Assembly (NCBI RefSeq): GCF_000717275.1
Contig: NZ_JNYV01000002.1
Span: forward strand, 1,357,548 to 1,421,547
DNA: 64,000 nucleotides
Source of the DNA: Kitasatospora arboriphila
GTDB lineage: Bacteria > Actinomycetota > Actinomycetes > Mycobacteriales > Mycobacteriaceae
Direction: 5' to 3'
The notes beneath the pieces are model-generated. The model saw nothing but the letters and a program-made list of their open reading frames with translations, made no database searches and was not told the DNA's origin. Numbering within the stretch: position 1 is the stretch's first letter; each line of letters begins with the position of its first letter. This document shows, piece by piece, positions 1 to 64,000 of the stretch. Made by a program: the position numbers and the translations under genes.

Positions 1-187
1 GATAGCTCAGCGTGCGGGTGATGTCGGAGACGGCGGGCGCACCCGGTGTGGCATCGGCCTGATCCCACAACATCCGCCAGAGGGGTGTCTCTCGCCACAG
101 GCCCAGTTCCCGGTACCGCGCAGCGGCCGTCGGGGGGTGGGGTGTGAAACCGCTCGTGAGGTCGCTGTCGTCGTGCATCGCAGACAT
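1..187 (-). CDS. mbtA: Salicyl-AMP ligase, N-terminal part (cut by window edge)
   Basis: Only the first 62 codons are in the window, read from the ATG at 187 leftwards. The peptide contains ARYRELGLWRETPLWRMLWD followed by DATPGAPAVSD, the typical start of the aryl-AMP ligases (EntE/DhbE/MbtA) that activate salicylate or 2,3-dihydroxybenzoate and load it on the aryl carrier domain of the first NRPS. Because a salicylate synthase gene lies divergently next to it, salicylate is the expected substrate. The two genes share an intergenic region with two iron-box-like sites. The catalytic core lies outside the window, so activity cannot be judged. Confidence 0.85.
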   Translation of the reverse strand, partial: MSAMHDDSDLTSGFTPHPPTAAARYRELGLWRETPLWRMLWDQADATPGAPAVSDITRTLSY

Positions 188-216
188 GGTGGTGATCGTA
201 GACTTGGCCCAGATCA

Positions 217-235
217 GTTGGTTAGGCTAGCCTCA
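217..235. promoter_or_regulatory. Iron box (IdeR/DtxR operator), mbtA-mbtI promoter region
   Basis: About 15 of 19 positions match the IdeR/DtxR consensus TTAGGTTAGGCTAACCTAA when compared by eye; the core GGTTAGGCTAGCCT is nearly perfect. It lies 30 bases upstream of mbtA and well upstream of mbtI, so it could repress both divergent promoters when iron is replete. The assignment is by motif match only. Confidence 0.8.
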
Positions 236-243
236 AGCGCGAG

Positions 244-260
244 AGTTAGCCCATCCTAAG
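244..260. promoter_or_regulatory. Second, weaker iron-box-like site
   Basis: The stretch AGTTAGCCCATCCTAA shares about 12 of 16 positions with the IdeR core. It sits 9 bases after the first box, giving a tandem arrangement in the divergent mbtA-mbtI region, as seen in strongly iron-repressed mycobacterial promoters. It is weaker than the first and may only bind cooperatively. Confidence 0.5.
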
Positions 261-403
261 TCCGCGGTTGCTGGGATCATTGGGGCACGGACGAACTTTC
301 GATCGACAAGACGCCTGACAGGTCCGTGGGCCACCGGGGTCCACACGTGGTGCGGGTGAGTAGAGGATGCCATGAGCAGCAGAGCATTTGCCGGGGCGAT
401 CGC

Positions 404-1777
404 GTGACCGCGACCATCGACACCAGCAGTGACAACAAGGGCGGCGACAACAAGGGCGGCGACGAGTCCGGGGCGCTCCACGGGGACCTCGGTGCCGCAC
501 AGATCTGTGCGGCCTGGGCGCAGGCGGATGTCGCCGACGACTACGTCGTGTACGAACGCGAGAATCGCTGGGTCTTCGCCGGTGGACAGCGGGCCCGCGT
601 GGTGCTCACCACCGATGAGGTGGTCACGACGATCGGGACCGAGTCGACGTCACAAGCCTGGTCGGGCCTACCTGCCGGTGCGATCTCCGCAGCGCTCGCC
701 GGGCTGCCCTTCCCGCACTGGCGTGTCTACGGATGGATCACGTTCGACTTCTGCGCGCCGGGTCTCGGTGCCGGCGATCACCTCACCGCCGGCAGCGTGC
801 TCGCCCACCTCGTTGTGCCCGAGTTCGAGGCATGGGTGGAACCCGATGGCATCCGGGTGGAGGGTGGCGGCGACGAACTGGCCGAGAGATTGCGCGAGAT
901 GGCGGCCCGTGCGCCGCATTCTCACCCGGTCTCGCCCAGTCCCTTGCCGGTCGACGACGACCCGTCGGACTATCGGGGTCGCGTGGCGAAGGCGGTCGCG
1001 GAGATCCATCGCGGTGACTACGAGAAGGTGATCATCTCGCGAGGGGTCGATGTCCCCTTCGACGTCGACATCGCCGCCACCTACAGCGAGGGCCGGAAGA
1101 AGAACAACCCCGCTCGTTCGTTCCTGCTTCGGCTCGGTGGTCTCGAAGCTGCAGGCTTCAGTCCGGAACTCGTCGGATCGGTTGATGCCAACCGCCGGAT
1201 CGTCACCGAACCACTGGCGGGCACACGCGCATTCGGCCGGTCGCCCGAACTCGACACAGCAGCTCGTGCCGAGTTGGTGTCGGACTCGAAAGAGATTGTG
1301 GAACACGCTGTTTCGGTCCGCACGTCGTTCACCGAGGTGCAGTCGGTGGCGCTGCCCGGCACCACCGCGGTGACCGAGTTCATGGTGGTCCGCGAACGGG
1401 GCAGTGTTCAGCACCTCGCGTCGACCGTGCAGGGAACGCTGGCGCCGGAGTTCGGACCCTGGGACGCGCTCGAGGTGCTCTTCCCGTCCGTCACCGCCTC
1501 CGGTATCCCGAAACCTGCTGCGGTGGACGCGATCTACCGCCTGGAGGACACCAGGCGCGGACTGTATTCGGGAGCGGTTCTGACCGCCTCGTCCGAAGGC
1601 GAGCTCGAGGCTGCACTGGCGTTGCGTACCGTCTTCCGGGAAGGTGGCCGGTCCTGGGTGCGGGCCGGCGCCGGCATCGTCGGTCAGTCGTCTCCCGAGC
1701 GGGAATTCATCGAAACGTGTGAGAAGTTGGGGAGCATCGCGCCCTATCTCGTCGAACGCACATCCGACGACCGCTGA
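404..1777 (+). CDS. mbtI: Salicylate synthase
   Basis: Chorismate-utilising enzyme of the MbtI/Irp9 type (457 residues with the GTG start at 404, close to the usual 430-450), which converts chorismate to salicylate through isochorismate and supplies the aryl cap of the siderophore. The C-terminal half has the anthranilate/isochorismate synthase fold, with segments such as ELVGSVDANRRIVTEPLAGT, SKEIVEHAV and PSVTASGIPKPAA and the end GAGIVGQSSPEREFIETCEK (metal-binding glutamates). An in-frame start at 326 would add 26 residues of unlikely composition, so GTG 404 is preferred. Codons 10-19 come from two perfect copies of a 15-base unit (431-460), giving a DNKGG repeat. It diverges from mbtA behind iron boxes and is followed after 8 bases by mbtB. 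Confidence 0.92.
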   Translation: MTATIDTSSDNKGGDNKGGDESGALHGDLGAAQICAAWAQADVADDYVVYERENRWVFAGGQRARVVLTTDEVVTTIGTESTSQAWSGLPAGAISAALAGLPFPHWRVYGWITFDFCAPGLGAGDHLTAGSVLAHLVVPEFEAWVEPDGIRVEGGGDELAERLREMAARAPHSHPVSPSPLPVDDDPSDYRGRVAKAVAEIHRGDYEKVIISRGVDVPFDVDIAATYSEGRKKNNPARSFLLRLGGLEAAGFSPELVGSVDANRRIVTEPLAGTRAFGRSPELDTAARAELVSDSKEIVEHAVSVRTSFTEVQSVALPGTTAVTEFMVVRERGSVQHLASTVQGTLAPEFGPWDALEVLFPSVTASGIPKPAAVDAIYRLEDTRRGLYSGAVLTASSEGELEAALALRTVFREGGRSWVRAGAGIVGQSSPEREFIETCEKLGSIAPYLVERTSDDR

Positions 1778-1785
1778 GCCGTGTG

Positions 1786-4700
1786 ATGAACGACGGTACC
1801 GAGCCCACGGACAAGGTCGGCCTCGATGCGATCCGCCGGCAGATCGCCGAGCAACTCGGGTGCTCTCCGGACACCATCGATGACGACGCCGACCTGATCG
1901 GACTGGGTCTCGACTCGATCCGGATGATGAAGATCGCGGGTGGCTGGCGCAAACGGGGCCACAACGTGAACTTCGCGCAGCTGGCCGAGGCCCCATCGGT
2001 TGCCGCCTGGGCGAACCTCATCGGTGGGCACCCGGAATCGGCGCGGTCACAGGCCGGGGAGGTGTCGATTCCTTCGTCGACGCAAGAACATTTGGCATCG
2101 CCGGACGCCCCGCACGAGGCGCTCGCCGAGTCGAGGCCCTTCCCGCTGGCGCCGATGCAGCATGCCTACTGGATCGGCCGCTCCGAAGGTCAGGACCTGG
2201 GCGGTGTCGCGGCCCACCTCTACGTCGAGTTCGACGGAGCCGATGTGGACCCGGCACGGCTCCGAGAAGCCGTTGCACATCTGGTCGCGGCGCACCCGAT
2301 GCTTCGGGTACAGATCCTGTCCGACGGTACGCAGCGTGTGTTGGCCGAACCCGGCCGCGAGGTGTTCGGCGTCGTGGATCTCAGATCGGCCGGCGATGCG
2401 CAGGTCGAGCAGGCCCTGAACGAATTGCGGCAGAACAAGTCTCACCAGATGCTGCCGATCGAAGAAGGTCAGGTCCTCGACATCACCCTGACCCTGTTGC
2501 CAGACGGCAGGACCCGGCTTCACGTCGATGTCGACATGATCGCCGGTGACGCGATGAGCTACCGGACGATGCTGGCCGACCTGGCTGCGGCCTATCACGG
2601 CCGTTCACTACCTGCCGCCGAGTTCACCTATCGGGACTACCTCGCCTGGCGCGGCGAACACCCGGACGTCAATCGTAATCGCGATCAGCAGTGGTGGGCG
2701 AATAGGCTCGATGAATTGCCCTCGGCCCCAGCGCTTCCGCTGGTGCCGAGGTCGCAGCGAACCGACGAACACCGGGTGGTGCGCCACCACCACTGGATCG
2801 ATGCCGCGGCCAAGGAGGCCCTCATCGCGGCAGCGCACGAGCGTGGTGTGACGGTGGCCATGGCTCTGGCGTCGGTGTTCGCCGAGTCGATCGCGCGATG
2901 GTCGAGTGCGCCCCGATTCCTGCTGAATCTTCCCCTGTTCCAGCGCGAGGCCGTACATCCCGACACCGATCGGCTGATCGGCGACTTCACCACCTCGGTC
3001 CTGCTCGACGTCGACGCCTCTGCCCACACATCCATTCTCGACCGCGCCCGCGCGTTGCAGAAGGTGATGCACGCGAACGGGTCTCATGCCTCGTACAGCG
3101 GGCTCGAGGTACTGCGTGACCTCGGTCGCCATCGCGGAGAACAGGTGCTCGCGCCGGTGGTGTACACCAGCGCACTCAATCTCGGTGAGCTGTTCGACGA
3201 CGATGTGGTGCGCACCTTCGGCGACCCCGAGTGGATCGTCTCGCAGGGCCCGCAGGTCCTGCTCGATGCGCAGGTCACCGAGGTGCGGGGCGGGCTGCTG
3301 CTGAACTGGGACGTGCGTGAATCGGCCTTCTCGCCAGGGGTCATCGACGCGATGTTCAACCAGTACCGGGTGGCCGTCGACAGGCTCACCCTCTCGAAGG
3401 CGGCCTGGGAGGCCGACACCACCCCGCAGCTTCCCCTCGATCAGCGTGCGGTGCGGGATCGGGTCAACGCGACCGACCACCCAACCAGCGGACAGGTGCT
3501 GCACGAGGGCTTCTTCTCATGGGCGGCAAGGACTCCGGAGGCTGCAGCCATCCGGTTCGGCACCGAGGGCCTGTTGACCTATCGCGAGGTCGGCGCAGCA
3601 GCTCTCGCTGTCGCGGGGGCGCTGCACCAGGCGGGTGTCAAGCCGGGTCAGGCTGTCGCGGTACAGCTTCCGAAAGGTCCCGAACAGATCATCGCCACCC
3701 TGGGCATCCTGGCGGCAGGTGCCTCGTACGTACCGGTGGGTCACGACCAACCCGCGGCGCGGCGAGCGCACATCCTTGCCGCCGGACAGGTTGTCGCCTG
3801 GGTGGGTGCCACTCCCGATCCCCACCTCCCGACCGGCCTCACAGCGCTCACCTACACCGACGCCGCACATTGTCCGGCCCCTCTTGCCGAGGCAGTGATC
3901 CCGGACCGCGAGTCCGTCGCGTACGTGTTGTTCACCTCCGGATCCACCGGGATCCCCAAAGGGGTCGAGGTGCCACACCGGGCGGTCATGAACACCATCG
4001 ACGACCTGCATCACCGCTTCGGTGTGACTGCCGCCGACAGCGCCCTGCTGGTCTCCAACCTCGAGTTCGATCTGTCGATCTACGACATCTTCGGACTGTG
4101 GGGTGTCGGCGGCACAGTTGTCACGATGACCGACGCCGAGCGCACCGATCCCGACGTGTGGAAGGCACTGATCGAGCGCCACTCGATCACGCTGCTCGCA
4201 TGCGTACCCAGCCTGCTCGACATGCTGCTCAACGCCACACCCGCCGGCAGCACCGCGCTCGCATCGGTGCGCGCGGTGTTCCTCGGTGGCGACTGGGTCG
4301 GCGTCGACCTGCCCCGCCGCATGACGGCGCTGGCACCGGGCGTTCGGGTTGCCGGTCTCGGTGGTACCACCGAGACGGCCATCCACGCCACGATCTGCGA
4401 GACGGTGGACCCGCCCGATCATTGGGCCGCAGTGCCGTACGGAACGCCGCTGAACAACGTGCAGTGCCGGGTTGTCGACGCCACGGGCAACGATTGCCCG
4501 GACTGGGTGGCCGGCGAACTGTGGATCGGTGGAGCCGGGGTCGCGCACGGATATCGCGGCGACCCCGAACGCACCGCCGACCGGTTTGTGCGCCACCACG
4601 GCCAGAACTGGTATCGCACGGGCGATCTGGCGCGCTACTGGCCCGATGGCTGCCTGGAGTTTCTCGGACGTGCGGACCATCAGGTGAAGATCCGCGGCTA

Positions 4701-5322
4701 CCGGGTGGAACTGGGTGAGGTCGAGGGCGCGCTCCGGTTGCTGCCTGGGGTGCACCGTGCGGTGGCGTCGGTGCTCACGGGCGCAGCTCCCACGTTGGTG
4801 GCTGCCGTCTCGCCGGAGTTCGGTGCCTCGCTCCAGCGCGAGGCCGTGCTGGACGGTCTTCGGGAGTTGCTGCCCGGGTACATGATCCCCATACAGTTGC
4901 TCATCCTGGAAACGATGCCGATCACCGGCGTCGGGAAACTCGATCGCCGTGCGGTGCACACGATGTTCGACATCGAGGACACCAGCTCGGGGTTCGAACC
5001 ACCTCGGTCCGCACTCGAGCGCGCGCTCGCCCACATCGTCGGCGAGCTCATCGGGGCCGACCGGGTCGGGCGGGACGACGACTTCTTCGCTCTCGGTGGG
5101 GACTCGGTGCTCGCGACCACGTTGGTCGCCCGCATCCGCGAGTGGCTGGATGCTCCGAATGCGGTTGTCGCCGATGTGTTCTCGGGACGGACGGTTGCTG
5201 CGATCGCCGAGAGGCTGATGGCCTCCGACCCTGTCGTCGGCCGCCTCGAGCAGGTTGCGGACATGTACCTCGAGGTCGCCGCCATGGGTGACGACGAACT
5301 CGCGGACCTGGTGACCGAATGA
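1786..5322 (+). CDS. mbtB: NRPS: aryl carrier-cyclisation-adenylation-PCP (phenyl-oxazoline synthase)
   Basis: First NRPS of the siderophore line (1178 residues). Order seen: aryl carrier domain (LGLDSIRMM, serine near 44), cyclisation domain from about 115 to 540 whose usual condensation motif is replaced by DVDMIAGD near 247-254 (the DxxxxD of Cy domains), adenylation domain about 555-1070 (TSGSTGIPKG, GGDWVGVD, GLGGTTET), and PCP (FFALGGDSV, serine near 1106). It should join salicylate to serine, threonine or cysteine and close the five-membered ring. M. tuberculosis MbtB, as I recall, is longer and ends in a thioesterase; here no such domain follows and a separate thioesterase gene stands at 7463. 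The start is ATG 1786 (a GTG directly precedes it). The last codons overlap mbtG by ATGA. Confidence 0.93.
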   Translation: MNDGTEPTDKVGLDAIRRQIAEQLGCSPDTIDDDADLIGLGLDSIRMMKIAGGWRKRGHNVNFAQLAEAPSVAAWANLIGGHPESARSQAGEVSIPSSTQEHLASPDAPHEALAESRPFPLAPMQHAYWIGRSEGQDLGGVAAHLYVEFDGADVDPARLREAVAHLVAAHPMLRVQILSDGTQRVLAEPGREVFGVVDLRSAGDAQVEQALNELRQNKSHQMLPIEEGQVLDITLTLLPDGRTRLHVDVDMIAGDAMSYRTMLADLAAAYHGRSLPAAEFTYRDYLAWRGEHPDVNRNRDQQWWANRLDELPSAPALPLVPRSQRTDEHRVVRHHHWIDAAAKEALIAAAHERGVTVAMALASVFAESIARWSSAPRFLLNLPLFQREAVHPDTDRLIGDFTTSVLLDVDASAHTSILDRARALQKVMHANGSHASYSGLEVLRDLGRHRGEQVLAPVVYTSALNLGELFDDDVVRTFGDPEWIVSQGPQVLLDAQVTEVRGGLLLNWDVRESAFSPGVIDAMFNQYRVAVDRLTLSKAAWEADTTPQLPLDQRAVRDRVNATDHPTSGQVLHEGFFSWAARTPEAAAIRFGTEGLLTYREVGAAALAVAGALHQAGVKPGQAVAVQLPKGPEQIIATLGILAAGASYVPVGHDQPAARRAHILAAGQVVAWVGATPDPHLPTGLTALTYTDAAHCPAPLAEAVIPDRESVAYVLFTSGSTGIPKGVEVPHRAVMNTIDDLHHRFGVTAADSALLVSNLEFDLSIYDIFGLWGVGGTVVTMTDAERTDPDVWKALIERHSITLLACVPSLLDMLLNATPAGSTALASVRAVFLGGDWVGVDLPRRMTALAPGVRVAGLGGTTETAIHATICETVDPPDHWAAVPYGTPLNNVQCRVVDATGNDCPDWVAGELWIGGAGVAHGYRGDPERTADRFVRHHGQNWYRTGDLARYWPDGCLEFLGRADHQVKIRGYRVELGEVEGALRLLPGVHRAVASVLTGAAPTLVAAVSPEFGASLQREAVLDGLRELLPGYMIPIQLLILETMPITGVGKLDRRAVHTMFDIEDTSSGFEPPRSALERALAHIVGELIGADRVGRDDDFFALGGDSVLATTLVARIREWLDAPNAVVADVFSGRTVAAIAERLMASDPVVGRLEQVADMYLEVAAMGDDELADLVTE

Positions 5323-6641
5323 GCGATGCGGGCGGGTCGGACCGGCTGACGGGACCAGTGCAGACGCTCCTGGTCATCGGGGCCGGACCGAAAGCGCTTG
5401 CTGTCGCGGCCAAGGCGACGGTGATGCGGGAGCTCGGTTTGCCTGCGCCGCGTGTCGTGGCGGTGGAATCGCATGCCGTCGGCGCCAACTGGCAAGCCGG
5501 GGGTGGCTGGACCGACGGACGGCATCGACTGGGTACCAGCCCGGAGAAGGACATCGGATTTCCGTACCGTTCCAATATCGCTCGCGGGCACAACCACGAG
5601 ATCAACACGCGGATGATGGCCTACAGCTGGACGTCGTATCTCATCGACCGAGGCACCTACTCGGAATGGATCGATCGGGGCAGACCGGCACCTCCCCACA
5701 GCACGTGGGCGAAGTACCTGCAGTGGGTGGCGAGCAAGATCGACCTGGAGGTCGTGCTCGGGACGGCGCACACGATCTCGGCCGATGGCCCCGGCTGGAA
5801 TGTCGAGGTGTCGGCAGTTGATGGCTCGATACAGGAGATCTCGGCCGACGCGCTGATGGTCTCCGGCCCGGGCCGCAGCGATCGAGCCCTGGCCCGGCAT
5901 CCACGGGTACTGAGCATCGCAGAGTTCTGGAACCTGGCCGGCCGCAGGGAGATCCCCGCATCGTCTCGGGCCGCCGTGATCGGCGGTGGCGAGACCGCCG
6001 GGTCTGCACTGGACGAACTGGTTCGGCACGACGCGATGACGATTTCCGTCATCTCGCCGATGGCCACGATCTACACCCGCGGAGAGAGCTTCTTCGAGAA
6101 CGCGTTGTTCAGCGACCCGTCGAAGTGGGCGGCGCTCAGCACTGCCGAGAGACGCGACGTGATCCGCCGCACCGACCGCGGTGTGTTCTCGGTTCGCGTG
6201 CAGGAGAACCTGATCAGCGACGCGCGAGTCCATCACCTGCAAGGCAGAGTGGTGCGGGTGGTGGAGCAGGGGCCGTCGGTGGCGGTGACGCTGCACAACG
6301 AACTGCGTTCGGACCAGGCGCACACCTTCGACCTCGTGGTGGATGCCACGGGTGGACAGCCCCTGTGGTTCATGGAGCTGTTCGACCCGGCCACCACAGA
6401 CCTCATCGAACTCGCGATCGGCTGGCCGATCGATCAGGAACGGCTGGAACTGTCCATCGGTTACGACCTCTCGGTCACCGGTCTGCTCCCCAAGCTGTAT
6501 CTGCCGAATCTGGCCGGATTCGCCCAGGGCCCCGGTTTTCCGAACCTCAGTTGTCTGGGAGAGCTGTCCAATCGTCTGCTGCGCGCGCCCGAGAAGGCGT
6601 CACCGGGCCGGCGGGCACAGGCGGGCTACGGGCGTAGGTGA
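5319..6641 (+). CDS. mbtG: L-lysine N6-monooxygenase
   Basis: Flavin-dependent N-hydroxylating monooxygenase of the MbtG/IucD/PvdA group (440 residues). The FAD-binding motif VIGAGPKALAV is near residues 20-30 and the NADPH-binding motif VIGGGETAGSA near 219-229; the segment RLGTSPEKDIGFPYRSN is typical of MbtG. It adds the N6-hydroxyl group to the lysine side chains that become the two hydroxamate iron ligands. The start overlaps the mbtB stop (ATGA), indicating translational coupling in the mbtI-B-G unit. It is convergent with the mbtK-like gene, 28 bases away. Confidence 0.92.
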   Translation: MSDAGGSDRLTGPVQTLLVIGAGPKALAVAAKATVMRELGLPAPRVVAVESHAVGANWQAGGGWTDGRHRLGTSPEKDIGFPYRSNIARGHNHEINTRMMAYSWTSYLIDRGTYSEWIDRGRPAPPHSTWAKYLQWVASKIDLEVVLGTAHTISADGPGWNVEVSAVDGSIQEISADALMVSGPGRSDRALARHPRVLSIAEFWNLAGRREIPASSRAAVIGGGETAGSALDELVRHDAMTISVISPMATIYTRGESFFENALFSDPSKWAALSTAERRDVIRRTDRGVFSVRVQENLISDARVHHLQGRVVRVVEQGPSVAVTLHNELRSDQAHTFDLVVDATGGQPLWFMELFDPATTDLIELAIGWPIDQERLELSIGYDLSVTGLLPKLYLPNLAGFAQGPGFPNLSCLGELSNRLLRAPEKASPGRRAQAGYGRR

Positions 6642-6669
6642 CCGACCCGGCCGACTTCGGGGAGCGGGT

Positions 6670-7296
6670 TCAGGGCCGGCTGAGCGAGTGCAGCGCAATC
6701 CGGCGGCCGGGCCGCACGTCGAATTCGCCGAGATCGCGGTAACCCTTCTTCGCCAGAGCCCGCCGCATGTGGGCGTTTCGATGATCCGGGTCAACAAAGA
6801 TCTTGTGACACAACGGATCTGCTGCCCAGATCGCCTCGGCGAGCCGTTCCATCCAGGTCGACATCACGCCTCGGCCGAGGAGGTCGGTCCGTGCGGTCGC
6901 GATGTGAAAGCCCATGTCGCGGGGCGCAGCTGGGTACACCTTGGCGTTCTCGTCGCGGGCCGGGCGGTACAGCTCCACGTACGCCACCTCGGTCATCGCC
7001 TCACCGGAGACTCCGAATGCGGCGAGATCGGCACTCACGACGCACGGGCGCGAGTAGTCGCCGGCAAGACGTGCTGCCGAGTCTGCTCGCCATTGCGCAG
7101 CGGACCATGGTTGTTCCCAGGTCTCCACCAGGTGCGGCAGCGACATCCATGCGGCGAGCATCTCCGGGTCGGAGCCGTCGGGGTCGACCAGGCGCAACGC
7201 GAACGGCGGATCGAAGTCGGGCACCACCGGCGGTGGGGCTGCCCGGACATCGTCACCGACGTCCGTGAGTTCACGTATGAGGACATGCGAGGTCAC
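6670..7296 (-). CDS. mbtK: Lysine N6-acyltransferase (GNAT, MbtK/IucB/RhbD type)
   Basis: 208-residue GNAT-fold protein of the siderophore lysine N-acyltransferase type. Visible signatures are PHLVETWEQPWSAAQW, TEVAYVELYRP, DMGFHIATARTDLLGRGVM (acetyl/acyl-CoA binding region) and KIFVDPDHRNAHMRRALAKK. In mycobactin synthesis MbtK transfers the long acyl chain to the N6 of (hydroxy)lysine; whether the acyl group here is long or a short one cannot be told from sequence. Start GTG at 7296. It is transcribed opposite to the NRPS genes from its own iron-box region (7332-7350), divergent from the thioesterase gene. Confidence 0.85.
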   Translation of the reverse strand: MTSHVLIRELTDVGDDVRAAPPPVVPDFDPPFALRLVDPDGSDPEMLAAWMSLPHLVETWEQPWSAAQWRADSAARLAGDYSRPCVVSADLAAFGVSGEAMTEVAYVELYRPARDENAKVYPAAPRDMGFHIATARTDLLGRGVMSTWMERLAEAIWAADPLCHKIFVDPDHRNAHMRRALAKKGYRDLGEFDVRPGRRIALHSLSRP

Positions 7297-7331
7297 GTCG
7301 GTCGTGCTCCGTTCAGTTCAGCCGGACGCAA

Positions 7332-7350
7332 GTAGGGTAGCCTAACCAAG
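7332..7350. promoter_or_regulatory. Iron box between mbtK-like gene and thioesterase gene
   Basis: GTAGGGTAGCCTAACCAAG matches the iron-box consensus at 15 of 19 positions by eye, with a near-perfect TAGCCTAACC half. It is 36 bases upstream of the mbtK-like start and 112 bases upstream of the thioesterase start, so it can serve both divergent units (mbtK; thioesterase-mbtC-mbtD and beyond). Confidence 0.8.
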
Positions 7351-7462
7351 GAGTTCCGGCCTTCGGGTACCGGGAACCGGCCTCTGGCCGCCAAAAGCAG
7401 CGCTTCTGGCCGCCCGTGGTGTCGGCCCCATGGCCGCCGGAGAATGAAGGAGCAGTACGTAG

Positions 7463-8233
7463 ATGTCACGCGACCTCGGATGGATCCGGCAGTTCCATCA
7501 GCCCACGTCCCCGGCAAATCCGCCTCTGTTGATCTTTCCCCACGCGGGTAGCGGGGCATCGACCTACCGGGCGTTCTCCAAAGAACTCAGGTCCTCCTTC
7601 GACGTGATCGTCTTCCAATATCCGGGACGGCAGGACCGCGCACGGGAGGCGCCGGCCGAAACCTTGCCCGATCTTGCTGCGGGCGCCTTTGCAGAGTTCG
7701 TCGAATCGAGATGGAACCGGCAGGCAGCGATCACCGTGTTCGGCCACAGCATGGGTGCTGTCACCGCGTTCGAGTTCGTCCGTCTGGCCGAAGCCCGCGG
7801 CATCGACGTGCGGTTGCTCGGGGTGTCGGCGTCGGTGGCCCCATCACAGGTTGCGGACCTGCCTCCCCACCCGACGGGCGACGAGGAATTGCTCGAGCAC
7901 CTCTCAGCGCTGAACGGCACCGGTGGTGACGTACTGGCGAGTGCGGATGTGATGCGAATGGCGTTGCCTGTCATGAAGATCGACTACCGCGCCTTCGATG
8001 CCTACTCCTGCGGCACCGAGGTGACGGTCGCGGCCCCGATCCGCGCCATGGGGGGCGCGGAGGACCCCTTCATCACCCCCGGCCAACTGCACGGCTGGGG
8101 CACACACACCACCGGTTCGGTGGATGTGACCGTCTTCGACGGCGGGCACTTCTATCTCGACGAGAACCGTGACGATGTCGCCGAGTTGCTCGTCGCCGAA
8201 CCCGCGGCAGCACAACAATCGATCCAGCGGTAG
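7463..8233 (+). CDS. Type II thioesterase of the siderophore cluster
   Basis: 256-residue alpha/beta hydrolase of the external (type II) thioesterase family. The nucleophile elbow GHSMG is at about 94-98, the acidic residue is in GGAEDPF, and the catalytic histidine is in DGGHFYL near the end; the N-terminal FPHAGSGASTY forms the oxyanion region. Such enzymes remove misloaded groups from carrier domains. Since the MbtB-like protein here has no terminal thioesterase domain, this gene may also replace that excised domain. A short 12-base gap leads to mbtC, suggesting one operon. Confidence 0.9.
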   Translation: MSRDLGWIRQFHQPTSPANPPLLIFPHAGSGASTYRAFSKELRSSFDVIVFQYPGRQDRAREAPAETLPDLAAGAFAEFVESRWNRQAAITVFGHSMGAVTAFEFVRLAEARGIDVRLLGVSASVAPSQVADLPPHPTGDEELLEHLSALNGTGGDVLASADVMRMALPVMKIDYRAFDAYSCGTEVTVAAPIRAMGGAEDPFITPGQLHGWGTHTTGSVDVTVFDGGHFYLDENRDDVAELLVAEPAAAQQSIQR

Positions 8234-8245
8234 CGGAGCCGGCGA

Positions 8246-9580
8246 ATGTCAGCCAACACGAACGATCCGATCGTCATCTCCGGGATGGCCGTGGAAGCGC
8301 CGGGAGGAATCGAGGACACCGGAGCCTTCTGGGAGGCACTCGTTGCCGGGCGTGAGCTGATCTGTCCTTTTCCCAGAGACCGCGACTGGCCGATCGAGGA
8401 GCTGTTCGCTCTGCACCGGCTCGACGGTTGGAGTGCCGTCGCCGATGCCGGTGGATTCCTCGACGGTGCATCGCATTTCGACCCGGGCTTCTTCGGGATC
8501 AGTCCACGCGAAGCGATCGCGATGGACCCTCAGCAACGGGTCGCCATGCGAGTTGCCTGGCGCGCACTCGAGGACGCCGGGATCAACCCCGGTTCTCTGG
8601 AGGATGCGGAGGTCGGTTGCTACATGGGCGTGTCGATCAGTGAGTACGGCCCGCGGGCGGCCGCTGTCAACGAGTTCAGCGGTCACCGCATCACCGGAAC
8701 CGCGCTCGGCGCGGTTGCCGGCAGGATCTCACACAGCCTCGGACTGGTCGGTCCATCGATCAGCGTGGACACGGCCTGCGCTTCGTCGCTGACGGCACTG
8801 CACCTCGCTGCCGGAGCGGTCCGCGACGACGAATGTGATTGGGCGCTTGCCGGCGGCGTTTGCGTGATGGGTTCTCCCGCTGCGTTTTACGAGTTCTCCA
8901 AGAACAACGGGCTGGCATCGGACGGACATTGCCGGTCGTATGCGGCCGATGCCAGCGGAACTCTGTGGGGTGAAGGGGCCGGTGTGGTCGTCGTCGAACG
9001 CGAATCCAGGGCGCGGGCGCTCGGACACCGGATCCATGGGCGCGTGCTGGCAACACGTATCAACCACAACGGCAAGGGAATGCCGATCGTGGTGCCGAGT
9101 GCGGCGGCGCAGGTTCGCCTGATCGAGAAGACATTGGCGGCAGCGGAGGTGGAGGCCGGCGACATCGGCCTGATCGAGGGGCATGGCACCGGGACGCCGC
9201 TCGGTGACCCGATGGAGCTGACCGCGTTGCAGAACACCTACGGGCAGGGGAGCGCCGGGACGGTGAAGCTGGGATCGGTGAAGTCGAACGCCGGCCACGC
9301 CCAGGCTGCCTCGGGGATGCTCGGCCTGATCAAGATGCTGCTCTGCGGCAGCAACGGGCACATCGCGCCGACACTGCACGCCGATCGGCCCACCACCAAG
9401 GTCGACTGGGACAGTTCGGCGCTCCGATTGGCGGACGGCCTCGAATACTGGGAGCCGAAAGATGGACTGCGCTACGGCGCCGTGTCGTCGTTCGGGGTCT
9501 CGGGTACCAATGCGCATGCGATTGTCGCGATGCCGGACAGTGCCGTGGCCGTCGAGACCGCGGGAGCCCACCATGCCTGA
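8246..9580 (+). CDS. mbtC: Beta-ketoacyl synthase of the siderophore PKS
   Basis: Ketosynthase protein of 444 residues, the same length I recall for M. tuberculosis MbtC. The active-site cysteine is in DTACASS near residue 176 and the two histidines are in EGHGTGTPLGDP (about 312) and SNAGHAQAASG (about 351); MDPQQRVAMR is the usual KS signature. With MbtD it forms a split type I PKS module that adds one malonate-type unit, giving the beta-hydroxy acid between the two hydroxylysines. The end overlaps mbtD by 8 bases. Confidence 0.93.
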   Translation: MSANTNDPIVISGMAVEAPGGIEDTGAFWEALVAGRELICPFPRDRDWPIEELFALHRLDGWSAVADAGGFLDGASHFDPGFFGISPREAIAMDPQQRVAMRVAWRALEDAGINPGSLEDAEVGCYMGVSISEYGPRAAAVNEFSGHRITGTALGAVAGRISHSLGLVGPSISVDTACASSLTALHLAAGAVRDDECDWALAGGVCVMGSPAAFYEFSKNNGLASDGHCRSYAADASGTLWGEGAGVVVVERESRARALGHRIHGRVLATRINHNGKGMPIVVPSAAAQVRLIEKTLAAAEVEAGDIGLIEGHGTGTPLGDPMELTALQNTYGQGSAGTVKLGSVKSNAGHAQAASGMLGLIKMLLCGSNGHIAPTLHADRPTTKVDWDSSALRLADGLEYWEPKDGLRYGAVSSFGVSGTNAHAIVAMPDSAVAVETAGAHHA

Positions 9581-12500
9581 TCATTGCCTGCCCGACGGGC
9601 GGACCGCGGTTCTCCTGTCTGCTGATTCGCCGGAGCTCCTGGCGGCCGAGGCCGGCGCGTTGTCGGCGTATGTGCGCGACAACCCGACGGTGACCCCGAG
9701 TGCTGTCGCGTCAATGCTGATGCGCACCCGTGTGGTCCGCAGGCATCGGGCACTCGTGATGGCCTCCGACCGGGATCGGCTCGTCGCCGGCCTGCAGGCG
9801 CTCGCGGACGGTGGCGACCATCCGGACGTGGTGCGTGGCCGCGGCCCGGCGACCAGGCGGACAACGGCTTTCGTCTTTCCGGGGCAGGGAAGTCAGTACC
9901 CCGGTATGGGGAAGATGTTCTACGACGCGTCACCGGTTTTCCGGGACGAGGTCGACCGAATGAACAACATCTTCGTCGAGCTGTACGGCATCAGCCCCAG
10001 GGACTATCTGCTCGATCAGCAGGAGCGCTTGGTTGACGCGGACGGGCGTGTGCACGAGGACATCCGCGTGGTGCAGCCCGCTCTTCTGATGCAGATGATC
10101 GCCCTGGCGCAGATGTGGCGGTCGTTCGGCGTGGAACCGATGCTGACGGTGGGGCACAGCCAGGGTGAGATCGCCGCGGCGTACATCTCGGGAGCGATGT
10201 CGTTGACGGATGTCATCCACGTGGTGGCAACCCGGGCAAATTTGGTCGTCGAGTTCTCGCCGACCGGCTATTCGATGGCGGTGGTCGCCATCGACCGTGA
10301 TGAGTGCGAGGCGTTACTGGCCGAACATTCCGGATGGGCAGAGCTGTCGGTGGTCAATTCCCCGCACATCCTGTGCATCTCAGGTGACCGATCTACGGTG
10401 CATGACATGGTCGAAACATTGACTGCCGCGGGAAAGTTCGCGAAAGAGATCCGGGTCGACTATCCGGCGCACACCTCCATCGTCAGCAGATTCCGGGCCG
10501 AACTCGGCGAAGCGCTGGCCGACAAGCTCGAGAACCCGAGATTCACGGAGACGTCCACCCCATGCTTCGGTGGCACCCTGGGCAAGGCGATGTCGCCGTC
10601 ACAACCGCTGTCGGACTACTGGTTCTGGAACCTTCGTAACCGTGTCCGGTTCGATCTCGCGGTCGGCGGCGCCGTGCGCAGCGGGGCGGACACCTTCATC
10701 GAGATCGCCGAACACCCGACCCTGGCGCTTGCCATCCAGGAGAACATCGCGACCGCAGCGCCTGACGCGGCGATGCCCGTGATCGGGACGTCGCGGCGCA
10801 GCGCAGAAGACCTGCGAGAGTTCGCACACAATCTGGCCACCGTCGCCGTCAACGACTCCGGCTATCGGTGGGAGTCCCTCGCTGTCGCCGATGTGGAACC
10901 CGTACCCCCGCTGCCCGATTTCCCTCACGTGCAGATGGCGCGGCGGCCGCTGTGGGCCTCGCATCTGGCGCCTGGACAGGAACTGGAATCGGCAGTGCCC
11001 GACAAAGACTCGGCGTCGTTTCCCCGCCGCATCACCGAGACGTGGGCGCGACTGGCGCGCCGCACACTGGTGCCACCGCGTTCCATCCTGCTGGTCGACC
11101 ACACCGGGCGGTGTGAGCAATGGGCCGCCGACCTGTGCGCCGCAGCGCCGGCCCACGGCGCCACCGCGAGCATGTACCGACCGCAGGGACCGTCGGGGTC
11201 AGCGCAGTTCGATTCGGTGGTGATCCTGTTGCCGAGTGGTTCCGGCGACACCGTGTCCGACGCGATCGCGGACCTCTCCGACTTCTTCGGGAACCGGGGC
11301 TGGCTGCCGGCAGCGGTCACCGACGCCGCCGAATGCTGGCTCGTGACTGCAGCCGGCGAGCACGTGGTCCCAGACGATCCGATCCCGCACCTGTTCCATG
11401 CCGCTGCCAACGCCGGATTCCGCTGTCTGGCAGCCGAGTACCCGCGCACGACGTTCAGGCACCTCGATTTGCCCGGCGACGGTGCACCGTCGGCTTCCGC
11501 AGTCATCGGCGCTCTGCACATTGCTGCCGAGCCGGAGCTGGCCCTGCGCGGCGCCAAGGTCTACGCAAAACGCCTTGCCTACATCGACGCTGTAGACGGA
11601 CGCCCCGCACCCGGGCTCGGTGATGCCGCACCGCTCGGGTTCGATGATCCGGTCATGGGTTCGGGTCCCGACGATCGCGTGGTGATCATCGGTGGAACCG
11701 GCAAGCTGGGTCTGGAGTTCTGTGAGTACTTCGCCACGCGGGGCGCGACCAGGATCACCCTTCTCAGCCGATCAGGTGAAACCGCTTCCACCGCAGGACG
11801 ATTGCGGCACATCCGGAGTCTGGGTGGCGCGAGGGTCGATGTCGTGGCGTGTGACGTCGGCGACGAGGCATCGGTTCTGCAGTTCGTCTCCGATCACGTG
11901 TCCGAGCCGGTGGACGTGGTGGTACACGCTGCGGTGAACTATGTGGACGCCGAATCCGGCAACATCACACCCGATCTCGTTGCGGCGGCGACACGATCGA
12001 AGGTCGTCGGTCTCATGCATGTGCTGGCGGCGACACCGCTGGCGCCGCGATGTCGCGTGCTGCTGTGTTCATCGATCGCGGCAACCCTCGGAGGTCGCGG
12101 ACAGATCCTGTACGCGGCCGGTAATCGGATGCTCGATGTGCTGGCGCGCACACTGCGCGAACAGGGCATGCGGGCGGCTTCGGTGCAGTGGGGGTTGTGG
12201 AACGTGCAGGGTCCGCTCGACACGGCCGGCGTCGATCGGGTCGAAGGGGCAGGTGTCATCCCCATGCGGCCCGCGGACGCGTTGTCGATGGCCTTCACCG
12301 GTGCGACGGCGGACACGATCGTGGCCGCGGCCGACTGGGCCGAGCTACACGACATCGTGTCCCTGTTCGGGCACGGACCCCTGATCGCCGGGCTGGTCCC
12401 CGAACGCCCGCCGGCTCAGTTGGCTTCTCCCGTGTTGCCGACTACGCCTTTGCCGGTGGCGGCCGGTTCGCACACCGCGTCGGAACCGGCCGCACCCGAG

Positions 12501-12770
12501 AGGCCCGCTGCGCCGGCGGACAGCGCGGTTTTTGCCGAATTGGTCGTCACCGAACTGAACCGGGTGATGGGCATCGACGGGGGTGACATCGACCGGACGG
12601 TGCCGTTGGTCGCGCTCGGGCTCGATTCGCTGCAGGCGCTCGATTTCCGTCGCCGGGTGAAATCCGAACTCGATCGGGACCTTCCGGTGGAGGCGATCCT
12701 GGGCGGCGCATCGTTCGACGAGGTGGTCAGGTTGATGGATGTGGGGTCTGAGACCGTGGTCGGCGGGTAG
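9573..12770 (+). CDS. mbtD: PKS: acyltransferase-ketoreductase-ACP
   Basis: PKS protein of 1065 residues that complements the separate KS. Acyltransferase: FPGQGSQYPGMG near 105 and GHSQGEIAAAY near 194-204. Ketoreductase: IIGGTGKLGLEF near 705-716 with a Rossmann fold and the later CSSIAATLGGRGQILYAAGN region. ACP: VALGLDSLQALDF near 1013-1025, serine as the attachment site. It therefore should extend the chain by one ketide and reduce it to a beta-hydroxy acid. The start at ATG 9573, inside the end of mbtC, fits homologues; upstream in-frame codons belong to mbtC read in another frame. Confidence 0.92.
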   Translation: MPDHCLPDGRTAVLLSADSPELLAAEAGALSAYVRDNPTVTPSAVASMLMRTRVVRRHRALVMASDRDRLVAGLQALADGGDHPDVVRGRGPATRRTTAFVFPGQGSQYPGMGKMFYDASPVFRDEVDRMNNIFVELYGISPRDYLLDQQERLVDADGRVHEDIRVVQPALLMQMIALAQMWRSFGVEPMLTVGHSQGEIAAAYISGAMSLTDVIHVVATRANLVVEFSPTGYSMAVVAIDRDECEALLAEHSGWAELSVVNSPHILCISGDRSTVHDMVETLTAAGKFAKEIRVDYPAHTSIVSRFRAELGEALADKLENPRFTETSTPCFGGTLGKAMSPSQPLSDYWFWNLRNRVRFDLAVGGAVRSGADTFIEIAEHPTLALAIQENIATAAPDAAMPVIGTSRRSAEDLREFAHNLATVAVNDSGYRWESLAVADVEPVPPLPDFPHVQMARRPLWASHLAPGQELESAVPDKDSASFPRRITETWARLARRTLVPPRSILLVDHTGRCEQWAADLCAAAPAHGATASMYRPQGPSGSAQFDSVVILLPSGSGDTVSDAIADLSDFFGNRGWLPAAVTDAAECWLVTAAGEHVVPDDPIPHLFHAAANAGFRCLAAEYPRTTFRHLDLPGDGAPSASAVIGALHIAAEPELALRGAKVYAKRLAYIDAVDGRPAPGLGDAAPLGFDDPVMGSGPDDRVVIIGGTGKLGLEFCEYFATRGATRITLLSRSGETASTAGRLRHIRSLGGARVDVVACDVGDEASVLQFVSDHVSEPVDVVVHAAVNYVDAESGNITPDLVAAATRSKVVGLMHVLAATPLAPRCRVLLCSSIAATLGGRGQILYAAGNRMLDVLARTLREQGMRAASVQWGLWNVQGPLDTAGVDRVEGAGVIPMRPADALSMAFTGATADTIVAAADWAELHDIVSLFGHGPLIAGLVPERPPAQLASPVLPTTPLPVAAGSHTASEPAAPERPAAPADSAVFAELVVTELNRVMGIDGGDIDRTVPLVALGLDSLQALDFRRRVKSELDRDLPVEAILGGASFDEVVRLMDVGSETVVGG

Positions 12771-12793
12771 CGGTCACCGCGCCTGAATGCAGG

Positions 12794-12812
12794 TAAGGAC
12801 AGGCTTACCATT
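12794..12812. promoter_or_regulatory. Iron-box-like site before the MTB12-like gene
   Basis: The 19 bases starting TAAGGACAGGCTTACC share about 12 of 19 positions with the iron-box consensus, best in the AGGCTTACC half. It lies 70 bases upstream of the GTG start of the next gene and 23 bases after mbtD. The match is only moderate. Confidence 0.4.
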
Positions 12813-12881
12813 TATGCACGTGTCGTGGTTCAATAGCGCGTACATGCGGGGAGATCATGAAGTGAACAGAAAGCAGATGTG

Positions 12882-13613
12882 GTGACCGAGAAATCGAACT
12901 CGAGTGTCAACGTGCCGACAGTGTTCGTAGCTGCCGGTGTGTCGGCGGTCATCTCTGCGCTCATAGTGTCCATCGGTGTGGTGGGGGTTTTGTTTGCCGT
13001 CGACACCGACAATTCGGCGTCGAACTCCGCCGAACCCACCGTGGTGAATCTCGGGGCCGCGGCAAACCCGCAAGGAACCGTGCAGGCTGGAGCCACGGCT
13101 CAGCCGCCCACCGCTGCGCCTGCCGCTCCCGCGCCGACCACCGCGGCCGCTGCACCCGCACCCGCACCCGCGGTCGGAGGTGGCACCACCTCGGGTGGCG
13201 GCTACGCACCGCAGGCTCCCGCGGCACCGGCGACGACCGAGGCTCCCGCAGCCGAAACGGCTGCGCCCGCGGCGTTGTCCGCGGGAGAACTGCAGAACAA
13301 ACTGAAATTGGTGCTGAACGGCTCGAGTGCGCAGAAAGCCGATGAACTCGAGGCGGGCACCCGAGGCGTGCCGGTGGGCGAGGGGATCGGCAACACGCTG
13401 CGGACGTTCGAGCCCGCCGGTGTGAAATGGCGGATCGCGGGCCCGGTGACCGTCAACGGAAACACCATGTCCGCCAACCTCATCCTCTCGTCGCCGGGTT
13501 TCAACGACGCGACGATGGGCCTGACCTGGGTGTGGAAAGACAACAAGTGGAAGCTGTCGAACACCAGCGCCTGTGAGGTCGCCGGGTACGCGCAGGTTCC
13601 GTGCGCGCTGTAG
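12882..13613 (+). CDS. Membrane-anchored protein with MTB12-like C-terminal domain
   Basis: 243 residues with GTG at 12882 (another GTG immediately precedes). A short charged N-terminus is followed by one membrane helix (about 11-36, VPTVFVAAGVSAVISALIV), a long Ala/Pro/Thr-rich linker (about 60-130) and a compact C-terminal domain from about 140 that ends with GLTWVWKDNKWKLSNTSACE. That ending resembles the MTB12-type low-molecular-weight antigen domain (NTF2-like), a surface or secreted domain of unknown function. It sits between mbtD and mbtE, so a role in export, uptake or envelope handling of the siderophore can be proposed but nothing shows it. The helix is closely similar to that of the 54-residue protein at 27278. 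Confidence 0.7.
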   Translation: MTEKSNSSVNVPTVFVAAGVSAVISALIVSIGVVGVLFAVDTDNSASNSAEPTVVNLGAAANPQGTVQAGATAQPPTAAPAAPAPTTAAAAPAPAPAVGGGTTSGGGYAPQAPAAPATTEAPAAETAAPAALSAGELQNKLKLVLNGSSAQKADELEAGTRGVPVGEGIGNTLRTFEPAGVKWRIAGPVTVNGNTMSANLILSSPGFNDATMGLTWVWKDNKWKLSNTSACEVAGYAQVPCAL

Positions 13614-13658
13614 CGCCGCCTGCGTCTGCCGTCGGACCGTGATCGCTAGGGGCGTTCC

Positions 13659-16600
13659 ATGCCAGAAGACCTGATAGCCCGCCGCAAAGAACTGCTCCGC
13701 CGAAAGCTCGTCGACAGCGGCCTCGCATCCGACGTCACCGCTCCGGCTCGCACTCGATCGGCCGGCGATCGCTCACCGCTGTCGGTGGGGCAAGAGCGGC
13801 TGTGGTTCCTGCAGACCCGTGACCCTGATGACACCACCCTCAACGTCTGTGTGGCATACCGGTTGTCGGGCCGCCTGGACGTCGATCGGCTACGCGCGGC
13901 GCTCTCCGACGTGGTCGGACGCCACGAGGTCCTGCGCACGTCCTACGGCGTGGGCGACGATGGGATCCCGTACCAGTCTGCTGCCGAACACGTCGAGGTG
14001 CCCTGGGGTGAACACGACCTGACCGATCTCGCGGAGCAGAGTCGCTCTCGCCGTCTCGAAGTACTCGCTCGACGCGAGTTCGGACGGCCGTTCGACCTCA
14101 CCCGCGACGTGCTGATGCGGGCGACACTGGTCCGAACGGGCCGCGACGAGTGGGTGTTCATCTTTGTCGTCCACCACATCTGCTGGGACGACGACTCGTG
14201 GGCGGTCTTCTTCGACGACCTGAACGCGGCCTATGACGGGCGCTCCGCACATCGGGCGCCGACCCAGTTCCTCGACGTGGCAACCGATCCTGCCGCCCTC
14301 GAAGTCGACGACCCAGCGATCGCATACTGGCGTGAACTGCTGAGCCCGGCTCCAGAATGGCTCGAACTGCCGGCGGAGACACCCGGTGTCGCGTCCAAGA
14401 ATGCAGGCCGGGGTTCCAGGTCGATGTCCTCGGATGTGATCGAGGCGGTGAACGAGCTCGCTCGCGCGGCCTCGACAACGCCGTTCACAGTGCTGCTGGC
14501 AGCCTTCGGAGCGTTGATCCACCGGTACACCGGTGCGACGGACTTCTTGGTGGCCGTGCCCATCACCGACCGGCGCAAGCCTGGGGCCGACAAGGCGATC
14601 GGGTACTTCGGCAACACGGTGCTGGTGCGGACGACCATCGACCCCCGGGCCCCCTTCGCCGACCTCATCGCAACCACTCGCGACAACGCTCTCGGTGCGT
14701 TCGGTCACCAGCATGTCGGTATCGACCGGGTGGTGCGCGAGCTGAACCCGGACCGGTCTGGTGGCGACGGTCTCGAACAGATTGTCCGACTGAGTTTTTC
14801 GACGCGCAAGAGCGCGGTCGGGTTCGCGCTCGACGGTGTGACGGCCGAACAGCTCGACCTTGCCGCCTCGGTGACCCAGATGCCTCTCGGGCTGACGGTG
14901 GTGCGCGATGGCGATGACGCATCTGTGGAAGCCGAGTACTTCGCGGATGTGCTCGACCACGCGATCGTCGACGACATGCTGGCCGCTTACGTGCGGTTGC
15001 TCCACCAGGCTGTCGCGTCGCCAGGCGCACGAATCGTCGATCTCGACATCCTGGGGGAGCGGCGAGCAGAGATCATCGAGCGTTCGCACGGTGATCAGGT
15101 CGCCGCGACACCCGCCACGCTGCCGGAGATGTTCGAGAGTCGGGTCAGGGCACATCCGGACCAGCCCGCGATCATCGACGACAACCACACCCTTACCTAC
15201 GCCGAGCTCAACGCCCGTTCCAACCGTCTGGCCCGCTGGTTCATCTCACGCGATATCGGACCCGAAGACCTTGTGGCACTCAGTCTTGCCGCGTCGGTGG
15301 AGTTCGTCGTGGCGGCGGTCGCCGTGCTCAAGGCGGGCTCCGCGTACCTGCCGATTGATCCGTCCTACCCACAGGACCGGATCGACTTCCTCGTCGAGGA
15401 CGCCCGGCCGCGAATCGTGTTGTCCCAGGCTGATCTGGCCGCTGCTGAGCAGGCAGCCGAGGCCCTGCCCGTTGTCGATCCGGTAGACGCGGACCGGATC
15501 CGCCCTCTGCTCCCGGCTGGTCTGGCGTACGTCATCTACACCTCCGGCTCCACCGGCCGGCCCAAAGGTGTCCCGGTGCCCCATGCGGCGATCGCGGACC
15601 ATCTCGCCGGCTTCCATGCCCAATTCGGGATGACCGCCGAGGACCGGCTGGTTCAGACATCGTCGGTCAGCTTCGATGCCTCGCTGTTCGAGGTGTTCTG
15701 CACGCTCACCCTCGGGGCCACGCTGGTGATCCCCAAACCCGACGGCCTGCAGGATATCCCGTACATGGCAGACCTGTTGGTTCGCCAGGGCGTCACCGTC
15801 ATGCACATGGTTCCCTCCATGCTGGGGATGTTCCTGTTGCTGCCCGGGGTCAACGAGTGGACCACCCTGCGCCAGATACCCGTGGGTGGCGAAGCGCTGC
15901 CCGGCGAGATCGCAGACAAGTTCGGCACGGTGTTCGACGCCCGATTGCGCAACAACTACGGCCCCACCGAAGCGGTTGTCGCGGCCACCCACTATCCGGT
16001 CGACGGACCCCAGGGTGTCCGGATAGTGCCGATCGGTGTGCCGAACCGCAATGTGACGGTGTACATCCTCGACGCCGCACTGCAACTCGTGCCGACCGGA
16101 GTGGTCGGCGAGATCTACATCGGCGGAGGGCAACTCGCGCGTGGATACCTCGGCCGGCCGGCGCTGACCGCCGAGAGGTTCGTCGCCGATCCGATGTCGC
16201 CGGGTGGGCGGCTGTACCGGACGGGCGACCTCGCGCGCTGGAACGTCGACGGCGACATCGAGTTCGTCGGCCGGATCGATGAGCAGGTGAAGATACGCGG
16301 CTTCCGGATCGAACTCGGCGAGGTCGAGTCGGCGCTCGCCGGCCACCCTGCGGTTGCCCGTGCCCTGGTCATCGTCACCGACGATCCACGTGTGGGCGCA
16401 TCGCTGGCGGCTTACCTTGTCGCCGAACGTGATCAGACCATCGAGATCGGAGCTGTCCGGGACCACGCTGCGTCGGTGTTGCCGGAATACATGGTGCCGA
16501 GCGGCTTTGCCGTGATCGACGAGATACCCCTCACCGCACACGGGAAACTCGATCGCAGAGCGCTTCCGGAACCGGTGAGCAGCCGGCCCGCGGAGTCACG

Positions 16601-19568
16601 TGCACCCACCACCCCGACCGAGATCCGTGTTGCCGCACTGTTCGCGTCCCTGTTCGGCCGCGATGACATCGGCGCGGATGACTCCTTCTTCGAACTCGGC
16701 GGGCACTCGTTGCTTGCGGCGCGCTTGGTCACGCAGATCCGGACCGAGTTCGGAGTGGACATCGACGTCCGGGCACCGTTCGACACACCCACCGTTGCAG
16801 GCTTGGCGACGTGGCTGGTGGCCCAGGTGCGCAGCGAGTTCGGCATCGACCTCGACGCGCATGACGATGACGAAGGCGGAGACCGGGATCTCAGCAGCAG
16901 TTCGATCGCGGAGGCTGCGGCGTCAGCGTCTCTGACCGGCGCACCGCGCCGGCCCGCGATCACTGCTCGCACCGAGGCGCCAGAACACGTGCCCCTGTCG
17001 TATTCACAGCTCGCGATGTGGTTTGCCCGTAGCTTCGAAGGGCCCAGTGCGGTCGGGAACATCCCGATGGCGGTGCGGATCGATGGTCCGCTTGATGTGC
17101 CTGCCCTGACCGAGGCACTGGGCGACGTGATCGCCCGCCACTCGGCTCTGCGGACAACGTTTGTCGAGCGAGAAGGTGTGCCTTATCAGGTTGTCGGACC
17201 CGTCGAGCCCGCGGCGTTGCCACTCACGGTGGTGAACGGCACGTCGATCGCCGAGAAGGAAGCGCAGCTGAGTGCAGAACTCGATCGGGTGGCCGGCCAT
17301 ACTTTCGCGATCGAATCCGAACGGCTGATCCGTACGGAGCTGTTCTCACTCGGCGAGAACTCGCATGTGCTGTCGATCTTGGTGCATCACATGGTGATCG
17401 ACCACTGGTCGTTCAATGTGCTGCTGGCCGACGTGGCCACCGCCTACCGCCACCGCCTCGGTCATCGGTCGGCGCCGCCCTGGTTGCCCCTGCCGATCCA
17501 ATACAGCGATTACGCGTTGTGGCAACGCGACCTCTTCGAACCAGGCGCGGTGGCGCACGACGTGGGTGATGCGCAGCTCGCGTACTGGCGGTCGACGCTG
17601 GCGGGCATTCCAGACCACATCACCGTCGCAGCGGACCGTCCTCGGCCCGCGGTGCTCGGAAAGACCGGCGAAATCGTGACTTTCGCGGTGCCCGCAGATC
17701 TGCGCGCCAAGTTACGTGCGGTGGCCGATCGCGCCGGCGTCAGCGAGTTCATGTTGCTGAACTCTGCGGTGGCGACCCTGCTGCACAAACTGGGCGGTGG
17801 CGACGACATCACCATCGGTACGCCGGTCGCCGGCCGGACCGACGATGCCACGGCCGACATCGTGGGACTGTTCGCGAACATGGTGGTGTTACGCAACGAC
17901 TTCAGCGGTGACCCGACGCTGCACGACGTCCTCATCCGGGGGAGAGATGCAGCGCTGGGAGCGTACGCCAACCAGGACGTGCCCATCGAGCGCCTCGTCG
18001 AAGCGCTCAACCCGCGCCGCACCCGGTCGCGTAATCCGCTGTTCCAGGTGATGATGCACTTTCGAGATGAGCACAGCCGAGATTCCAGCGGTGTGTCCGG
18101 CGCATCGGCGCTGACCGACGGAACCACGATCTCGTTGCTGCCGGTGGACTTCGAGACGTCGTTCCTCGACCTGAACATCATCTTCGCTTCGCAAGCCGAT
18201 GGCGGTCTGGCCGCACGCCTCGTGGCATCGACGGATCTCTACGATCGTGACACCGCCGAAGAAATGGCCCGCCGAATGATTGTCATGCTCGAGCATTTTG
18301 CCGACCACGTGGACACCCCGGTGAAGAAGGCGGACGTGCTTCTTGCCGACGAACGTCACCGCCTTCTCGACCAATGGTGCGATGGAGGACCGCTTGACGT
18401 CGAGGCCTTCCGCGCCAGGATGAATGCCCTTCCCGCCGGCAGCGAGACGATTGCGATCCGGCGGGGCGACGACGTCCTCGACTACCGTTCCCTCACCGAC
18501 TATCTGGCACGCAACGACGACGCGAGTGGCCCGCTGTCCGATGTCGTCACGGTTGTGCGCGGTGCGCTGCACGGACATCCGTGGCAGCTTCCGGGTCCGA
18601 GCACCGATGCGATTCGGTTGATCGCTGTTCGTTCCGGCGACCCGGTGATGGTCTCGGAACTCCTCGCCGGATTGTCGGACGGAGCCACTGTGGTGCTGGC
18701 CACCGACTCCGAACGCACCGATCCAGCCGCCCTGGCCACTGTGATCGCCGCGCAGTCGGCGCAGAGGGTGGTCGCTTCACCGGACGTGCTCGGCATGCTT
18801 CCGCACTCGGGGGTGTCGATGATGCCGTCGGTGCGGACCTGGGTGGCTGCCTCGGTCGGCACCCAACCATCTCTGGGCGAGACGCTCGGGTCCCTGTCTG
18901 CCGGTTCGGTTACTGAGTACCGTTACACGGCAAGAGATATCGACGCCATTGTGGTGACGGGCGAGCTGTCCGGTTCTCACTCCGGACGTCCGGTCCCAGG
19001 ATCGAAGGTACTGGTGCTGGGCGCACAACTCGACCCGGTTCCGCCGGGGGTGGTGGGCGACGTCCACGTCCAGGTGGCGGGGTCGGCACTCGTGCGCACC
19101 GGTGACAGGGCGAGGTGGGACCGCACCGGTTCGCTCATCTTCCAGATGCAGTCCGAGGCCACGGTGGCCGGTGGGGTCGCGGGCGTAGCCGGCGGTGGCG
19201 AACAGCCCCAGACCGACACCGAGCGCGCGATCTGCGATGTTCTCGCGGAGCTGCTGGACATCGACGGCGTGGGTCGCGACGACAACTTCTTCGCACTCGG
19301 TGGCGACAGCGTCATCTCCATCCAGCTCGCGGGAAAACTTGCAGCCGAAAGCATCCCGCTCACACCACAGATGATCTTTGATCACCACACGATCGCCGAG
19401 GTGGCCGCCGCAGTCGACGAGGCCCGTGCCGCAGCTCCCGGATCGGATGCGGACCCCGAAGTCGGCCGGCCCGAGGCCCCCGCATCGACCCATGCGCCGA
19501 TGTCTGTCTCCGGGTTGACTGACGACGCCCTGGCAGCCCTCACCGCCTCGTGGAAACCGGGTTCATGA
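13659..19568 (+). CDS. mbtE: NRPS: C-A-PCP-C-(degenerate A)-PCP
   Basis: 1969 residues. First module: condensation domain (HHICWDD near 171), adenylation domain ([11 protein letters not shown] near 628, [25 protein letters not shown]) and PCP ([10 protein letters not shown], serine near 1016). Second part: condensation domain (HHMVIDH near 1243), then about 280 residues (1567-1844) that look like a broken adenylation domain, then PCP ([10 protein letters not shown], serine near 1882). The remnant keeps a trace of the A7 region ([25 protein letters not shown]) but has no TSGSTG loop, no YGPTE motif and no final lysine. I recall M. tuberculosis MbtE as about 1680 residues, so the remnant accounts for the extra length. 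Both condensation motifs deviate from HHxxxDG in the last position. The first A domain likely activates (acyl-hydroxy)lysine. The stop overlaps mbtF by ATGA. Confidence 0.9.
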
Positions 19569-22500
19569 CCGAGGACGTGGTCAATCGCTCCGCACCCGCC
19601 ATCGAGGATGTTCTGGCACTGAGTCCACTGCAGGAGGGCCTGTTCTCACTCGCCGAGATCGCGGGCGACGACCTCGACCTGTACACGATGCAATTCATCG
19701 TCGAGATCAGCGGCGATGTGAACATCGAGTTGTTGCGCAGAAGCGTCGAGGTGATCCTCGAGCGCCACCCGAACCTGCGGGTCTCCTTCTGGGACCGCGA
19801 CATCCCCAAACCCGTACAGATCGTTCCCACCTGGGTCGAACTGCCGTGGGCCGAGCGTTCCGCGACCCCGGACGAGTTCGATTCCATCGCCGGATCCGAG
19901 CGGCGACGCAAGTTCGATCTGTCCCAGGGCCCCGCGCTGCGTGTGGTGCTGGTGAACTTGCCCGACGACCGCCGGCGACTGCTGATCACCGCGCACCACA
20001 TCTTGATGGACGGATGGGCCGTCGCGATCTTCTTCCAGGAGATGTTGGCTGTGTACGAGGCGGGCGGCGATGGCCGGTCATTGCCTCTGCCGCGTCCATA
20101 CCGCGACTACATCGGCTGGCTGGCGGCCCAGGACGATGACTCCGCGCTGGCGAGTTGGGTCGACTACCTCGCGCCGTTACGTGGTCCGGTGATGCTGGCC
20201 GAAGGCCGCGGGGCTCAGCCGGATTCGGTCCCCCGGCGCACCAGAGTGCAGCTGAACCGGTCCGACACCACCAGGCTGACATCGTGGGCGCGGACCCAGG
20301 GTCTGACGGTGAACACCGTCGTCCAGTACGCCTGGGCAGTGGTGTTGGGACGGCTGACCGATCGGCGTGACGTGGTGTTCGGCACCACCATCTCGGGTCG
20401 GCCGGACTCCCTGCCAGGCGTCGAGGGCATGATCGGTCTGTTCATCAACACTGTTCCCTCTGTGGTCGTCTTCGAACCCGGCACATCGGTGGCAGAAAGT
20501 CTTGCGGCACTGCAGCGAGACTCTGCGCGGATGCGCGATCTCGGCTATCTCGGTCTGTCTGCGGTGCAGCGTGCCGCAGGGCACGGCAGTCTCTTCGACA
20601 CCCTGTTCGTCTTCGAGAACGCCCCGATCGGTGCGGTGACCGACCCTCTCAGCACCAGCGATGGGACGCGGTTTCTGCCCGTGGCGATGGAGAGCCTCGC
20701 GCACTACCCACTCACCATCGCGGCATACCTGCAGAACGGTTCCCTGGTGGTGATGGCGGAGGCCATCGACGAGGCCGTTGCGCACCTGCCCGCCGCAGAC
20801 ATCGCCGAGCGGATCCTGCACGTGCTCAGGCAGATTCCCGATTCTGGATCCGCCGGTCCCGACATGCTCGACGTGCTGCTACCCACCGAGCACCCTGCCG
20901 TGGAACGCGGTGTCGCCGTCGATGGCGTGCCCGCAGGCACCATCGCTGCCGCGTTCCTCCGCCAGGCCGCGGTGGCCCCGGACGCGACCGCACTCACCAC
21001 CACGACCACCCAGTTCACCTATTCCGAATTGCGCGACCGCACACTACGTGTGGCCCAGGAACTCCGCCACCGTGGAGTCGGTCCGGAAGACGTGGTGGCG
21101 ATCGCGCTGGAGCGGTCGCCCGAGTCGGTGATCTCGATCCTCGGTGTACTGGCCGCCGGTGCTGCATACGTCCCCGTGGATGTCGCGCTGCCGGCGGCTC
21201 GGATCGGATCGATTCTGCGACAGTCGAACTCCGCGTTCATGATCACCACGTCGGACGTGCTGCCCGCGGAGCTCCTGGGCGGTGCCACCACCGTACTGCG
21301 GCTCGACGACCCGGCGGTGATCGATTCGATCGCACGCCGAGAACCCGTGCCGCCATCGGTGCCGGACGAGTCCCACCTCAGCGCCTATCTCATCTTCACC
21401 TCCGGTTCGACCGGTGAACCCAAAGGTGTGATCGGTACGAATGGCGCCGTGCTGAGCTACTTCGCCGACCACCGGGACCGGGTGTACGCGCCCGCGACGA
21501 AACGCCTCGGCCGGCCGTTGCGCATCGCTCACGCGTGGTCGCTCAGTTTCGACGCTTCGTGGCAACCACTGGTCGGTCTGCTCGACGGGCACAGCGTCCA
21601 TCTGTTCGACTCCGAGGAGATGCGTGATGCCGATGCCCTGGTCGAGGGGATCATCGCGCACGGAATCGACATGATCGACACGTCCCCGTCGATGTTCGGG
21701 CAACTCTCGGGTGCCGGCCTGATCCCGGCGAACAGCACACGCACACCGCTGTCGGTGCTGGCACTCGGCGGCGAGGCCATCAGTGCGGCACTGTGGAAAC
21801 AGTTGCAGGAGTTCGATGATCTCGACGTCTACAACTGCTATGGACCCACCGAGACCACTGTGGAAGCCGTGGTCGCAACGGTCAAGGAATCACCTACACC
21901 CACGGTTGGTCGGGCCGTGGATCGCATGACGGCGCACGTTCTCGATTCCGCGCTGCGGCCCGTCCCGCGTGGGGTCGCGGGGGAGCTGTATCTCGCCGGT
22001 GATCAGGTCACCCGCGGTTACGCAGCACAGCCAGGTATGACCGCCGGCCGGTTTGTTGCCGACCCCACCGGTGCCGGGAGCCGGATGTACCGAACCGGGG
22101 ACCTGGTCCGGCACCTGCCCGACGGCAAGCTGATCTTTCTCGGCCGGGCTGACAGTCAGGTGAAGATCCGGGGATATCGCATCGAGATCGGCGAGATCGA
22201 GAGTGCCTTGCGCGGCGTGCCGGATGTGAAAACGGCTGCGGTGGTGGTGCTTCGACGTGCGGCCGGGGCCACGCTGGTCGGGTTTGTTGTCGGAACGTCC
22301 GTTTCGGATCAACAGATTCGCGCGTTCCTCGCCGAACGCCTGCCCACCCATATGCTTCCCGCCCGAGTGCTGACGCTCGAGTCCCTGCCGATGACATCAA
22401 ACGGCAAGCTGGACAACGACATCCTGACGAACTTGGCGCAAGACGCACTGTCGGCTAGGACAGGAGCCGATGCCCTGCCGTCGACGGACACCGAGCGGGC

Positions 22501-24124
22501 GTTGTGCACGGCGTTCGCCGAATTGATCGGCGGGCCCCCACCAGGCGTCGACCAGGACTTCTTCGATCTCGGGTTGGACAGCATCGTGGCCATGTCGCTG
22601 GTGAACGCGCTCAGACGGTTCGGCGTGCACGTCAGTCCAAGAGCGGTTCTCGAGAACCCCTCGGTGCGCTCTCTTGCCGCGGCCATCGATGCCGGTGAGG
22701 TGGCCGTGGTCGACGACGACGGTGAGCACGACGGTCCCGGCGAGGTGGTTGCACTGCCGATCGTCCGATGGATGTACGAGTACGGCCGTTTCCGCCGGTT
22801 CACCCAGACAACCCTGATCGCATTGCCCGAGGGTGTGACGGACGGCGACGTGCAGTCGGTGCTGCAAGCGCTGCTCGACCGCCACGACATGCTGCGGTCG
22901 AAGCTGTACTCCGACCCGACCGGCCACCGGCTCGTGACGCGAGAGATCGGGTCGGTGAGCGGGGCGGACATCATCGAGACGGTTGTGGTCGGCGAAGACC
23001 CGGGCCGCGCAGTCGAGGACGCCGCCCGGATCGCAGCGGGACGGATCGATCCCGAAGCCGGCGCCATGATGGCCGCTGTTCGACTACAGAACCCGGTCGG
23101 TGGAGACGTGTTGCTCCTCGCCATCCACCATCTGGCGACCGATGCGGTGTCCTGGCAGATACTCTTCGGCGATCTCGCCGAGTGCGGACGCATGCTGAGC
23201 GAAGGATCGGTGCCCGTTCTGGGACGTGTGTCCACGTCCTATCGACGCTGGACGCACGTGCTCACCGAGCGGAGCGGATCCGAGGAGGTTCTTGCGCAGC
23301 AGGATTATTGGATCGGTCAACTCGCGGGGCCGGACCCGGAGATCGGGGAGCGGCCGCCCGATCCGGTCGTCGACGACTGGTCGTCGCTGCAGACCACCGA
23401 CGCACACACCACCGCCGAGATCACCGGCCGTGTGCTGGCGAAACTGGCAGGCAAGGACGCCGGGATGCGCGAGTTCCTGCTGACTGCCCTCACCATTGCC
23501 GTGACGACATGGCGAACCGTCAACGGGCAGGACAACACCGGCGGTGCTCTGATCGCCCTCGAGGGACACGGTCGCGAAGACGGCGTGGTGGCAGGCGAAG
23601 TGGACACCTCCGAGACCGTGGGATGGTTCACCAGCGTCTTCCCCGTCCGGCTCGGTGTAGGCAAGCCTGTCGACCTCGAAGCGGTCGCGGGCTCGCCGGA
23701 CGTTGCTGTCGCTCTTCTGGATTCGGTCACCTCGCATGTCAACGCCATCCCGCGTCGCGGGATCGACTACGGCTTGCTGCGCCACATCGAGCGGGTTTCG
23801 GGACTCGTGGATCTCGCCGACCCGCAGATCGAGTTCAACTACCTCGGCCGGTTCGATCTGAGTTCGGCCGGAGCGACGGACAAGCCCCGACCATGGTCGG
23901 CCATCACCGACCTCGAACTCAACGGTCATCTGCCCACCGCTCCAGAACCCGAGCTGCCGCTCCGGTACGCACTGGACGTGGTCGCAGTGGTCCGGGGCAC
24001 GGCCGAGGGGCCGCAGTTGGTCACCAGCCTGCGCTGGAGTGAGTCGCTGATGAACGCCAGGCAAGCCGACGATCTCGCCGGTATCTGGCAGGAGTCCGTG
24101 GCCGCGCTCGCCCGCGCCCTCTGA
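19565..24124 (+). CDS. mbtF: NRPS: C-A-PCP-epimerisation-like domain
   Basis: 1519 residues from the ATG at 19565, overlapping the mbtE stop; an upstream in-frame GTG at 19550 is less likely. Condensation domain with canonical HHILMDG near 144; adenylation domain with [10 protein letters not shown] near 613 and [13 protein letters not shown] with [10 protein letters not shown] near 998; and a C-terminal domain with [10 protein letters not shown] near 1186 and FNYLGRFD near 1423, both typical of epimerisation domains. The same ending occurs in mycobactin MbtF. A by-eye reading of the pocket residues gives acidic residues at two positions (D and E), compatible with a basic amino acid such as N6-hydroxylysine, expected here as the last, cyclised residue. 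No thioesterase follows. Confidence 0.9.
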
Positions 24125-24157
24125 CGTCGGTCCTTGTCCGCGACCGGGCTGTTCGAG

Positions 24158-25519
24158 TCACCGACGCGGGGAGCCGAGTACCAGACTGCCCATGGCACAT
24201 TCGGTCATCTCATCGACCCCGGCCAGTTCGGCGAATGCGGCAGTGTCGCAGTAGCCCTGCGCCACCGAGCCCAGGCCCATGTCGGTGGCCACCAGCGACA
24301 TCGTCTGGGTCAGCACTCCGACATGCTTGAGCATGACCGCGTAAGGGATCTGCTCGTAGGTCCACATCACCCGGCCTACGCGTGCGGCAAACACGAACAG
24401 GATCTGCGGCAGCTGTCCGTCGGCGAGCGTCAGCGACGACGGGGTGAGCAGCCGGCTGATCGCCGGATGGTCGATGGCGGCCACCGGACGCAGCGCGTGA
24501 TCGAATGCGTCGTAGTGGTACATCCCGGGAGCGAGTCCTTGCACCTGTCGCACAACGGGATACACCTCCATCTCGTACAGACCCCCGCCCGACGGGAACG
24601 GCCGGGACGGGAACTCCTCGTCCCCGATCACCCGGAGCGTCCGGTTCCGTGCCGTGCGAAAGAGGAACTCTCCGAGCTGGTCGACGGTGGGCGGGGACTG
24701 AGCCGCGAAGTCGCGGCACGACGTGCGGTCCTCGATCGCGGCGGTGAGTGAGTCCCCGGTGACGCGCAGGCTGTCCAGGTCGGGAGCGGGCAGGGCGGTC
24801 GGGTCTGTCGCATAGGCGGTCTTGCGGGCGGGAAGTGGAGGGAACGTGCCGGCCGCCCATTTGGTCGGCCCGAAGCGTCCCCAGTCGCGGGTGCGCACAC
24901 CGAACGTGCTCCGGCGATGGAACCACAGTTCATGTGGACCCCAACTGCGGGAGGCGAAGTCGTCGTTTTCGGTCCGGGGTTCGGCGACGAAGCCTGCCCA
25001 GCCCAGGTCGCCGGCCAACCTGGACAGGACATCGGGAGCGAGCTCACCGGTGGCAGACAGACCGCCGATGGCCGCGAGCACCCGCCCGTCGTGTATCTCG
25101 ATGTCGCACCACGACATCGGATGTTCGGCCACACAACGGCCGTCGATCCGATGGACCACGGCGAACTTCGACAGGGTGATCGGGGTGGTGGCCCCAGCGG
25201 TGTCTCGCGGTGGCGGTGGCGCAAACGGCAGCAGCGAGTAGAGATTCATCCCGGCCGAACGAACGGTGACCGTCAGCAGCCCGGCCGCGACGAGTTGGTC
25301 GAGCAGAGGACCGACACGGGTGTCGGCCGGGTCGAGGTGGGTGGGTTCTCGGCCCAGCGCTTTGAGCAGTCGGATCTGTTCGGGTGACAGCCCGGTGAGG
25401 CGCTGTTTGTCGGGCAACAACACCGCCACGCCGCCGGGTGCGGTCATGCAGGACGCCCCCGGCCGGAAGGCGTACACGAACTGAAGGTCACCCACCGAGG
25501 GTGGGCTCGCCCCGGTCAC
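24158..25519 (-). CDS. SagB/McbC-type flavin oxidase (putative azoline dehydrogenase)
   Basis: 453 residues from the GTG at 25519, which overlaps the stop of the upstream binding-protein gene (GTGA). The C-terminal half is a nitroreductase-fold SagB-type dehydrogenase: RTSCRDFA, PSRPFPSGGGLYEMEVYPV, GMYHYDAFDHAL, and a final YAVMLKHVGVLTQTMSLVATD, DMGLGSVAQGYCD. The N-terminal half (PDKQRLTGLSPEQIRLLKAL) resembles the helical N-terminus of SagB-like enzymes. This family uses FMN to oxidise thiazolines or oxazolines to aromatic azoles. In this context the natural substrate would be the aryl-oxazoline or aryl-thiazoline of the siderophore, as in nocobactin-type compounds with an oxazole. That role is an inference from family plus location. 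It is convergent with mbtF, 33 bases apart. Confidence 0.85.
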   Translation of the reverse strand: MTGASPPSVGDLQFVYAFRPGASCMTAPGGVAVLLPDKQRLTGLSPEQIRLLKALGREPTHLDPADTRVGPLLDQLVAAGLLTVTVRSAGMNLYSLLPFAPPPPRDTAGATTPITLSKFAVVHRIDGRCVAEHPMSWCDIEIHDGRVLAAIGGLSATGELAPDVLSRLAGDLGWAGFVAEPRTENDDFASRSWGPHELWFHRRSTFGVRTRDWGRFGPTKWAAGTFPPLPARKTAYATDPTALPAPDLDSLRVTGDSLTAAIEDRTSCRDFAAQSPPTVDQLGEFLFRTARNRTLRVIGDEEFPSRPFPSGGGLYEMEVYPVVRQVQGLAPGMYHYDAFDHALRPVAAIDHPAISRLLTPSSLTLADGQLPQILFVFAARVGRVMWTYEQIPYAVMLKHVGVLTQTMSLVATDMGLGSVAQGYCDTAAFAELAGVDEMTECAMGSLVLGSPRR

Positions 25520-26523
25520 TTGGCAGCGGCGTCGAATGCGGGCGTGATCTTGTCGAGGACGTACGGAAGCGACAGCGGCGACGGTTGATTGATGCCGCTG
25601 ATCTCGGCGACACTGAGCCACGACACAGCTTTGTCCTTGACCGAGGTCAGGTTCTTGTATCCCGGCAGACTTTCCAGGGCGCCCCGCATCTGCGGTGAAT
25701 TGGCCGTCACCACCAGCAGATCCGAGTTCATCAGCGGCACGTTCTCGGTGGAGATCGGGAAACGCGGTTCGCCGTTCTTCTTGAACGTGTCGAGCAGGCT
25801 GGGGGCCATTGCCATGCCGAGGGACGAGAACAGGGTGGCCGCACCGTCATTGGGGTCACCGAAGACCTGGATCTGATCATTGGTGAACATGTACGCCAGC
25901 GAGAAGGTCTTGCCGTTCAGCCCGGGATGGTCCTGCTTGATCTGGTCGACCTTGGTGTGGACGCCATCGATGATCTCCTTGGCCTTGTCGGGCTGGCGCA
26001 GCACGGTGCCCATGAAGGTCACCATGTCCTCCCACGGATCGACCTGCTGGCCGGTGATCGACGGGATGGTGGGGGCGAGCTTGTTCAGCTTCTCGTAGGT
26101 CTCCTGCTGTTCGCCGAAGTTCGTTGACAGGATGAGCTGTGGATCGACGGACGCGACCTGACTGGCGACGTCGCGAGCAGGGTCCACCGACTGCGACGAG
26201 GCAAGGCGTTCGCCCACCCACGGCGTGGGTTCCTTGGTGAGCAATTCGACGTTGTCGAGGTAGGCCACCGGCGTCACACCGAACGCGAGGGCAACATCGG
26301 TCCACTGGGTACCGAGGGTGACGATCCGTTCCGGCGTGCCGTCGATGGTGACCTGACCCATCGAGGTGTTCACCTGGATGGGACCGCCCGCCGAGTCGTC
26401 CTTCTCCTCGGGTGAACTGCAGGCGGAGATCAGCAGGATCACGACGGCGAACACTGCGGTGAGGGCCGGGGCCCCGAGACGGTTGAAGCGGGTGGACATC
26501 TGCACTCTTTCGCTGACGGTCAT
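25516..26523 (-). CDS. Siderophore ABC transporter substrate-binding lipoprotein
   Basis: 335 residues with a lipoprotein signal: hydrophobic stretch ALTAVFAVVILLISAC and lipobox LISAC with cysteine 35. The mature part is a FecB/BtuF-type periplasmic-binding fold (GTPERIVTLGTQWTDVALAFG, DPQLILSTN, LPYVLDKITPAF). It should bind the ferric siderophore at the outer face of the membrane. The ATG at 26523 overlaps the SIP stop; a second ATG eight codons later would also leave a full signal peptide. No permease or ATPase gene accompanies it in this window. Confidence 0.88.
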   Translation of the reverse strand: MTVSERVQMSTRFNRLGAPALTAVFAVVILLISACSSPEEKDDSAGGPIQVNTSMGQVTIDGTPERIVTLGTQWTDVALAFGVTPVAYLDNVELLTKEPTPWVGERLASSQSVDPARDVASQVASVDPQLILSTNFGEQQETYEKLNKLAPTIPSITGQQVDPWEDMVTFMGTVLRQPDKAKEIIDGVHTKVDQIKQDHPGLNGKTFSLAYMFTNDQIQVFGDPNDGAATLFSSLGMAMAPSLLDTFKKNGEPRFPISTENVPLMNSDLLVVTANSPQMRGALESLPGYKNLTSVKDKAVSWLSVAEISGINQPSPLSLPYVLDKITPAFDAAAK

Positions 26524-27221
26524 TTCCAGTAGGCCTGCGACTTGATCGCGGACTTGGGGATCTTGTGTATCGACTTGAGCGACTTGACGATGTCGCGCGT
26601 GGTGTGGAACTCACAGGCAACCCATGCGTATGCCCCTGGACCGCAACTCAACTCGCTCGCGGCCCTGCGCAGAGCCTGCCCCTTGTCTCCCCGATCGAGC
26701 CACTGCACAGTTGTGCGGGGAGTGGAGCGCAGCGGTAGATCGCGATCCGAGTCGTGCTGGCACTCGAGCCAGACGCGCACCGGCACGTCGCCGACGACGT
26801 CGAGCAGCGAGTTGATCGCAGGCAGGGAGGCGGGGTCGCCGAACAGGAGGTACTCGGCTGGGGGCGGTGTGGGGATCTCGAACTTCGAACCCATGACCGA
26901 CGCGTCGATCTCGTCGCCGGCCACCGCGGACGTCGCCCAGTCCGACGCCGGACCGGGGTGGAGCGCGAACTCGATGTCGAAGCGGTCGGCCGCCGGGTCG
27001 GGGTCGACGAGGGTGTATCCCCGTTGCTGCACCTTGTCACCGTTCGGGATCCACAGTCGGATCCACTGGGTCGGGTGACTCGGGTGGTGTTCGAGCAACC
27101 CCCCGGCTGCGAATGCGAGACGGATGTAACGGTCGGTGATCTGCTGCTTGCCTGTCACCGTGAGTCGGTAGTCGTTCGCCCCGAACGCCTTGAGGGCCAA
27201 ACCTGACAGTCCTCTGGTCAT
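26520..27221 (-). CDS. Siderophore-interacting protein (ferric-siderophore reductase, ViuB/SIP family)
   Basis: 233 residues of the SIP family of FAD-containing ferric-siderophore reductases, which release iron in the cytoplasm. Seen: the N-terminal FAD-binding barrel with RLTVTGKQQITDRYIRLAF and RGYTLVDPDP, the segment DWATSAVAGDEID, and a C-terminal domain with EYLLFGDPASLPAINSLL and AYAWVACEFHTTRDIVKSL. First gene of an operon with the binding lipoprotein and the SagB-like oxidase. Its ATG lies only 5 bases from an iron-box palindrome and no clear Shine-Dalgarno is seen, so a leaderless or nearly leaderless mRNA is possible. Confidence 0.9.
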   Translation of the reverse strand: MTRGLSGLALKAFGANDYRLTVTGKQQITDRYIRLAFAAGGLLEHHPSHPTQWIRLWIPNGDKVQQRGYTLVDPDPAADRFDIEFALHPGPASDWATSAVAGDEIDASVMGSKFEIPTPPPAEYLLFGDPASLPAINSLLDVVGDVPVRVWLECQHDSDRDLPLRSTPRTTVQWLDRGDKGQALRRAASELSCGPGAYAWVACEFHTTRDIVKSLKSIHKIPKSAIKSQAYWK

Positions 27222-27225
27222 GGGG

Positions 27226-27244
27226 TGAGCTTAGCCTAAGCTCC
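27226..27244. promoter_or_regulatory. Iron-box palindrome before the SIP operon
   Basis: GAGCTTAGCCTAAGCTC (27227-27243) is a perfect palindrome with 8-base arms around one central base, and the 19-base window matches the iron-box consensus at 14 positions by eye. It is 5 bases upstream of the SIP start and 34 bases upstream of the small plus-strand membrane peptide gene, so it may govern both. Confidence 0.75.
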
Positions 27245-27277
27245 CTCGGAAACGGGTTGCCATGTTGTAATGGGCAA

Positions 27278-27442
27278 ATGCAGCCGCAAGACGACGATCC
27301 GACGCAGGAGATCCGGGCGGTCGAACCGGAATCAGGCGTCAACACGGCGACCGTTCTCGTGGCTGTCGGGGTCTCGGCCGTGGTCGCCGCCCTGATCGTG
27401 ACCAGCGGGCTCGTCTTGATCCTCATCCTCCACACCCGGTGA
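27278..27442 (+). CDS. Small single-helix membrane protein (54 aa)
   Basis: 54 residues from ATG 27278 (an upstream in-frame TTG at 27257 is less likely). An acidic N-terminus (QPQDDDPTQEIRAVEPE) precedes one long hydrophobic helix, ATVLVAVGVSAVVAALIV and on to LILILHTR at the end. The helix is strikingly like that of the MTB12-like protein at 12882 (about 19 identities over 32 residues by eye). It diverges from the SIP operon across a strong iron-box palindrome. Function unknown; the shared helix and location suggest an iron-regulated membrane partner. Confidence 0.6.
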   Translation: MQPQDDDPTQEIRAVEPESGVNTATVLVAVGVSAVVAALIVTSGLVLILILHTR

Positions 27443-27623
27443 GTCACCGTCGGCTGCACACGCTGTGTCGCCCCGGTGACGAGTTCGTGTGAGAGGTGGT
27501 CGGATGCCGTCGACGACCGTCATGATGGTCACTGCGTCCATGGCGTCTTCCGATGGCGCCGAAGAGCTCAGTGAACGATGATCTCTCGAGGGCGCCGAGT
27601 ACCGAACTGACAGGATCGAAGTC

Positions 27624-28061
27624 ATGACTGGCCAGACCACCACCGCATCGTCGCTGTACCGCGACTTGACCAGGATCACCCGGGCACTGCGTCAGCGGAC
27701 CGGCCAGCATTCGCAGCCGCTCAGTGCCTTGTCGGCGATGTGGGTCCTGATGGCCGCCGAGGCGCCGATCCGGCTCTCCGAGCTGGCCGAACGTGAAAAC
27801 GTCACGGTGCCAACGATGTCGCGGATCGTGACCGCTCTCGAACGGGATGGTCTGGTGGCCAGGACCGCCGACCCTGCCGACGGCCGGGCGAGTCTGCTCG
27901 CCCTCAGTGACGCCGGCAACGAACTGGTGAACGGCAGCCGATCGCGTCGTATCCAGGCTTTGGAGAAGGCACTCGACGGACTCGATTCCGCCGAGCGCGA
28001 AGTGTTGGGCCGCACCCTGCGCGTGGTCGCCGACGAGTTGGTGGAAGACCGCGACCAGTGA
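27624..28061 (+). CDS. MarR-family transcriptional regulator
   Basis: 145 residues with the MarR winged-helix fold: LSALSAMWVLMAA, the recognition helix region RLSELAERENVTVPTMSRIVTALERDGLVAR (about 49-79) and the wing TADPADGRASLLALS. Such dimers usually repress neighbouring genes and respond to small aromatic ligands such as salicylate. It lies next to the siderophore island but has its own orientation and start; no target is evident. It is convergent with xthA, 10 bases away. Confidence 0.9.
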   Translation: MTGQTTTASSLYRDLTRITRALRQRTGQHSQPLSALSAMWVLMAAEAPIRLSELAERENVTVPTMSRIVTALERDGLVARTADPADGRASLLALSDAGNELVNGSRSRRIQALEKALDGLDSAEREVLGRTLRVVADELVEDRDQ

Positions 28062-28071
28062 CCCGCCCCTC

Positions 28072-28872
28072 CTAGCTGAGTTCGACGATCACGGGCGCGT
28101 GATCGCTGGCGCCCTTGCCCTTTCGTTCCTGGCGGTCGATCTCGGCACCGGTAACCCGCGCGGACAGCGCCGGTGAACAGAGTGCGAAGTCGATGCGCAT
28201 CCCCTCTTTGCGTGGGAACCGCAACCGCGTGTAGTCCCAGTACGTGTACACCCCTGGGCCAGGTGTGTGGGGGCGCACCACATCGGAGAACCCGGCATCG
28301 ACCACCGCCCGGAACGCCTTGCGCTCGGGCTCGGATGTGTGTGTCTTGTCGGCGAAGAGTGCGGGGTCCCAGACATCGTCGTCGGTGGGGGCGATGTTCC
28401 AGTCCCCGGTCAGCGCGATCTGCGCCGTCGGGTCGTCGGCGAGCCATCCCGCCGCGGTATCACGCAGCGCAGCAAGCCATTCCAGCTTGTATGTGTAGTG
28501 GGGGTCGTCGAGGCTGCGGCCATTGGGCACGTAGAGACTCCACACCTGCACCCCACCACACGTGGCACCGATGGCCCGGGCCTCGACCGCGGGATCAACG
28601 TCGGCGTCCTTGCTGAACCCCGGTTGGTTGTCGAATGCGGTGCGGACGTCGGTCAGCCCGACCCGCGACGCGATGGCCACGCCGTTCCACTGGTTGTATC
28701 CGATCGTGGCGAGGTCATATCCTGCCGCCGCGAACCCCATGGCGGGGAACTGGTCGTCGTTGCACTTGGTCTCCTGCATGGCCAGCACATCGATGTCGGC
28801 CCGTTCGAGCCAATCGACGACCCGTTCACTCCGGGCCCGGATGGAGTTGACGTTCCAGGTGGCGATACGCAT
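28072..28872 (-). CDS. xthA: Exodeoxyribonuclease III (AP endonuclease)
   Basis: 266 residues from ATG 28872 (MRIATWNVNSIRARSERV). The exonuclease III/endonuclease-exonuclease-phosphatase fold is clear: MQETKCNDDQFP (metal-binding glutamate), GDWNIAPTDDDVWDP (active-site Asp-Asn), and KGASDHAPVIVEL at the end (catalytic Asp-His pair). It acts in base-excision repair at abasic sites. From memory, M. tuberculosis xthA (Rv0427c) also lies near the GNAT-def-sodC block found further on in this window. Confidence 0.92.
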   Translation of the reverse strand: MRIATWNVNSIRARSERVVDWLERADIDVLAMQETKCNDDQFPAMGFAAAGYDLATIGYNQWNGVAIASRVGLTDVRTAFDNQPGFSKDADVDPAVEARAIGATCGGVQVWSLYVPNGRSLDDPHYTYKLEWLAALRDTAAGWLADDPTAQIALTGDWNIAPTDDDVWDPALFADKTHTSEPERKAFRAVVDAGFSDVVRPHTPGPGVYTYWDYTRLRFPRKEGMRIDFALCSPALSARVTGAEIDRQERKGKGASDHAPVIVELS

Positions 28873-28949
28873 GCCTCCGAGTTTTTCATACCGGAGGGGT
28901 ACGCTGAGGACATCGGGACCTATCAGGTTCTCAATCAAGGGATCGCCAC

Positions 28950-29084
28950 ATGGCAGACAAATCGCCCCGTCAAGGTATGTCCAAGAAGTCCGGCAAGTCC
29001 CTCAAAGAAAAGCGTGCCATCAAGAAGGGCAAGACCGAGTCCGCCCCGGGCGAGACCATCTTCAGCGGCAACAAAAAGCGCTGA
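28950..29084 (+). CDS. Small basic protein (44 aa)
   Basis: A 44-residue ORF beginning MADKSPRQGMSKKSGKSLKE and ending ETIFSGNKKR, with about a third lysine or arginine. The start has a purine-rich stretch (CAAGGGATCG) upstream as a plausible ribosome site. It diverges from xthA, and the next gene begins one base after its stop. Very similar short lysine-rich proteins are, to my knowledge, common in Actinobacteria and annotated as hypothetical. A nucleic-acid- or ribosome-associated role is possible from composition only. Confidence 0.7.
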   Translation: MADKSPRQGMSKKSGKSLKEKRAIKKGKTESAPGETIFSGNKKR

Positions 29085-29085
29085 C

Positions 29086-30267
29086 TTGCAGAATCTTTCG
29101 ATCGGCATACTCGCTCACTCGGCAAAAGAAAACGAACGACGGCTACCGATTCATCCTCAGCACTTCCGGAAGATCGAGCCGGGCGTGCGGAGTCGGATCT
29201 CGCTGGAGCACGGCTATGGCCGGCATTTCGGGGTGACCGATGCCGACCTGCGCCCGCTGGTCGGCAACATCGGCACCCGTGAGCAACTCATCGCCGACTG
29301 TGACGTGGTGTTGCTCCCCAAGGTCCAGGCCGCAGATCTTCTTGATATGCGTGTGGGACAAACAGTTTGGGGATGGCCGCATTGCGTGCAGGATGAGGCG
29401 CTCACGCAGGTGGCGATCGACCGGCGACTGACGCTGATCGCCTTCGAGGCGATGAACCACTGGACCGCCGAGGGTGGCTTCGCGTTGCACGTTTTCCACA
29501 AGAACAACGAACTGGCCGGATACAGCTCGGTGCTGCACGCGCTCGAATTGGCGGGCAAGACGGGGGACTACGGCCGTAGGCTGAAGGCGACCGTGATCGG
29601 GTTCGGCGCCACCGCGCGTGGCGCGGTGACCGCATTGAACGCCCACGGGGTGGACGACGTCACCGTCTTGACCAACCGCGACGTCGCGGCCGTCGGTTCG
29701 CCCATCCACTCGACCCAGATCGTCCAGCTCGAGCACGGTGAATCGGGCGAGCCCCAGGGCATGTGGGCCGAGTCGGCAGACGGCCGGGTTCCGGTGGCCG
29801 AGTTCCTCGCCGGCAACGACATCGTTGTCAACTGCGTGCTACAGAACACCGACATGCCGTTGACATTCCTGGACGAATCCGACCTGGCGGGCTTCGCGCC
29901 CGGCAGCATCATCGTCGACGTGTCCTGTGATGAGGGAATGGGTTTCAGCTGGGCGCGGCCGACCACCTTCACCGACCCTTCGTTCATGGTCGGCAACAAC
30001 GTTCTGTACTACGCGGTCGACCACAGTCCGTCATATCTCTGGGACTCGGCCACGTGGGAGATCAGTTCGGCGCTGCTGCCGCATCTCGAGACGATCCTGC
30101 AGGGGCCCGCAGCGTGGGACCGTGTCCCGACCGTGTTCCGGGCAATCGAGATCCGTGAGGGTGTCATCAAGAATCCGAGCATTCTCTCGTTCCAGCACCG
30201 GTCCGCCGAATTCCCGCATGCGGTGGAAGCGGCCGAAAGACGAAACACGTACGAAAACTCACGCTAA
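29086..30267 (+). CDS. AlaDH/PNT-fold dehydrogenase (N5-carboxyethyl-ornithine synthase-like)
   Basis: 393 residues from a TTG at 29086, one base after the stop of the small basic protein; longer in-frame readings run into the opposite-strand xthA and are rejected. The N-terminal AKENERRLPIHPQHFRKI and the NAD-binding segment LKATVIGFGATARGAVTAL (about 167-185) place it with alanine dehydrogenase/transhydrogenase-N-like enzymes; FHKNNELAGYSSVLHALEL and SIIVDVSCDEGMGF fit the carboxyethyl-ornithine synthase branch. Substrate is uncertain. It may belong with the ethanolamine genes that follow after 33 bases, or be independent. Confidence 0.75.
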   Translation: MQNLSIGILAHSAKENERRLPIHPQHFRKIEPGVRSRISLEHGYGRHFGVTDADLRPLVGNIGTREQLIADCDVVLLPKVQAADLLDMRVGQTVWGWPHCVQDEALTQVAIDRRLTLIAFEAMNHWTAEGGFALHVFHKNNELAGYSSVLHALELAGKTGDYGRRLKATVIGFGATARGAVTALNAHGVDDVTVLTNRDVAAVGSPIHSTQIVQLEHGESGEPQGMWAESADGRVPVAEFLAGNDIVVNCVLQNTDMPLTFLDESDLAGFAPGSIIVDVSCDEGMGFSWARPTTFTDPSFMVGNNVLYYAVDHSPSYLWDSATWEISSALLPHLETILQGPAAWDRVPTVFRAIEIREGVIKNPSILSFQHRSAEFPHAVEAAERRNTYENSR

Positions 30268-30272
30268 CGGTG

Positions 30273-30313
30273 CGGTTTCAGTCGCCGGATACCTTGCGGC
30301 ATGACTGAAACCG
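30273..30313. promoter_or_regulatory. Inverted repeat spanning the permease start codon
   Basis: CGGTTTCAGTC (30273-30283) is repeated as its exact reverse complement at 30303-30313, with 19 bases between. The second arm begins at the last base of the ATG (30301-30303) of the ethanolamine permease gene. As RNA it could form an 11-base-pair stem next to the translation start; as DNA it could be an operator. Confidence 0.55.
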
Positions 30314-31710
30314 TTGCAGGGTCGGAAACCTCCGACTATCTCGAAAAGCGTCAACTACGCAAGGGCACGGCCGGCTGGGTGCTGCTGGCCGGGCTCGGCG
30401 TGAGTTATGTGATCTCCGGCGACTACGCCGGCTGGAATGCAGGCCTGCTCGAGGGTGGCTTCGGTGGACTGCTCATCGCCTCGGTCATCATCGCGGCGAT
30501 GTACCTCGCGATGGTCCTCGGCATGGCCGAGATGTCCTCTGCGTTGCCCGCGGCCGGAGGTGGCTACACCTTCGCCCGTCGGGCGATGGGCCCGTGGGGT
30601 GGTTTCGCCACGGGCACGGCCATCCTCATCGAGTACGCCATCGCGCCTGCGGCGATCGCCACCTTCATCGGGGGATACGTCGAATCGCTCGACCTGTTCG
30701 GCATCTCCGACGGCTGGTGGGTCTACCTGGCCGTCTACGTGGTCTTCATCGGTATCCACCTGGTCGGGGCCGGCGAAGCGCTCAAGGCGATGTTCGTGAT
30801 CACCGCCATCGCACTGGTCGGCCTGGTGATCTTCGGGATAGCCGCGCTCGGCAAGTTCGACGCGGGTCTGCTCACCGACATCGCCCCGGACCCCGACGCC
30901 GCCGGGTCGTCGGATTTCATGCCGTTCGGCTACCTGGGCATCTGGTCTGCGCTTCCCTTCGCCATCTGGTTCTTCCTTGCGATCGAGGGTGTTCCGCTTG
31001 CCGCGGAGGAGGCCGAGAACCCGGAGAAGAACGTGCCGCGGGGCATCATCGCCGCAATGGGCGTACTGCTGCTGACCTGCGCACTGGTGTTGTTCCTCGC
31101 CACCGGGGCCCTCGGGGCCCAGGGCGTGGGGGAGTCCGCGAACCCCCTGGTCGACGCGCTCGACGGCACCACCGCGACCGTCGTCAACTACATCGGGTTG
31201 GCCGGCCTGGTCGCCAGCTTCTTCTCGATCATGTACGCCTACTCGCGCCAGCTCTTCGCCCTGTCGCGTGCGGGCTATCTGCCAACCGTGCTGTCGGTGA
31301 CCAACAGCCGCAAGGCGCCCACCTGGGCGCTGATCATCCCGGGTGTCATCGGGTTCGCCCTGACCTTCACCGGTGAGGGTGCGATCCTGCTCAACATGGC
31401 GGTCTTCGGGGCGGCGCTGAGCTACGTGTTGATGATGGTGAGCCACATCGTGCTGCGCGTTCGCGAGCCCGAGATGGAACGGCCTTACCGGACGCCGGGA
31501 GGCATCGTCACCACCGGATTCGCGCTGGTCATCGCGGTGGCGTCGGTGATCGCCACCTTCTTGGTCGACACCACCGCGGCTTTGTGGTGTCTGGCGGCAT
31601 TCGTCGCGTTCATGGCCTACTTTGGCCTGTACAGCCGCAAGCACCTGGTGGCGTCCTCGCCCGACGAGGAGTTCGCGCTGCTTGCCGAGGTCGACAAGGA
31701 AATGGATTGA
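30301..31710 (+). CDS. eat: Ethanolamine permease (APC family)
   Basis: 469-residue amino-acid/polyamine/organocation-type transporter with about 12 hydrophobic segments. The N-terminal part (YLEKRQLRKGTAGWVLL, GLGVSYVISGDYAGWN) and PAAGGGYTFARRAMGPWGGF match the ethanolamine permease branch. It is immediately followed by eutB and eutC, so it most likely imports ethanolamine as a nitrogen and carbon source. The start codon lies beside an inverted repeat and there is no clear Shine-Dalgarno. Confidence 0.88.
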   Translation: MTETVAGSETSDYLEKRQLRKGTAGWVLLAGLGVSYVISGDYAGWNAGLLEGGFGGLLIASVIIAAMYLAMVLGMAEMSSALPAAGGGYTFARRAMGPWGGFATGTAILIEYAIAPAAIATFIGGYVESLDLFGISDGWWVYLAVYVVFIGIHLVGAGEALKAMFVITAIALVGLVIFGIAALGKFDAGLLTDIAPDPDAAGSSDFMPFGYLGIWSALPFAIWFFLAIEGVPLAAEEAENPEKNVPRGIIAAMGVLLLTCALVLFLATGALGAQGVGESANPLVDALDGTTATVVNYIGLAGLVASFFSIMYAYSRQLFALSRAGYLPTVLSVTNSRKAPTWALIIPGVIGFALTFTGEGAILLNMAVFGAALSYVLMMVSHIVLRVREPEMERPYRTPGGIVTTGFALVIAVASVIATFLVDTTAALWCLAAFVAFMAYFGLYSRKHLVASSPDEEFALLAEVDKEMD

Positions 31711-31714
31711 GGGT

Positions 31715-33136
31715 GTGACCGTCTACCGACACACGCTTGCCGGCACCACCTACGCCTTCGACGGCTTGGTCGAGCTGCTGGCAAAAGCCACTCCGCGCCG
31801 AAGCGGCGACGAGTTGGCCGGGTGTGCTGCCGAGTCGGACACCGAGCGGGCGGCAGCGCAGTGGGCACTGGCCGACGTTCCGCTGACCGTGTTCCTGTCC
31901 GAGGCGGTGGTGCCGTACGAATCCGACGAGGTCACCCGGTTGATCATGGATTCGCATGACAGCGAAGCCTTTTCGCCGGTGTCGTCGATGACCGTCGGTG
32001 GTCTTCGTGATTGGCTGCTCGAGGTCGCGGCCAGGCCCTCGGACGTCGCGGCGGCGACATTCCGGAACGTCGCGCCGGGTCTGACGCCGGAAATGGTTGC
32101 GGCGGTGAGCAAATTGATGCGCAACCAGGACCTCATCGCGGTCGCCAAGGCGGTTTCGGTGGTGACGGCGTTTCGCACCACGATCGGGCTTCCGGGCCGG
32201 CTGGCCACCCGGTTGCAGCCCAATCATCCGACCGACGATCCGACCGGGATCGCCGCGGCGACGCTGGATGGTCTGCTGCTCGGATGCGGCGACGCGGTGA
32301 TCGGGATCAATCCGGCCACCGATTCACCACACGCCACATCTGAACTGCTGTTGTTGCTCGACGACATTCGCCGGCGGTTCGAGATCCCCGTGCAGTCGTG
32401 CGTGCTGTCGCACGTCACCACCACCATCGGCCTGGTGGAAGCCGGTGCGCCGGTGGATCTGGTGTTCCAGTCGATCGCGGGAACCGAAGGCGCCAACAAG
32501 GGATTCGGAGTGGATCTGGCCTTGTTGCGTGAGGGCAACGAAGCGGGCAGGTCGTTGTCGCGCGGCACCGTCGGCGACAACGTGATGTACCTCGAGACCG
32601 GGCAGGGATCGGCGCTTTCGGCAGGGGCGCACCTCGGAACCGGTGGTAGGCCCGTGGATCAGCAGACTTTGGAGACGCGGGCGTACGCCGTTGCGCGAGA
32701 ACTGGAACCGCTGCTGATCAACACGGTCGTCGGTTTCATCGGTCCCGAGTACCTCTACGACGGCAAGCAGATCGTGCGGGCCGGACTCGAAGATCACTTC
32801 TGCGGGAAGTTGCTCGGGCTGCCGATGGGTGTGGACGTCTGCTACACCAATCACGCCGAGGCCGACCAGGACGACATGGACGATCTGCTCACCCTTCTCG
32901 GGGTTGCCGGCGTGCCGTTTGTCATCACCGTTCCCGGAGCCGACGATGTGATGCTCGGCTACCAGAGCCTGTCGTTCCACGACGCCCTGTACGCGCGGCG
33001 GACGCTCGGACTGAAGCCGGCGCCGGAGTTCGAGGCGTGGCTCGACCGGGTGGGAATGCTGGGAGCCGACGGTCGGGTGCTCGACCTGGCGCCCGAGTCG
33101 TCACCTCTGCACAGCCTGACGGGGCCGGTGGGCTGA
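31715..33136 (+). CDS. eutB: Ethanolamine ammonia-lyase large subunit
   Basis: 473 residues from GTG 31715, four bases after the permease stop; a longer in-frame reading overlaps the permease and is rejected. EutB is the TIM-barrel catalytic subunit of adenosylcobalamin-dependent ethanolamine ammonia-lyase, giving acetaldehyde and ammonia. Visible family segments are YAFDGLVELLAKATPRRSGD, RTTIGLPGRLATRLQPNHP, GTEGANKGFGVDLALLREG, LETGQGSALSAGAH and GLPMGVDVCYTNHAEADQDD. The next gene starts within its stop codon. I saw no cobalamin riboswitch upstream and no microcompartment genes. Confidence 0.93.
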   Translation: MTVYRHTLAGTTYAFDGLVELLAKATPRRSGDELAGCAAESDTERAAAQWALADVPLTVFLSEAVVPYESDEVTRLIMDSHDSEAFSPVSSMTVGGLRDWLLEVAARPSDVAAATFRNVAPGLTPEMVAAVSKLMRNQDLIAVAKAVSVVTAFRTTIGLPGRLATRLQPNHPTDDPTGIAAATLDGLLLGCGDAVIGINPATDSPHATSELLLLLDDIRRRFEIPVQSCVLSHVTTTIGLVEAGAPVDLVFQSIAGTEGANKGFGVDLALLREGNEAGRSLSRGTVGDNVMYLETGQGSALSAGAHLGTGGRPVDQQTLETRAYAVARELEPLLINTVVGFIGPEYLYDGKQIVRAGLEDHFCGKLLGLPMGVDVCYTNHAEADQDDMDDLLTLLGVAGVPFVITVPGADDVMLGYQSLSFHDALYARRTLGLKPAPEFEAWLDRVGMLGADGRVLDLAPESSPLHSLTGPVG

Positions 33137-33858
33137 TGAGCGATTTGTGGGACGGTTTGCGTTTACGGACCGCTGCTCGAATAGGGTTGGGGCGCACCGG
33201 CGATTCGCTGCCCACCAGCCGAGTGCTGGAGTTCGCCGCCGCGCATGCCGCCGCTCGCGACGCGGTGCACCAGCCGCTGGATGTCGGGGGCCTCGCGGCC
33301 GCGGTGACCGAGGTGGGTCTCGGCGAACCCATCGTGGTCACCAGCAAGGCATCCGACCGCAGCGAATACCTGAGGCGTCCGGACCTGGGCCGCACACCGG
33401 ACGACCTGGCGGCAGTGCCGGAGGCCAGCGCTGGCATCGGCTTCGTCCTGGCGGACGGGCTGTCACCGATTGCCCTGTCCGAACATGGAGCCGGATTGCT
33501 CTCGGCACTCAAAGACGTTCTGGCGCCTCGCTACTCGCTCGCTCCGCCGGTCATCGCGACCCAGGCGCGGGTGGCCCTCGGTGACCACATCGGTGCGGCT
33601 CAAAAGGTCGGAACACTGATCGTCATCATCGGCGAGCGGCCGGGGCTGTCGGTGGCCGACAGTGTGGGCATCTACCTCACCCACCTCCCGGAGCCCGGCC
33701 GGGCGGATTCGATGCGCAACTGCATTTCGAACATTCACCCGCCCGGGGGCCTGGGGTACGCCGATGCCGCACGCGTCTGCGCGGCGCTGGTCGAAGGTGC
33801 CCGCAAGCTGGGGCGCAGCGGTGTGGACCTCAAGGACAACAGCCGGGCCCTCACCTGA
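33136..33858 (+). CDS. eutC: Ethanolamine ammonia-lyase small subunit
   Basis: 240 residues from ATG 33136, which overlaps the eutB stop by one base (TGATG), so translation is coupled. EutC is the cobalamin-binding small subunit. Signatures include LRLRTAARIGLGRTGDSLPT, LEFAAAHAAARDAVH, PVIATQARVALGDHIG, IIGERPGLSVADSVGIYLT and NCISNIHPPGGLGYADAA. It completes a minimal permease-eutB-eutC unit. A long inverted repeat begins 16 bases after the stop. Confidence 0.93.
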   Translation: MSDLWDGLRLRTAARIGLGRTGDSLPTSRVLEFAAAHAAARDAVHQPLDVGGLAAAVTEVGLGEPIVVTSKASDRSEYLRRPDLGRTPDDLAAVPEASAGIGFVLADGLSPIALSEHGAGLLSALKDVLAPRYSLAPPVIATQARVALGDHIGAAQKVGTLIVIIGERPGLSVADSVGIYLTHLPEPGRADSMRNCISNIHPPGGLGYADAARVCAALVEGARKLGRSGVDLKDNSRALT

Positions 33859-33874
33859 CCGGCCCGGGTCTCCC

Positions 33875-33946
33875 CAAATTCGCTCCACCTACCTGCGTTC
33901 GATCCGGTTGCACCGGGCGCGAACGCAAGGAGGTGGAGCGAATTTG
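33875..33946. repeat. Large intergenic inverted repeat (27-base arms)
   Basis: Arms at 33875-33901 and 33920-33946 are reverse complements with 2 mismatches in 27, separated by 18 bases. They contain CAAATTCGCTCCACC on one side and GGTGGAGCGAATTTG on the other. The element lies between the convergent ends of eutC and the next gene and has no T-tract. It may act as a two-way terminator or be a member of a dispersed palindromic repeat family. Confidence 0.8.
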
Positions 33947-33954
33947 CGGGTGGG

Positions 33955-34527
33955 TCAGAGCCAGGGGCCCTCGGCGCGCAGGTTGTCGACCTCGTCCATC
34001 GCCGTTCGGAGTTTGCCCAACCACTCGTCGGTATGCGCGCCGACCAGTTTGACCGACCACGCCAGCGCGTCGGCACGGGAGCGGGCTACTCCGGCATCAA
34101 CAAGAGTGTCGAGCACCTGACGTTCGGGCTGGCGGAGCCGGGTCATCACCGGAACAGCGATGTGGGTGAAGAGGATTCGCTGGTCACCGACCTTGACGCC
34201 CCATGACACCTTGCGCGCATAACGGGCCTGTGCCTCGTCGGCGATGGCCATCCGTTCACCGCGGGTGTCCTCTCGGAAACGCGACGCCCGACCCTCTGCT
34301 GCTGCAACCGCGTTCCCCTCCTCGCCGGTATCCGGCGGTGTGAGTGTGCCGATCACGGTGATCTCGTCTCGGTCGACGGTGACCTCGACAGGTCCTGAGA
34401 ACCAGTTGTCGGGAAGTCGTCCGGCGAACCAGGCAGCAGCGTCGCCGGCGTCGGGTAGTTCGGCCTGTTGCCAGCCGCCGCGGCGTCCGGCTCCCGGACC
34501 GCGTGAGCCTCGGTGTTCGTTTTTCAT
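33955..34527 (-). CDS. Conserved-looking protein of unknown function (190 aa)
   Basis: Not recognised. The first 20 residues are basic and glycine/arginine-rich (HRGSRGPGAGRRGG). The middle has a beta-rich part (GPVEVTVDRDEITVIGTL) and a charged helical part (RASRFREDTRGERMAIADEA). The second half (SWGVKVGDQRILFTHIAVPV, RQVLDTLVDAGVARSRADALAWSVKLVG) looks like a helical domain resembling a ribbon- or helix-type regulator, but no family can be named. No signal peptide or membrane helix. Start ATG 34527 has a GAGGAGAC-like ribosome site. Two tandem 8-base repeats lie just upstream. Confidence 0.75.
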   Translation of the reverse strand: MKNEHRGSRGPGAGRRGGWQQAELPDAGDAAAWFAGRLPDNWFSGPVEVTVDRDEITVIGTLTPPDTGEEGNAVAAAEGRASRFREDTRGERMAIADEAQARYARKVSWGVKVGDQRILFTHIAVPVMTRLRQPERQVLDTLVDAGVARSRADALAWSVKLVGAHTDEWLGKLRTAMDEVDNLRAEGPWL

Positions 34528-34544
34528 GTCGTCTCCTCGGTAGG

Positions 34545-34560
34545 TGATTACATGATTACA
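34545..34560. repeat. Tandem 8-base repeat upstream of the unknown gene
   Basis: TGATTACA occurs twice in direct succession (34545-34552, 34553-34560), 18 bases upstream of the ATG of the minus-strand gene at 33955-34527. Its AT content stands out from the surroundings. It could be a -10 region or an operator; only the repeat is certain. Confidence 0.45.
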
Positions 34561-34616
34561 CCGTTACAGACTGCCGTCGAGGTCGTTCGCTGTGGGCAGA
34601 GCGCTAGGCTCGCGGT

Positions 34617-35048
34617 ATGCCCCTCACCTGGGAGAACTCTGAGTCAGGCCTCATGCGGCTGCCGTCAGGGCGAGTGATTCGCGGTCGCGGTCTGCGACAC
34701 GACACGACCTCTGAATCAGTCCCTGATTTCGGGCTGTACCTGCTGGGGGCCAGGCCTGCCGCAATGAACTGGGAGAGTCGATGGGTGCGGTGGCGTGACT
34801 TCTGGTTGCCGGCTGACCCGGTCGACTTCCGGTCGGCGTTGCACGAGCTGTGGGATCGCGCCATATCGGAGCGGGTCGAGATCGCCTGCGGCGGCGGATA
34901 CGGACGCACCGGTACTGCGATGGCGTGCCTGGCGATCGTCGACGGGGTGCCCGCAGCCGACGCGGTGGCGTACGTGCGGGCCACATACTCGCCGCGAGCG
35001 GTCGAGACCCCGTGGCAGCGCCGGTTTGTGGCGCGCTTCAAGTCTTGA
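34617..35048 (+). CDS. Protein-tyrosine/dual-specificity-phosphatase-like protein
   Basis: 143 residues with the CX5R phosphatase loop CGGGYGRTGT: nucleophile Cys91 and Arg97. The preceding DFWLPADPVDFRSALHELWD and the following AMACLAIVDGVPAADAVAYV fit a small cysteine-based phosphatase of the PTP/DSP superfamily. A general-acid aspartate may be in WLPADPVD. Substrate unknown. It stands alone between two minus-strand genes. Start ATG 34617. Confidence 0.8.
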   Translation: MPLTWENSESGLMRLPSGRVIRGRGLRHDTTSESVPDFGLYLLGARPAAMNWESRWVRWRDFWLPADPVDFRSALHELWDRAISERVEIACGGGYGRTGTAMACLAIVDGVPAADAVAYVRATYSPRAVETPWQRRFVARFKS

Positions 35049-35088
35049 TCTCACGGTCGGCGGGGAAAGGACCCGCTCGGCGGGGGCA

Positions 35089-36051
35089 TCAGTAGTCGAT
35101 GTACCCGTAACTGTGGTGCAGGCCAAAACCCAAGCGGCGGTACCAACCCCGTGCGGTGTTGTTTCCGGTTTCGACCTGCAGGTAGATCGACGTGGCGCCC
35201 TGCGCCTCACCCCATTGCTCCAGTGCGGTGAGGATCGACCGCCCGAGCCCGCGGCCCCGACACTCGGGTGCGGTCCACAGTGCCGAGAGGCCCAGCCACC
35301 GATCGTCACGGAGTCCGTCGGTCACTGCCCCTCGGCCGATCGCCACGAGTGCGCCGTCGGAGTCGTGAATGCCCGCGAACGCGAGGGTGCCGCCGTCGAC
35401 CGCTGACACCACGGCGGCGGCCAGTGAGGCATTGGAGTCACCGTGTGCGACGCAGTATTTCGCAGCCCATCGTTCGGTGGGGCTGTCGGTGATGTCGACC
35501 GGATGATCGGGGGACGATGCCAACACACCGATCGGAGCGGTGAGTGCTTCGACCGTGATGACGTAGTCGTCCACCGGCACATGCGAACCCGGGATCAGCC
35601 GTGTCACCACCGCCAGCTTCAGCGGCAGATCGCGATCGGCGTACCACTGCCGTAGCCGCTCGATCGTCTCGCCATCGACCTTCGCGCCCATCTCCAGCGG
35701 CACCGCCGAATTGGCGCGGCGGCTGAACCCGCCGCCCGCCCGGGCGCGCCAGCCGCTGATCATCTCCCACTCGAGGCCGGGCCAGCCTCGGGCCGCGGCC
35801 ACCTCGAGCGACCGGATCTCGGAGTTTCGGACCGGTTTGACGGACAGGACCTTGATGGCCTGCACCAGCGAGGTGGGCACCCGGACCGACTCGTCACCGC
35901 GCCGGACCACCAGCACGGACGAATCACGCGACTCCAGGATCCCGGTGACATCGCTCAACGTGGCCGACTCGTCGGCGCGCCAGTCGGCGGGGGCGCCGGG
36001 ACCCTTGTGGAAGCGGACCACCACCCGGTCCCCGGGTGATGGGGTGCTCAC
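35089..36051 (-). CDS. GNAT-family N-acetyltransferase
   Basis: 320 residues: an N-terminal small beta-domain (GDRVVVRFHKG, LSDVTGILESRDSSVLVVRR), a middle part, and a C-terminal GNAT domain (ALWTAPECRGRGLGRSILTALEQWGEAQGATSIYLQVETGNNTARGWYRRLGF) with the acetyl-CoA loop CRGRGLG. I recall this two-domain family from M. tuberculosis Rv0428c, next to def as here. The start GTG at 36051 is 39 bases from the def stop, so the two are probably co-transcribed, def first. Substrate unknown. Confidence 0.88.
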   Translation of the reverse strand: MSTPSPGDRVVVRFHKGPGAPADWRADESATLSDVTGILESRDSSVLVVRRGDESVRVPTSLVQAIKVLSVKPVRNSEIRSLEVAAARGWPGLEWEMISGWRARAGGGFSRRANSAVPLEMGAKVDGETIERLRQWYADRDLPLKLAVVTRLIPGSHVPVDDYVITVEALTAPIGVLASSPDHPVDITDSPTERWAAKYCVAHGDSNASLAAAVVSAVDGGTLAFAGIHDSDGALVAIGRGAVTDGLRDDRWLGLSALWTAPECRGRGLGRSILTALEQWGEAQGATSIYLQVETGNNTARGWYRRLGFGLHHSYGYIDY

Positions 36052-36090
36052 GTGCGGCGGCCGGTCACAGGCCGATCCCGACCGATGCGG

Positions 36091-36699
36091 TCAGTCCTCG
36101 TCATCGTGTCCGAAGGGATCGGCGTCTTCGCCGGGTAACCAGGAGAGCCCTGGCACCCCCCAGCCGTTGCGCTTGATGGTCTTCTTGGCCGCGCGGGCGT
36201 TGCGGCCTATCAACACGTCGGTGTACAGGAAACCGTCGACGTGCCCGGTCTCGTGTTGGAGCATCCGGGCAAAGAATCCTTTGCCCTCGATCTCCACCGG
36301 GTCGCCGTTGCGGTCGACCCCGGTGACCTTGGCCCAGTCGGCGCGGCCGGTCGGGAACTGTTCGCCGGGCACCGACAGGCAACCCTCGTCGTTGTCGTCG
36401 GGGTCGGGCATCGTCTCGGGGATCTCCGACGTCTCGAGGACGGGATTGATCACCTCGCCGCGACGACGAGGACCCGTGCGGCCGTCGCCCTCGGGGCAGT
36501 CGTAGACGAACATGCGCTTGGCGACGCCAACCTGATTGGCGGCGAGTCCGACACCGTTGGCGGCATCCATCGTCTCGTACATGTCGTCGAGCAGCGCGGC
36601 CACGTCGGCGGGGGCCTTGCCCTCGGCGTCCAATGCGACGATTTCAGTCGGGTTGTGCAGCACCGGATCACCGACGATGCAGATGGGAAGAATTGCCAT
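36091..36699 (-). CDS. def: Peptide deformylase
   Basis: 202 residues from ATG 36699 ([17 protein letters not shown]); an upstream in-frame codon would add seven residues of no family character. All three deformylase motifs are present: [10 protein letters not shown] (49-58), EGCLS (105-109, metal-binding Cys107) and QHETGH (148-153, HExxH metal site). It removes the formyl group of new proteins. The C-terminus is extended by an acidic tail ([13 protein letters not shown]). It diverges from the DUF3263 gene. Confidence 0.95.
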
Positions 36700-36852
36700 G
36701 GTGGTCAGATTACTCGGCACGCCATCGCGCGAATTCCATTGGCGGCGTGGTTAGATGTACTGCGAACCACACTGTTGTAATTCACACCGTTGATAGCGAC
36801 GAACTCCGGTGTGGCGACGGGGTGGAGCAGGACCGATTCTCAAGGGAGCGAG

Positions 36853-37200
36853 ATGGACGGCGCAACCGCGCGAGACCAGCAATCCGGGCAGGCGGACAAC
36901 TCACACCAAGACCACGCAGAGCTCGGTCCGGGCGAGGTCGGGGCCGACGGATTGACTCGGCGTGAGCATGACATCTTGGCCTTCGAACGGCAGTGGTGGA
37001 AGTACGCCGGTGCCAAAGAAGAGGCCATCAAAGAACTGTTCGGTCTGTCCGCGACCCGTTACTACCAGGTACTCAATGCCTTGGTGGACCGTCCGGAGGC
37101 GCTGGCCGCAGATCCGATGCTGGTGAAGCGACTCCGTCGTCTGCGCGCGAGCCGGCAGAAGGCCCGGGCGGCTCGCCGGCTCGGATTCGACGTCACCTGA
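36853..37200 (+). CDS. DUF3263 protein
   Basis: 115 residues from ATG 36853, with AGGGAGCGAG upstream as ribosome site. After a polar N-terminus the conserved DUF3263 domain runs from about 35 (LTRREHDILAFERQWWKYAGAKEEAIKELFGLSATRYYQVLNALVD), which has the appearance of a helix-turn-helix, and ends in a basic tail (RRLRASRQKARAARRLGF). Probable DNA-binding protein of unknown target; the M. tuberculosis counterpart, as I recall Rv0430, is in the same gene order. Confidence 0.88.
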   Translation: MDGATARDQQSGQADNSHQDHAELGPGEVGADGLTRREHDILAFERQWWKYAGAKEEAIKELFGLSATRYYQVLNALVDRPEALAADPMLVKRLRRLRASRQKARAARRLGFDVT

Positions 37201-37263
37201 TGGTTGTGCCGACCCGCCACGCCCTCGGCGCCTTTGGCCCTGTCGGTCAGTCGGGCCGGAAAT

Positions 37264-37295
37264 TTTCGTAAGGTTGGCAAGTTTCGTAAGGTTGG
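37264..37295. repeat. Direct repeat before the LytR_C gene
   Basis: TTTCGTAAGGTTGG occurs twice (37264-37277 and 37282-37295) with a period of 18 bases. The second copy ends 4 bases before the ATG of the LytR_C gene, so it includes the ribosome-binding region. It may be a tandem operator or duplicated translation signal. Confidence 0.6.
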
Positions 37296-37299
37296 TCCA

Positions 37300-37920
37300 A
37301 TGACCACGTCCGACCGTCCAGACCAGCCCGGGGAAGACCCGAGCGGGACCGGCACGAACAGTCCGGACTCGGGTGTGACGGGCTCGCGTCGTGCGCGGCC
37401 CCCCGCTCCCGCCCGCTCCGAGGCGGCTCACCTGCCGTTACGTGCCGGGGCGATGCTGTTGCTGGCGATCGCGGTGGTGTTCATCGGACTCGGATGGCAC
37501 TCGGCGGCCACCGGTGACTCCGATCCGGAGGCGGGCCTCGAGGCAGCTCAGAGCCGCCAGCCCACATCGTCGTCACCGGCGACCACCACTTCAAGCGGCG
37601 CCGAGACGTCTGCGAGCAGCAGCACGTCCACATCGGTGGACCCCGACCGGCCGCGCGTGTGCATCTTCAACGCCGGCACAGTCGGCGGGCTCGGGCAGAC
37701 GTATCGCAAGCTCGTCGACGATGCGGGCTGGACCACGGCGACGCCGTCCAATCTGCAGTCGGCCAGCATCACCGAGAACACCATCTTCTACACCGGGACG
37801 CAGCAGGAGTACGCCGACCAGCTGGCCGAAGAACTCGGCGGCGACATCTCGGTGGATCCCCGTCCGGCCGCCTTCAGTCAATGTCAGGGTGGCCTCGTCC
37901 TGATCGTCGTGACGCGTTAG
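37300..37920 (+). CDS. LytR_C-domain membrane protein
   Basis: 206 residues from ATG 37300. A disordered N-terminus, one membrane helix (about 52-68, AGAMLLLAIAVVFIGLGW), a Ser/Thr-rich linker, and a C-terminal LytR/CpsA-associated domain from about 115 (PRVCIFNAGTVGGLGQTYRKLVDDAGWTTATPSN, FYTGTQQEYADQLAEELGG). The domain is exposed outside the membrane and is often attached to LCP cell-wall ligases. In M. tuberculosis the corresponding protein (Rv0431, from memory) precedes sodC, as here. Confidence 0.85.
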   Translation: MTTSDRPDQPGEDPSGTGTNSPDSGVTGSRRARPPAPARSEAAHLPLRAGAMLLLAIAVVFIGLGWHSAATGDSDPEAGLEAAQSRQPTSSSPATTTSSGAETSASSSTSTSVDPDRPRVCIFNAGTVGGLGQTYRKLVDDAGWTTATPSNLQSASITENTIFYTGTQQEYADQLAEELGGDISVDPRPAAFSQCQGGLVLIVVTR

Positions 37921-38024
37921 CCACTCAACCGGCGGCGAACCGTGTGCGGGGAACCGATATGATTTCGCTGACTACTACCAACGGTAGAACTGCACTCGAC
38001 CGCCAACTGCAAGGGAGCTCAACC

Positions 38025-38705
38025 ATGGCGCAGCGTTCGCTCAGGAACTTGACCGGCACCCGGCGAATCGCCGCGCTGGTGGCACCCGCCGCAGCCGTCG
38101 CGCTGCTCGTTGTGGGTTGCAGTCCGGACGAAGAGCCGACCGACGCCATAGGAACCACCCCGAGTGTGCTCACCGGTAACCCGGCGCCCGAGGATGTGGG
38201 CGCGATCGGTGCGCCCAGCGAAGGTGGCGAGGCCACTGCCGAGCTCCAGACCCCCAGTGGCGAACCGGCAGGCAAGGCGACGTTCACCACCGCTGAGGGT
38301 TCGGTGATCGTGAGTGTGAAGGCCGAGAACCTCGCCCCGGGGTTCCATGGCATGCACCTGCACGCGGTCGGCAAGTGTGAAGCCAACTCGACGCCTCCCA
38401 CCGGGGGCGCGGCCGGCGACTTCCTCTCCGCGGGCGGCCACCTGCAGGTCGAGGGCCACTCCGGTCATCCGGCCAGCGGCGACTTGGTCTCGATCTTCAT
38501 CGACGAGGCCGGCAATGGCGAGACCACCACTGCCAGCGACGCTTTCAGCATCGAGGACATCATCGACACCTCGATCATTATCCACGAGAAGCCGGACAAC
38601 TTCGGCAACATCCCCACCAAGTACGCTCCCGCCCCTGATGAGGAAACCCTCGCCACCGGAGACGCGGGCAAGCGGATCGCCTGCGGTGTCATCGAAAAGA
38701 GCTGA
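38025..38705 (+). CDS. sodC: Cu/Zn superoxide dismutase lipoprotein
   Basis: 226 residues from ATG 38025; an in-frame reading from 37659 overlaps the previous gene and is rejected. Lipoprotein signal with lipobox LVVGC (Cys32). The dismutase domain has MHLHAVGKCE (copper histidines and one half of the disulphide), FLSAGGHLQVEGHSGHPASGDL (remaining metal ligands), IIIHEKPDNF and the end GDAGKRIACGVI. It protects the cell surface from superoxide. The HPASGD region keeps histidines that would serve a zinc site. Confidence 0.93.
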   Translation: MAQRSLRNLTGTRRIAALVAPAAAVALLVVGCSPDEEPTDAIGTTPSVLTGNPAPEDVGAIGAPSEGGEATAELQTPSGEPAGKATFTTAEGSVIVSVKAENLAPGFHGMHLHAVGKCEANSTPPTGGAAGDFLSAGGHLQVEGHSGHPASGDLVSIFIDEAGNGETTTASDAFSIEDIIDTSIIIHEKPDNFGNIPTKYAPAPDEETLATGDAGKRIACGVIEKS

Positions 38706-39844
38706 GAATAAACAACGTTCGCTCCATCGATTTCAACGCTTCCCCGCGGCCCACTCTGGGCGTGGAGTGGGAGTTCGCGCTTGTCGACAAGCAGACGCGA
38801 GATCTGTCGAACTCTGCGGCGCAGCTGTTCGAGCGTGTGAGCGAACTGGACAATCCCAGTTCCGGCGATCGGATCCACAAAGAACTGCTACGCAACACCG
38901 TTGAACTCGTGACGGGTATCTGCCGCACCACAGGTGAGGCGATCGCCGATCTCGAAGAGTCGCTGTCGGTGGTGCGCTTGATCGCCGACGATCTCGGGGT
39001 GGATCTGTTCGGCGCAGGTACCCACCCGTTTGCACTGTGGTCCACCCAGCAGTTGACCCCGTCGCCGCGGTACGCCGAGCTGATCGAGCGGACCCAGTGG
39101 TGGGGCAGGCAGATGCTGATCTGGGGTGTGCACGTTCACGTCGGGATCAACCACCGCGACAAGGTCTTGCCCATCGTGTCGTCGCTGCTGAATCAGTATC
39201 CCCATCTGCTGGCGCTTTCTGCGTCATCACCGATGTGGTCGGGGCAGGACACCGGGTACGCCAGCAACCGGGCGATGATGTTCCAGCAGTTGCCCACGGC
39301 CGGCCTGCCGTTCCAGTTCCAGCGGTGGAGCGAGTTCGAGAAGTTCGTCGGTGACCAGATGACCACGGGCATCATCGAGAACCTCAACGAGATCCGTTGG
39401 GACATCCGTCCTTCTCCGAACCTCGGTACCGTCGAGATCCGGGTGTGTGACGGAGTTTCGACCATCGCCGAATTGGCGGGGCTCGTGGCGCTGATCCACT
39501 GCCTGGTGGTGGATCTCGATCGGCGACTCGATGCCGGGGAGACACTGCCCGACATGGCGCCTTGGCTGGTGCAGGAAAACAAATGGCGTGCAGCCCGTTA
39601 CGGGCTCGACGCGATCATCATCACCGACTCGGACTGCAACGAGCGGCTGGTGACGGACGACCTCTACGACATGCTCGAACGTCTCACCCCGGTCGCCGTC
39701 GACCTCGGGTGCGCCGACGAGTTGGCGTCGGTCGCCGACATCCCCGGCCACGGGGGCTCGTACCAGCGTCAGCGGCGTACATTCGCCGACACCGGAGACA
39801 TGGTGGCCGTGGTCGATCAGGTTGTCTCCGAACTCAATCGCTGA
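38702..39844 (+). CDS. Carboxylate-amine ligase, YbdK/GCS2 family
   Basis: Glutamate-cysteine ligase-like ATP-dependent enzyme (GCS2 fold), about 380 residues. The first ATG/GTG/TTG in frame is GTG 38762, but homologues begin with a stretch like RIDF..SPRPTLGVEWEFALVD, and here the in-frame bases before 38762 encode RSIDFNASPRPTLG. A CTG at 38702, overlapping the sodC stop (CTGA), is therefore the proposed start. Family segments: HKELLRNTVELVTGICR, GAGTHPFALW, WGVHVHVGINHRD, DIRPSPNLGTVEIRVCDG and QENKWRAARYGLDA. The real substrate is unknown. The end overlaps the convergent ABC1 gene by 11 bases. Confidence 0.85.
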   Translation: MRINNVRSIDFNASPRPTLGVEWEFALVDKQTRDLSNSAAQLFERVSELDNPSSGDRIHKELLRNTVELVTGICRTTGEAIADLEESLSVVRLIADDLGVDLFGAGTHPFALWSTQQLTPSPRYAELIERTQWWGRQMLIWGVHVHVGINHRDKVLPIVSSLLNQYPHLLALSASSPMWSGQDTGYASNRAMMFQQLPTAGLPFQFQRWSEFEKFVGDQMTTGIIENLNEIRWDIRPSPNLGTVEIRVCDGVSTIAELAGLVALIHCLVVDLDRRLDAGETLPDMAPWLVQENKWRAARYGLDAIIITDSDCNERLVTDDLYDMLERLTPVAVDLGCADELASVADIPGHGGSYQRQRRTFADTGDMVAVVDQVVSELNR

Positions 39845-41222
39845 ACGTCCGCCGTCGCCACCACAGATCGATCTGACCCAGTTCGGTTTCGGGTTCGGCC
39901 CCGGTCAGCCATTCGGCTTCGATCCGACACCAGTTCGCCGTTGCCCGGAGTTGCCCGAGCATCGCGCAGGTGTAGAACTCGACGCGGCGCGCGATCAGAT
40001 TGTCTTCGGGGAAATGCTGTTCTCGCGCCGCGCTGCCGTACTCGGTGGCCGGGTGTACCGCGGAGATCATGACGCCGTTGGCGATGTCCGGGGTGATGGT
40101 CAGTTCGGCGTCGTCCATGTGCCACCAGGTTGCGTCTCGAACATAGGACAGCACGTCGGCGTCATCGATGGACTCCTCGCTGATCAGCACCTGCCCTTGG
40201 CGGAGGACTTGGGCCACCTCGGCAGCATCCCCGGCGCGGGCTGCGATGACCGCGCGACGTTCCAGGTCCCGGGCATCGGCCGACATGGTCTTGCAGGATC
40301 CGAAGTCGAGGAACGCCACCCGGCCGTCGTCGGCGAGCATCACGTTTCCCGGGTGTGGGTCGCCGCAGAAGGTGGCGTCGGTATGGATACTGCCGCAGTA
40401 GAAGCGGTAGATCACCTCGCCGACCTGGTCTCGTGTGTCGGCGTCGAGGGTGGTGATCTCGTCGAACGGTATCCCGGTGATCAGTTCGGAGGTGAGGACC
40501 TTCGATGTGCACAGACTCTCGACGACATCGGGGATCTGGATGAACGGGTGCCCGGCGTAGCGGTCGGCGAGACGACGGTGATTGGCCGCCTCGGCCCGAT
40601 AGTCCAGCTCCGACAACATGTCCCCGGAGATCTCCCGGACAAACGACTGGGGGTCCACCGTCGGCAGCAGGCCCTTGTAGAGGCGCAGGGCCATCGCGAG
40701 GTTCTTGAGGTCTGCCCGGACCACCCGGTCGATGCCCGGGTACTGCACCTTGATCGCCACGTCGCGCCCGTCCATCAATCTGGCCTGGTAGACCTGGCCG
40801 ATGGAAGCGGCAGCAATAGGAGCCGGATCGATGGACTCGATGTGGGACATGTTCGAGCCGAGCTCTTTTCGGACAACCTCGAGCATCGTCTCCGAGGAGA
40901 CCTGAGGGGCGTTGTCGCGCAGGATCGCGAGCTTGCGGTTGAAGCCGTCACGCGCGTGGGCCGGCACCATGCCCAGGTCCATCATCGACAGGAACTGGCC
41001 GACCTTCATCGCTGCGCCCTTCATCGACCCGAGCACGGTGATGAGTTCGTCTGCGGCAGCGAGGGCGTCGAGTTCGGCGCGCGAACGCCGCTCGTCGGGT
41101 GTGGCACCGACCCCGGCGGCACGCGAGCGGACACGCCTGGCAACCGAATGGGCGGCAACCTTTCCCAGTTCACTCCCGCGGCGCACACGAGAGGTGGGGG
41201 GAAGCTGATCGTCGCCCGTCAT
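39834..41222 (-). CDS. ABC1/UbiB-type atypical kinase
   Basis: 462 residues from ATG 41222. The ABC1/ADCK signature is complete: KVGQ (73-76), alanine-rich loop PIAAASIGQVYQARL, VAIKVQYPG with the catalytic lysine, SELDYRAEAANHRRL, GDPHPGNVML and LDFGSCK. These atypical kinases or ATPases act on membrane-bound lipids or quinone pathways. The ATG overlaps the mrpG stop by one base (TGATG), so it is translated with the antiporter operon, an arrangement I do not recall as usual. In-frame codons upstream of 41222 belong to mrpG in another frame. Confidence 0.92.
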   Translation of the reverse strand: MTGDDQLPPTSRVRRGSELGKVAAHSVARRVRSRAAGVGATPDERRSRAELDALAAADELITVLGSMKGAAMKVGQFLSMMDLGMVPAHARDGFNRKLAILRDNAPQVSSETMLEVVRKELGSNMSHIESIDPAPIAAASIGQVYQARLMDGRDVAIKVQYPGIDRVVRADLKNLAMALRLYKGLLPTVDPQSFVREISGDMLSELDYRAEAANHRRLADRYAGHPFIQIPDVVESLCTSKVLTSELITGIPFDEITTLDADTRDQVGEVIYRFYCGSIHTDATFCGDPHPGNVMLADDGRVAFLDFGSCKTMSADARDLERRAVIAARAGDAAEVAQVLRQGQVLISEESIDDADVLSYVRDATWWHMDDAELTITPDIANGVMISAVHPATEYGSAAREQHFPEDNLIARRVEFYTCAMLGQLRATANWCRIEAEWLTGAEPETELGQIDLWWRRRTFSD

Positions 41223-41554
41223 CAGTCGCTGCGGGGGGATTCGAGCTCGCTGCTGTCGATCAGGTCGTCCCGCACCCGTTGCTCCTGATAAGCCAGTTTG
41301 CCGACGCGGTGTGCGATCACCGGTGCGGTGATCAGCGCGAAAATCCCGGTCAGCACCAGCATTCCGAAGTCGACGGTGTCCCAGAGACGGATCATCGCCG
41401 CGATCAGGACCAGCAACAAACCGAGGGTTTGCGGTTTGGTGGCGGCGTGCATGCGGGTGAGCGTGTCGGGGAATCGCAGGATGCCCACCGATGCCGTGAA
41501 CGCCAGACCTGAACCTGACAGCACCAGCACGGCGACGAAGATGTCGGAGACCAT
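41222..41554 (-). CDS. mrpG: Mrp cation/proton antiporter subunit G
   Basis: 110 residues from ATG 41554 with three membrane helices (MVSDIFVAVLVLSGSGLAF, PQTLGLLLVLIAAMIRLW, GMLVLTGIFALITAPVIAH) and the MnhG/MrpG motif GILRFPDTLTRMHAATKP. Small subunit of the Mrp complex, which exports sodium in exchange for protons. Starts two bases after mrpF and overlaps the ABC1 gene. Confidence 0.9.
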   Translation of the reverse strand: MVSDIFVAVLVLSGSGLAFTASVGILRFPDTLTRMHAATKPQTLGLLLVLIAAMIRLWDTVDFGMLVLTGIFALITAPVIAHRVGKLAYQEQRVRDDLIDSSELESPRSD

Positions 41555-41556
41555 CG

Positions 41557-41820
41557 TCAGACCTCGTTGTCCCGGACGCGGAATCGGGCGACTGCAACCG
41601 TGCCCACAAAACTCAACAGCGACAAGGCGACGAGGCCTGACACCACTGTCGAATCCATCGAATATGCGGCCCACACGGCCAGCGAGCACATCGCCATCGC
41701 GACCCCGGTGTCCAGGGCCACCAGACGGTCGAGCGTGTTGGGACCGATGAGGATCCGTGCGGTGGTGAGTACCGATGCTGCCAACAGCAGACCGGCGGCG
41801 ATCATCCAGACCACGTTCAT
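41557..41820 (-). CDS. mrpF: Mrp antiporter subunit F
   Basis: 87 residues with three membrane helices and the MrpF signature ARILIGPNTLDRLVALDTG. The start ATG 41820 overlaps the end of mrpE by four bases. Confidence 0.9.
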   Translation of the reverse strand: MNVVWMIAAGLLLAASVLTTARILIGPNTLDRLVALDTGVAMAMCSLAVWAAYSMDSTVVSGLVALSLLSFVGTVAVARFRVRDNEV

Positions 41821-42578
41821 GACTTCGCTCCGCTCCGAAGGTCCTGGCTGTCTTGGCCACCGACTTCATCGTCGATCCCATGGTAGGGACTGGCGTGCCA
41901 TTCGCTCTCACGCTCGAAGGCTTTGATGAACAGCCTCTCGATGGTGGCGACCTGCCCATAGAACGCCTTCACCTTCTCCGGCGAACTCGCGTCGATGAGG
42001 TGCACGTACAGCAGACGGCGACTGTGGTCGATCTCCACGACCATGGTGCCCGGCACGAGATTGAGGTAGTCGACCGCAAGGGTCAGCACCATGTCGGATT
42101 TGATGGCCAGGCGTGCCCGGACCACCGCGCTCAGGGGTGGTTTGCCCGGGCGCACCGACAGCCACGCCACCTGCAGGCTCGACCGGAACAGGTCGATCAC
42201 CAACCTGATCACCAGTTCGAGGATCGTCACCGGATGGATCCGGCCCTCGACCGGTACGCGCGGTAATGGCAAGGCGATCAGCACGAGGAGTGCGATACCG
42301 AGACCACTGACCACCGTCGCGATGTCGTAGGTACCCCACAGCAGCACCCACACGAACGTCAGCCACGCCATCGTCCACAGCCGTACGGCCACCTCGCGTG
42401 CATTTCCGCCGAACCAGCGCTTGATGTGGATATGGGCCTTGAGGAAGAGGAAGGTCTTCACCGAGTACCACGCCAGGAAGATCACCGAGTAACGCCAGGC
42501 GTTCACCAGGTGCGCCCGGATGGGGCCCCGGGGAGCCGGCGGTTGTGGCCGCTGTCCGGGGTCGGGTTTGTCGTTCAT
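41817..42578 (-). CDS. mrpE: Mrp antiporter subunit E
   Basis: 253 residues from ATG 42578; an open frame running further upstream to 43790 only shadows mrpD. Membrane helices are at about 30-50, 70-95 and 100-120. The MrpE core is RIHPVTILELVIRLVIDLFRSS...VAWLSVRP and SDMVLTLAVDYLNLVPGTMVVEIDHSRRLLYVHLIDA. Longer than the usual 160-residue MrpE because of an N-terminal extension with an extra hydrophobic stretch (WRYSVIFLAWYSVKTFLFLK). Start overlaps mrpD by ATGA. Confidence 0.9.
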   Translation of the reverse strand: MNDKPDPGQRPQPPAPRGPIRAHLVNAWRYSVIFLAWYSVKTFLFLKAHIHIKRWFGGNAREVAVRLWTMAWLTFVWVLLWGTYDIATVVSGLGIALLVLIALPLPRVPVEGRIHPVTILELVIRLVIDLFRSSLQVAWLSVRPGKPPLSAVVRARLAIKSDMVLTLAVDYLNLVPGTMVVEIDHSRRLLYVHLIDASSPEKVKAFYGQVATIERLFIKAFERESEWHASPYHGIDDEVGGQDSQDLRSGAKS

Positions 42579-44188
42579 CGGGGACCTCCTGCGCCCAGGA
42601 CGGCGTCGAGGTAGATGCTGGAGTCGATCAGGTCGGCAGCGGCGGATTCGGTGAACTCGAAGAACGGCCCGGCCCACAACGTCAACACGAGTCCGGCAGC
42701 CACCATGGCGATGGTCGGGACCACCATGCCGATCGGCATCCGGCCCACGTCGGCGCGGTCGTCGAACGACACGTCGGCCGAGCCCTCGAGGAGCGCTGCC
42801 GGTCCCGCATCGGCCATCTCGCCGTCGGGGGCATCGGCACGCGGCCGCCAGAACGCCTTGGTCCAGACGCGGGCGACGACGTAGAGGGTCAGCAGGCTGG
42901 TCACCACCGAGCCGGCCACCAGGATCCAGGCCAGCACGCTGCCCTCTTGTACACCCGCCTCGATCAGTGCGACCTTGCCGATGAAACCCGAGAAGGGCGG
43001 GATGCCGCCCAGATTGAGAGCTGGGATCAGGAACAACGCAGCGAGCAGCGGACTGGCCGCCAGACCGCCGAGTCGTCGAAGTGACGCCGAGCCCGCCTGC
43101 CGCTCGATCAGCCCCACCACGAGGAACAAAGTCGTCTGGACCAAAATGTGGTGCGCCACATAGTAGATCGCGCCCGACAGACCGAACTCGGTGGACAGAG
43201 CGATGCCGAAGATCATGTACCCGATGTGGCTGACCAGCGTGAACGACAACAGACGTTTGATGTCGGACTGTGCGATGGCGCCGAAGATGCCCACCAGCAT
43301 GGTGAGAAGTCCGGCCACCAACAGCACCCGGTCCATCGCGCCGCCGGGGAACAGCAGGGTGTGCGCGCGGATGATCGCGTACACACCGACTTTGGTGAGC
43401 AGGCCGGCAAACACCGCGGTGACCGGGGCGGGGGCTGTGGGGTAGGAGTCGGGCAGCCACGTCGAGAGCGGGAAGACCGCGGCCTTGATGCCGAACGCCA
43501 CCAGCAGCACCGCGTAGAGCGCACCCTTTGTCCCGTCGGGAACATCCTCGAGCCGGACCGCCATCTCCGCGAGGTTCAGCGTGCCGGTGGCTGCGTACGC
43601 AAACGCGATGCCTGCCAGGAAGATCAGTGACGACACCATCGAGACCATCACGTACGAGACGCCGGCGCGCACCCGGTCCGCGCTGGCACCGAGGGTGAGC
43701 AGCACAAAGCTGGCGGCGAGCAGCACCTCGAACGAGACGTACAGGTTGAACAGGTCGCCGGCGAGGAAGGCGTTGCAGACGCCGGTGCACAGCAGCAGAT
43801 AGGTCGGCAAGAAGATCGACACCGGCTGTTCGGTGGTGCCGTCGCGGATACCCTGGCCGACGGCGTAGAGCATGACGCAGAGCAGCACCGCGGTGGACAC
43901 CACCAGCATCAACGCCGAGAGCTGGTCAGCCACAAGCGTGATGCCCAGAGGACCGAGGTCACCGCCCTTGGAATCCCAACCGCCGACGTGCAAGGCATAC
44001 GTACCGTCGCGGTTCGTCAGATAGAGCAGGAGGCACGAGGCGACAAACGCGACCGTGATCGCCGCGACTGTGACCACACGCTGGAACCGGGGGTACCGCC
44101 CCATGATCAGGGTCAGCACCGCGCCCATCATCGGGGCGAGGACCGGCGCGACGATGAGCGTCGAGAACCACTCGTGCGACAAGGTCAT
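42575..44188 (-). CDS. mrpD: Mrp antiporter subunit D
   Basis: 537 residues, about 14 membrane helices, related to the proton-pumping ND2/ND4/ND5 subunits of complex I. Conserved charged helices are seen in LFNLYVSFEVLLAASFVLL (with the membrane glutamate) and FGIKAAVFPLSTWLPDSYPTAPAPV (lysine and proline-rich loop). Start ATG 44188 overlaps mrpC by ATGA. Confidence 0.93.
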   Translation of the reverse strand: MTLSHEWFSTLIVAPVLAPMMGAVLTLIMGRYPRFQRVVTVAAITVAFVASCLLLYLTNRDGTYALHVGGWDSKGGDLGPLGITLVADQLSALMLVVSTAVLLCVMLYAVGQGIRDGTTEQPVSIFLPTYLLLCTGVCNAFLAGDLFNLYVSFEVLLAASFVLLTLGASADRVRAGVSYVMVSMVSSLIFLAGIAFAYAATGTLNLAEMAVRLEDVPDGTKGALYAVLLVAFGIKAAVFPLSTWLPDSYPTAPAPVTAVFAGLLTKVGVYAIIRAHTLLFPGGAMDRVLLVAGLLTMLVGIFGAIAQSDIKRLLSFTLVSHIGYMIFGIALSTEFGLSGAIYYVAHHILVQTTLFLVVGLIERQAGSASLRRLGGLAASPLLAALFLIPALNLGGIPPFSGFIGKVALIEAGVQEGSVLAWILVAGSVVTSLLTLYVVARVWTKAFWRPRADAPDGEMADAGPAALLEGSADVSFDDRADVGRMPIGMVVPTIAMVAAGLVLTLWAGPFFEFTESAAADLIDSSIYLDAVLGAGGPR

Positions 44189-44751
44189 CGGCCATCACCA
44201 TCGCGGTCGGTCGGTTCGAAGTCAGCACTGTCGTCGGCGCTGGGCAGCAGGTCGGTCTGATGCAACTCGGCACGGGCACGCAGTTGCTCGTCGGTGAGTG
44301 GGTTGCCGTCGTCGTCGAACAGGTCACCCCGGAACGTGTCGAGCCCGGTGATCGGGTCGTCGCTGCGATCGCGGTCGGGTGCGGTGGCGCTCGACTGTGA
44401 CTTCACCTTGAGGTCTTCGGGATCGTCGTCCACCTCGTCATCGGTGTTGATCATGAAGGAGCGGTAGGCCAACGACAGGACGAAGGCAGCGATGCCCATC
44501 GTGATGACGATGGCCGTGAGCACCATGCCCTGCGCCAGCGGATCGGCGTCTCCGGTGCGGCCCTCTGACGTGCGGCCGATGATCGGCGGATTGCCCATGG
44601 CTCCCGAGACGGTGACGATCATCAGGTTGATCGCGTTGCCCACCAACAGCAGTCCGAGCAGCATGCGGATGAGACTGCGCTCGAGCAACAGGTAGACGCC
44701 GCAGGCGGCCATCAGGGCGACCACGATCATCAGGCCGAGGTTGATGGTCAT
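44185..44751 (-). CDS. mrpC: Mrp antiporter subunit C with long acidic tail
   Basis: 188 residues. The first 110 form a normal MrpC/NuoK-like three-helix protein (CGVYLLLERSLIRMLLGLLLVGNAINLMIV, DPLAQGMVLTAIVITMGI). From about 110 to the end there is a hydrophilic tail rich in aspartate (INTDDEVDDDPEDLK, LFDDDGNPLTDEQ, SADDSADFEPTDRDGDGR). Most MrpC proteins stop near 110-120, so the tail is notable. Start overlaps mrpA by ATGA. Confidence 0.9.
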   Translation of the reverse strand: MTINLGLMIVVALMAACGVYLLLERSLIRMLLGLLLVGNAINLMIVTVSGAMGNPPIIGRTSEGRTGDADPLAQGMVLTAIVITMGIAAFVLSLAYRSFMINTDDEVDDDPEDLKVKSQSSATAPDRDRSDDPITGLDTFRGDLFDDDGNPLTDEQLRARAELHQTDLLPSADDSADFEPTDRDGDGR

Positions 44752-47651
44752 CGTGCCGCCACCTCCTCGGGCTCGGACTGGTCGGCGCCACGGCGCACCC
44801 GTGGGTTGTCTTCGTCGAGCCGGGCCCCGAGACTGCGCAGTACGTCAAGCACCAGGCCCACCACGATGAGGTAGACACCCAGGTCGAAGAACAAGGCCGT
44901 GACCAGCTTGACGTCGCCGAAGATCGGCAACGTGAACTCGAACGTCGCCGACGACAGTGCGGGTGCGCCGAGCAGAACCGACGCGGCGGCAGTACCGGCG
45001 GACAGGCCGAGGCCGACCCCGAGGATGCGCCCCGCGTCGATCGGCAGCGCCTCGCCGAGCTCGTACCGGCCGCCGGCGAGGTAACGCAGGACCAGGGCCA
45101 GGCCCATCGTCAATCCACCTGCGAACCCGCCGCCCGGCGCGTTGTGACCTGCGTAGAAGAAGTAGAGCGACAACACGATCATCGTCGGGAACAGCAACCG
45201 TGTGGTGGCCTCGAGCACCATCGACCGATGGCGCGGGTCGCGGAAGTTGCTGCCGCGCAACCACGTGGTGCGTTCCCCGAACAGCTGCTCGCCTTCGGTT
45301 TCAGGTCGGGGAGTGCGTGCCCTGGTCGCGTCGGCCACACGCGGCGCCGCACCGAACCGGCGGTGGCGGAACACCATCGACGCGACACCGGTTGCGGCAA
45401 CCATCAGGACCGACACCTCACCGAGGGTGTCCCATGCGCGGATGTCCACGAGCAGCACGTTGACCGCGTTGGAGCCGTTGCCGTATTTGTATGCGGCGTA
45501 GGGGATCTCGGTGGACATCGGAATGGTGTTGCGGGCGGCGGCCGCGAACAGACCGACCACCACGAGCAGTGCGCCAAACGCCAGGCCGAGCAAGGCCCGC
45601 AACGGCTTGAACCCGGTGGCATGGCGGTTCTCCGCCTCGGCGGGGAGTTTTCGCAGGACCAATACGAAGATGACCAGTGTCAGTGTCTCCACCAGGAACT
45701 GGGTGAGCGCGAGATCGGGTGCGCCGTGCAAGGCGAACAGCACGCCGCAGCTGTAGCCGGTGACCCCGACGACGAGGACTGCGGCGAGCCGGTTGCGCAG
45801 GACAGTGGCGGCTATCGCCGCGGCCACCATGATCCCGCCGATCACGAACTGCACGGGAGACTCGAAGCCGTTGATCTCCAGCCTGTTCCGCTGCCCGAGG
45901 AAGAGGACGATCGTGGGTAGGAGCACCAGCGTGATCACGATGACACCCTGGGTGAGTGGCAACGACCCCCGCTGGGTGTTGCGGGTGAGGTTGATCGAGA
46001 TGGTGTCCGCGCCGCGCAGCACCGCGTCGTAGATCCTGTCGGCGTTACCGAGCGCGGGACGCACAAAACCCAGCCGGCCGAGTTCGCGCACCAAGAGGAA
46101 CAGTGCGGTTCCTGCGACCACTGCGATGGCCGTGAAACCGAGGGCGAGATTGAAGCCATGCCACAGCGAGAGGTGGGCTATGCCTTCGTCGTAGCTGGGC
46201 ACCGTTTCGGCGTAGGGCTCCACGCGCTTGCCGATGAGTCCGGCGAGTGGACCGGAGACCACCCCAGCGAGCGCGAGTATCGCTGCCGGCGCCTGGAACG
46301 CGGCGCTCGGACGGTGCATGCGCGCCACCGCTGGGCTGGGTTCGGCCTTGCGTTTGCGGCCGAAGGCGCCCCACAGGAATCGCAGCGAGTAGGCGACGGT
46401 CAGAGTGGATCCGAGTACCAGCACCAGGACGACCACCGGCCCCTGCCACTCGTTCAGGGCACCCGTGTCCCATATCTCGGCGAAGGCGGTCTCTTTGCCG
46501 ACGAATCCCAGGGTGAGGGGGAGGCCCGCCATACTGGCGGCCGCGAGTGCTGCGATGCCCGCCAACACAGGGGTGCTGTGACCGAGTCTGGCGAGCTTGC
46601 GCAGGTCGCGGGTACCGGTGGAGTGGTCGATGATGCCGACCACCATGAACAGCGATGCTTTGAACAGCGCATGGGCCACCAACATCGCCATCGCCGCCAT
46701 CGCGACATCCTCGTCGCCGATGCCGACCAGCACCATCAGGAACCCCAGCTGCGAGACCGTTCCGAAGGCGAGCACCAACTTGAGGTCGTATTCGCGCAGC
46801 GACCGGAATCCGCCGAGGACCATGGTGGCGCAGCCGAGCCCGACGACCAAGACGTCCCAGGACACGAGGTCGGAAAAGCCCGGGGCGAGCCTGGCCACCA
46901 AGAAGATTCCGGCCTTGACCATGGCTGCGGCATGCAGATAGGCGCTGACCGGGGTGGGGGCCGCCATGGCACCGGGAAGCCAGAAGTGGAACGGGAAGAT
47001 CGCCGACTTGCTGAGCGCACCGATCAGGATCAGGACGATGGCCACGGTGACGGTCCACCCGACCGGGGGGTCGGCCACGATGTCCGACAACAGGTAGGAG
47101 CCGGCTTTCTCGCCAAGCATCACGATGCCGACCAGCATCGCCAGTCCACCGGCCGTGGTCACGAGCAAGGCCTGGGTGGCGGCCCGGCGGCTCGTCGCGC
47201 GGACGGCGTAGAAACCGACCAGCAGGAATGACAGCACCGTGGTCAGTTCCCAGAAGATGTAGAGCACGAGCATGTTGTCGCTGATGACCAGCCCGAACAT
47301 CGCGCCCGCGAACGCCACCATCTCGGCGGCGAAGCCGGCGACCCGACGTCGCACCTCACTGAAGTACTCGGCGCAGTAACAGAGCACCAGGGCCCCGACT
47401 CCGAGCACCAGAACAGACATGACGGCCGCGAGGGTGTCGAAGCGGAAGTCGATGTTCATCTGCAGGGCAGGGACCCAGCTGAAGGATTCCGTCCGGACGC
47501 CGTGTTCGTCGTCGGGCCAATTGAGCACCACCCACACCAGGCCGCCCAGCGGGGCGAGTGCGAGGAGGTAGAAGCCACGCCTGCCCAGGGCGGTGATGAT
47601 CGCAGGGGCCAGCACAGCCGTGATGGCCAAGGCGGCCAAGACTGCGATCAA
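44748..47651 (-). CDS. mrpA: Mrp antiporter subunit A fused with B
   Basis: 967 residues from a TTG at 47651, with GGAG 9 bases upstream; no better start is seen. The N-terminal 500 residues are the ND5-like core (AEYFSEVRRRVAGFAAEMV, FWELTTVLSFLLVGFYA, SKSAIFPFHFWLPGAMAAPTPVSAYLHAAAMVKAG). The middle (about 600-760) has the MbhD/MbhE-like segments (GAPDLALTQFLVETLTLVIFVLVL, VNVLLVDIRAWDTLGEVSVL). The end (about 820-950) is the MrpB domain (FYAGHNAPGGGFAGGLTMGLALVLRYLAGG). So A and B are one protein, as in many Actinobacteria. First gene of the operon. Confidence 0.92.
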   Translation of the reverse strand: MIAVLAALAITAVLAPAIITALGRRGFYLLALAPLGGLVWVVLNWPDDEHGVRTESFSWVPALQMNIDFRFDTLAAVMSVLVLGVGALVLCYCAEYFSEVRRRVAGFAAEMVAFAGAMFGLVISDNMLVLYIFWELTTVLSFLLVGFYAVRATSRRAATQALLVTTAGGLAMLVGIVMLGEKAGSYLLSDIVADPPVGWTVTVAIVLILIGALSKSAIFPFHFWLPGAMAAPTPVSAYLHAAAMVKAGIFLVARLAPGFSDLVSWDVLVVGLGCATMVLGGFRSLREYDLKLVLAFGTVSQLGFLMVLVGIGDEDVAMAAMAMLVAHALFKASLFMVVGIIDHSTGTRDLRKLARLGHSTPVLAGIAALAAASMAGLPLTLGFVGKETAFAEIWDTGALNEWQGPVVVLVLVLGSTLTVAYSLRFLWGAFGRKRKAEPSPAVARMHRPSAAFQAPAAILALAGVVSGPLAGLIGKRVEPYAETVPSYDEGIAHLSLWHGFNLALGFTAIAVVAGTALFLLVRELGRLGFVRPALGNADRIYDAVLRGADTISINLTRNTQRGSLPLTQGVIVITLVLLPTIVLFLGQRNRLEINGFESPVQFVIGGIMVAAAIAATVLRNRLAAVLVVGVTGYSCGVLFALHGAPDLALTQFLVETLTLVIFVLVLRKLPAEAENRHATGFKPLRALLGLAFGALLVVVGLFAAAARNTIPMSTEIPYAAYKYGNGSNAVNVLLVDIRAWDTLGEVSVLMVAATGVASMVFRHRRFGAAPRVADATRARTPRPETEGEQLFGERTTWLRGSNFRDPRHRSMVLEATTRLLFPTMIVLSLYFFYAGHNAPGGGFAGGLTMGLALVLRYLAGGRYELGEALPIDAGRILGVGLGLSAGTAAASVLLGAPALSSATFEFTLPIFGDVKLVTALFFDLGVYLIVVGLVLDVLRSLGARLDEDNPRVRRGADQSEPEEVAAR

Positions 47652-47928
47652 GAGGCACTCCGTCGATCGAATGGGCGGGGTGTCGGGTGGGTCGTGACAA
47701 CGGCGACAGGCACACCGAACAATGCCTGCGACCGTTCACCGAAGACGGATTTGCTCCGGTTTGTTGTCACCCAGTCTACCGTTGCTGCTGCTAGGTGCCG
47801 TATTCGGGGATGAGGCGGCCACCGGGATGGCCTCTCGCCGCTGGTCACCGCAAAACGGACAAGTTGGTGTACCCGACAAGATCGCAGCCGATCGGGCGCA
47901 ACCGGACCCCACCCCCTACTCTGTTCGC

Positions 47929-48351
47929 ATGAGTCGGGTGCGAGTGGTTTTGGTGCTGATGATCACGGGTCTTGCGCTGGTGTTGGGAGCGTGCGGCGGA
48001 GACAGCGAGGAGGCTGAATCCACCACGGTCGGGTCGGTGAATCTGCCGCAAGATTTCCCGGATCAGGTACCGCTGATCGAGGGTTCGATACTTGCCGCGG
48101 GCGGGACCGCGCAGGAGGGCTGGAACCTCACAGTCGCCGGTCAGCCCGACGCAGGGAATCCGTTCGACAACGCAGGCAAGGTCCTCACCGACGCGGGGTT
48201 CACCGAGGAGTTTCGTCGGCAAGAAGGCGGCCAGACCGTCGCCGGGTATGGAGCCGACAAAGACGGCAAGCGCTACACGGTGGTGATCGGGACCACGGCC
48301 GGCTCACCGAGCGGCCCGACGTCGATCACTTATCTCGTGTCGCAACGCTGA
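47929..48351 (+). CDS. Small lipoprotein of unknown function
   Basis: 140 residues from ATG 47929 with a clear lipoprotein signal (VRVVLVLMITGLALVLGAC, Cys22). The mature domain (VNLPQDFPDQVPLIEGSILA, GWNLTVAGQPDAGNPFDNAG, VAGYGADKDGKRYTVVIGTT) resembles small surface lipoproteins of mycobacteria but I cannot name a family. It diverges from mrpA across 277 bases in which I saw no motif. Confidence 0.78.
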   Translation: MSRVRVVLVLMITGLALVLGACGGDSEEAESTTVGSVNLPQDFPDQVPLIEGSILAAGGTAQEGWNLTVAGQPDAGNPFDNAGKVLTDAGFTEEFRRQEGGQTVAGYGADKDGKRYTVVIGTTAGSPSGPTSITYLVSQR

Positions 48352-48500
48352 CAATGCTCATCGGTCGTCGCGCGCCCCGGCCCGCCGAGCGCAGTCCATG
48401 GGCCGACGGCTGAAGGATCGGCGTGCGGCAATTCGCAACGCTCGGCCGGGTCTCGGCGAGTACGGTCGCATGGAATCGGGCTGGACGGGTCGGAGGAAGA

Positions 48501-49103
48501 ATGCGGGCAGTACGAATTGTTGCGTCGTTCCTGGTGATGTCGCTGGCCGCAGTCGGTGCGGTGTTGGCGGGCCCGACAGCCCATGCGACGCCGGTAGGCC
48601 ATGATCGAGTCGTTCAGCTGGTCAACACGATTGGTGACCGTTTGATCGTGGCCCATGAGGTCGCCCAGTCGAAGTGGCACTCCGGCAGCCCGATCAACGA
48701 CCCTGTTCGCGCGGCCGCGGTCATCCAGGCCGCGTCGGACTCGGCGGCCGCTCACGGGCTGGATCGAGCGCGGGTGGCTGCGTTCTTCACCGATCAGGTA
48801 CAGGCGGCGACCGGAGTTCAATACGCGTATTTCTCCATATGGACCCTCTCGGACCGAGCGCAGTTGTCCATCCCGAACCCGCCGCTGTCGGATCTACGGG
48901 CCAAGCTCGACAACATTTCCTCACGCCTCCTGACCGACCTTGCCGGGGTGAGGTCGGCGAACACCTCACCGCAGCTCTGCCAACTGTCGGTAGTCGCGGC
49001 AAGCGGTCCGACCGCTACACGGGTCATCGCCGATGCCGGCGATCCCGCAATGATTCCGAGCATCGTGACGGCGATGCGGGTTGCAGTGCAACATATTTGC
49101 TGA
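48501..49103 (+). CDS. Secreted chorismate mutase (AroQ-gamma)
   Basis: 200 residues from ATG 48501 with GGAGGAAG as ribosome site. A Sec signal peptide (about 1-30, ending THAHA-type: AGPTAHATP) precedes an all-helical AroQ-gamma chorismate mutase domain: RLIVAHEVAQSKWHSGSPINDPVR has the active-site arginine/lysine pattern. Two cysteines, in SPQLCQLS and at the C-terminus, probably form the disulphide known from M. tuberculosis Rv1885c (199 residues, from memory). It converts chorismate to prephenate outside the cytoplasm; why the chorismate is there is unknown. Confidence 0.9.
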   Translation: MRAVRIVASFLVMSLAAVGAVLAGPTAHATPVGHDRVVQLVNTIGDRLIVAHEVAQSKWHSGSPINDPVRAAAVIQAASDSAAAHGLDRARVAAFFTDQVQAATGVQYAYFSIWTLSDRAQLSIPNPPLSDLRAKLDNISSRLLTDLAGVRSANTSPQLCQLSVVAASGPTATRVIADAGDPAMIPSIVTAMRVAVQHIC

Positions 49104-49138
49104 GATAGGTGTGCGGCGGATCTACCTCGTCGAGGTTG

Positions 49139-50692
49139 CTATTCGAGATGCGGTGCTTCGTCGACTGATTCGGAACCCACAATCGGTGGAGCACTTCGCT
49201 GTTGCAGCTGCATGCGTTGTTCGCGTTCGTCGAGTGCTTGTTGTCGTTCGGCGATGATGTGCTGCCATACCGCTTCAATGGTGTGGTCGGTGTGGTGGGC
49301 CCGGTTGATTCGTGGGTGTTGGTCGGGGTCGATGTACTTGGGTGGGATCCAGGCGACTCGTCCGGCGTCGGGGCCGTCGGTGAGCATGACTGTCTGCCAT
49401 TGATCCTCGCCGGGTCCGATCATCTTGTGGTGAGGCGGACATGCGGGCGTGAGTACGTCGATGTCAGTCAAGCCGCCGTCGGCCCAGGCGGTGGTGTGGT
49501 GAATTTCGGTCCAGGAGATCGGGTTGCGGCAGCCTGGGCTGGTGCAGCCTCGGTCTTTGGCGAACAACGCCAACCGTTGGCCTTGTTGGGCGGTGCGTTT
49601 GGCGCGTGCGAAGTAGAGGACGTCGGCGGAGTGGTTGGCGAACACTGCCAGCGACCAATCCGCCCGGGCGGCGAGTTCGACAGCGTCCTTGACCGGCATA
49701 TCAACACCGGAGGCGGTGTGGGCGATGCCTGCGGCCTCATCAAGCTGTTGTTTGGTCATGGTGATGATGACCTGCACTGGTAGGCCACGGTGGGAGGTAC
49801 CGAGCAGTTTGTACTCGAGGATGGTCTTGAGGATCGCTTTGAATGCATCGTGTTGGCGCTGAGCCCTGCTGCGGGTATCGCGCCCTGCAGCAGCTTCGAT
49901 GATGGCCGCATCGTGGGCGGGGTCGTCGACCGCGCCAGACGGTGAGTTGGGGTCGTCAGGATTGTTCATACCCGGTGCGGCCCATACATCCATGACAGTG
50001 CGAAATAACGCCAACGTTGCCGGGTCGAGGTTGCCAGTGATCTTGGCCATCATGTCCAGACCTTGAGGACCATCAGACAGACCCCGGTTGCGTTTGCGGT
50101 CGGCGTCGTCGGTGAGTGATCCGTCCGGATCGACCCGGGCCAACACTTCTCGCCCACACACTTCAAGCTCAGTCGGGCCCAGTGTGCGGGCGTTGTCGGT
50201 CATCCACATATCGACCACGTCATACACTTCGGGCGCTGACTTGTGCGGAATCTTGTCGCGGACTTTGAGCATCACATCCATGTGCGCCAACCCAATCGCA
50301 CCCTCGGCGAGGGCTTGGGCGGCGGCCGGGCATTTCGGGGGCAACGCCTCACCCTGCATCGACAACAATTCGCCGGCAGCGTCGAGTGCTTTCAACCGTG
50401 AGGAAGCATCACCACGAGTGACTCGCAGTTCACTCATCACAAACCGATGCAACGTCGAATGACCAGCCTTACGAAACAAACCCCGATCATTCACCTCCTG
50501 CAACCGCCTGAGGCCCTGAAACGACAGTGCCCGAACCACTTTCTCGTTCACCCGCACCAACTCAGCAACCTGCACATCATCAACATCAGCTGCTGACGCA
50601 CCAGCAATCCGCTGCAGCACCGCATCAAGATCGCGATACAACCCCACCAACACCGGCATTGGCGGTGGATCCACCGTCACCGAATCACTCAT
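49139..50692 (-). CDS. DUF222/HNH endonuclease-domain protein (13E12 family)
   Basis: 517 residues from ATG 50692. N-terminal DUF222 domain (VAELVRVNEKVVRALSFQGLRRLQEVNDRGL, VMSELRVTRGDASSRLKAL) and C-terminal HNH nuclease domain: CTSPGCRNPISWTEIHHTTAWADGG and LTPACPPHHKMI, with the zinc cysteines and the catalytic histidine pair. This is the 13E12-repeat family found in many copies in Mycobacteriales; several mycobacterial copies are LexA-controlled. A perfect SOS box stands 61 bases upstream. It might be a damage-induced nuclease or a remnant mobile gene. The last residues overlap no other gene. Confidence 0.9.
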   Translation of the reverse strand: MSDSVTVDPPPMPVLVGLYRDLDAVLQRIAGASAADVDDVQVAELVRVNEKVVRALSFQGLRRLQEVNDRGLFRKAGHSTLHRFVMSELRVTRGDASSRLKALDAAGELLSMQGEALPPKCPAAAQALAEGAIGLAHMDVMLKVRDKIPHKSAPEVYDVVDMWMTDNARTLGPTELEVCGREVLARVDPDGSLTDDADRKRNRGLSDGPQGLDMMAKITGNLDPATLALFRTVMDVWAAPGMNNPDDPNSPSGAVDDPAHDAAIIEAAAGRDTRSRAQRQHDAFKAILKTILEYKLLGTSHRGLPVQVIITMTKQQLDEAAGIAHTASGVDMPVKDAVELAARADWSLAVFANHSADVLYFARAKRTAQQGQRLALFAKDRGCTSPGCRNPISWTEIHHTTAWADGGLTDIDVLTPACPPHHKMIGPGEDQWQTVMLTDGPDAGRVAWIPPKYIDPDQHPRINRAHHTDHTIEAVWQHIIAERQQALDEREQRMQLQQRSAPPIVGSESVDEAPHLE

Positions 50693-50752
50693 CGACAAGC
50701 CCCCCAGCCCTCGAACCCCTTTCATCAAGTGTACCAACCGAATCGGACATTG

Positions 50753-50768
50753 TCGAACAGGTGTTCGA
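50753..50768. promoter_or_regulatory. SOS box (LexA operator)
   Basis: TCGAACAGGTGTTCGA matches the actinobacterial LexA consensus TCGAAC-N4-GTTCGA exactly, 61 bases upstream of the DUF222/HNH start. Both six-base arms and one further base pair are symmetric. Damage induction of the gene is the expected consequence. Confidence 0.88.
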
Positions 50769-50790
50769 GTCTGACTAGTTCGGGATTAAT

Positions 50791-50848
50791 GCAGGCTTTG
50801 TGTTCGTCTGCAGGTGCTGCAACACCTGCAAACGAACACAAGCCCTGC
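50791..50848. repeat. Long hairpin between RibD-like and DUF222 genes
   Basis: Arms 50791-50816 and 50823-50848 are 26 bases with 3 mismatches and a 6-base loop (CTGCAA). It lies downstream of the RibD-like gene and upstream of the SOS box of the next gene, both on the minus strand. It may be a terminator without T-tract, or a palindromic repeat unit. Confidence 0.8.
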
Positions 50849-50922
50849 GTTTGATTGCGCTACACCGCGGCGAACTCTCGCAGCTACGAACAGCGTTGCG
50901 CTACAACCGTTATCGGATCGAC

Positions 50923-51486
50923 CTACCGCACCACATCGAAGACCTGCTTCTGAATGCCGTTGCCGTACACCTCGTGCTCGATCAGGTTGAGCTTCGTGGT
51001 GTCTTTGTCCGACTCACTGAACAGGCGCTTGCCGGCGCCGAGAAGGAGTGGGAACACCAGGAGGTGATAGCGATCGACAAGACCCGCGTCGGCGAGGCTA
51101 CGACCGAGGGTCGCACTGCCGTTCACAGCGATCGGGCCACCGTCGGTCTCCTTGAGTGCCGCCACATCGTCAACCGACCGCAGGATCGTGGCCGGCCAAC
51201 GTGGGTCGTCCTTCTCCAGTGTTGTGGAGACGACGTATCGGGGCATCGCGTTGTACTCGGCGAACTCGTCCATGGTCGGCCAGACCGGAGCAAACGCCTC
51301 GTACGACGTGCGGCCCAGCAGTAGCGCTGTCGTCTCTTCCTGCTCGCGCCCCTTGATCTCATAGGCAGCTTCATCGAACTCGACATCATTGAAGGTCCAC
51401 CCCGAATTGCGGTACCCGGGCTCGCCGCCCGGTCCTTCCATGACGCCGTCCAGCGAGACGAATGCGGTGACGATCAATGTGCGCAT
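50923..51486 (-). CDS. RibD C-terminal/dihydrofolate-reductase-like protein
   Basis: 187 residues of the RibD_C family: MRTLIVTAFVSLDGVMEGPG, ALLLGRTSYEAFAPVWP, GGPIAVNGSATLGRSLADAGLVDRYHLLVFPLLLGAGKRLF. These are NADPH-binding reductases of the deaminase-reductase fold; stand-alone members are usually of unknown substrate. Start ATG 51486. Confidence 0.88.
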   Translation of the reverse strand: MRTLIVTAFVSLDGVMEGPGGEPGYRNSGWTFNDVEFDEAAYEIKGREQEETTALLLGRTSYEAFAPVWPTMDEFAEYNAMPRYVVSTTLEKDDPRWPATILRSVDDVAALKETDGGPIAVNGSATLGRSLADAGLVDRYHLLVFPLLLGAGKRLFSESDKDTTKLNLIEHEVYGNGIQKQVFDVVR

Positions 51487-51679
51487 GACAAACCTCCGTG
51501 ATGGGTGGTGCCTCGGCCCGTGCCGAAGCTGTTCTCACCCCTACGTCGAACGAGAGAACCGGAAATCGACACGGTTTGCAGAGGAATCACCCGACAAAAG
51601 ACACGCGGCGCCGGGTGCGCCCCTTGTTCCGCCGCCGTGTTCGCCAGCGGATCAAGGATCCCTCGACAATACTGAGGTA

Positions 51680-52201
51680 GTGAAAGCGTCAGAACAGCCC
51701 GAGGCCGAGGTGTACCGGTTGTGGGACTGGTCCGCCCTGATCGGCTTGTGCGCCGGTGTGGTGGCGGCCGGCGCATGGTTTGTCACCGACAACGGGCACC
51801 AGCGTGCTCCGGTGCAGGCCCCAGGTCAGTACCAGTCGGTGGACACACCAGACGTGATCTGGTGGCTGCCCTACATCTTCGGGGCCACCTTCGGGCTGGC
51901 GGGATTGGCGGTGCAAGGTCTTCTCGAGCGGGCGAACACGCTGGTGACCCCGCGAGTACGCGATGGTCTGCTCATCGCAGGGTGCACGGCCGGAGGCGCT
52001 GGGGCCGCGGTTGCGGTCTGGCTCATTCCCCAGCAGTTGCTGTTCCAGGACACCGCGGGCCATGGCACCACGCTGTCGCGGGGCGTGGTCTTCGTCGCGC
52101 TGCCGTTGCTCGGATTGCTCGTCGGCACGGCCTTGGCCGTGCGTCGGCATCGCACCGCATCTACGACGTCGCTGACCAAGACGCCGTCGATGGCCCATTG
52201 A
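51680..52201 (+). CDS. Four-helix membrane protein of unknown function
   Basis: 173 residues from GTG 51680 with GAGG upstream; an in-frame reading from 51389 lacks family character and overlaps the opposite gene. Four hydrophobic stretches: LWDWSALIGLCAGVVAAGAW, VIWWLPYIFGATFGLAGLAV, GLLIAGCTAGGAGAAVAVWL and VVFVALPLLGLLVGTALAV. No catalytic motif recognised. It is convergent with the CDC48-like ATPase gene, 16 bases apart. Confidence 0.7.
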   Translation: MKASEQPEAEVYRLWDWSALIGLCAGVVAAGAWFVTDNGHQRAPVQAPGQYQSVDTPDVIWWLPYIFGATFGLAGLAVQGLLERANTLVTPRVRDGLLIAGCTAGGAGAAVAVWLIPQQLLFQDTAGHGTTLSRGVVFVALPLLGLLVGTALAVRRHRTASTTSLTKTPSMAH

Positions 52202-52217
52202 GAATCGCGAAAGAGCT

Positions 52218-54449
52218 TCAGGCCCCACGCTTTTCGGCGTACTGACGGAGGTTCTCCACCTGGGCCGGATCGAGAGACGGCCGAACCTTGTCCTGCGCCA
52301 CCCCGACGTCCTCGGCGGTGACGATGGCTGCGTCGATGTTCCGCCTCATCGCGGCCAGAGCAGCCTCTCGGAGCAGTGCGGCGCAGTCGGCGGCCGAGTA
52401 TCCGTCCAGCTCTGCAGCCAGCTGGTCGAGGTCGATGTCCTCTGCCAGCGGTACCGACTTGCTCGACGTCCGCAGGATCGCAGCGCGTGCATCGGCGTCG
52501 GGTGGTGGCACGAACACAAGGCGTTCCAAACGGCCGGGACGCAGCAGTGCCGGGTCGATGAGATCGGGGCGGTTGGTTGCGCCGAGGACCACCACATCCC
52601 GCAGGGGCTCGACCCCGTCGAGTTCGGTGAGCAGCGCCGCGACCACCCGATCGCCGACCCCCGAGTCGGACGACTGACCGCGTCGTGGGGCCAGCGCGTC
52701 GATCTCGTCCAGGAAGATGAGCGATGGCGCCGACTCGCGTGCCCGGTCGAACAGGTCGCGGACCGCCTTCTCCGATGACCCGACCCATTTGTCCATCAGC
52801 TCAGCACCTTTGACGCTGTGCACGCTCAGTTGTCCGGACGCGGCGAGTGCCCGCACCACAAAGGTCTTGCCGCATCCGGGGGGACCGTAGAGCAGCACGC
52901 CGCGGGGTGGGTCGACGCCGAGCCGGGTGAAGGTGTCCGGGTGCTGTAGCGGCCAGAGCACGGCCTCGGTGAGCGCCTGTTTGGTCTCGACCATGTCGCC
53001 GACCTCGTCGAGCGTCAGGCTGCCGACCGCCACCTCGGGCGATGCCGACCGGGACACCGGCCGGATCACCTCCAGCGCGCCCCGCAGATCGGCCTCGATG
53101 AGCGTAGGTGGCTCACCGTCGCGGGCGCTGCGGGCAGCTGCCCGCAGCGCGGCCTCGCGGGTGAGAGCGGCAAGGTCGGCAGCGACGAAACCCGGGGTGC
53201 GAGCGCTGATCGCGCCGAGGTCGATGGTTCCGGTGGGCACGGACTCCAGGAGTGCGCCGAGGAGACCTCTCCGGATCTTGTTGTCGGGCAACCCGATCGA
53301 CAGCTCACGGTCGCAGAGATCGGGATCGCGGAGCCGTTGGTCGAGGTTCTCGGGCGCCGAACTGGTGCAGATCAGGGCCACCCGGTCAGCGGTGATCGCC
53401 GTACGCAAGGCGTCGAGGATGAGCGCCGAGACGGGGTCTGCCTCGGCGGGCAGCAGCGCCTCGACATCGCTGATGAGCAACACCGCGCCCGTGTCGGACG
53501 CTGCCGACACCAGTTGACTCACCGCATCTTTGACAGCAGCGAGCCGCCCGGATGCCTCGAGCGCTCCGGTGACCGGGCCGTCGAGGTACACGAGCGCTCG
53601 CCCGGCGCACACGGCCCGGGCGACGGTTGCCTTACCCACCCCGGGTGGGCCGGTGAGCACCACACCGAGTCGGGCTTGCGCGCCGAGGGCGGTGAGCAGT
53701 TCCGGGTTGTCGAGGGCGAGGCCGAGCCATTCGGTCAGTTTGTCCACCTGTGCGTCGACGCCGACGAGTTCGTCGACGGTCCGAGCCGGGGGAGCAGTGC
53801 TGACGGTCGCCTTGGCCGGTGTGTGCCGGGTGGATGCACCGGTGGCGGCTTCGGCGGTCGACGGCAGTCCTGCGCTCTTGTCCGCCCACAGCACCGCGGT
53901 GTTCGGTTGCACGCTCACCGGGCCGGATGGGTCGGCGTCCACCACGGTGAGCAGTTCGTTGGTCCACGTGATGCCCACCGACCTCGCCAGCGAACGAGTG
54001 GCGTCGGACGTCGCGAAATCGGGACCGAGGTCGCGCGGCAAGAGCGACACCACATCTCCGGCCGACACCACCTTTCCCAGAAGTGCGCGGCGCAGGGTGG
54101 TCTCGTCCACCGAATCGGCGGTCAGCCGCGACCCGCGCACCATCACGCGGGTGGCGCCGTGCACCACGACGGGGGACAACACCACCGGGGCGTCGGACTT
54201 CAGGCCCGCGTTGGACAGCGTCAACTCGTCGAGCAACGCGATGCCGGTGGGTGCGGACGCATCGGTGGCTGCGATCACCGCGCCGGTGGTGCGCGAGCCG
54301 ATCACGGCCACCCCATCCCACTCGCGCAGCGCCAACGCGGCCAGGACCTCCGGATGCACCCTGACGATGCCGCGGCGCGCCTCGGCCGCCGAGAGGTTGA
54401 GCCGGGCGGTCAGCGTCAGTTGCGGAGACGCGGCAGATGCGGGGGTCAC
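52218..54449 (-). CDS. CDC48/p97-like AAA ATPase with two AAA domains
   Basis: 743 residues from GTG 54449. An N-terminal double-psi-barrel-like region (about 1-200) is followed by AAA domain 1 (Walker A GPPGVGKAT near 265, Walker B region LLISDVEALLP near 325) and AAA domain 2 (GPPGCGKT near 520, LIFLDEIDALAPRRG near 580, ATNRPDLIDPALLRPGRLERL). In domain 1 the usual DE of Walker B reads DV, so ATP hydrolysis there may be weak or absent; domain 2 looks fully active. M. tuberculosis has, as I recall, a homologue (Rv0435c) next to pssA-psd-moeA, the same order as here. It probably unfolds proteins. Confidence 0.92.
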   Translation of the reverse strand: MTPASAASPQLTLTARLNLSAAEARRGIVRVHPEVLAALALREWDGVAVIGSRTTGAVIAATDASAPTGIALLDELTLSNAGLKSDAPVVLSPVVVHGATRVMVRGSRLTADSVDETTLRRALLGKVVSAGDVVSLLPRDLGPDFATSDATRSLARSVGITWTNELLTVVDADPSGPVSVQPNTAVLWADKSAGLPSTAEAATGASTRHTPAKATVSTAPPARTVDELVGVDAQVDKLTEWLGLALDNPELLTALGAQARLGVVLTGPPGVGKATVARAVCAGRALVYLDGPVTGALEASGRLAAVKDAVSQLVSAASDTGAVLLISDVEALLPAEADPVSALILDALRTAITADRVALICTSSAPENLDQRLRDPDLCDRELSIGLPDNKIRRGLLGALLESVPTGTIDLGAISARTPGFVAADLAALTREAALRAAARSARDGEPPTLIEADLRGALEVIRPVSRSASPEVAVGSLTLDEVGDMVETKQALTEAVLWPLQHPDTFTRLGVDPPRGVLLYGPPGCGKTFVVRALAASGQLSVHSVKGAELMDKWVGSSEKAVRDLFDRARESAPSLIFLDEIDALAPRRGQSSDSGVGDRVVAALLTELDGVEPLRDVVVLGATNRPDLIDPALLRPGRLERLVFVPPPDADARAAILRTSSKSVPLAEDIDLDQLAAELDGYSAADCAALLREAALAAMRRNIDAAIVTAEDVGVAQDKVRPSLDPAQVENLRQYAEKRGA

Positions 54450-54501
54450 AGGGCAAAACTACCGTCTGCGGCGATCGGCGCGGGCTGGTGCTCGCTACCC
54501 G

Positions 54502-55473
54502 CTACTGGTCGCCGGGGCGTCGCAGCCCCAGACGTGCCGACGATTTGGTCGGCCTGCCGCGCCGCACTTGCCGGATGGCGCGTCGCTCGGCCCGGCGTTC
54601 CCGGGGGTGGAAGTCCCAGGTTTCGGGTCGGCTGGCCACCCATCGCTTGGTGCGCCAGGCGAACGGGATGTGCAGCAGGTAGAGACCGATCGCCACCACC
54701 ATGAGCAGATACGGGTAGGTCAGCAGCGCGGCGGCGAACAGGGCCACACCGATGAGCACCAGCACCAGCGCATTCGGGGGCACCGCATACGACTTGAGCG
54801 ACGCGGTCGGCAGGCGACTGACGGCCAGCAGCGCAGTGATGGTCATCCATGTGCCGACGGTGGCATCCGAGGTCCACCAACCCATTCCGAATTGCTCCTC
54901 GAGGGCGATGGGCAGCATCGCGATGAGGGCGGCAGCGGGAGCGGGCACACCCACGAAGAAGTCCTTGGTGTACTGCGGCGTGTCGTCTTCGTCGATCAGT
55001 GTGTTGAACCGCGCCAACCTCAAAACGATTGCGCAGCAATAGATCAGCGACAGCAGCCATCCCACGTCGTTGCCCTCGAGCAGGAGGACGTAGAGCGTGA
55101 GCGCGGGGGCCACCCCGAAGTTGATGGCGTCGGCGAGTGAGTCGAGCTCGGCGCCGATACGCGTGGTCGCCCCCAGCAGGCGGGCCACCCGGCCGTCGAG
55201 TCCGTCGAGCAGCGCCGCGGCTGCGATCATCGCAACGCACAGGTGGATTCGGCCATCGAGAGCGAACTTGGTGGCCGACAGGCCGGCGCAGATGGCAAGG
55301 ACGGTGAGCGCCGACGGGACGAGGAGCTTGCCGGTGTTCAACGTTCCGGCGCGGCTCGGACGTCGGCGACGCCTCGAACTTCCGGCCGGCACCGCCCGGC
55401 TGCCGGATCGGCGAACCGGGTCCTTGCGGACGGGTTCCTTCCGAACCGGTTCCTTGCGAACGGACTCCTTCAT
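54502..55473 (-). CDS. pssA: CDP-diacylglycerol-serine O-phosphatidyltransferase
   Basis: 323 residues from ATG 55473. The CDP-alcohol phosphotransferase motif is complete (DGLDGRVARLLGATTRIGAELDSLAD, near residues 90-115), with about 6 membrane helices. It makes phosphatidylserine, the substrate of the next-upstream gene psd, giving phosphatidylethanolamine. The first 22 residues are a short tandem repeat of RKEPV-type units (KESVRKEPVRKEPVRKDPVR), made by 15-base repeats in the DNA. Start overlaps the psd stop by ATGA. Confidence 0.93.
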   Translation of the reverse strand: MKESVRKEPVRKEPVRKDPVRRSGSRAVPAGSSRRRRRPSRAGTLNTGKLLVPSALTVLAICAGLSATKFALDGRIHLCVAMIAAAALLDGLDGRVARLLGATTRIGAELDSLADAINFGVAPALTLYVLLLEGNDVGWLLSLIYCCAIVLRLARFNTLIDEDDTPQYTKDFFVGVPAPAAALIAMLPIALEEQFGMGWWTSDATVGTWMTITALLAVSRLPTASLKSYAVPPNALVLVLIGVALFAAALLTYPYLLMVVAIGLYLLHIPFAWRTKRWVASRPETWDFHPRERRAERRAIRQVRRGRPTKSSARLGLRRPGDQ

Positions 55474-56192
55474 CCCAGCTGCGCCAACACGGTCTCCGCG
55501 CCGACGGCGCGTTGGCCCACGGCGATGAGCGGGCGGGTGCCCTCGGGCAGGTAGACGTCCACACGTGAACCGAATCGGATCAAGCCGTAGGTGTCGCCGA
55601 GCGTCACCGGATCACCGGGGCGGGCCTCACACACGATGCGCCTGGCGATGAGCCCGGCGATCTGCACCACCACCAGCTCGGTGCCGTCTGCGGTGCGGAT
55701 CAGCATGGAGTTGCGTTCGTTCTCGGCGCTTGCATCGGGGAGGTCGGCGCTGACGAACTTGCCTGGCCGGTATTCGACCGACTCGACTGTGCCGGCGATC
55801 GGGATCCGCTGCACATGTACGTCGAAGATCGAGAGGAAGATCGACACGCGTGGTCGGGGAGTGTCGCCCAGCCCGAGCTCATGGGGTGGTGCGGCGTGGT
55901 CCACCAATGCGACCTGTCCGTCGGCCGGTGCGACCACGACTCCGGCAGCGTTCGGAGGCACCCGGCTCGGGTGACGGAAGAACGCAGCGGTGGCGAGTGT
56001 GGCTGCAGTTGCCGGTGTCCGGATCCAGCCGTGGCGTCGGCCGGCGAGGGCCACGGCGGCGCCGGCCGCCACGAACGGCATACCGGCCCGGTGGATCGGT
56101 GGCACGGTTTCCCGCACGAGATCGGCAAAATGCGCCAGGCGGGTCACACTCTCGGGTTCAGTGGGTCTGGGTCGTCTGGCCATGGCCGCCAT
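55470..56192 (-). CDS. psd: Phosphatidylserine decarboxylase
   Basis: 240 residues (a second ATG at 56183 would give 237). The psd fold is recognised by RVSIFLSIFDVHVQRIPIAG, RNSMLIRTADGTELVVVQIAGLIARRI and the self-cleavage site IRFGSRVDVYLP near 215, where the serine becomes the pyruvoyl cofactor. An N-terminal membrane helix pair lies at about 35-75. It converts phosphatidylserine to phosphatidylethanolamine. Coupled to pssA by a 4-base overlap. Confidence 0.93.
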   Translation of the reverse strand: MAAMARRPRPTEPESVTRLAHFADLVRETVPPIHRAGMPFVAAGAAVALAGRRHGWIRTPATAATLATAAFFRHPSRVPPNAAGVVVAPADGQVALVDHAAPPHELGLGDTPRPRVSIFLSIFDVHVQRIPIAGTVESVEYRPGKFVSADLPDASAENERNSMLIRTADGTELVVVQIAGLIARRIVCEARPGDPVTLGDTYGLIRFGSRVDVYLPEGTRPLIAVGQRAVGAETVLAQLG

Positions 56193-56211
56193 TGTCGCAG
56201 GTGCTCATCGG

Positions 56212-57447
56212 TCAGCTGTCCTCCAGGATCAGCACTTCGACGTCGGCGCCGGTCTCTACCCTGTCGGTCTCTGCGGCGATGTCGAGCAAGGCGTTTGCCG
56301 ACGCCATGAACGCCAGGTGATGTGAACCCGGTGGTCCGATCGGTCGCACCGAGGCGACACCGTCGGCGATCGTGAGTTCGCCCCTGCGGAACTGGCGTTT
56401 GCCTCTCGGGGAGGTGATCGGTTCGGTGACCGACGCGGTGGTGGTGCGCCGTGAGGCGGGCAGGCCCATGGCTGCGCGCAGGGCCGGACGGACGAATACC
56501 TCGAAGGACACCTGGGCGCTCACCGGATTGCCGGGCAAGGTGATGATCGGGACAGCCGTGCCCCCCGAACTCGTATAGGTGCCGCAACCCTGCGGCATGC
56601 CTGGCTGCATGGCCACCTTGGCGAACTCCACCCCGTGACCGACCAGCGCATCCTTGACGACCTCGTAGGCGCCGGCGCTGACGCCGCCGGAGGTGATGAT
56701 GAGATCGACGGCGGTCTCGTCCGAGCCGTCGACGTACTCGTCGAGTCGTGCCCGGAACTGGTCGACGTCATCGGGGACGAAGTGCACCTGTTCGGAGATC
56801 GCGCCGGCCTCGATGGCCGCGGCAGTCAGCATCGCGCCGTTGGACTCGTAGATCTGTCCGTACTGCAGCGGCGTCCCCGCGGGCACCAGCTCACTTCCGG
56901 TCGACAGGACCAGCACCCGCAGCGGCGCGAACACGGCGACCTCGGCGATACCGAGCGCGGCCAGCAGACCCAACTGCGGTGCGTGCAGAACGCGCCCGGA
57001 CGAGAGGGCACGGGTTCCTGCACCGATATCGGAACCGGCGGCGCGGATGGCGGCTCCGGCCGGGACCGGCGCGTTGATCCTCACCTCGGAGACGCCGCCG
57101 TCGGTGAGCTCCACCTGGATCACCGCGTCCGCTCCGGCCGGCACGGGGGCTCCGGTCATGATGCGGTGGGCCGTGCCGGGAGCCAGGGTGAGCTGATCGG
57201 TTCGCCCCGCCGGAATATCTTCTGCGACAGGCAGGATCACAGGATCGGTCTCCGTCGCGTGCGCGATGTCCGAGGCGATGACGGCGTAGCCGTCCATCGC
57301 CGAGTTGTCGAAGCCGGGCAGCGTGACCCCGGCGACGACATCGTCGGCGAGCACCCTGCCGAGGGCGGCTGCGGCAGGCACGGTGACAGGCCGGGGCTCG
57401 GCGAACAAGGCTGCGACGATGGCCTGGTGTTCCTCGACTGTGCGCAT
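56212..57447 (-). CDS. moeA: Molybdopterin molybdenumtransferase
   Basis: 411 residues from ATG 57447. The MoeA pattern is clear: PGFDNSAMDGYAV, RIMTGAPVPAGADAVIQ, VLSTGSELVPAGTPL, YESNGAMLTAAAIEAGA, IITSGGVSAGAYEVVKDAL and ITLPGNPVSAQVSFEVFVRP. It inserts molybdate into molybdopterin-AMP. The start overlaps the M20 peptidase stop by one base. The open frame upstream to 57939 is out-of-frame peptidase DNA. Confidence 0.95.
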   Translation of the reverse strand: MRTVEEHQAIVAALFAEPRPVTVPAAAALGRVLADDVVAGVTLPGFDNSAMDGYAVIASDIAHATETDPVILPVAEDIPAGRTDQLTLAPGTAHRIMTGAPVPAGADAVIQVELTDGGVSEVRINAPVPAGAAIRAAGSDIGAGTRALSSGRVLHAPQLGLLAALGIAEVAVFAPLRVLVLSTGSELVPAGTPLQYGQIYESNGAMLTAAAIEAGAISEQVHFVPDDVDQFRARLDEYVDGSDETAVDLIITSGGVSAGAYEVVKDALVGHGVEFAKVAMQPGMPQGCGTYTSSGGTAVPIITLPGNPVSAQVSFEVFVRPALRAAMGLPASRRTTTASVTEPITSPRGKRQFRRGELTIADGVASVRPIGPPGSHHLAFMASANALLDIAAETDRVETGADVEVLILEDS

Positions 57448-58808
57448 CAGGCGTCCACCGTGTACGTGGCGAGGAACAGGGCAAGGGACAGTGCGGTTTT
57501 CGAGATCTCGTCCGGATCCACACTTTCGTTGGGTGCATGGATCCGGCAATTCGGTTCCTCGACGCCGAGCAAGGCGATCTCGGCTCTGGGACAGATTTCC
57601 GAGAGCACCGTGCACAGGGGTATCGATCCACCCTGACCGGAATGCACCACCTCGGCCCGGTATGCCTTGCCCATCGCCTCGGTGAGCGCCTTGTACCCAG
57701 GGCCAGAGGTGTCGGCAGCGAACGGCGCCCCGGTCATCACGGTGTCGACCTGCACCCTGGCGTGCCACGGAATGTGCTTGTGCAGATGACCTTCCAGTGC
57801 CAACGCGGCCACACCGGGATTCACGCCGGGTGGCACACGCAGGTTGAGCATCGCCGAGGCGCGTGGATTGATGGCGGCCACGCAGTCGTCGGTGTTCGGT
57901 GCGTCCAAGCCGATCACCGTCACCGCCGGCCGCGCCCACACCATCTCTGCAGGGGTGCCCGAGCCGAGGATGTCCACACCGTCGAGCGTTGTGGAGTCGG
58001 AACGGAACTGCAGAGGATCGTAGGTTGCGCCGGGCCAGGATTGACTTGCGGGCAGCCCGTCGATCGTGGTGTTGCCGTCCGCATCTCTTAGGGTCGCCAA
58101 TCCGGCGATGAGTGCGGCAAGCGCGTCGGGGGCCGCGCCGCCGAACTGTCCCGCATGCACTTCCGACGCGAGGGTCTCGACCGAGACCTTCACGCCCGCG
58201 ACCCCACGCAGGCTGGTGGTGAGCGTGGGTACACCCGGGGCCACGTTTCCGGTGTCGCAGATCAGGATCATGTCCGCATCGAAGAGGTCTGACTGCCTGC
58301 GGGCGAGTTGATCCAGGCCCTCGCCGCCGGCTTCTTCCGAGCCCTCGATCACCACTCGAATTCCCAACGCCGGCAGCGCCGCAAACGAGCGCAGCGCGGT
58401 GAGGATGGCGACGACGTTGCCCTTGCAGTCCGCCGCACCTCGCCCGAACCAGCGACCGTCGTGCGTGGTGAGTGCAAACGGCGGCGAGTTCCAGAGGTCT
58501 TCGGGGCCGGCCGGCTGCACGTCGTGGTGTGAGTACAGCAAGACGGTCGGCGACCCTGGCGGGCCGGGGCGATGACCGATCACGGCCTGACTGCCGTCGA
58601 CGGTGTCGTACACCTGCGTCTCGATCCCGGCGTCGGCCAACGCGCCACGAACCCAGGCAGCGCTGGCCCGGCAGTCATCCCGTTTGTCGGGGTCGATGTG
58701 TACAGACGGCAACGACACGAGGTCGGCGAGGTCGGAGTGAGCGCGCGACATCAGGCCGGTCACACGTTTGGACAGGGTCGAGTACTGCGTCGAGAGCTGG
58801 TCGGCCAT
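57447..58808 (-). CDS. M20-family dipeptidase
   Basis: 453 residues from ATG 58808 (another ATG at 58820 would add four). M20 metallopeptidase features: VLLYSHHDVQPAG (first zinc histidine and the aspartate), RGAADCKGN (bridging aspartate), EGSEEAGGEG (catalytic and zinc glutamates) and a dimerisation domain in the middle. Cytoplasmic di- or tripeptidase with unknown specificity. It is the first gene of the unit with moeA. Confidence 0.88.
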   Translation of the reverse strand: MADQLSTQYSTLSKRVTGLMSRAHSDLADLVSLPSVHIDPDKRDDCRASAAWVRGALADAGIETQVYDTVDGSQAVIGHRPGPPGSPTVLLYSHHDVQPAGPEDLWNSPPFALTTHDGRWFGRGAADCKGNVVAILTALRSFAALPALGIRVVIEGSEEAGGEGLDQLARRQSDLFDADMILICDTGNVAPGVPTLTTSLRGVAGVKVSVETLASEVHAGQFGGAAPDALAALIAGLATLRDADGNTTIDGLPASQSWPGATYDPLQFRSDSTTLDGVDILGSGTPAEMVWARPAVTVIGLDAPNTDDCVAAINPRASAMLNLRVPPGVNPGVAALALEGHLHKHIPWHARVQVDTVMTGAPFAADTSGPGYKALTEAMGKAYRAEVVHSGQGGSIPLCTVLSEICPRAEIALLGVEEPNCRIHAPNESVDPDEISKTALSLALFLATYTVDA

Positions 58809-58945
58809 GGTGCCAAGCATGCCGGAAGGACCACCACGACCGCCAGAAAAGTCGAGTTCGGCATGATCGGGCGGCGCTGTGAGAATTGTCGGACCTGTCG
58901 GCTCCCGCGTGCGATCGACCGTTGGCAGGACTAGGTTTCTCAGGT

Positions 58946-59734
58946 ATGGCCGAAGGGTTGCTGCTCGACATCGACGGGGTGCTCGTCACCTCGTGGAAAG
59001 CGCTGCCCGGTGCCGTCGAAGCCCTCGAAGAGATCGCCGATACCGGTCTGCCGCGAATGTTCTTGACCAACACCACATCCAAGTCGCGAGCGCAGATTGC
59101 CGAGGCGCTCACCGACGTGGGATTCACGGTGCGTGACGACGAAATCGTGACTGCCGCCGTGTTGACGGCGGAGTACCTGCGCACCAAACACCCCGGTAAG
59201 CGGGTTGTGGTGTTCAACGAGGGCGCGGTCAACGAGGACATGGCAGGGGTGAATCTCGTCGACGACGACCCCGAAGTGGTGGTTTTCGGGGGCGCGGGCC
59301 CGTCGTTCACCCACGAGCTGTTGTCGAGAGCCCTTGGCTGGATGATCGAAGGCGTACCAACCATCGCCATGCACCGGTCGCTCACGTGGTCGACCAGCAG
59401 CGGACCGAAGATCGACACCGGGGTGTACCTCGAAGGTCTCCAGAAGGCCACCGGAAAGAAGATCCGCGCGATCGGCAAACCATCGCCGCTGGGCTTTCGT
59501 TCGGCCGTGGAGATGCTCGGCGTGGGTGATCCCGGCGGGGTGGTGATGGTGGGCGACGACATGTACAGCGACGTGCTGGGCGCCCAGAAGACCGCGATCA
59601 CCGGCGTGTTGGTGCGGACCGGCAAGTTTCTGCCCGAACAACTCGACGCCCTGGTCAAAGACGAGTTCGGGCAGGTCCCCGATCACGTCATCGACTCGAT
59701 CGCGGACCTGCCCGCACTGCTGAAGAAACTGTAG
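58946..59734 (+). CDS. HAD-superfamily phosphatase (class IIA, LHPP-like)
   Basis: 262 residues from ATG 58946 (MAEGLLLDIDGVLVTSWKAL), with the HAD nucleophile motif DIDGVL at 8-13, second motif FLTNTTS, and third GKPSPLGFRSAVEML with VVMVGDDMYSDVLGAQ. This is the class IIA cap type, close to the inorganic pyrophosphatase/phospho-amino-acid phosphatase LHPP. Substrate not deducible. Confidence 0.88.
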   Translation: MAEGLLLDIDGVLVTSWKALPGAVEALEEIADTGLPRMFLTNTTSKSRAQIAEALTDVGFTVRDDEIVTAAVLTAEYLRTKHPGKRVVVFNEGAVNEDMAGVNLVDDDPEVVVFGGAGPSFTHELLSRALGWMIEGVPTIAMHRSLTWSTSSGPKIDTGVYLEGLQKATGKKIRAIGKPSPLGFRSAVEMLGVGDPGGVVMVGDDMYSDVLGAQKTAITGVLVRTGKFLPEQLDALVKDEFGQVPDHVIDSIADLPALLKKL

Positions 59735-59738
59735 TGCG

Positions 59739-60194
59739 CTAGCGCACCGACGCCTTGATCTTGCCCAGCGTCTGCTGCATCCCGTCGGTGAGCTCGGCGT
59801 CGAACGACTTCTCGCCGCCGAAGGCCAGGTTGATCAGCGTCGACGACACCTTGGTGGTGCCGTTGGGTGCCTCACGACGTTCGGTGAGCTCCACGCCGTC
59901 CTCGGTGGGAGTGATGGTGAAGCTCCACACGCTGTTGTTCTCGTTGATCTTGTACGCGATCTCTTTGTTCGGTTCGAACCGGACCACCTTTGCGGTGGTC
60001 GGCCAGACCAGCAGACCGCGTTTGTTCACGTTGACGGTCTTGGTGCCCAGGGTGACGGGACCGCCTCCGCGGACCACGACCTTGCGGCATTGCGGGCTCC
60101 ACTCGCCCATCCGCTTCAGGTCGGACACCACTTTCCACACCTGCTCAGGTGTGGCCTTGATGTGAGTTGACGCTTCGAGCAGTGGGGCAGCCAT
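59739..60194 (-). CDS. SRPBCC (START-like) ligand-binding protein
   Basis: 151 residues from ATG 60194 (MAAPLLEASTHIKATPEQVWKVVSDL), a polyketide-cyclase/START-like fold that binds hydrophobic ligands. Downstream segments WSPQCRKVVVRGGG and NENNSVWSFTITPTEDGVELTE fit the family. It ends the unit of two acyl-CoA dehydrogenases, so it may bind an acyl or sterol-like intermediate. Confidence 0.85.
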   Translation of the reverse strand: MAAPLLEASTHIKATPEQVWKVVSDLKRMGEWSPQCRKVVVRGGGPVTLGTKTVNVNKRGLLVWPTTAKVVRFEPNKEIAYKINENNSVWSFTITPTEDGVELTERREAPNGTTKVSSTLINLAFGGEKSFDAELTDGMQQTLGKIKASVR

Positions 60195-60220
60195 GGAACT
60201 CCTGTCAATGAACGTTGTCA

Positions 60221-61363
60221 CTATCCGATCAGGATCTTGTCATAGTCCGCAATCTGATTCGACAGTGTTCGGAGATGTTCGGACGCACCGCCGAGCGTGT
60301 GTTCGATGGCGAGCAGCCGGCTCACGTAATGCCCGACCGGGTACTCGGCGGTGATGCCGATACCGCCGTGCATCTGGATGGCCTCCTGCCCGATCTTGCG
60401 GGCGGAACGGCAGATCTGCAGTTTGGCCCGCGACGCGACGATCGGATTGACGTCGCCGTCGGCCAGGGTGACCGTGGCGTAGAGGCTCATGCTGCGAGCC
60501 TGCTCGAGGAGTACGTACATGTCGGCGGCACGCTGGGTCAGGGTCTGGAACTTCGCCAACGGCACGCCGAACTGCTTGCGCTGCTTGAGGTATTCGGTGG
60601 TGAACCGCAGCGATTCCTCCATGGCGCCGACTGCCTCGGCGCACAGTGCGACCTGCGTGACCACTTCCGAACGCACCAGCGCCGCGGCCACATCGCCCTC
60701 GGCCAGTCGGGTGGCGGGAGCGTCCTGCAGTTCCACCTGGGCACCACGCCGCATGTCGTGGGTACGGAACGCGGTGCGAGATACCCCGGTCGCGGTGGCG
60801 TCCACCAGGAACAGGCCGATCTCGCCCTGCCCTTGACCCTGGGTGTCGATGCGAGCGGTCACCACCAGGACGTCGGCGCAATCGCCGTGCAACACAGGGT
60901 TTTTACGGCCGGTGAGGACGTACCCGTCTCCCGATGCCGTGGCGGTGGTGCTGACAGCCGCGCTCGGCCACCGGTCGCCCGGTTCGGTGTGCGCGAATGC
61001 CGCGAGGAGTTCACCTGAGGCGAGTTGTGGCAGGTACTGGGCACGTTGTTCCGCGCTGCCGGTCTCGGCGATGAGTCCGCCGGGCACGTACACCGCGTCC
61101 AGCACGGGCTCTGGAGCCAGGCTGCGACCGATTTCGCCGAGTACGGCCGCGACCTCTTCGGGTCCGGCGCCCATACCACCGTCGTCTTCGCTGAACGGGA
61201 GACCGAGAATGCCGATCTCCGCCAACGACTTCCACACATCCCGGCTCCAGCCGAGGTCGGTGGCTGTGACCTCGCGCAGCTTCTCGATGTCGTAGAACTT
61301 GGTCAGGACGTCATGCGCGGTGTCGCGCAGCATCGTCTGTTCCTCGTTGAGTTCAAAATCCAT
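60221..61363 (-). CDS. Acyl-CoA dehydrogenase (FadE family), second of pair
   Basis: 380 residues from ATG 61363. Acyl-CoA dehydrogenase fold: MDFELNEEQTMLRDTAHDVL, SRDVWKSLAEIGILGLPF, QRKQFGVPLAKFQTLTQRAADMYV, QEAIQMHGGIGITAEYPVGHYVSR. The middle beta domain is shorter and less canonical than in the partner: the LLAAFAHTEPGDRW region replaces the usual FAD-contacting WxxT area. Adjacent, differently conserved pairs like this often form mixed tetramers in sterol and fatty-acid catabolism of Mycobacteriales. Confidence 0.88.
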   Translation of the reverse strand: MDFELNEEQTMLRDTAHDVLTKFYDIEKLREVTATDLGWSRDVWKSLAEIGILGLPFSEDDGGMGAGPEEVAAVLGEIGRSLAPEPVLDAVYVPGGLIAETGSAEQRAQYLPQLASGELLAAFAHTEPGDRWPSAAVSTTATASGDGYVLTGRKNPVLHGDCADVLVVTARIDTQGQGQGEIGLFLVDATATGVSRTAFRTHDMRRGAQVELQDAPATRLAEGDVAAALVRSEVVTQVALCAEAVGAMEESLRFTTEYLKQRKQFGVPLAKFQTLTQRAADMYVLLEQARSMSLYATVTLADGDVNPIVASRAKLQICRSARKIGQEAIQMHGGIGITAEYPVGHYVSRLLAIEHTLGGASEHLRTLSNQIADYDKILIG

Positions 61364-61447
61364 GGTGAAGGCAGTCCTTCGTTAGTTGGTGCCGCGAGCG
61401 CTCGACGTCGGCATCAGGGATGAAGTCCGTAGATGGGGAGGTCGTGA

Positions 61448-62620
61448 TCAGAGGCCGAGGATGGAGGACGCGATGATGGTTCGCTGGACCTCGGACGAGC
61501 CGCTGTAGATCGAGACCTTGCGGTGGTTGAGGTACGTCGGAACGGTCTCTTGCGCCCAGTGCGGGGACCCGATATCCGCCGCGTCCACAGCCAGCGAGTC
61601 GACTCCCGCGAGGTCGGCCAGGATCTCGGTGGATGCCTGCTGCAGCTCGCTACCGCGGAGCTTCAAGACCGAGGAGACCGGATCGGGCTTGCCGTCTGCC
61701 GACGATGCCACCACCCGCAACTGTGTCAATTCCAGTGCGAGTAGCTCGTTTTCGAGTTCGGCCAGGCGCGCGGCGAACAGGGGATCCTCCAGCAGGGTGC
61801 CGTCGCCGACGGGGGTCTTCGCGGCCAGCTCCTTGGCCAGCGCGAGGCGGTTCTTGGTGATGCCCACCCGGGTGACACCGGTTCGCTCGTTGCCGAGCAG
61901 GAACTTCGCGTATCCCCAGCCCGCGTTCTCTTCGCCGACCAGGTTCTCCACCGGCACCCGGACGTTCTCGAAGAAGACCTCGTTCACCTCGAAGCCGCCG
62001 TCGACCAATTGGATCGGCCTGACGGTGATGCCCTCGGTCTTCATGTCGATGAGCAGGAAGCTGATCCCCGCCTGGCGTTTCGGAGCATCGGGGTTGGTGC
62101 GCACCAGTGCGAAGATCCAGTCGGCGTACTGGGCCATGGTGGTCCAGGTCTTTTGACCGTTGACCACATAGTGGTCGCCGTCGCGAACCGCACGGGTCTT
62201 GAGCGATGCCAGGTCGGATCCCGCCTCGGGCTCGGAGAAACCCTGGCACCACCAGATGTCGAGATTGGCCGTGGCGGGAAGGAAACGCTCTTTGATCTCC
62301 TGCGAGCCGAAGTTGGCGATCACCGGGCCCACCATGTCGGTGTTGAACGCGAGGGGTTCGGGCACCGAGGCGAGGTTCATCTCGTTCTGCCAGATGTGTT
62401 TCTGCACGGGAGTCCAGTCGCGGCCGCCCCATTCGGAAGGCCACTTCGGCACTGCCAGACCGTGCTCGTTCAGGATCCGCTGAACCGTGATCATGTCGTC
62501 GGGGAAGTTCAGTGTGCCCGCGGCGGTCCGCTCGCGGATCTCCTTGGGGATCTCCGTGGTGAAGAAGGTCCGCATTTCCTCGCGGAAGGCAACTTCGTCG
62601 TCGCTCAGTTTGAGGTGCAT
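61448..62620 (-). CDS. Acyl-CoA dehydrogenase (FadE family), first of pair
   Basis: 390 residues from ATG 62620, with AAGGAAC 6 bases upstream; an upstream in-frame ATG would add 18 residues with no family character. Complete features: WWCQGFSEPEAGSDLASLKT, GQKTWTTMAQYADWIFALVRT (FAD-contacting), NERTGVTRVGITKNRL, and KVSIYSGSSEVQRTIIASSILGL at the end. It oxidises acyl-CoA substrates. First gene of the minus-strand unit, divergent from the TetR gene across 188 bases. Confidence 0.92.
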   Translation of the reverse strand: MHLKLSDDEVAFREEMRTFFTTEIPKEIRERTAAGTLNFPDDMITVQRILNEHGLAVPKWPSEWGGRDWTPVQKHIWQNEMNLASVPEPLAFNTDMVGPVIANFGSQEIKERFLPATANLDIWWCQGFSEPEAGSDLASLKTRAVRDGDHYVVNGQKTWTTMAQYADWIFALVRTNPDAPKRQAGISFLLIDMKTEGITVRPIQLVDGGFEVNEVFFENVRVPVENLVGEENAGWGYAKFLLGNERTGVTRVGITKNRLALAKELAAKTPVGDGTLLEDPLFAARLAELENELLALELTQLRVVASSADGKPDPVSSVLKLRGSELQQASTEILADLAGVDSLAVDAADIGSPHWAQETVPTYLNHRKVSIYSGSSEVQRTIIASSILGL

Positions 62621-62699
62621 TGTTCCTTGATACTCCCGATCGTGTGCGTGCGTAAGGAACTCCGGCATGGTCAAACGCGATTTTTTCTCGCGGCGCCAC

Positions 62700-62712
62700 C
62701 GAGTTTTACTCG
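62700..62712. promoter_or_regulatory. Candidate operator palindrome between fadE pair and TetR
   Basis: CGAGTTTTACTCG has 5-base inverted arms around three bases, and is flanked by a GGTCAAAC repeat at 62669-62676 and 62715-62722. It lies in the divergent promoter region and is a plausible site for the TetR protein or the promoter; proof is lacking. Confidence 0.4.
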
Positions 62713-62808
62713 TCGGTCAAACAAAGCCGATTCTAGCTGATGAATGGTGTCGTGCCAAGGGCGAAGCGTGAGGACTGGAGGGCGCGGCGGTGACGTAAAA
62801 TCGCGACC

Positions 62809-63489
62809 ATGGCCAAAGTTCGGCAACGATCGGGTGCAGCGCCGTCCCGTCGCAGCAACGGGAACCGTCCGAGCGATGACCTACTCCTCGACGCAGCGCG
62901 AGATGTGTTCCACGCCAACGGCTATCACGCAACCTCCATGGAGGCCATCGCGCAGCAGGCCGATGCCACCAAGCCGACGCTCTACTCCCACTTCGGCAGC
63001 AAGGAGCAGCTCTACCGGGCGTGCCTGGTCCGGGAGGCCGACAAACTTCGCGAGTGGTTGTTCGCGGCGTACGAGACCGCCTCGGGATTGTCGATGGAGG
63101 AGCAGGTCAAGGCCGACATGGTGGCCTTCTTCCGCTACGCGTCAGAGCATCCTGCCGGCTTCGGGCTGCTCTTCGGTGATGTCACCTCCGGGCCCAATGC
63201 CGAGATCCGCGACGAGCTTGTGCTGAGCATCTCGGGGCAGATCGCCGTGCGCATCCGTGCCTACTACACGTTGCGGGCTCTGCCCGCGCCCGAGCAGAGC
63301 GCCGAACTCCTCGCCTCGATGCTGGCCGGCATTGCCATCCACGGCGGCCGGCAGGCCCTTGCTCTCGATCTCCCGCCCCACGAGGTCGGGCTCTTTGCCA
63401 CGGCGCTCGCGCACGCGGGCCTCAAACATCTCGCACCTGTTCAGATGGAGAACATCGACCGCGTGGCGAGCGGCTCGCGCACGCGTTGA
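62809..63489 (+). CDS. TetR-family transcriptional regulator
   Basis: 226 residues from ATG 62809. N-terminal helix-turn-helix DDLLLDAARDVFHANGYHATSMEAIAQQADATKPTLYSHFGSKEQLYRA (about 24-72) is typical TetR; the C-terminal part is a helical ligand and dimer domain. Located head-to-head with the two acyl-CoA dehydrogenase genes, it probably represses them and itself, with an acyl-CoA or related ligand as inducer. Confidence 0.92.
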   Translation: MAKVRQRSGAAPSRRSNGNRPSDDLLLDAARDVFHANGYHATSMEAIAQQADATKPTLYSHFGSKEQLYRACLVREADKLREWLFAAYETASGLSMEEQVKADMVAFFRYASEHPAGFGLLFGDVTSGPNAEIRDELVLSISGQIAVRIRAYYTLRALPAPEQSAELLASMLAGIAIHGGRQALALDLPPHEVGLFATALAHAGLKHLAPVQMENIDRVASGSRTR

Positions 63490-63494
63490 CTTCT

Positions 63495-63520
63495 CGCGCA
63501 CCGATTCGAACCGGTGCGCG
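63495..63520 (+). terminator. Hairpin after the TetR gene
   Basis: CGCGCACCG (63495-63503) and CGGTGCGCG (63512-63520) form a perfect 9-base stem with an 8-base loop, six bases after the tetR stop. There is no T-tract, as usual for high-GC actinobacterial hairpin terminators. Confidence 0.6.
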
Positions 63521-63547
63521 GCCCCGAGACGGTGCGCCGCAGCCCGG

Positions 63548-63563
63548 ATTACCTCCGCGTTAC
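63548..63563. promoter_or_regulatory. GlnR-like box before the MSMEG_0572-family gene
   Basis: ATTAC-CTCCGC-GTTAC has the AC-N9-AC core and the two half-sites of the actinobacterial GlnR consensus GTnAC-N6-GTnAC, with one deviation (A for G in the first half). It lies 149 bases upstream of the nitrogen-starvation gene start. Confidence 0.6.
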
Positions 63564-63712
63564 GGCGGTGAGGCTTGAGCAGCGCAGTGTTATTCCCTGG
63601 ATAACCACCGGGAAACAGGCGGCTTCTGTACTGGAACACGCAGCCGAGTTCGGCTCTCGCCCATCGGCAATGTCGCCGAGGCGGCCTCAATCTTCGCCAG
63701 CCAGGAGACGCC

Positions 63713-64000
63713 ATGTCCGATATCGATCAGACCATCGCCGAGAATATCAAGAAGTCTTTGGCTGAGATCCCGCATCCGTCGTTGCCGAAGGGGAGCAACA
63801 TTTATGGGGGGACGAAGTTGTTCCCGGATTATCAGGCCGAGAACGGGGAAACGTACTTCACGTTGGTTCATGGCATTGCGCATGAGTCGTCGGTGAGCTT
63901 CGTGGCGGTGTTGCAGGCGACGCGGGCGTTGCGGAAGGGGTTTGAGTCGGCGTTGTATTTTTATGGACCGGGTTCGATCAACTGTCTGGCCACGCGTGGT
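63713..64000 (+). CDS. MSMEG_0572/Sll0783-family nitrogen starvation response protein (5' part)
   Basis: 96 codons before the window edge, from ATG 63713 with CAGGAGA as ribosome site. The N-terminus MSDIDQTIAENIKKSLAEIP and the segments SNIYGGTKLFPDYQ, YFTLVHGIAHESSVSFVAVLQ, RALRKGFESALYFYGPGSIN identify this family, usually the first gene of a cluster with a nitrilase and radical-SAM enzyme. Codon choice differs from the neighbours: all leucines here use TTG and many third positions are T or G. The function is unknown; induction by nitrogen starvation is known for the mycobacterial member. Confidence 0.88.
   Translation, partial: MSDIDQTIAENIKKSLAEIPHPSLPKGSNIYGGTKLFPDYQAENGETYFTLVHGIAHESSVSFVAVLQATRALRKGFESALYFYGPGSINCLATRG

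Follow-up and report, generated by a model that had tools for sequence, protein, structure and literature searches.

The operon at 27221–24158 of the window (the whole 64,000-nucleotide stretch of DNA analysed here, from a Williamsia soil bacterium) raises the question of what a SagB-type flavin oxidase does alongside a siderophore reductase and a siderophore-binding lipoprotein: whether it tailors a siderophore while it is being built, or acts on siderophores that have returned to the cell.

The oxidase operon and the adjoining siderophore cluster

The genes for SIP, the binding lipoprotein and the oxidase overlap by exactly 4 bases at each junction (ATGA at 26520–26523 and GTGA at 25516–25519), and coordinates and profile matches bear out the first-pass annotation, which had described an iron box followed by these three genes with 4-base overlaps (Table 1). 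The same lipoprotein–SagB offset of −4 was measured in four of the six other Williamsia loci (L011–L014); L009 and L010 were excluded from this measurement by a gap filter, and a wider filter counts both as binding-protein/SagB pairs. The binding lipoprotein contains the segment LLISACSS, judged by eye to be lipobox-like. In profile scans run on the longer frame 24158–25621, the oxidase scored above the curated cut-offs (in brackets) for PF00881 at 59.3 (23.5), for PF22767 ThcOx at 39.7 (27.7) and for TIGR03605 SagB at 140.3 (78.4), and it has the ThcOx fold.

The operon converges on a mycobactin/nocobactin-type NRPS-PKS cluster at 326–24124. A nocobactin-type gene set is present, comprising a salicylate synthase, a carrier-Cy-A-carrier NRPS, a lysine N-hydroxylase, a ketosynthase with an AT-KR-carrier protein, two further NRPSs and an N-acyltransferase; a stand-alone salicyl-AMP ligase (MbtA/NbtT) was not seen among the scanned selection of window ORFs. 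The earlier statement that an MbtB with a cyclisation (Cy) domain adjoins the operon agrees with the Cy-domain motif DMIAGDAMS in the MbtB-like NRPS. Because the ketosynthase, PKS, hydroxylase, acyltransferase and two more NRPSs share the window, the oxidase is linked to the whole cluster and not to MbtB alone.

Table 1. Features of the siderophore locus, in window coordinates.
Feature	Position	Strand	Remarks
Iron box upstream of salicylate synthase	217–235		4 mismatches
Weaker iron box	241–259		6 mismatches
Chorismate-binding enzyme, salicylate synthase (MbtI/NbtS-like)	326–1777	+	
MbtB/NbtF-like NRPS, carrier-Cy-A-carrier	1783–5322	+	Cy motif DMIAGDAMS; A-domain code DLYAFGLIH
Lysine N-hydroxylase (MbtG/NbtG-like)	5319–6641	+	
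GNAT N-acyltransferase (MbtK/NbtH-like)	6670–7296	-	
Iron box in acyltransferase–thioesterase gap	7332–7350		4 mismatches
Thioesterase (MbtT-like)	7463–8233	+	
Ketosynthase (MbtC/NbtB-like)	8246–9580	+	
AT-KR-carrier PKS (MbtD/NbtC-like)	9462–12770	+	start codon uncertain
NRPS with C, A and carrier domains (MbtE/NbtD-like)	13659–19568	+	
NRPS with C, A, carrier and second C-family domain (MbtF/NbtE-like)	19550–24124	+	converges on oxidase gene
SagB/ThcOx-type flavin oxidase	24158–25519	-	453 aa; GTG start; T387-Y388
Siderophore-binding lipoprotein (Peripla_BP_2)	25516–26523	-	PF01497 58.2 bits
SIP, siderophore-interacting flavin reductase	26520–27221	-	PF04954 78.6 bits; PF08021 50.1
Iron (IdeR/DmdR-type) box GGAGCTTAGGCTAAGCTCA	27226–27244	-	5 mismatches to consensus; 5′ of SIP operon

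Iron boxes and operon arrangement across genera

Scored against the IdeR/DmdR consensus, the window contains five matches with up to 6 mismatches (at 217, 241, 7332, 27221 and 27226), where 10 Markov sequences give an expectation of 0.6. The five fall in three stretches, all upstream of siderophore genes. A box with the common core AGCTTAGGCTAAGCTCA precedes the operon in all six Williamsia loci, and such box sequences suggest that the operon at 27221–24158 is under iron control. Among 80 named loci the lipoprotein–SagB pair occurs in 48, behind an iron box in 43 of these. By genus, Nocardia has the pair in 34 of 36 loci, Gordonia in 6 of 9 and Williamsia in 6 of 6, and it was found in none of the 25 mycobacterial loci. 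SIP stands ahead of the pair in Williamsia only (6/6), and in none of the other 74 loci by tblastn at 1e-8, a threshold that a more diverged SIP would escape. The first-pass annotation had assigned the tailoring gene to the uptake operon instead of to the NRPS operon; this holds here, yet it is common to Nocardia, Gordonia and Williamsia loci.

Sharing an operon with SIP and a binding lipoprotein, and the recurrence of the iron-boxed pair, would suit an oxidase working on the uptake side, where returning or foreign aryl-oxazoline siderophores would be oxidised in the cytosol and so stabilised or marked once SIP had removed the iron. The mycobacterial loci argue against such a role: all 25 stretches carry Mbt-type NRPS genes in the absence of the binding-protein pair, with MbtB convergent within 2.5 kb in 17. 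So does the origin of the Nocardia oxazole, which came from culture extracts according to PMC7413640. In the 280 bp preceding SagB, none of the 25 mycobacterial loci has a box with up to 5 mismatches, and iron control is thus either not universal or not visible in these.

Co-occurrence of SagB with the MbtB-type Cy domain

In a set of 401 genomes, 175 have a Cy domain of MbtB type, and SagB was found in 49 of these and in 1 of the other 226; both searches scored only four candidates per genome, so that misses are possible. These genomes overlap in part with the named loci, ten of the stretches retrieved being the same as named loci, so that the counts over genomes and over loci are not independent. 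The 49 include low-scoring matches in G163, G193 and G348 (E 1e-135 to 1e-74), which were left out of the SagB clade together with a second copy in G364; a SagB fragment in G211 (E 3.8e-68) was retained in the count. The clade is absent from 129 of the 175 Cy-positive genomes, and among the best-scoring 50 of these 175 SagB is absent from 7.

Because SagB co-occurs with the MbtB-type Cy domain, a role in biosynthesis is favoured over action on a returning siderophore. The latter had been offered as an alternative in the first-pass annotation and is disfavoured by the single SagB among 226 Cy-negative genomes, with an orphan in G008 as the exception. This genome has an intact iron-boxed SagB with SIP about 4 kb away and neither MbtB nor MbtG, as an uptake-side enzyme might, although the transposase adjoining the locus fits a lost cluster. 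In its genus, Gordonia (g9), SagB occurs in 17 of 59 genomes, and as the remainder are Cy-positive (13 of the 17) or have MbtB (G415–G417), G008 is the only orphan SagB seen. G163 and G193 could likewise be counted for the uptake side, each having a divergent SagB paired with a binding protein, a box-like site in front and no MbtG found; each also has an MbtB relative (48–49% identity) on another contig. Since the binding protein and box-like site adjoin them, these two SagB proteins may have diverged from within the siderophore group as a branch of their own. Taken together, we consider an uptake-side role unlikely. Very improbable is a RiPP enzyme that forms azoles, has nothing to do with the siderophore and lies here by chance, a reading that the naming of the family after RiPP enzymes invites and that is opposed by siderophore gene neighbours across genera, the iron box and the co-occurrence. 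A RiPP origin of the oxidase was rejected on its neighbouring genes and its co-occurrence with the Cy domain.

The Cy-domain tree comprised 95 rows, the window and 94 places from 93 genomes, selected, and not at random, from the listed places of the 175 Cy-positive genomes. It tracks the presence or absence of SagB more closely than when this label is shuffled within genera. Williamsia Cy rows group with 12 SagB-positive Gordonia rows, plus one SagB-negative and one Skermania row (support of the joining branch 91, drawn open), and the eight mycobacterial MbtB rows that lack SagB stand apart in a single Cy clade and have other A-domain codes. The window Cy domain thus groups with SagB-associated, not mycobactin, MbtB. 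Residue 239 of the A domain is Tyr in 43 of 48 SagB-positive rows versus 11 of 47 SagB-negative rows, an association that is not independent evidence because, once relatedness is removed, on average only 1.6 of 9 pairs stay informative and the sign test gives a median p of 0.5. Fisher tests were set aside, as they take no account of relatedness and their comparison for the active-site Lys drew only on the ten outside relatives that carry it.

Active site and predicted product

McbC-type enzymes use a Lys-Tyr catalytic pair, which the window oxidase lacks. Its Tyr388 aligns with the Tyr of ThcOx, McbC and BmdC and is kept in all 121 aligned sequences, and the preceding position, Lys in those three enzymes, is Thr387. 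Lys precedes the Tyr in 0 of the 121 sequences and 0 of the 80 loci; in the 80 loci the residue is always Thr, Ser, Gly or Ala. Lys is present in 10 of 12 wider relatives. The G348 SagB and the second G364 copy have Lys-Tyr, and the corresponding residues are Ser-Tyr in G163 and Ser-His in G193. Loss of Lys throughout the clade could mean that the protein is a relic without catalytic activity, or that it serves MbtB structurally and only dimerises or scaffolds the NRPS, in the way that BmdC dimerises its NRPS (PMC8795117). We regard this as very unlikely, given the invariant Tyr, the likely general base for the BmdC authors, and given Nocardia alba (L070), which has Ser in place of Lys and is reported to produce phenoxazole (PMC7413640). 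In the literature searched, which included few subscription papers, we met neither the Lys replacement in siderophore SagB (the passages of PMC4979651 available are silent on Lys) nor the odd Williamsia/Gordonia A-domain codes nor mycobacterial SagB loci.

Among the closest known systems are the Nocardia nocobactin clusters of subfamilies I, III, V and VII, in which, according to Maennle et al. (2020; PMC7413640), a colocalised SagB-type gene is tied to the phenoxazole, lies with Nbt NRPS-PKS genes and adjacent transporter genes, and goes with a predicted aryl-oxazole. Compared with these, Williamsia adds SIP before the pair and the A-domain code DLYAFGLIH, which is confined to Williamsia among the 95 rows. 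A search that included few subscription papers found no other paper on SagB with mycobactin or nocobactin, and none on nocobactin in Mycobacterium kansasii. The bacillamide tailoring enzyme BmdC shares the fold, uses FMN and keeps the Tyr, and its substrate is an azoline that a Cy domain has formed on the carrier of an NRPS (PMC8795117); it differs in its Lys-Tyr motif, against Thr-Tyr here, and its thiazoline substrate, and the window oxidase is closer to ThcOx. ThcOx and the CyaGox cyanobactin oxidase (5lq4, 8pz5) differ in their RiPP substrate, Lys-Tyr motif and lack of siderophore context. Mycobacterial mycobactin clusters follow the same general NRPS-PKS scheme, in which a Cy domain makes an oxazoline (PMC7413640); the eight SagB-lacking MbtB rows differ in their Cy clade and codes.

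Building on the observed genes, overlaps, iron-box sequences, Cy domain and co-occurrence, we read the operon at 27221–24158, with a probability of about 0.82, as one that iron represses and that combines recycling with tailoring for a nocobactin-type siderophore, whose ring is oxidised while bound to MbtB. MbtB would join salicylate to a hydroxy amino acid, and ring closure by the Cy domain would leave an aryl-oxazoline on the carrier. From this bound ring the SagB-type FMN enzyme, in the cytosol, would then remove two hydrogens to give a 2-hydroxyphenyl-oxazole, the timing being suggested by analogy with BmdC. The remaining assembly line would complete a nocobactin-like lipid siderophore, whose ferric form would be captured by the binding lipoprotein and its iron reduced inside by SIP. 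The azole-type, nocobactin-like siderophore of the first-pass annotation gains support from the genome comparisons and from the Nocardia correlation (PMC7413640), the product itself being a prediction; it is the best reading, but the pairing is one already reported in Nocardia.

Several observations run against this reading: Thr in place of Lys, the G008 orphan, Cy-positive genomes that lack SagB, the mycobacterial loci with no box found before SagB, and the siting of the gene with uptake genes instead of the NRPS operon. The amino acid loaded by the Williamsia MbtB is uncertain, as its code does not separate serine from threonine. It is possible, though doubtful, that siderophore SagB proteins form a distinct Lys-independent class for carrier-bound aryl-azolines that moves with MbtB between genera, including some mycobacteria, and that the Williamsia and Gordonia ring derives from neither ordinary serine nor ordinary threonine but from another amino acid, as their unusual MbtB codes (DLYAFGLIH, DIYTLGLIH) hint.

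The known Nocardia correlation is now extended to Williamsia, Gordonia and some mycobacteria, and it may become feasible to predict from one gene, together with the MbtB type, whether a siderophore ring is an oxazole or an oxazoline. Clade-wide loss of Lys beside a conserved Tyr offers a direct test of the base that azoline oxidases need, and the position of the oxidase behind the iron box of an uptake operon suggests joint switching of product chemistry and uptake.

The iron operon of the window

The first-pass annotation had described an operon of a siderophore-interacting flavin reductase (SIP), a binding lipoprotein and a SagB/ThcOx-type flavin oxidase (SagB) behind an iron box. All three genes are present, overlap by 4 bases each and converge on the siderophore cluster, and the box lies before SIP. 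Further iron-box sequences stand at the cluster front and in the acyltransferase/thioesterase divergence, and the window gave five matches with up to six mismatches against 0.6 expected. The source genome is 5.75 Mb; among named relatives, Williamsia muralis is closest (L009 identities: SIP 99%, binding protein 99%, SagB 93%). Across the iron box from SIP, a divergent gene, present in all six Williamsia loci, encodes a 54-aa membrane protein with a single span. This protein is similar to the N-terminal span of a low-complexity protein of 244 aa (61% across 31 residues), which had no Pfam match.

Features of the window
Feature	Position	Strand	Remark
Mycobactin/nocobactin-type cluster	326-24124	+	By gene content: salicylate synthase, MbtB-like NRPS, lysine N-hydroxylase, thioesterase, KS, AT-KR-carrier, two long NRPS
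GNAT acyltransferase	6670-7296	-	Part of siderophore cluster
244-aa low-complexity protein	12879-13613	+	Within NRPS cluster
SagB	24158-25519	-
54-aa membrane protein	27278-27442	+
eutB and eutC (ethanolamine ammonia-lyase)	31622-33858	+	3′ of amino-acid permease

Co-occurrence of SagB and MbtB

Scanning the named genomes yielded 116 confirmed places, the best 80 of which were retained as loci (Nocardia 36, Mycobacterium and allies 25, Gordonia 9, Williamsia 6, others 4; six are, by title, metagenome bins). Among these best 80 of 116, binding protein and SagB were paired on the same strand in 48, with a box within 280 bp before the pair in 43 of the 48 (background 0.016 per 280 bp); a box preceded SagB in four of the 32 pairless loci and in none of the mycobacterial ones. 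SIP was seen directly ahead of the pair only in the six Williamsia loci, and was present but kilobases away in L022 and L069. Mbt-type NRPS genes lay within the stretch in 72 of the 80; among the other eight, MbtB was found in all five whose genomes were searched (L015, L031, L057, L072 and L073).

In a survey of 401 family genomes (four candidates scored per genome; SagB threshold E up to 1e-60; Gordonia, Nocardia, Mycobacterium, Antrihabitans and Skermania assigned via stretches identical to named loci), SagB occurred in 50 and an MbtB-type cyclisation (Cy) domain in 175, and 49 of the 50 SagB genomes were Cy-positive. The lysine N-hydroxylase MbtG was found in 47 of the 50, being absent from G008, G163 and G193. 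Eight of nine genomes of the window's own genus carry SagB; the remaining one, G106, has neither SagB nor Cy nor MbtG. Insofar as genome data can decide it, the proposal that SagB marks an azole-type (nocobactin-like) siderophore is right.

The one clear exception to the co-occurrence is G008, with a full-length Thr-Tyr SagB (L089:10498-11887), a box at L089:10498, and a Mutator-type transposase and SIP downstream; MbtB was not found there (generic NRPS matches only, best 34% identity). This orphan iron-boxed gene is the best evidence for a SagB role without own siderophore biosynthesis, but is most simply explained by a lost siderophore cluster. G193 (L090) and G163 (L091) have divergent SagB-like genes (approximately 41% identity; Ser-His and Ser-Tyr active-site pairs, respectively), each in a pair with a binding-protein gene downstream of a box-like site, and an MbtB relative (48-49% identity) elsewhere in the genome; these genes were left out of the SagB clade. 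Contig C1 of G348 (Nocardia) held six MbtB-type match rows, three near full length, and its Lys-Tyr SagB was located apart from these.

Cyclisation domains and adenylation codes

On a quick Cy tree of 95 rows (48 with SagB, 47 without), which carried a long-branch warning (long branches include the row pair G163/G193 with G234), the SagB label required 11 changes, against a mean of 31.9 in 300 shuffles (lowest 24) and 27.4 in 300 within-genus shuffles (lowest 21). The four mycobacterial SagB-positive rows were nested in the Nocardia SagB-positive clade, apart from eight SagB-negative mycobacterial rows; that clade also contains four SagB-negative Nocardia rows. Twelve of 13 Gordonia SagB-positive rows formed one clade, with SagB-negative G171, close to Williamsia, and five of eight Gordonia SagB-negative rows shared a clade with most Nocardia SagB-negative rows.

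At what we take to be the specificity positions of the MbtB A domain, all eight Williamsia rows read DLYAFGLIH. DIYTLGLI/VH was found in 12/13 SagB-positive and 1/8 SagB-negative Gordonia rows, and DAYNTGLI/VH, which we guess loads Thr, in 9/19 and 0/16 Nocardia rows, respectively. SagB-negative mycobacteria had DMLNLGLVH (4/8) and four single codes. DLYNIGLIH occurred in Nocardia rows with and without SagB alike, and is the code of N. alba (L105), for which PMC7413640 describes feeding that showed serine incorporation.

Spread of the clade

A search of 394 genomes across the class found SagB matches in 23. The best extra-family match (E 2.5e-121) was weaker than the four intra-family ones (1.6e-183 or stronger), and all eight extra-family matches examined had the Lys-Tyr pair of ThcOx, McbC and BmdC; at this sampling, the siderophore-associated clade, with another residue before Tyr, seems on these sequence grounds confined to the family.

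The core of the SagB/nocobactin finding is prior art in Nocardia. The literature searched yielded no account of the clade-wide loss of Lys before Tyr, the Williamsia SIP-before-pair arrangement, the odd A-domain codes or the mycobacterial members.

All 25 mycobacterial loci within the best 80 of 116 (including L047, L056, L079 and L088) have Mbt-type NRPS genes in the stretch and lack the binding protein; MbtB is convergent with SagB within 2.5 kb in 17. On SagB's other side in L047 lie hrcA and dnaJ, neighbours of the classical mbt locus. Because SagB adjoins nocobactin-type Mbt NRPS genes in these loci, oxazole-bearing, nocobactin-like siderophores are predicted in such mycobacteria, for example M. 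simulans and M. gordonae.
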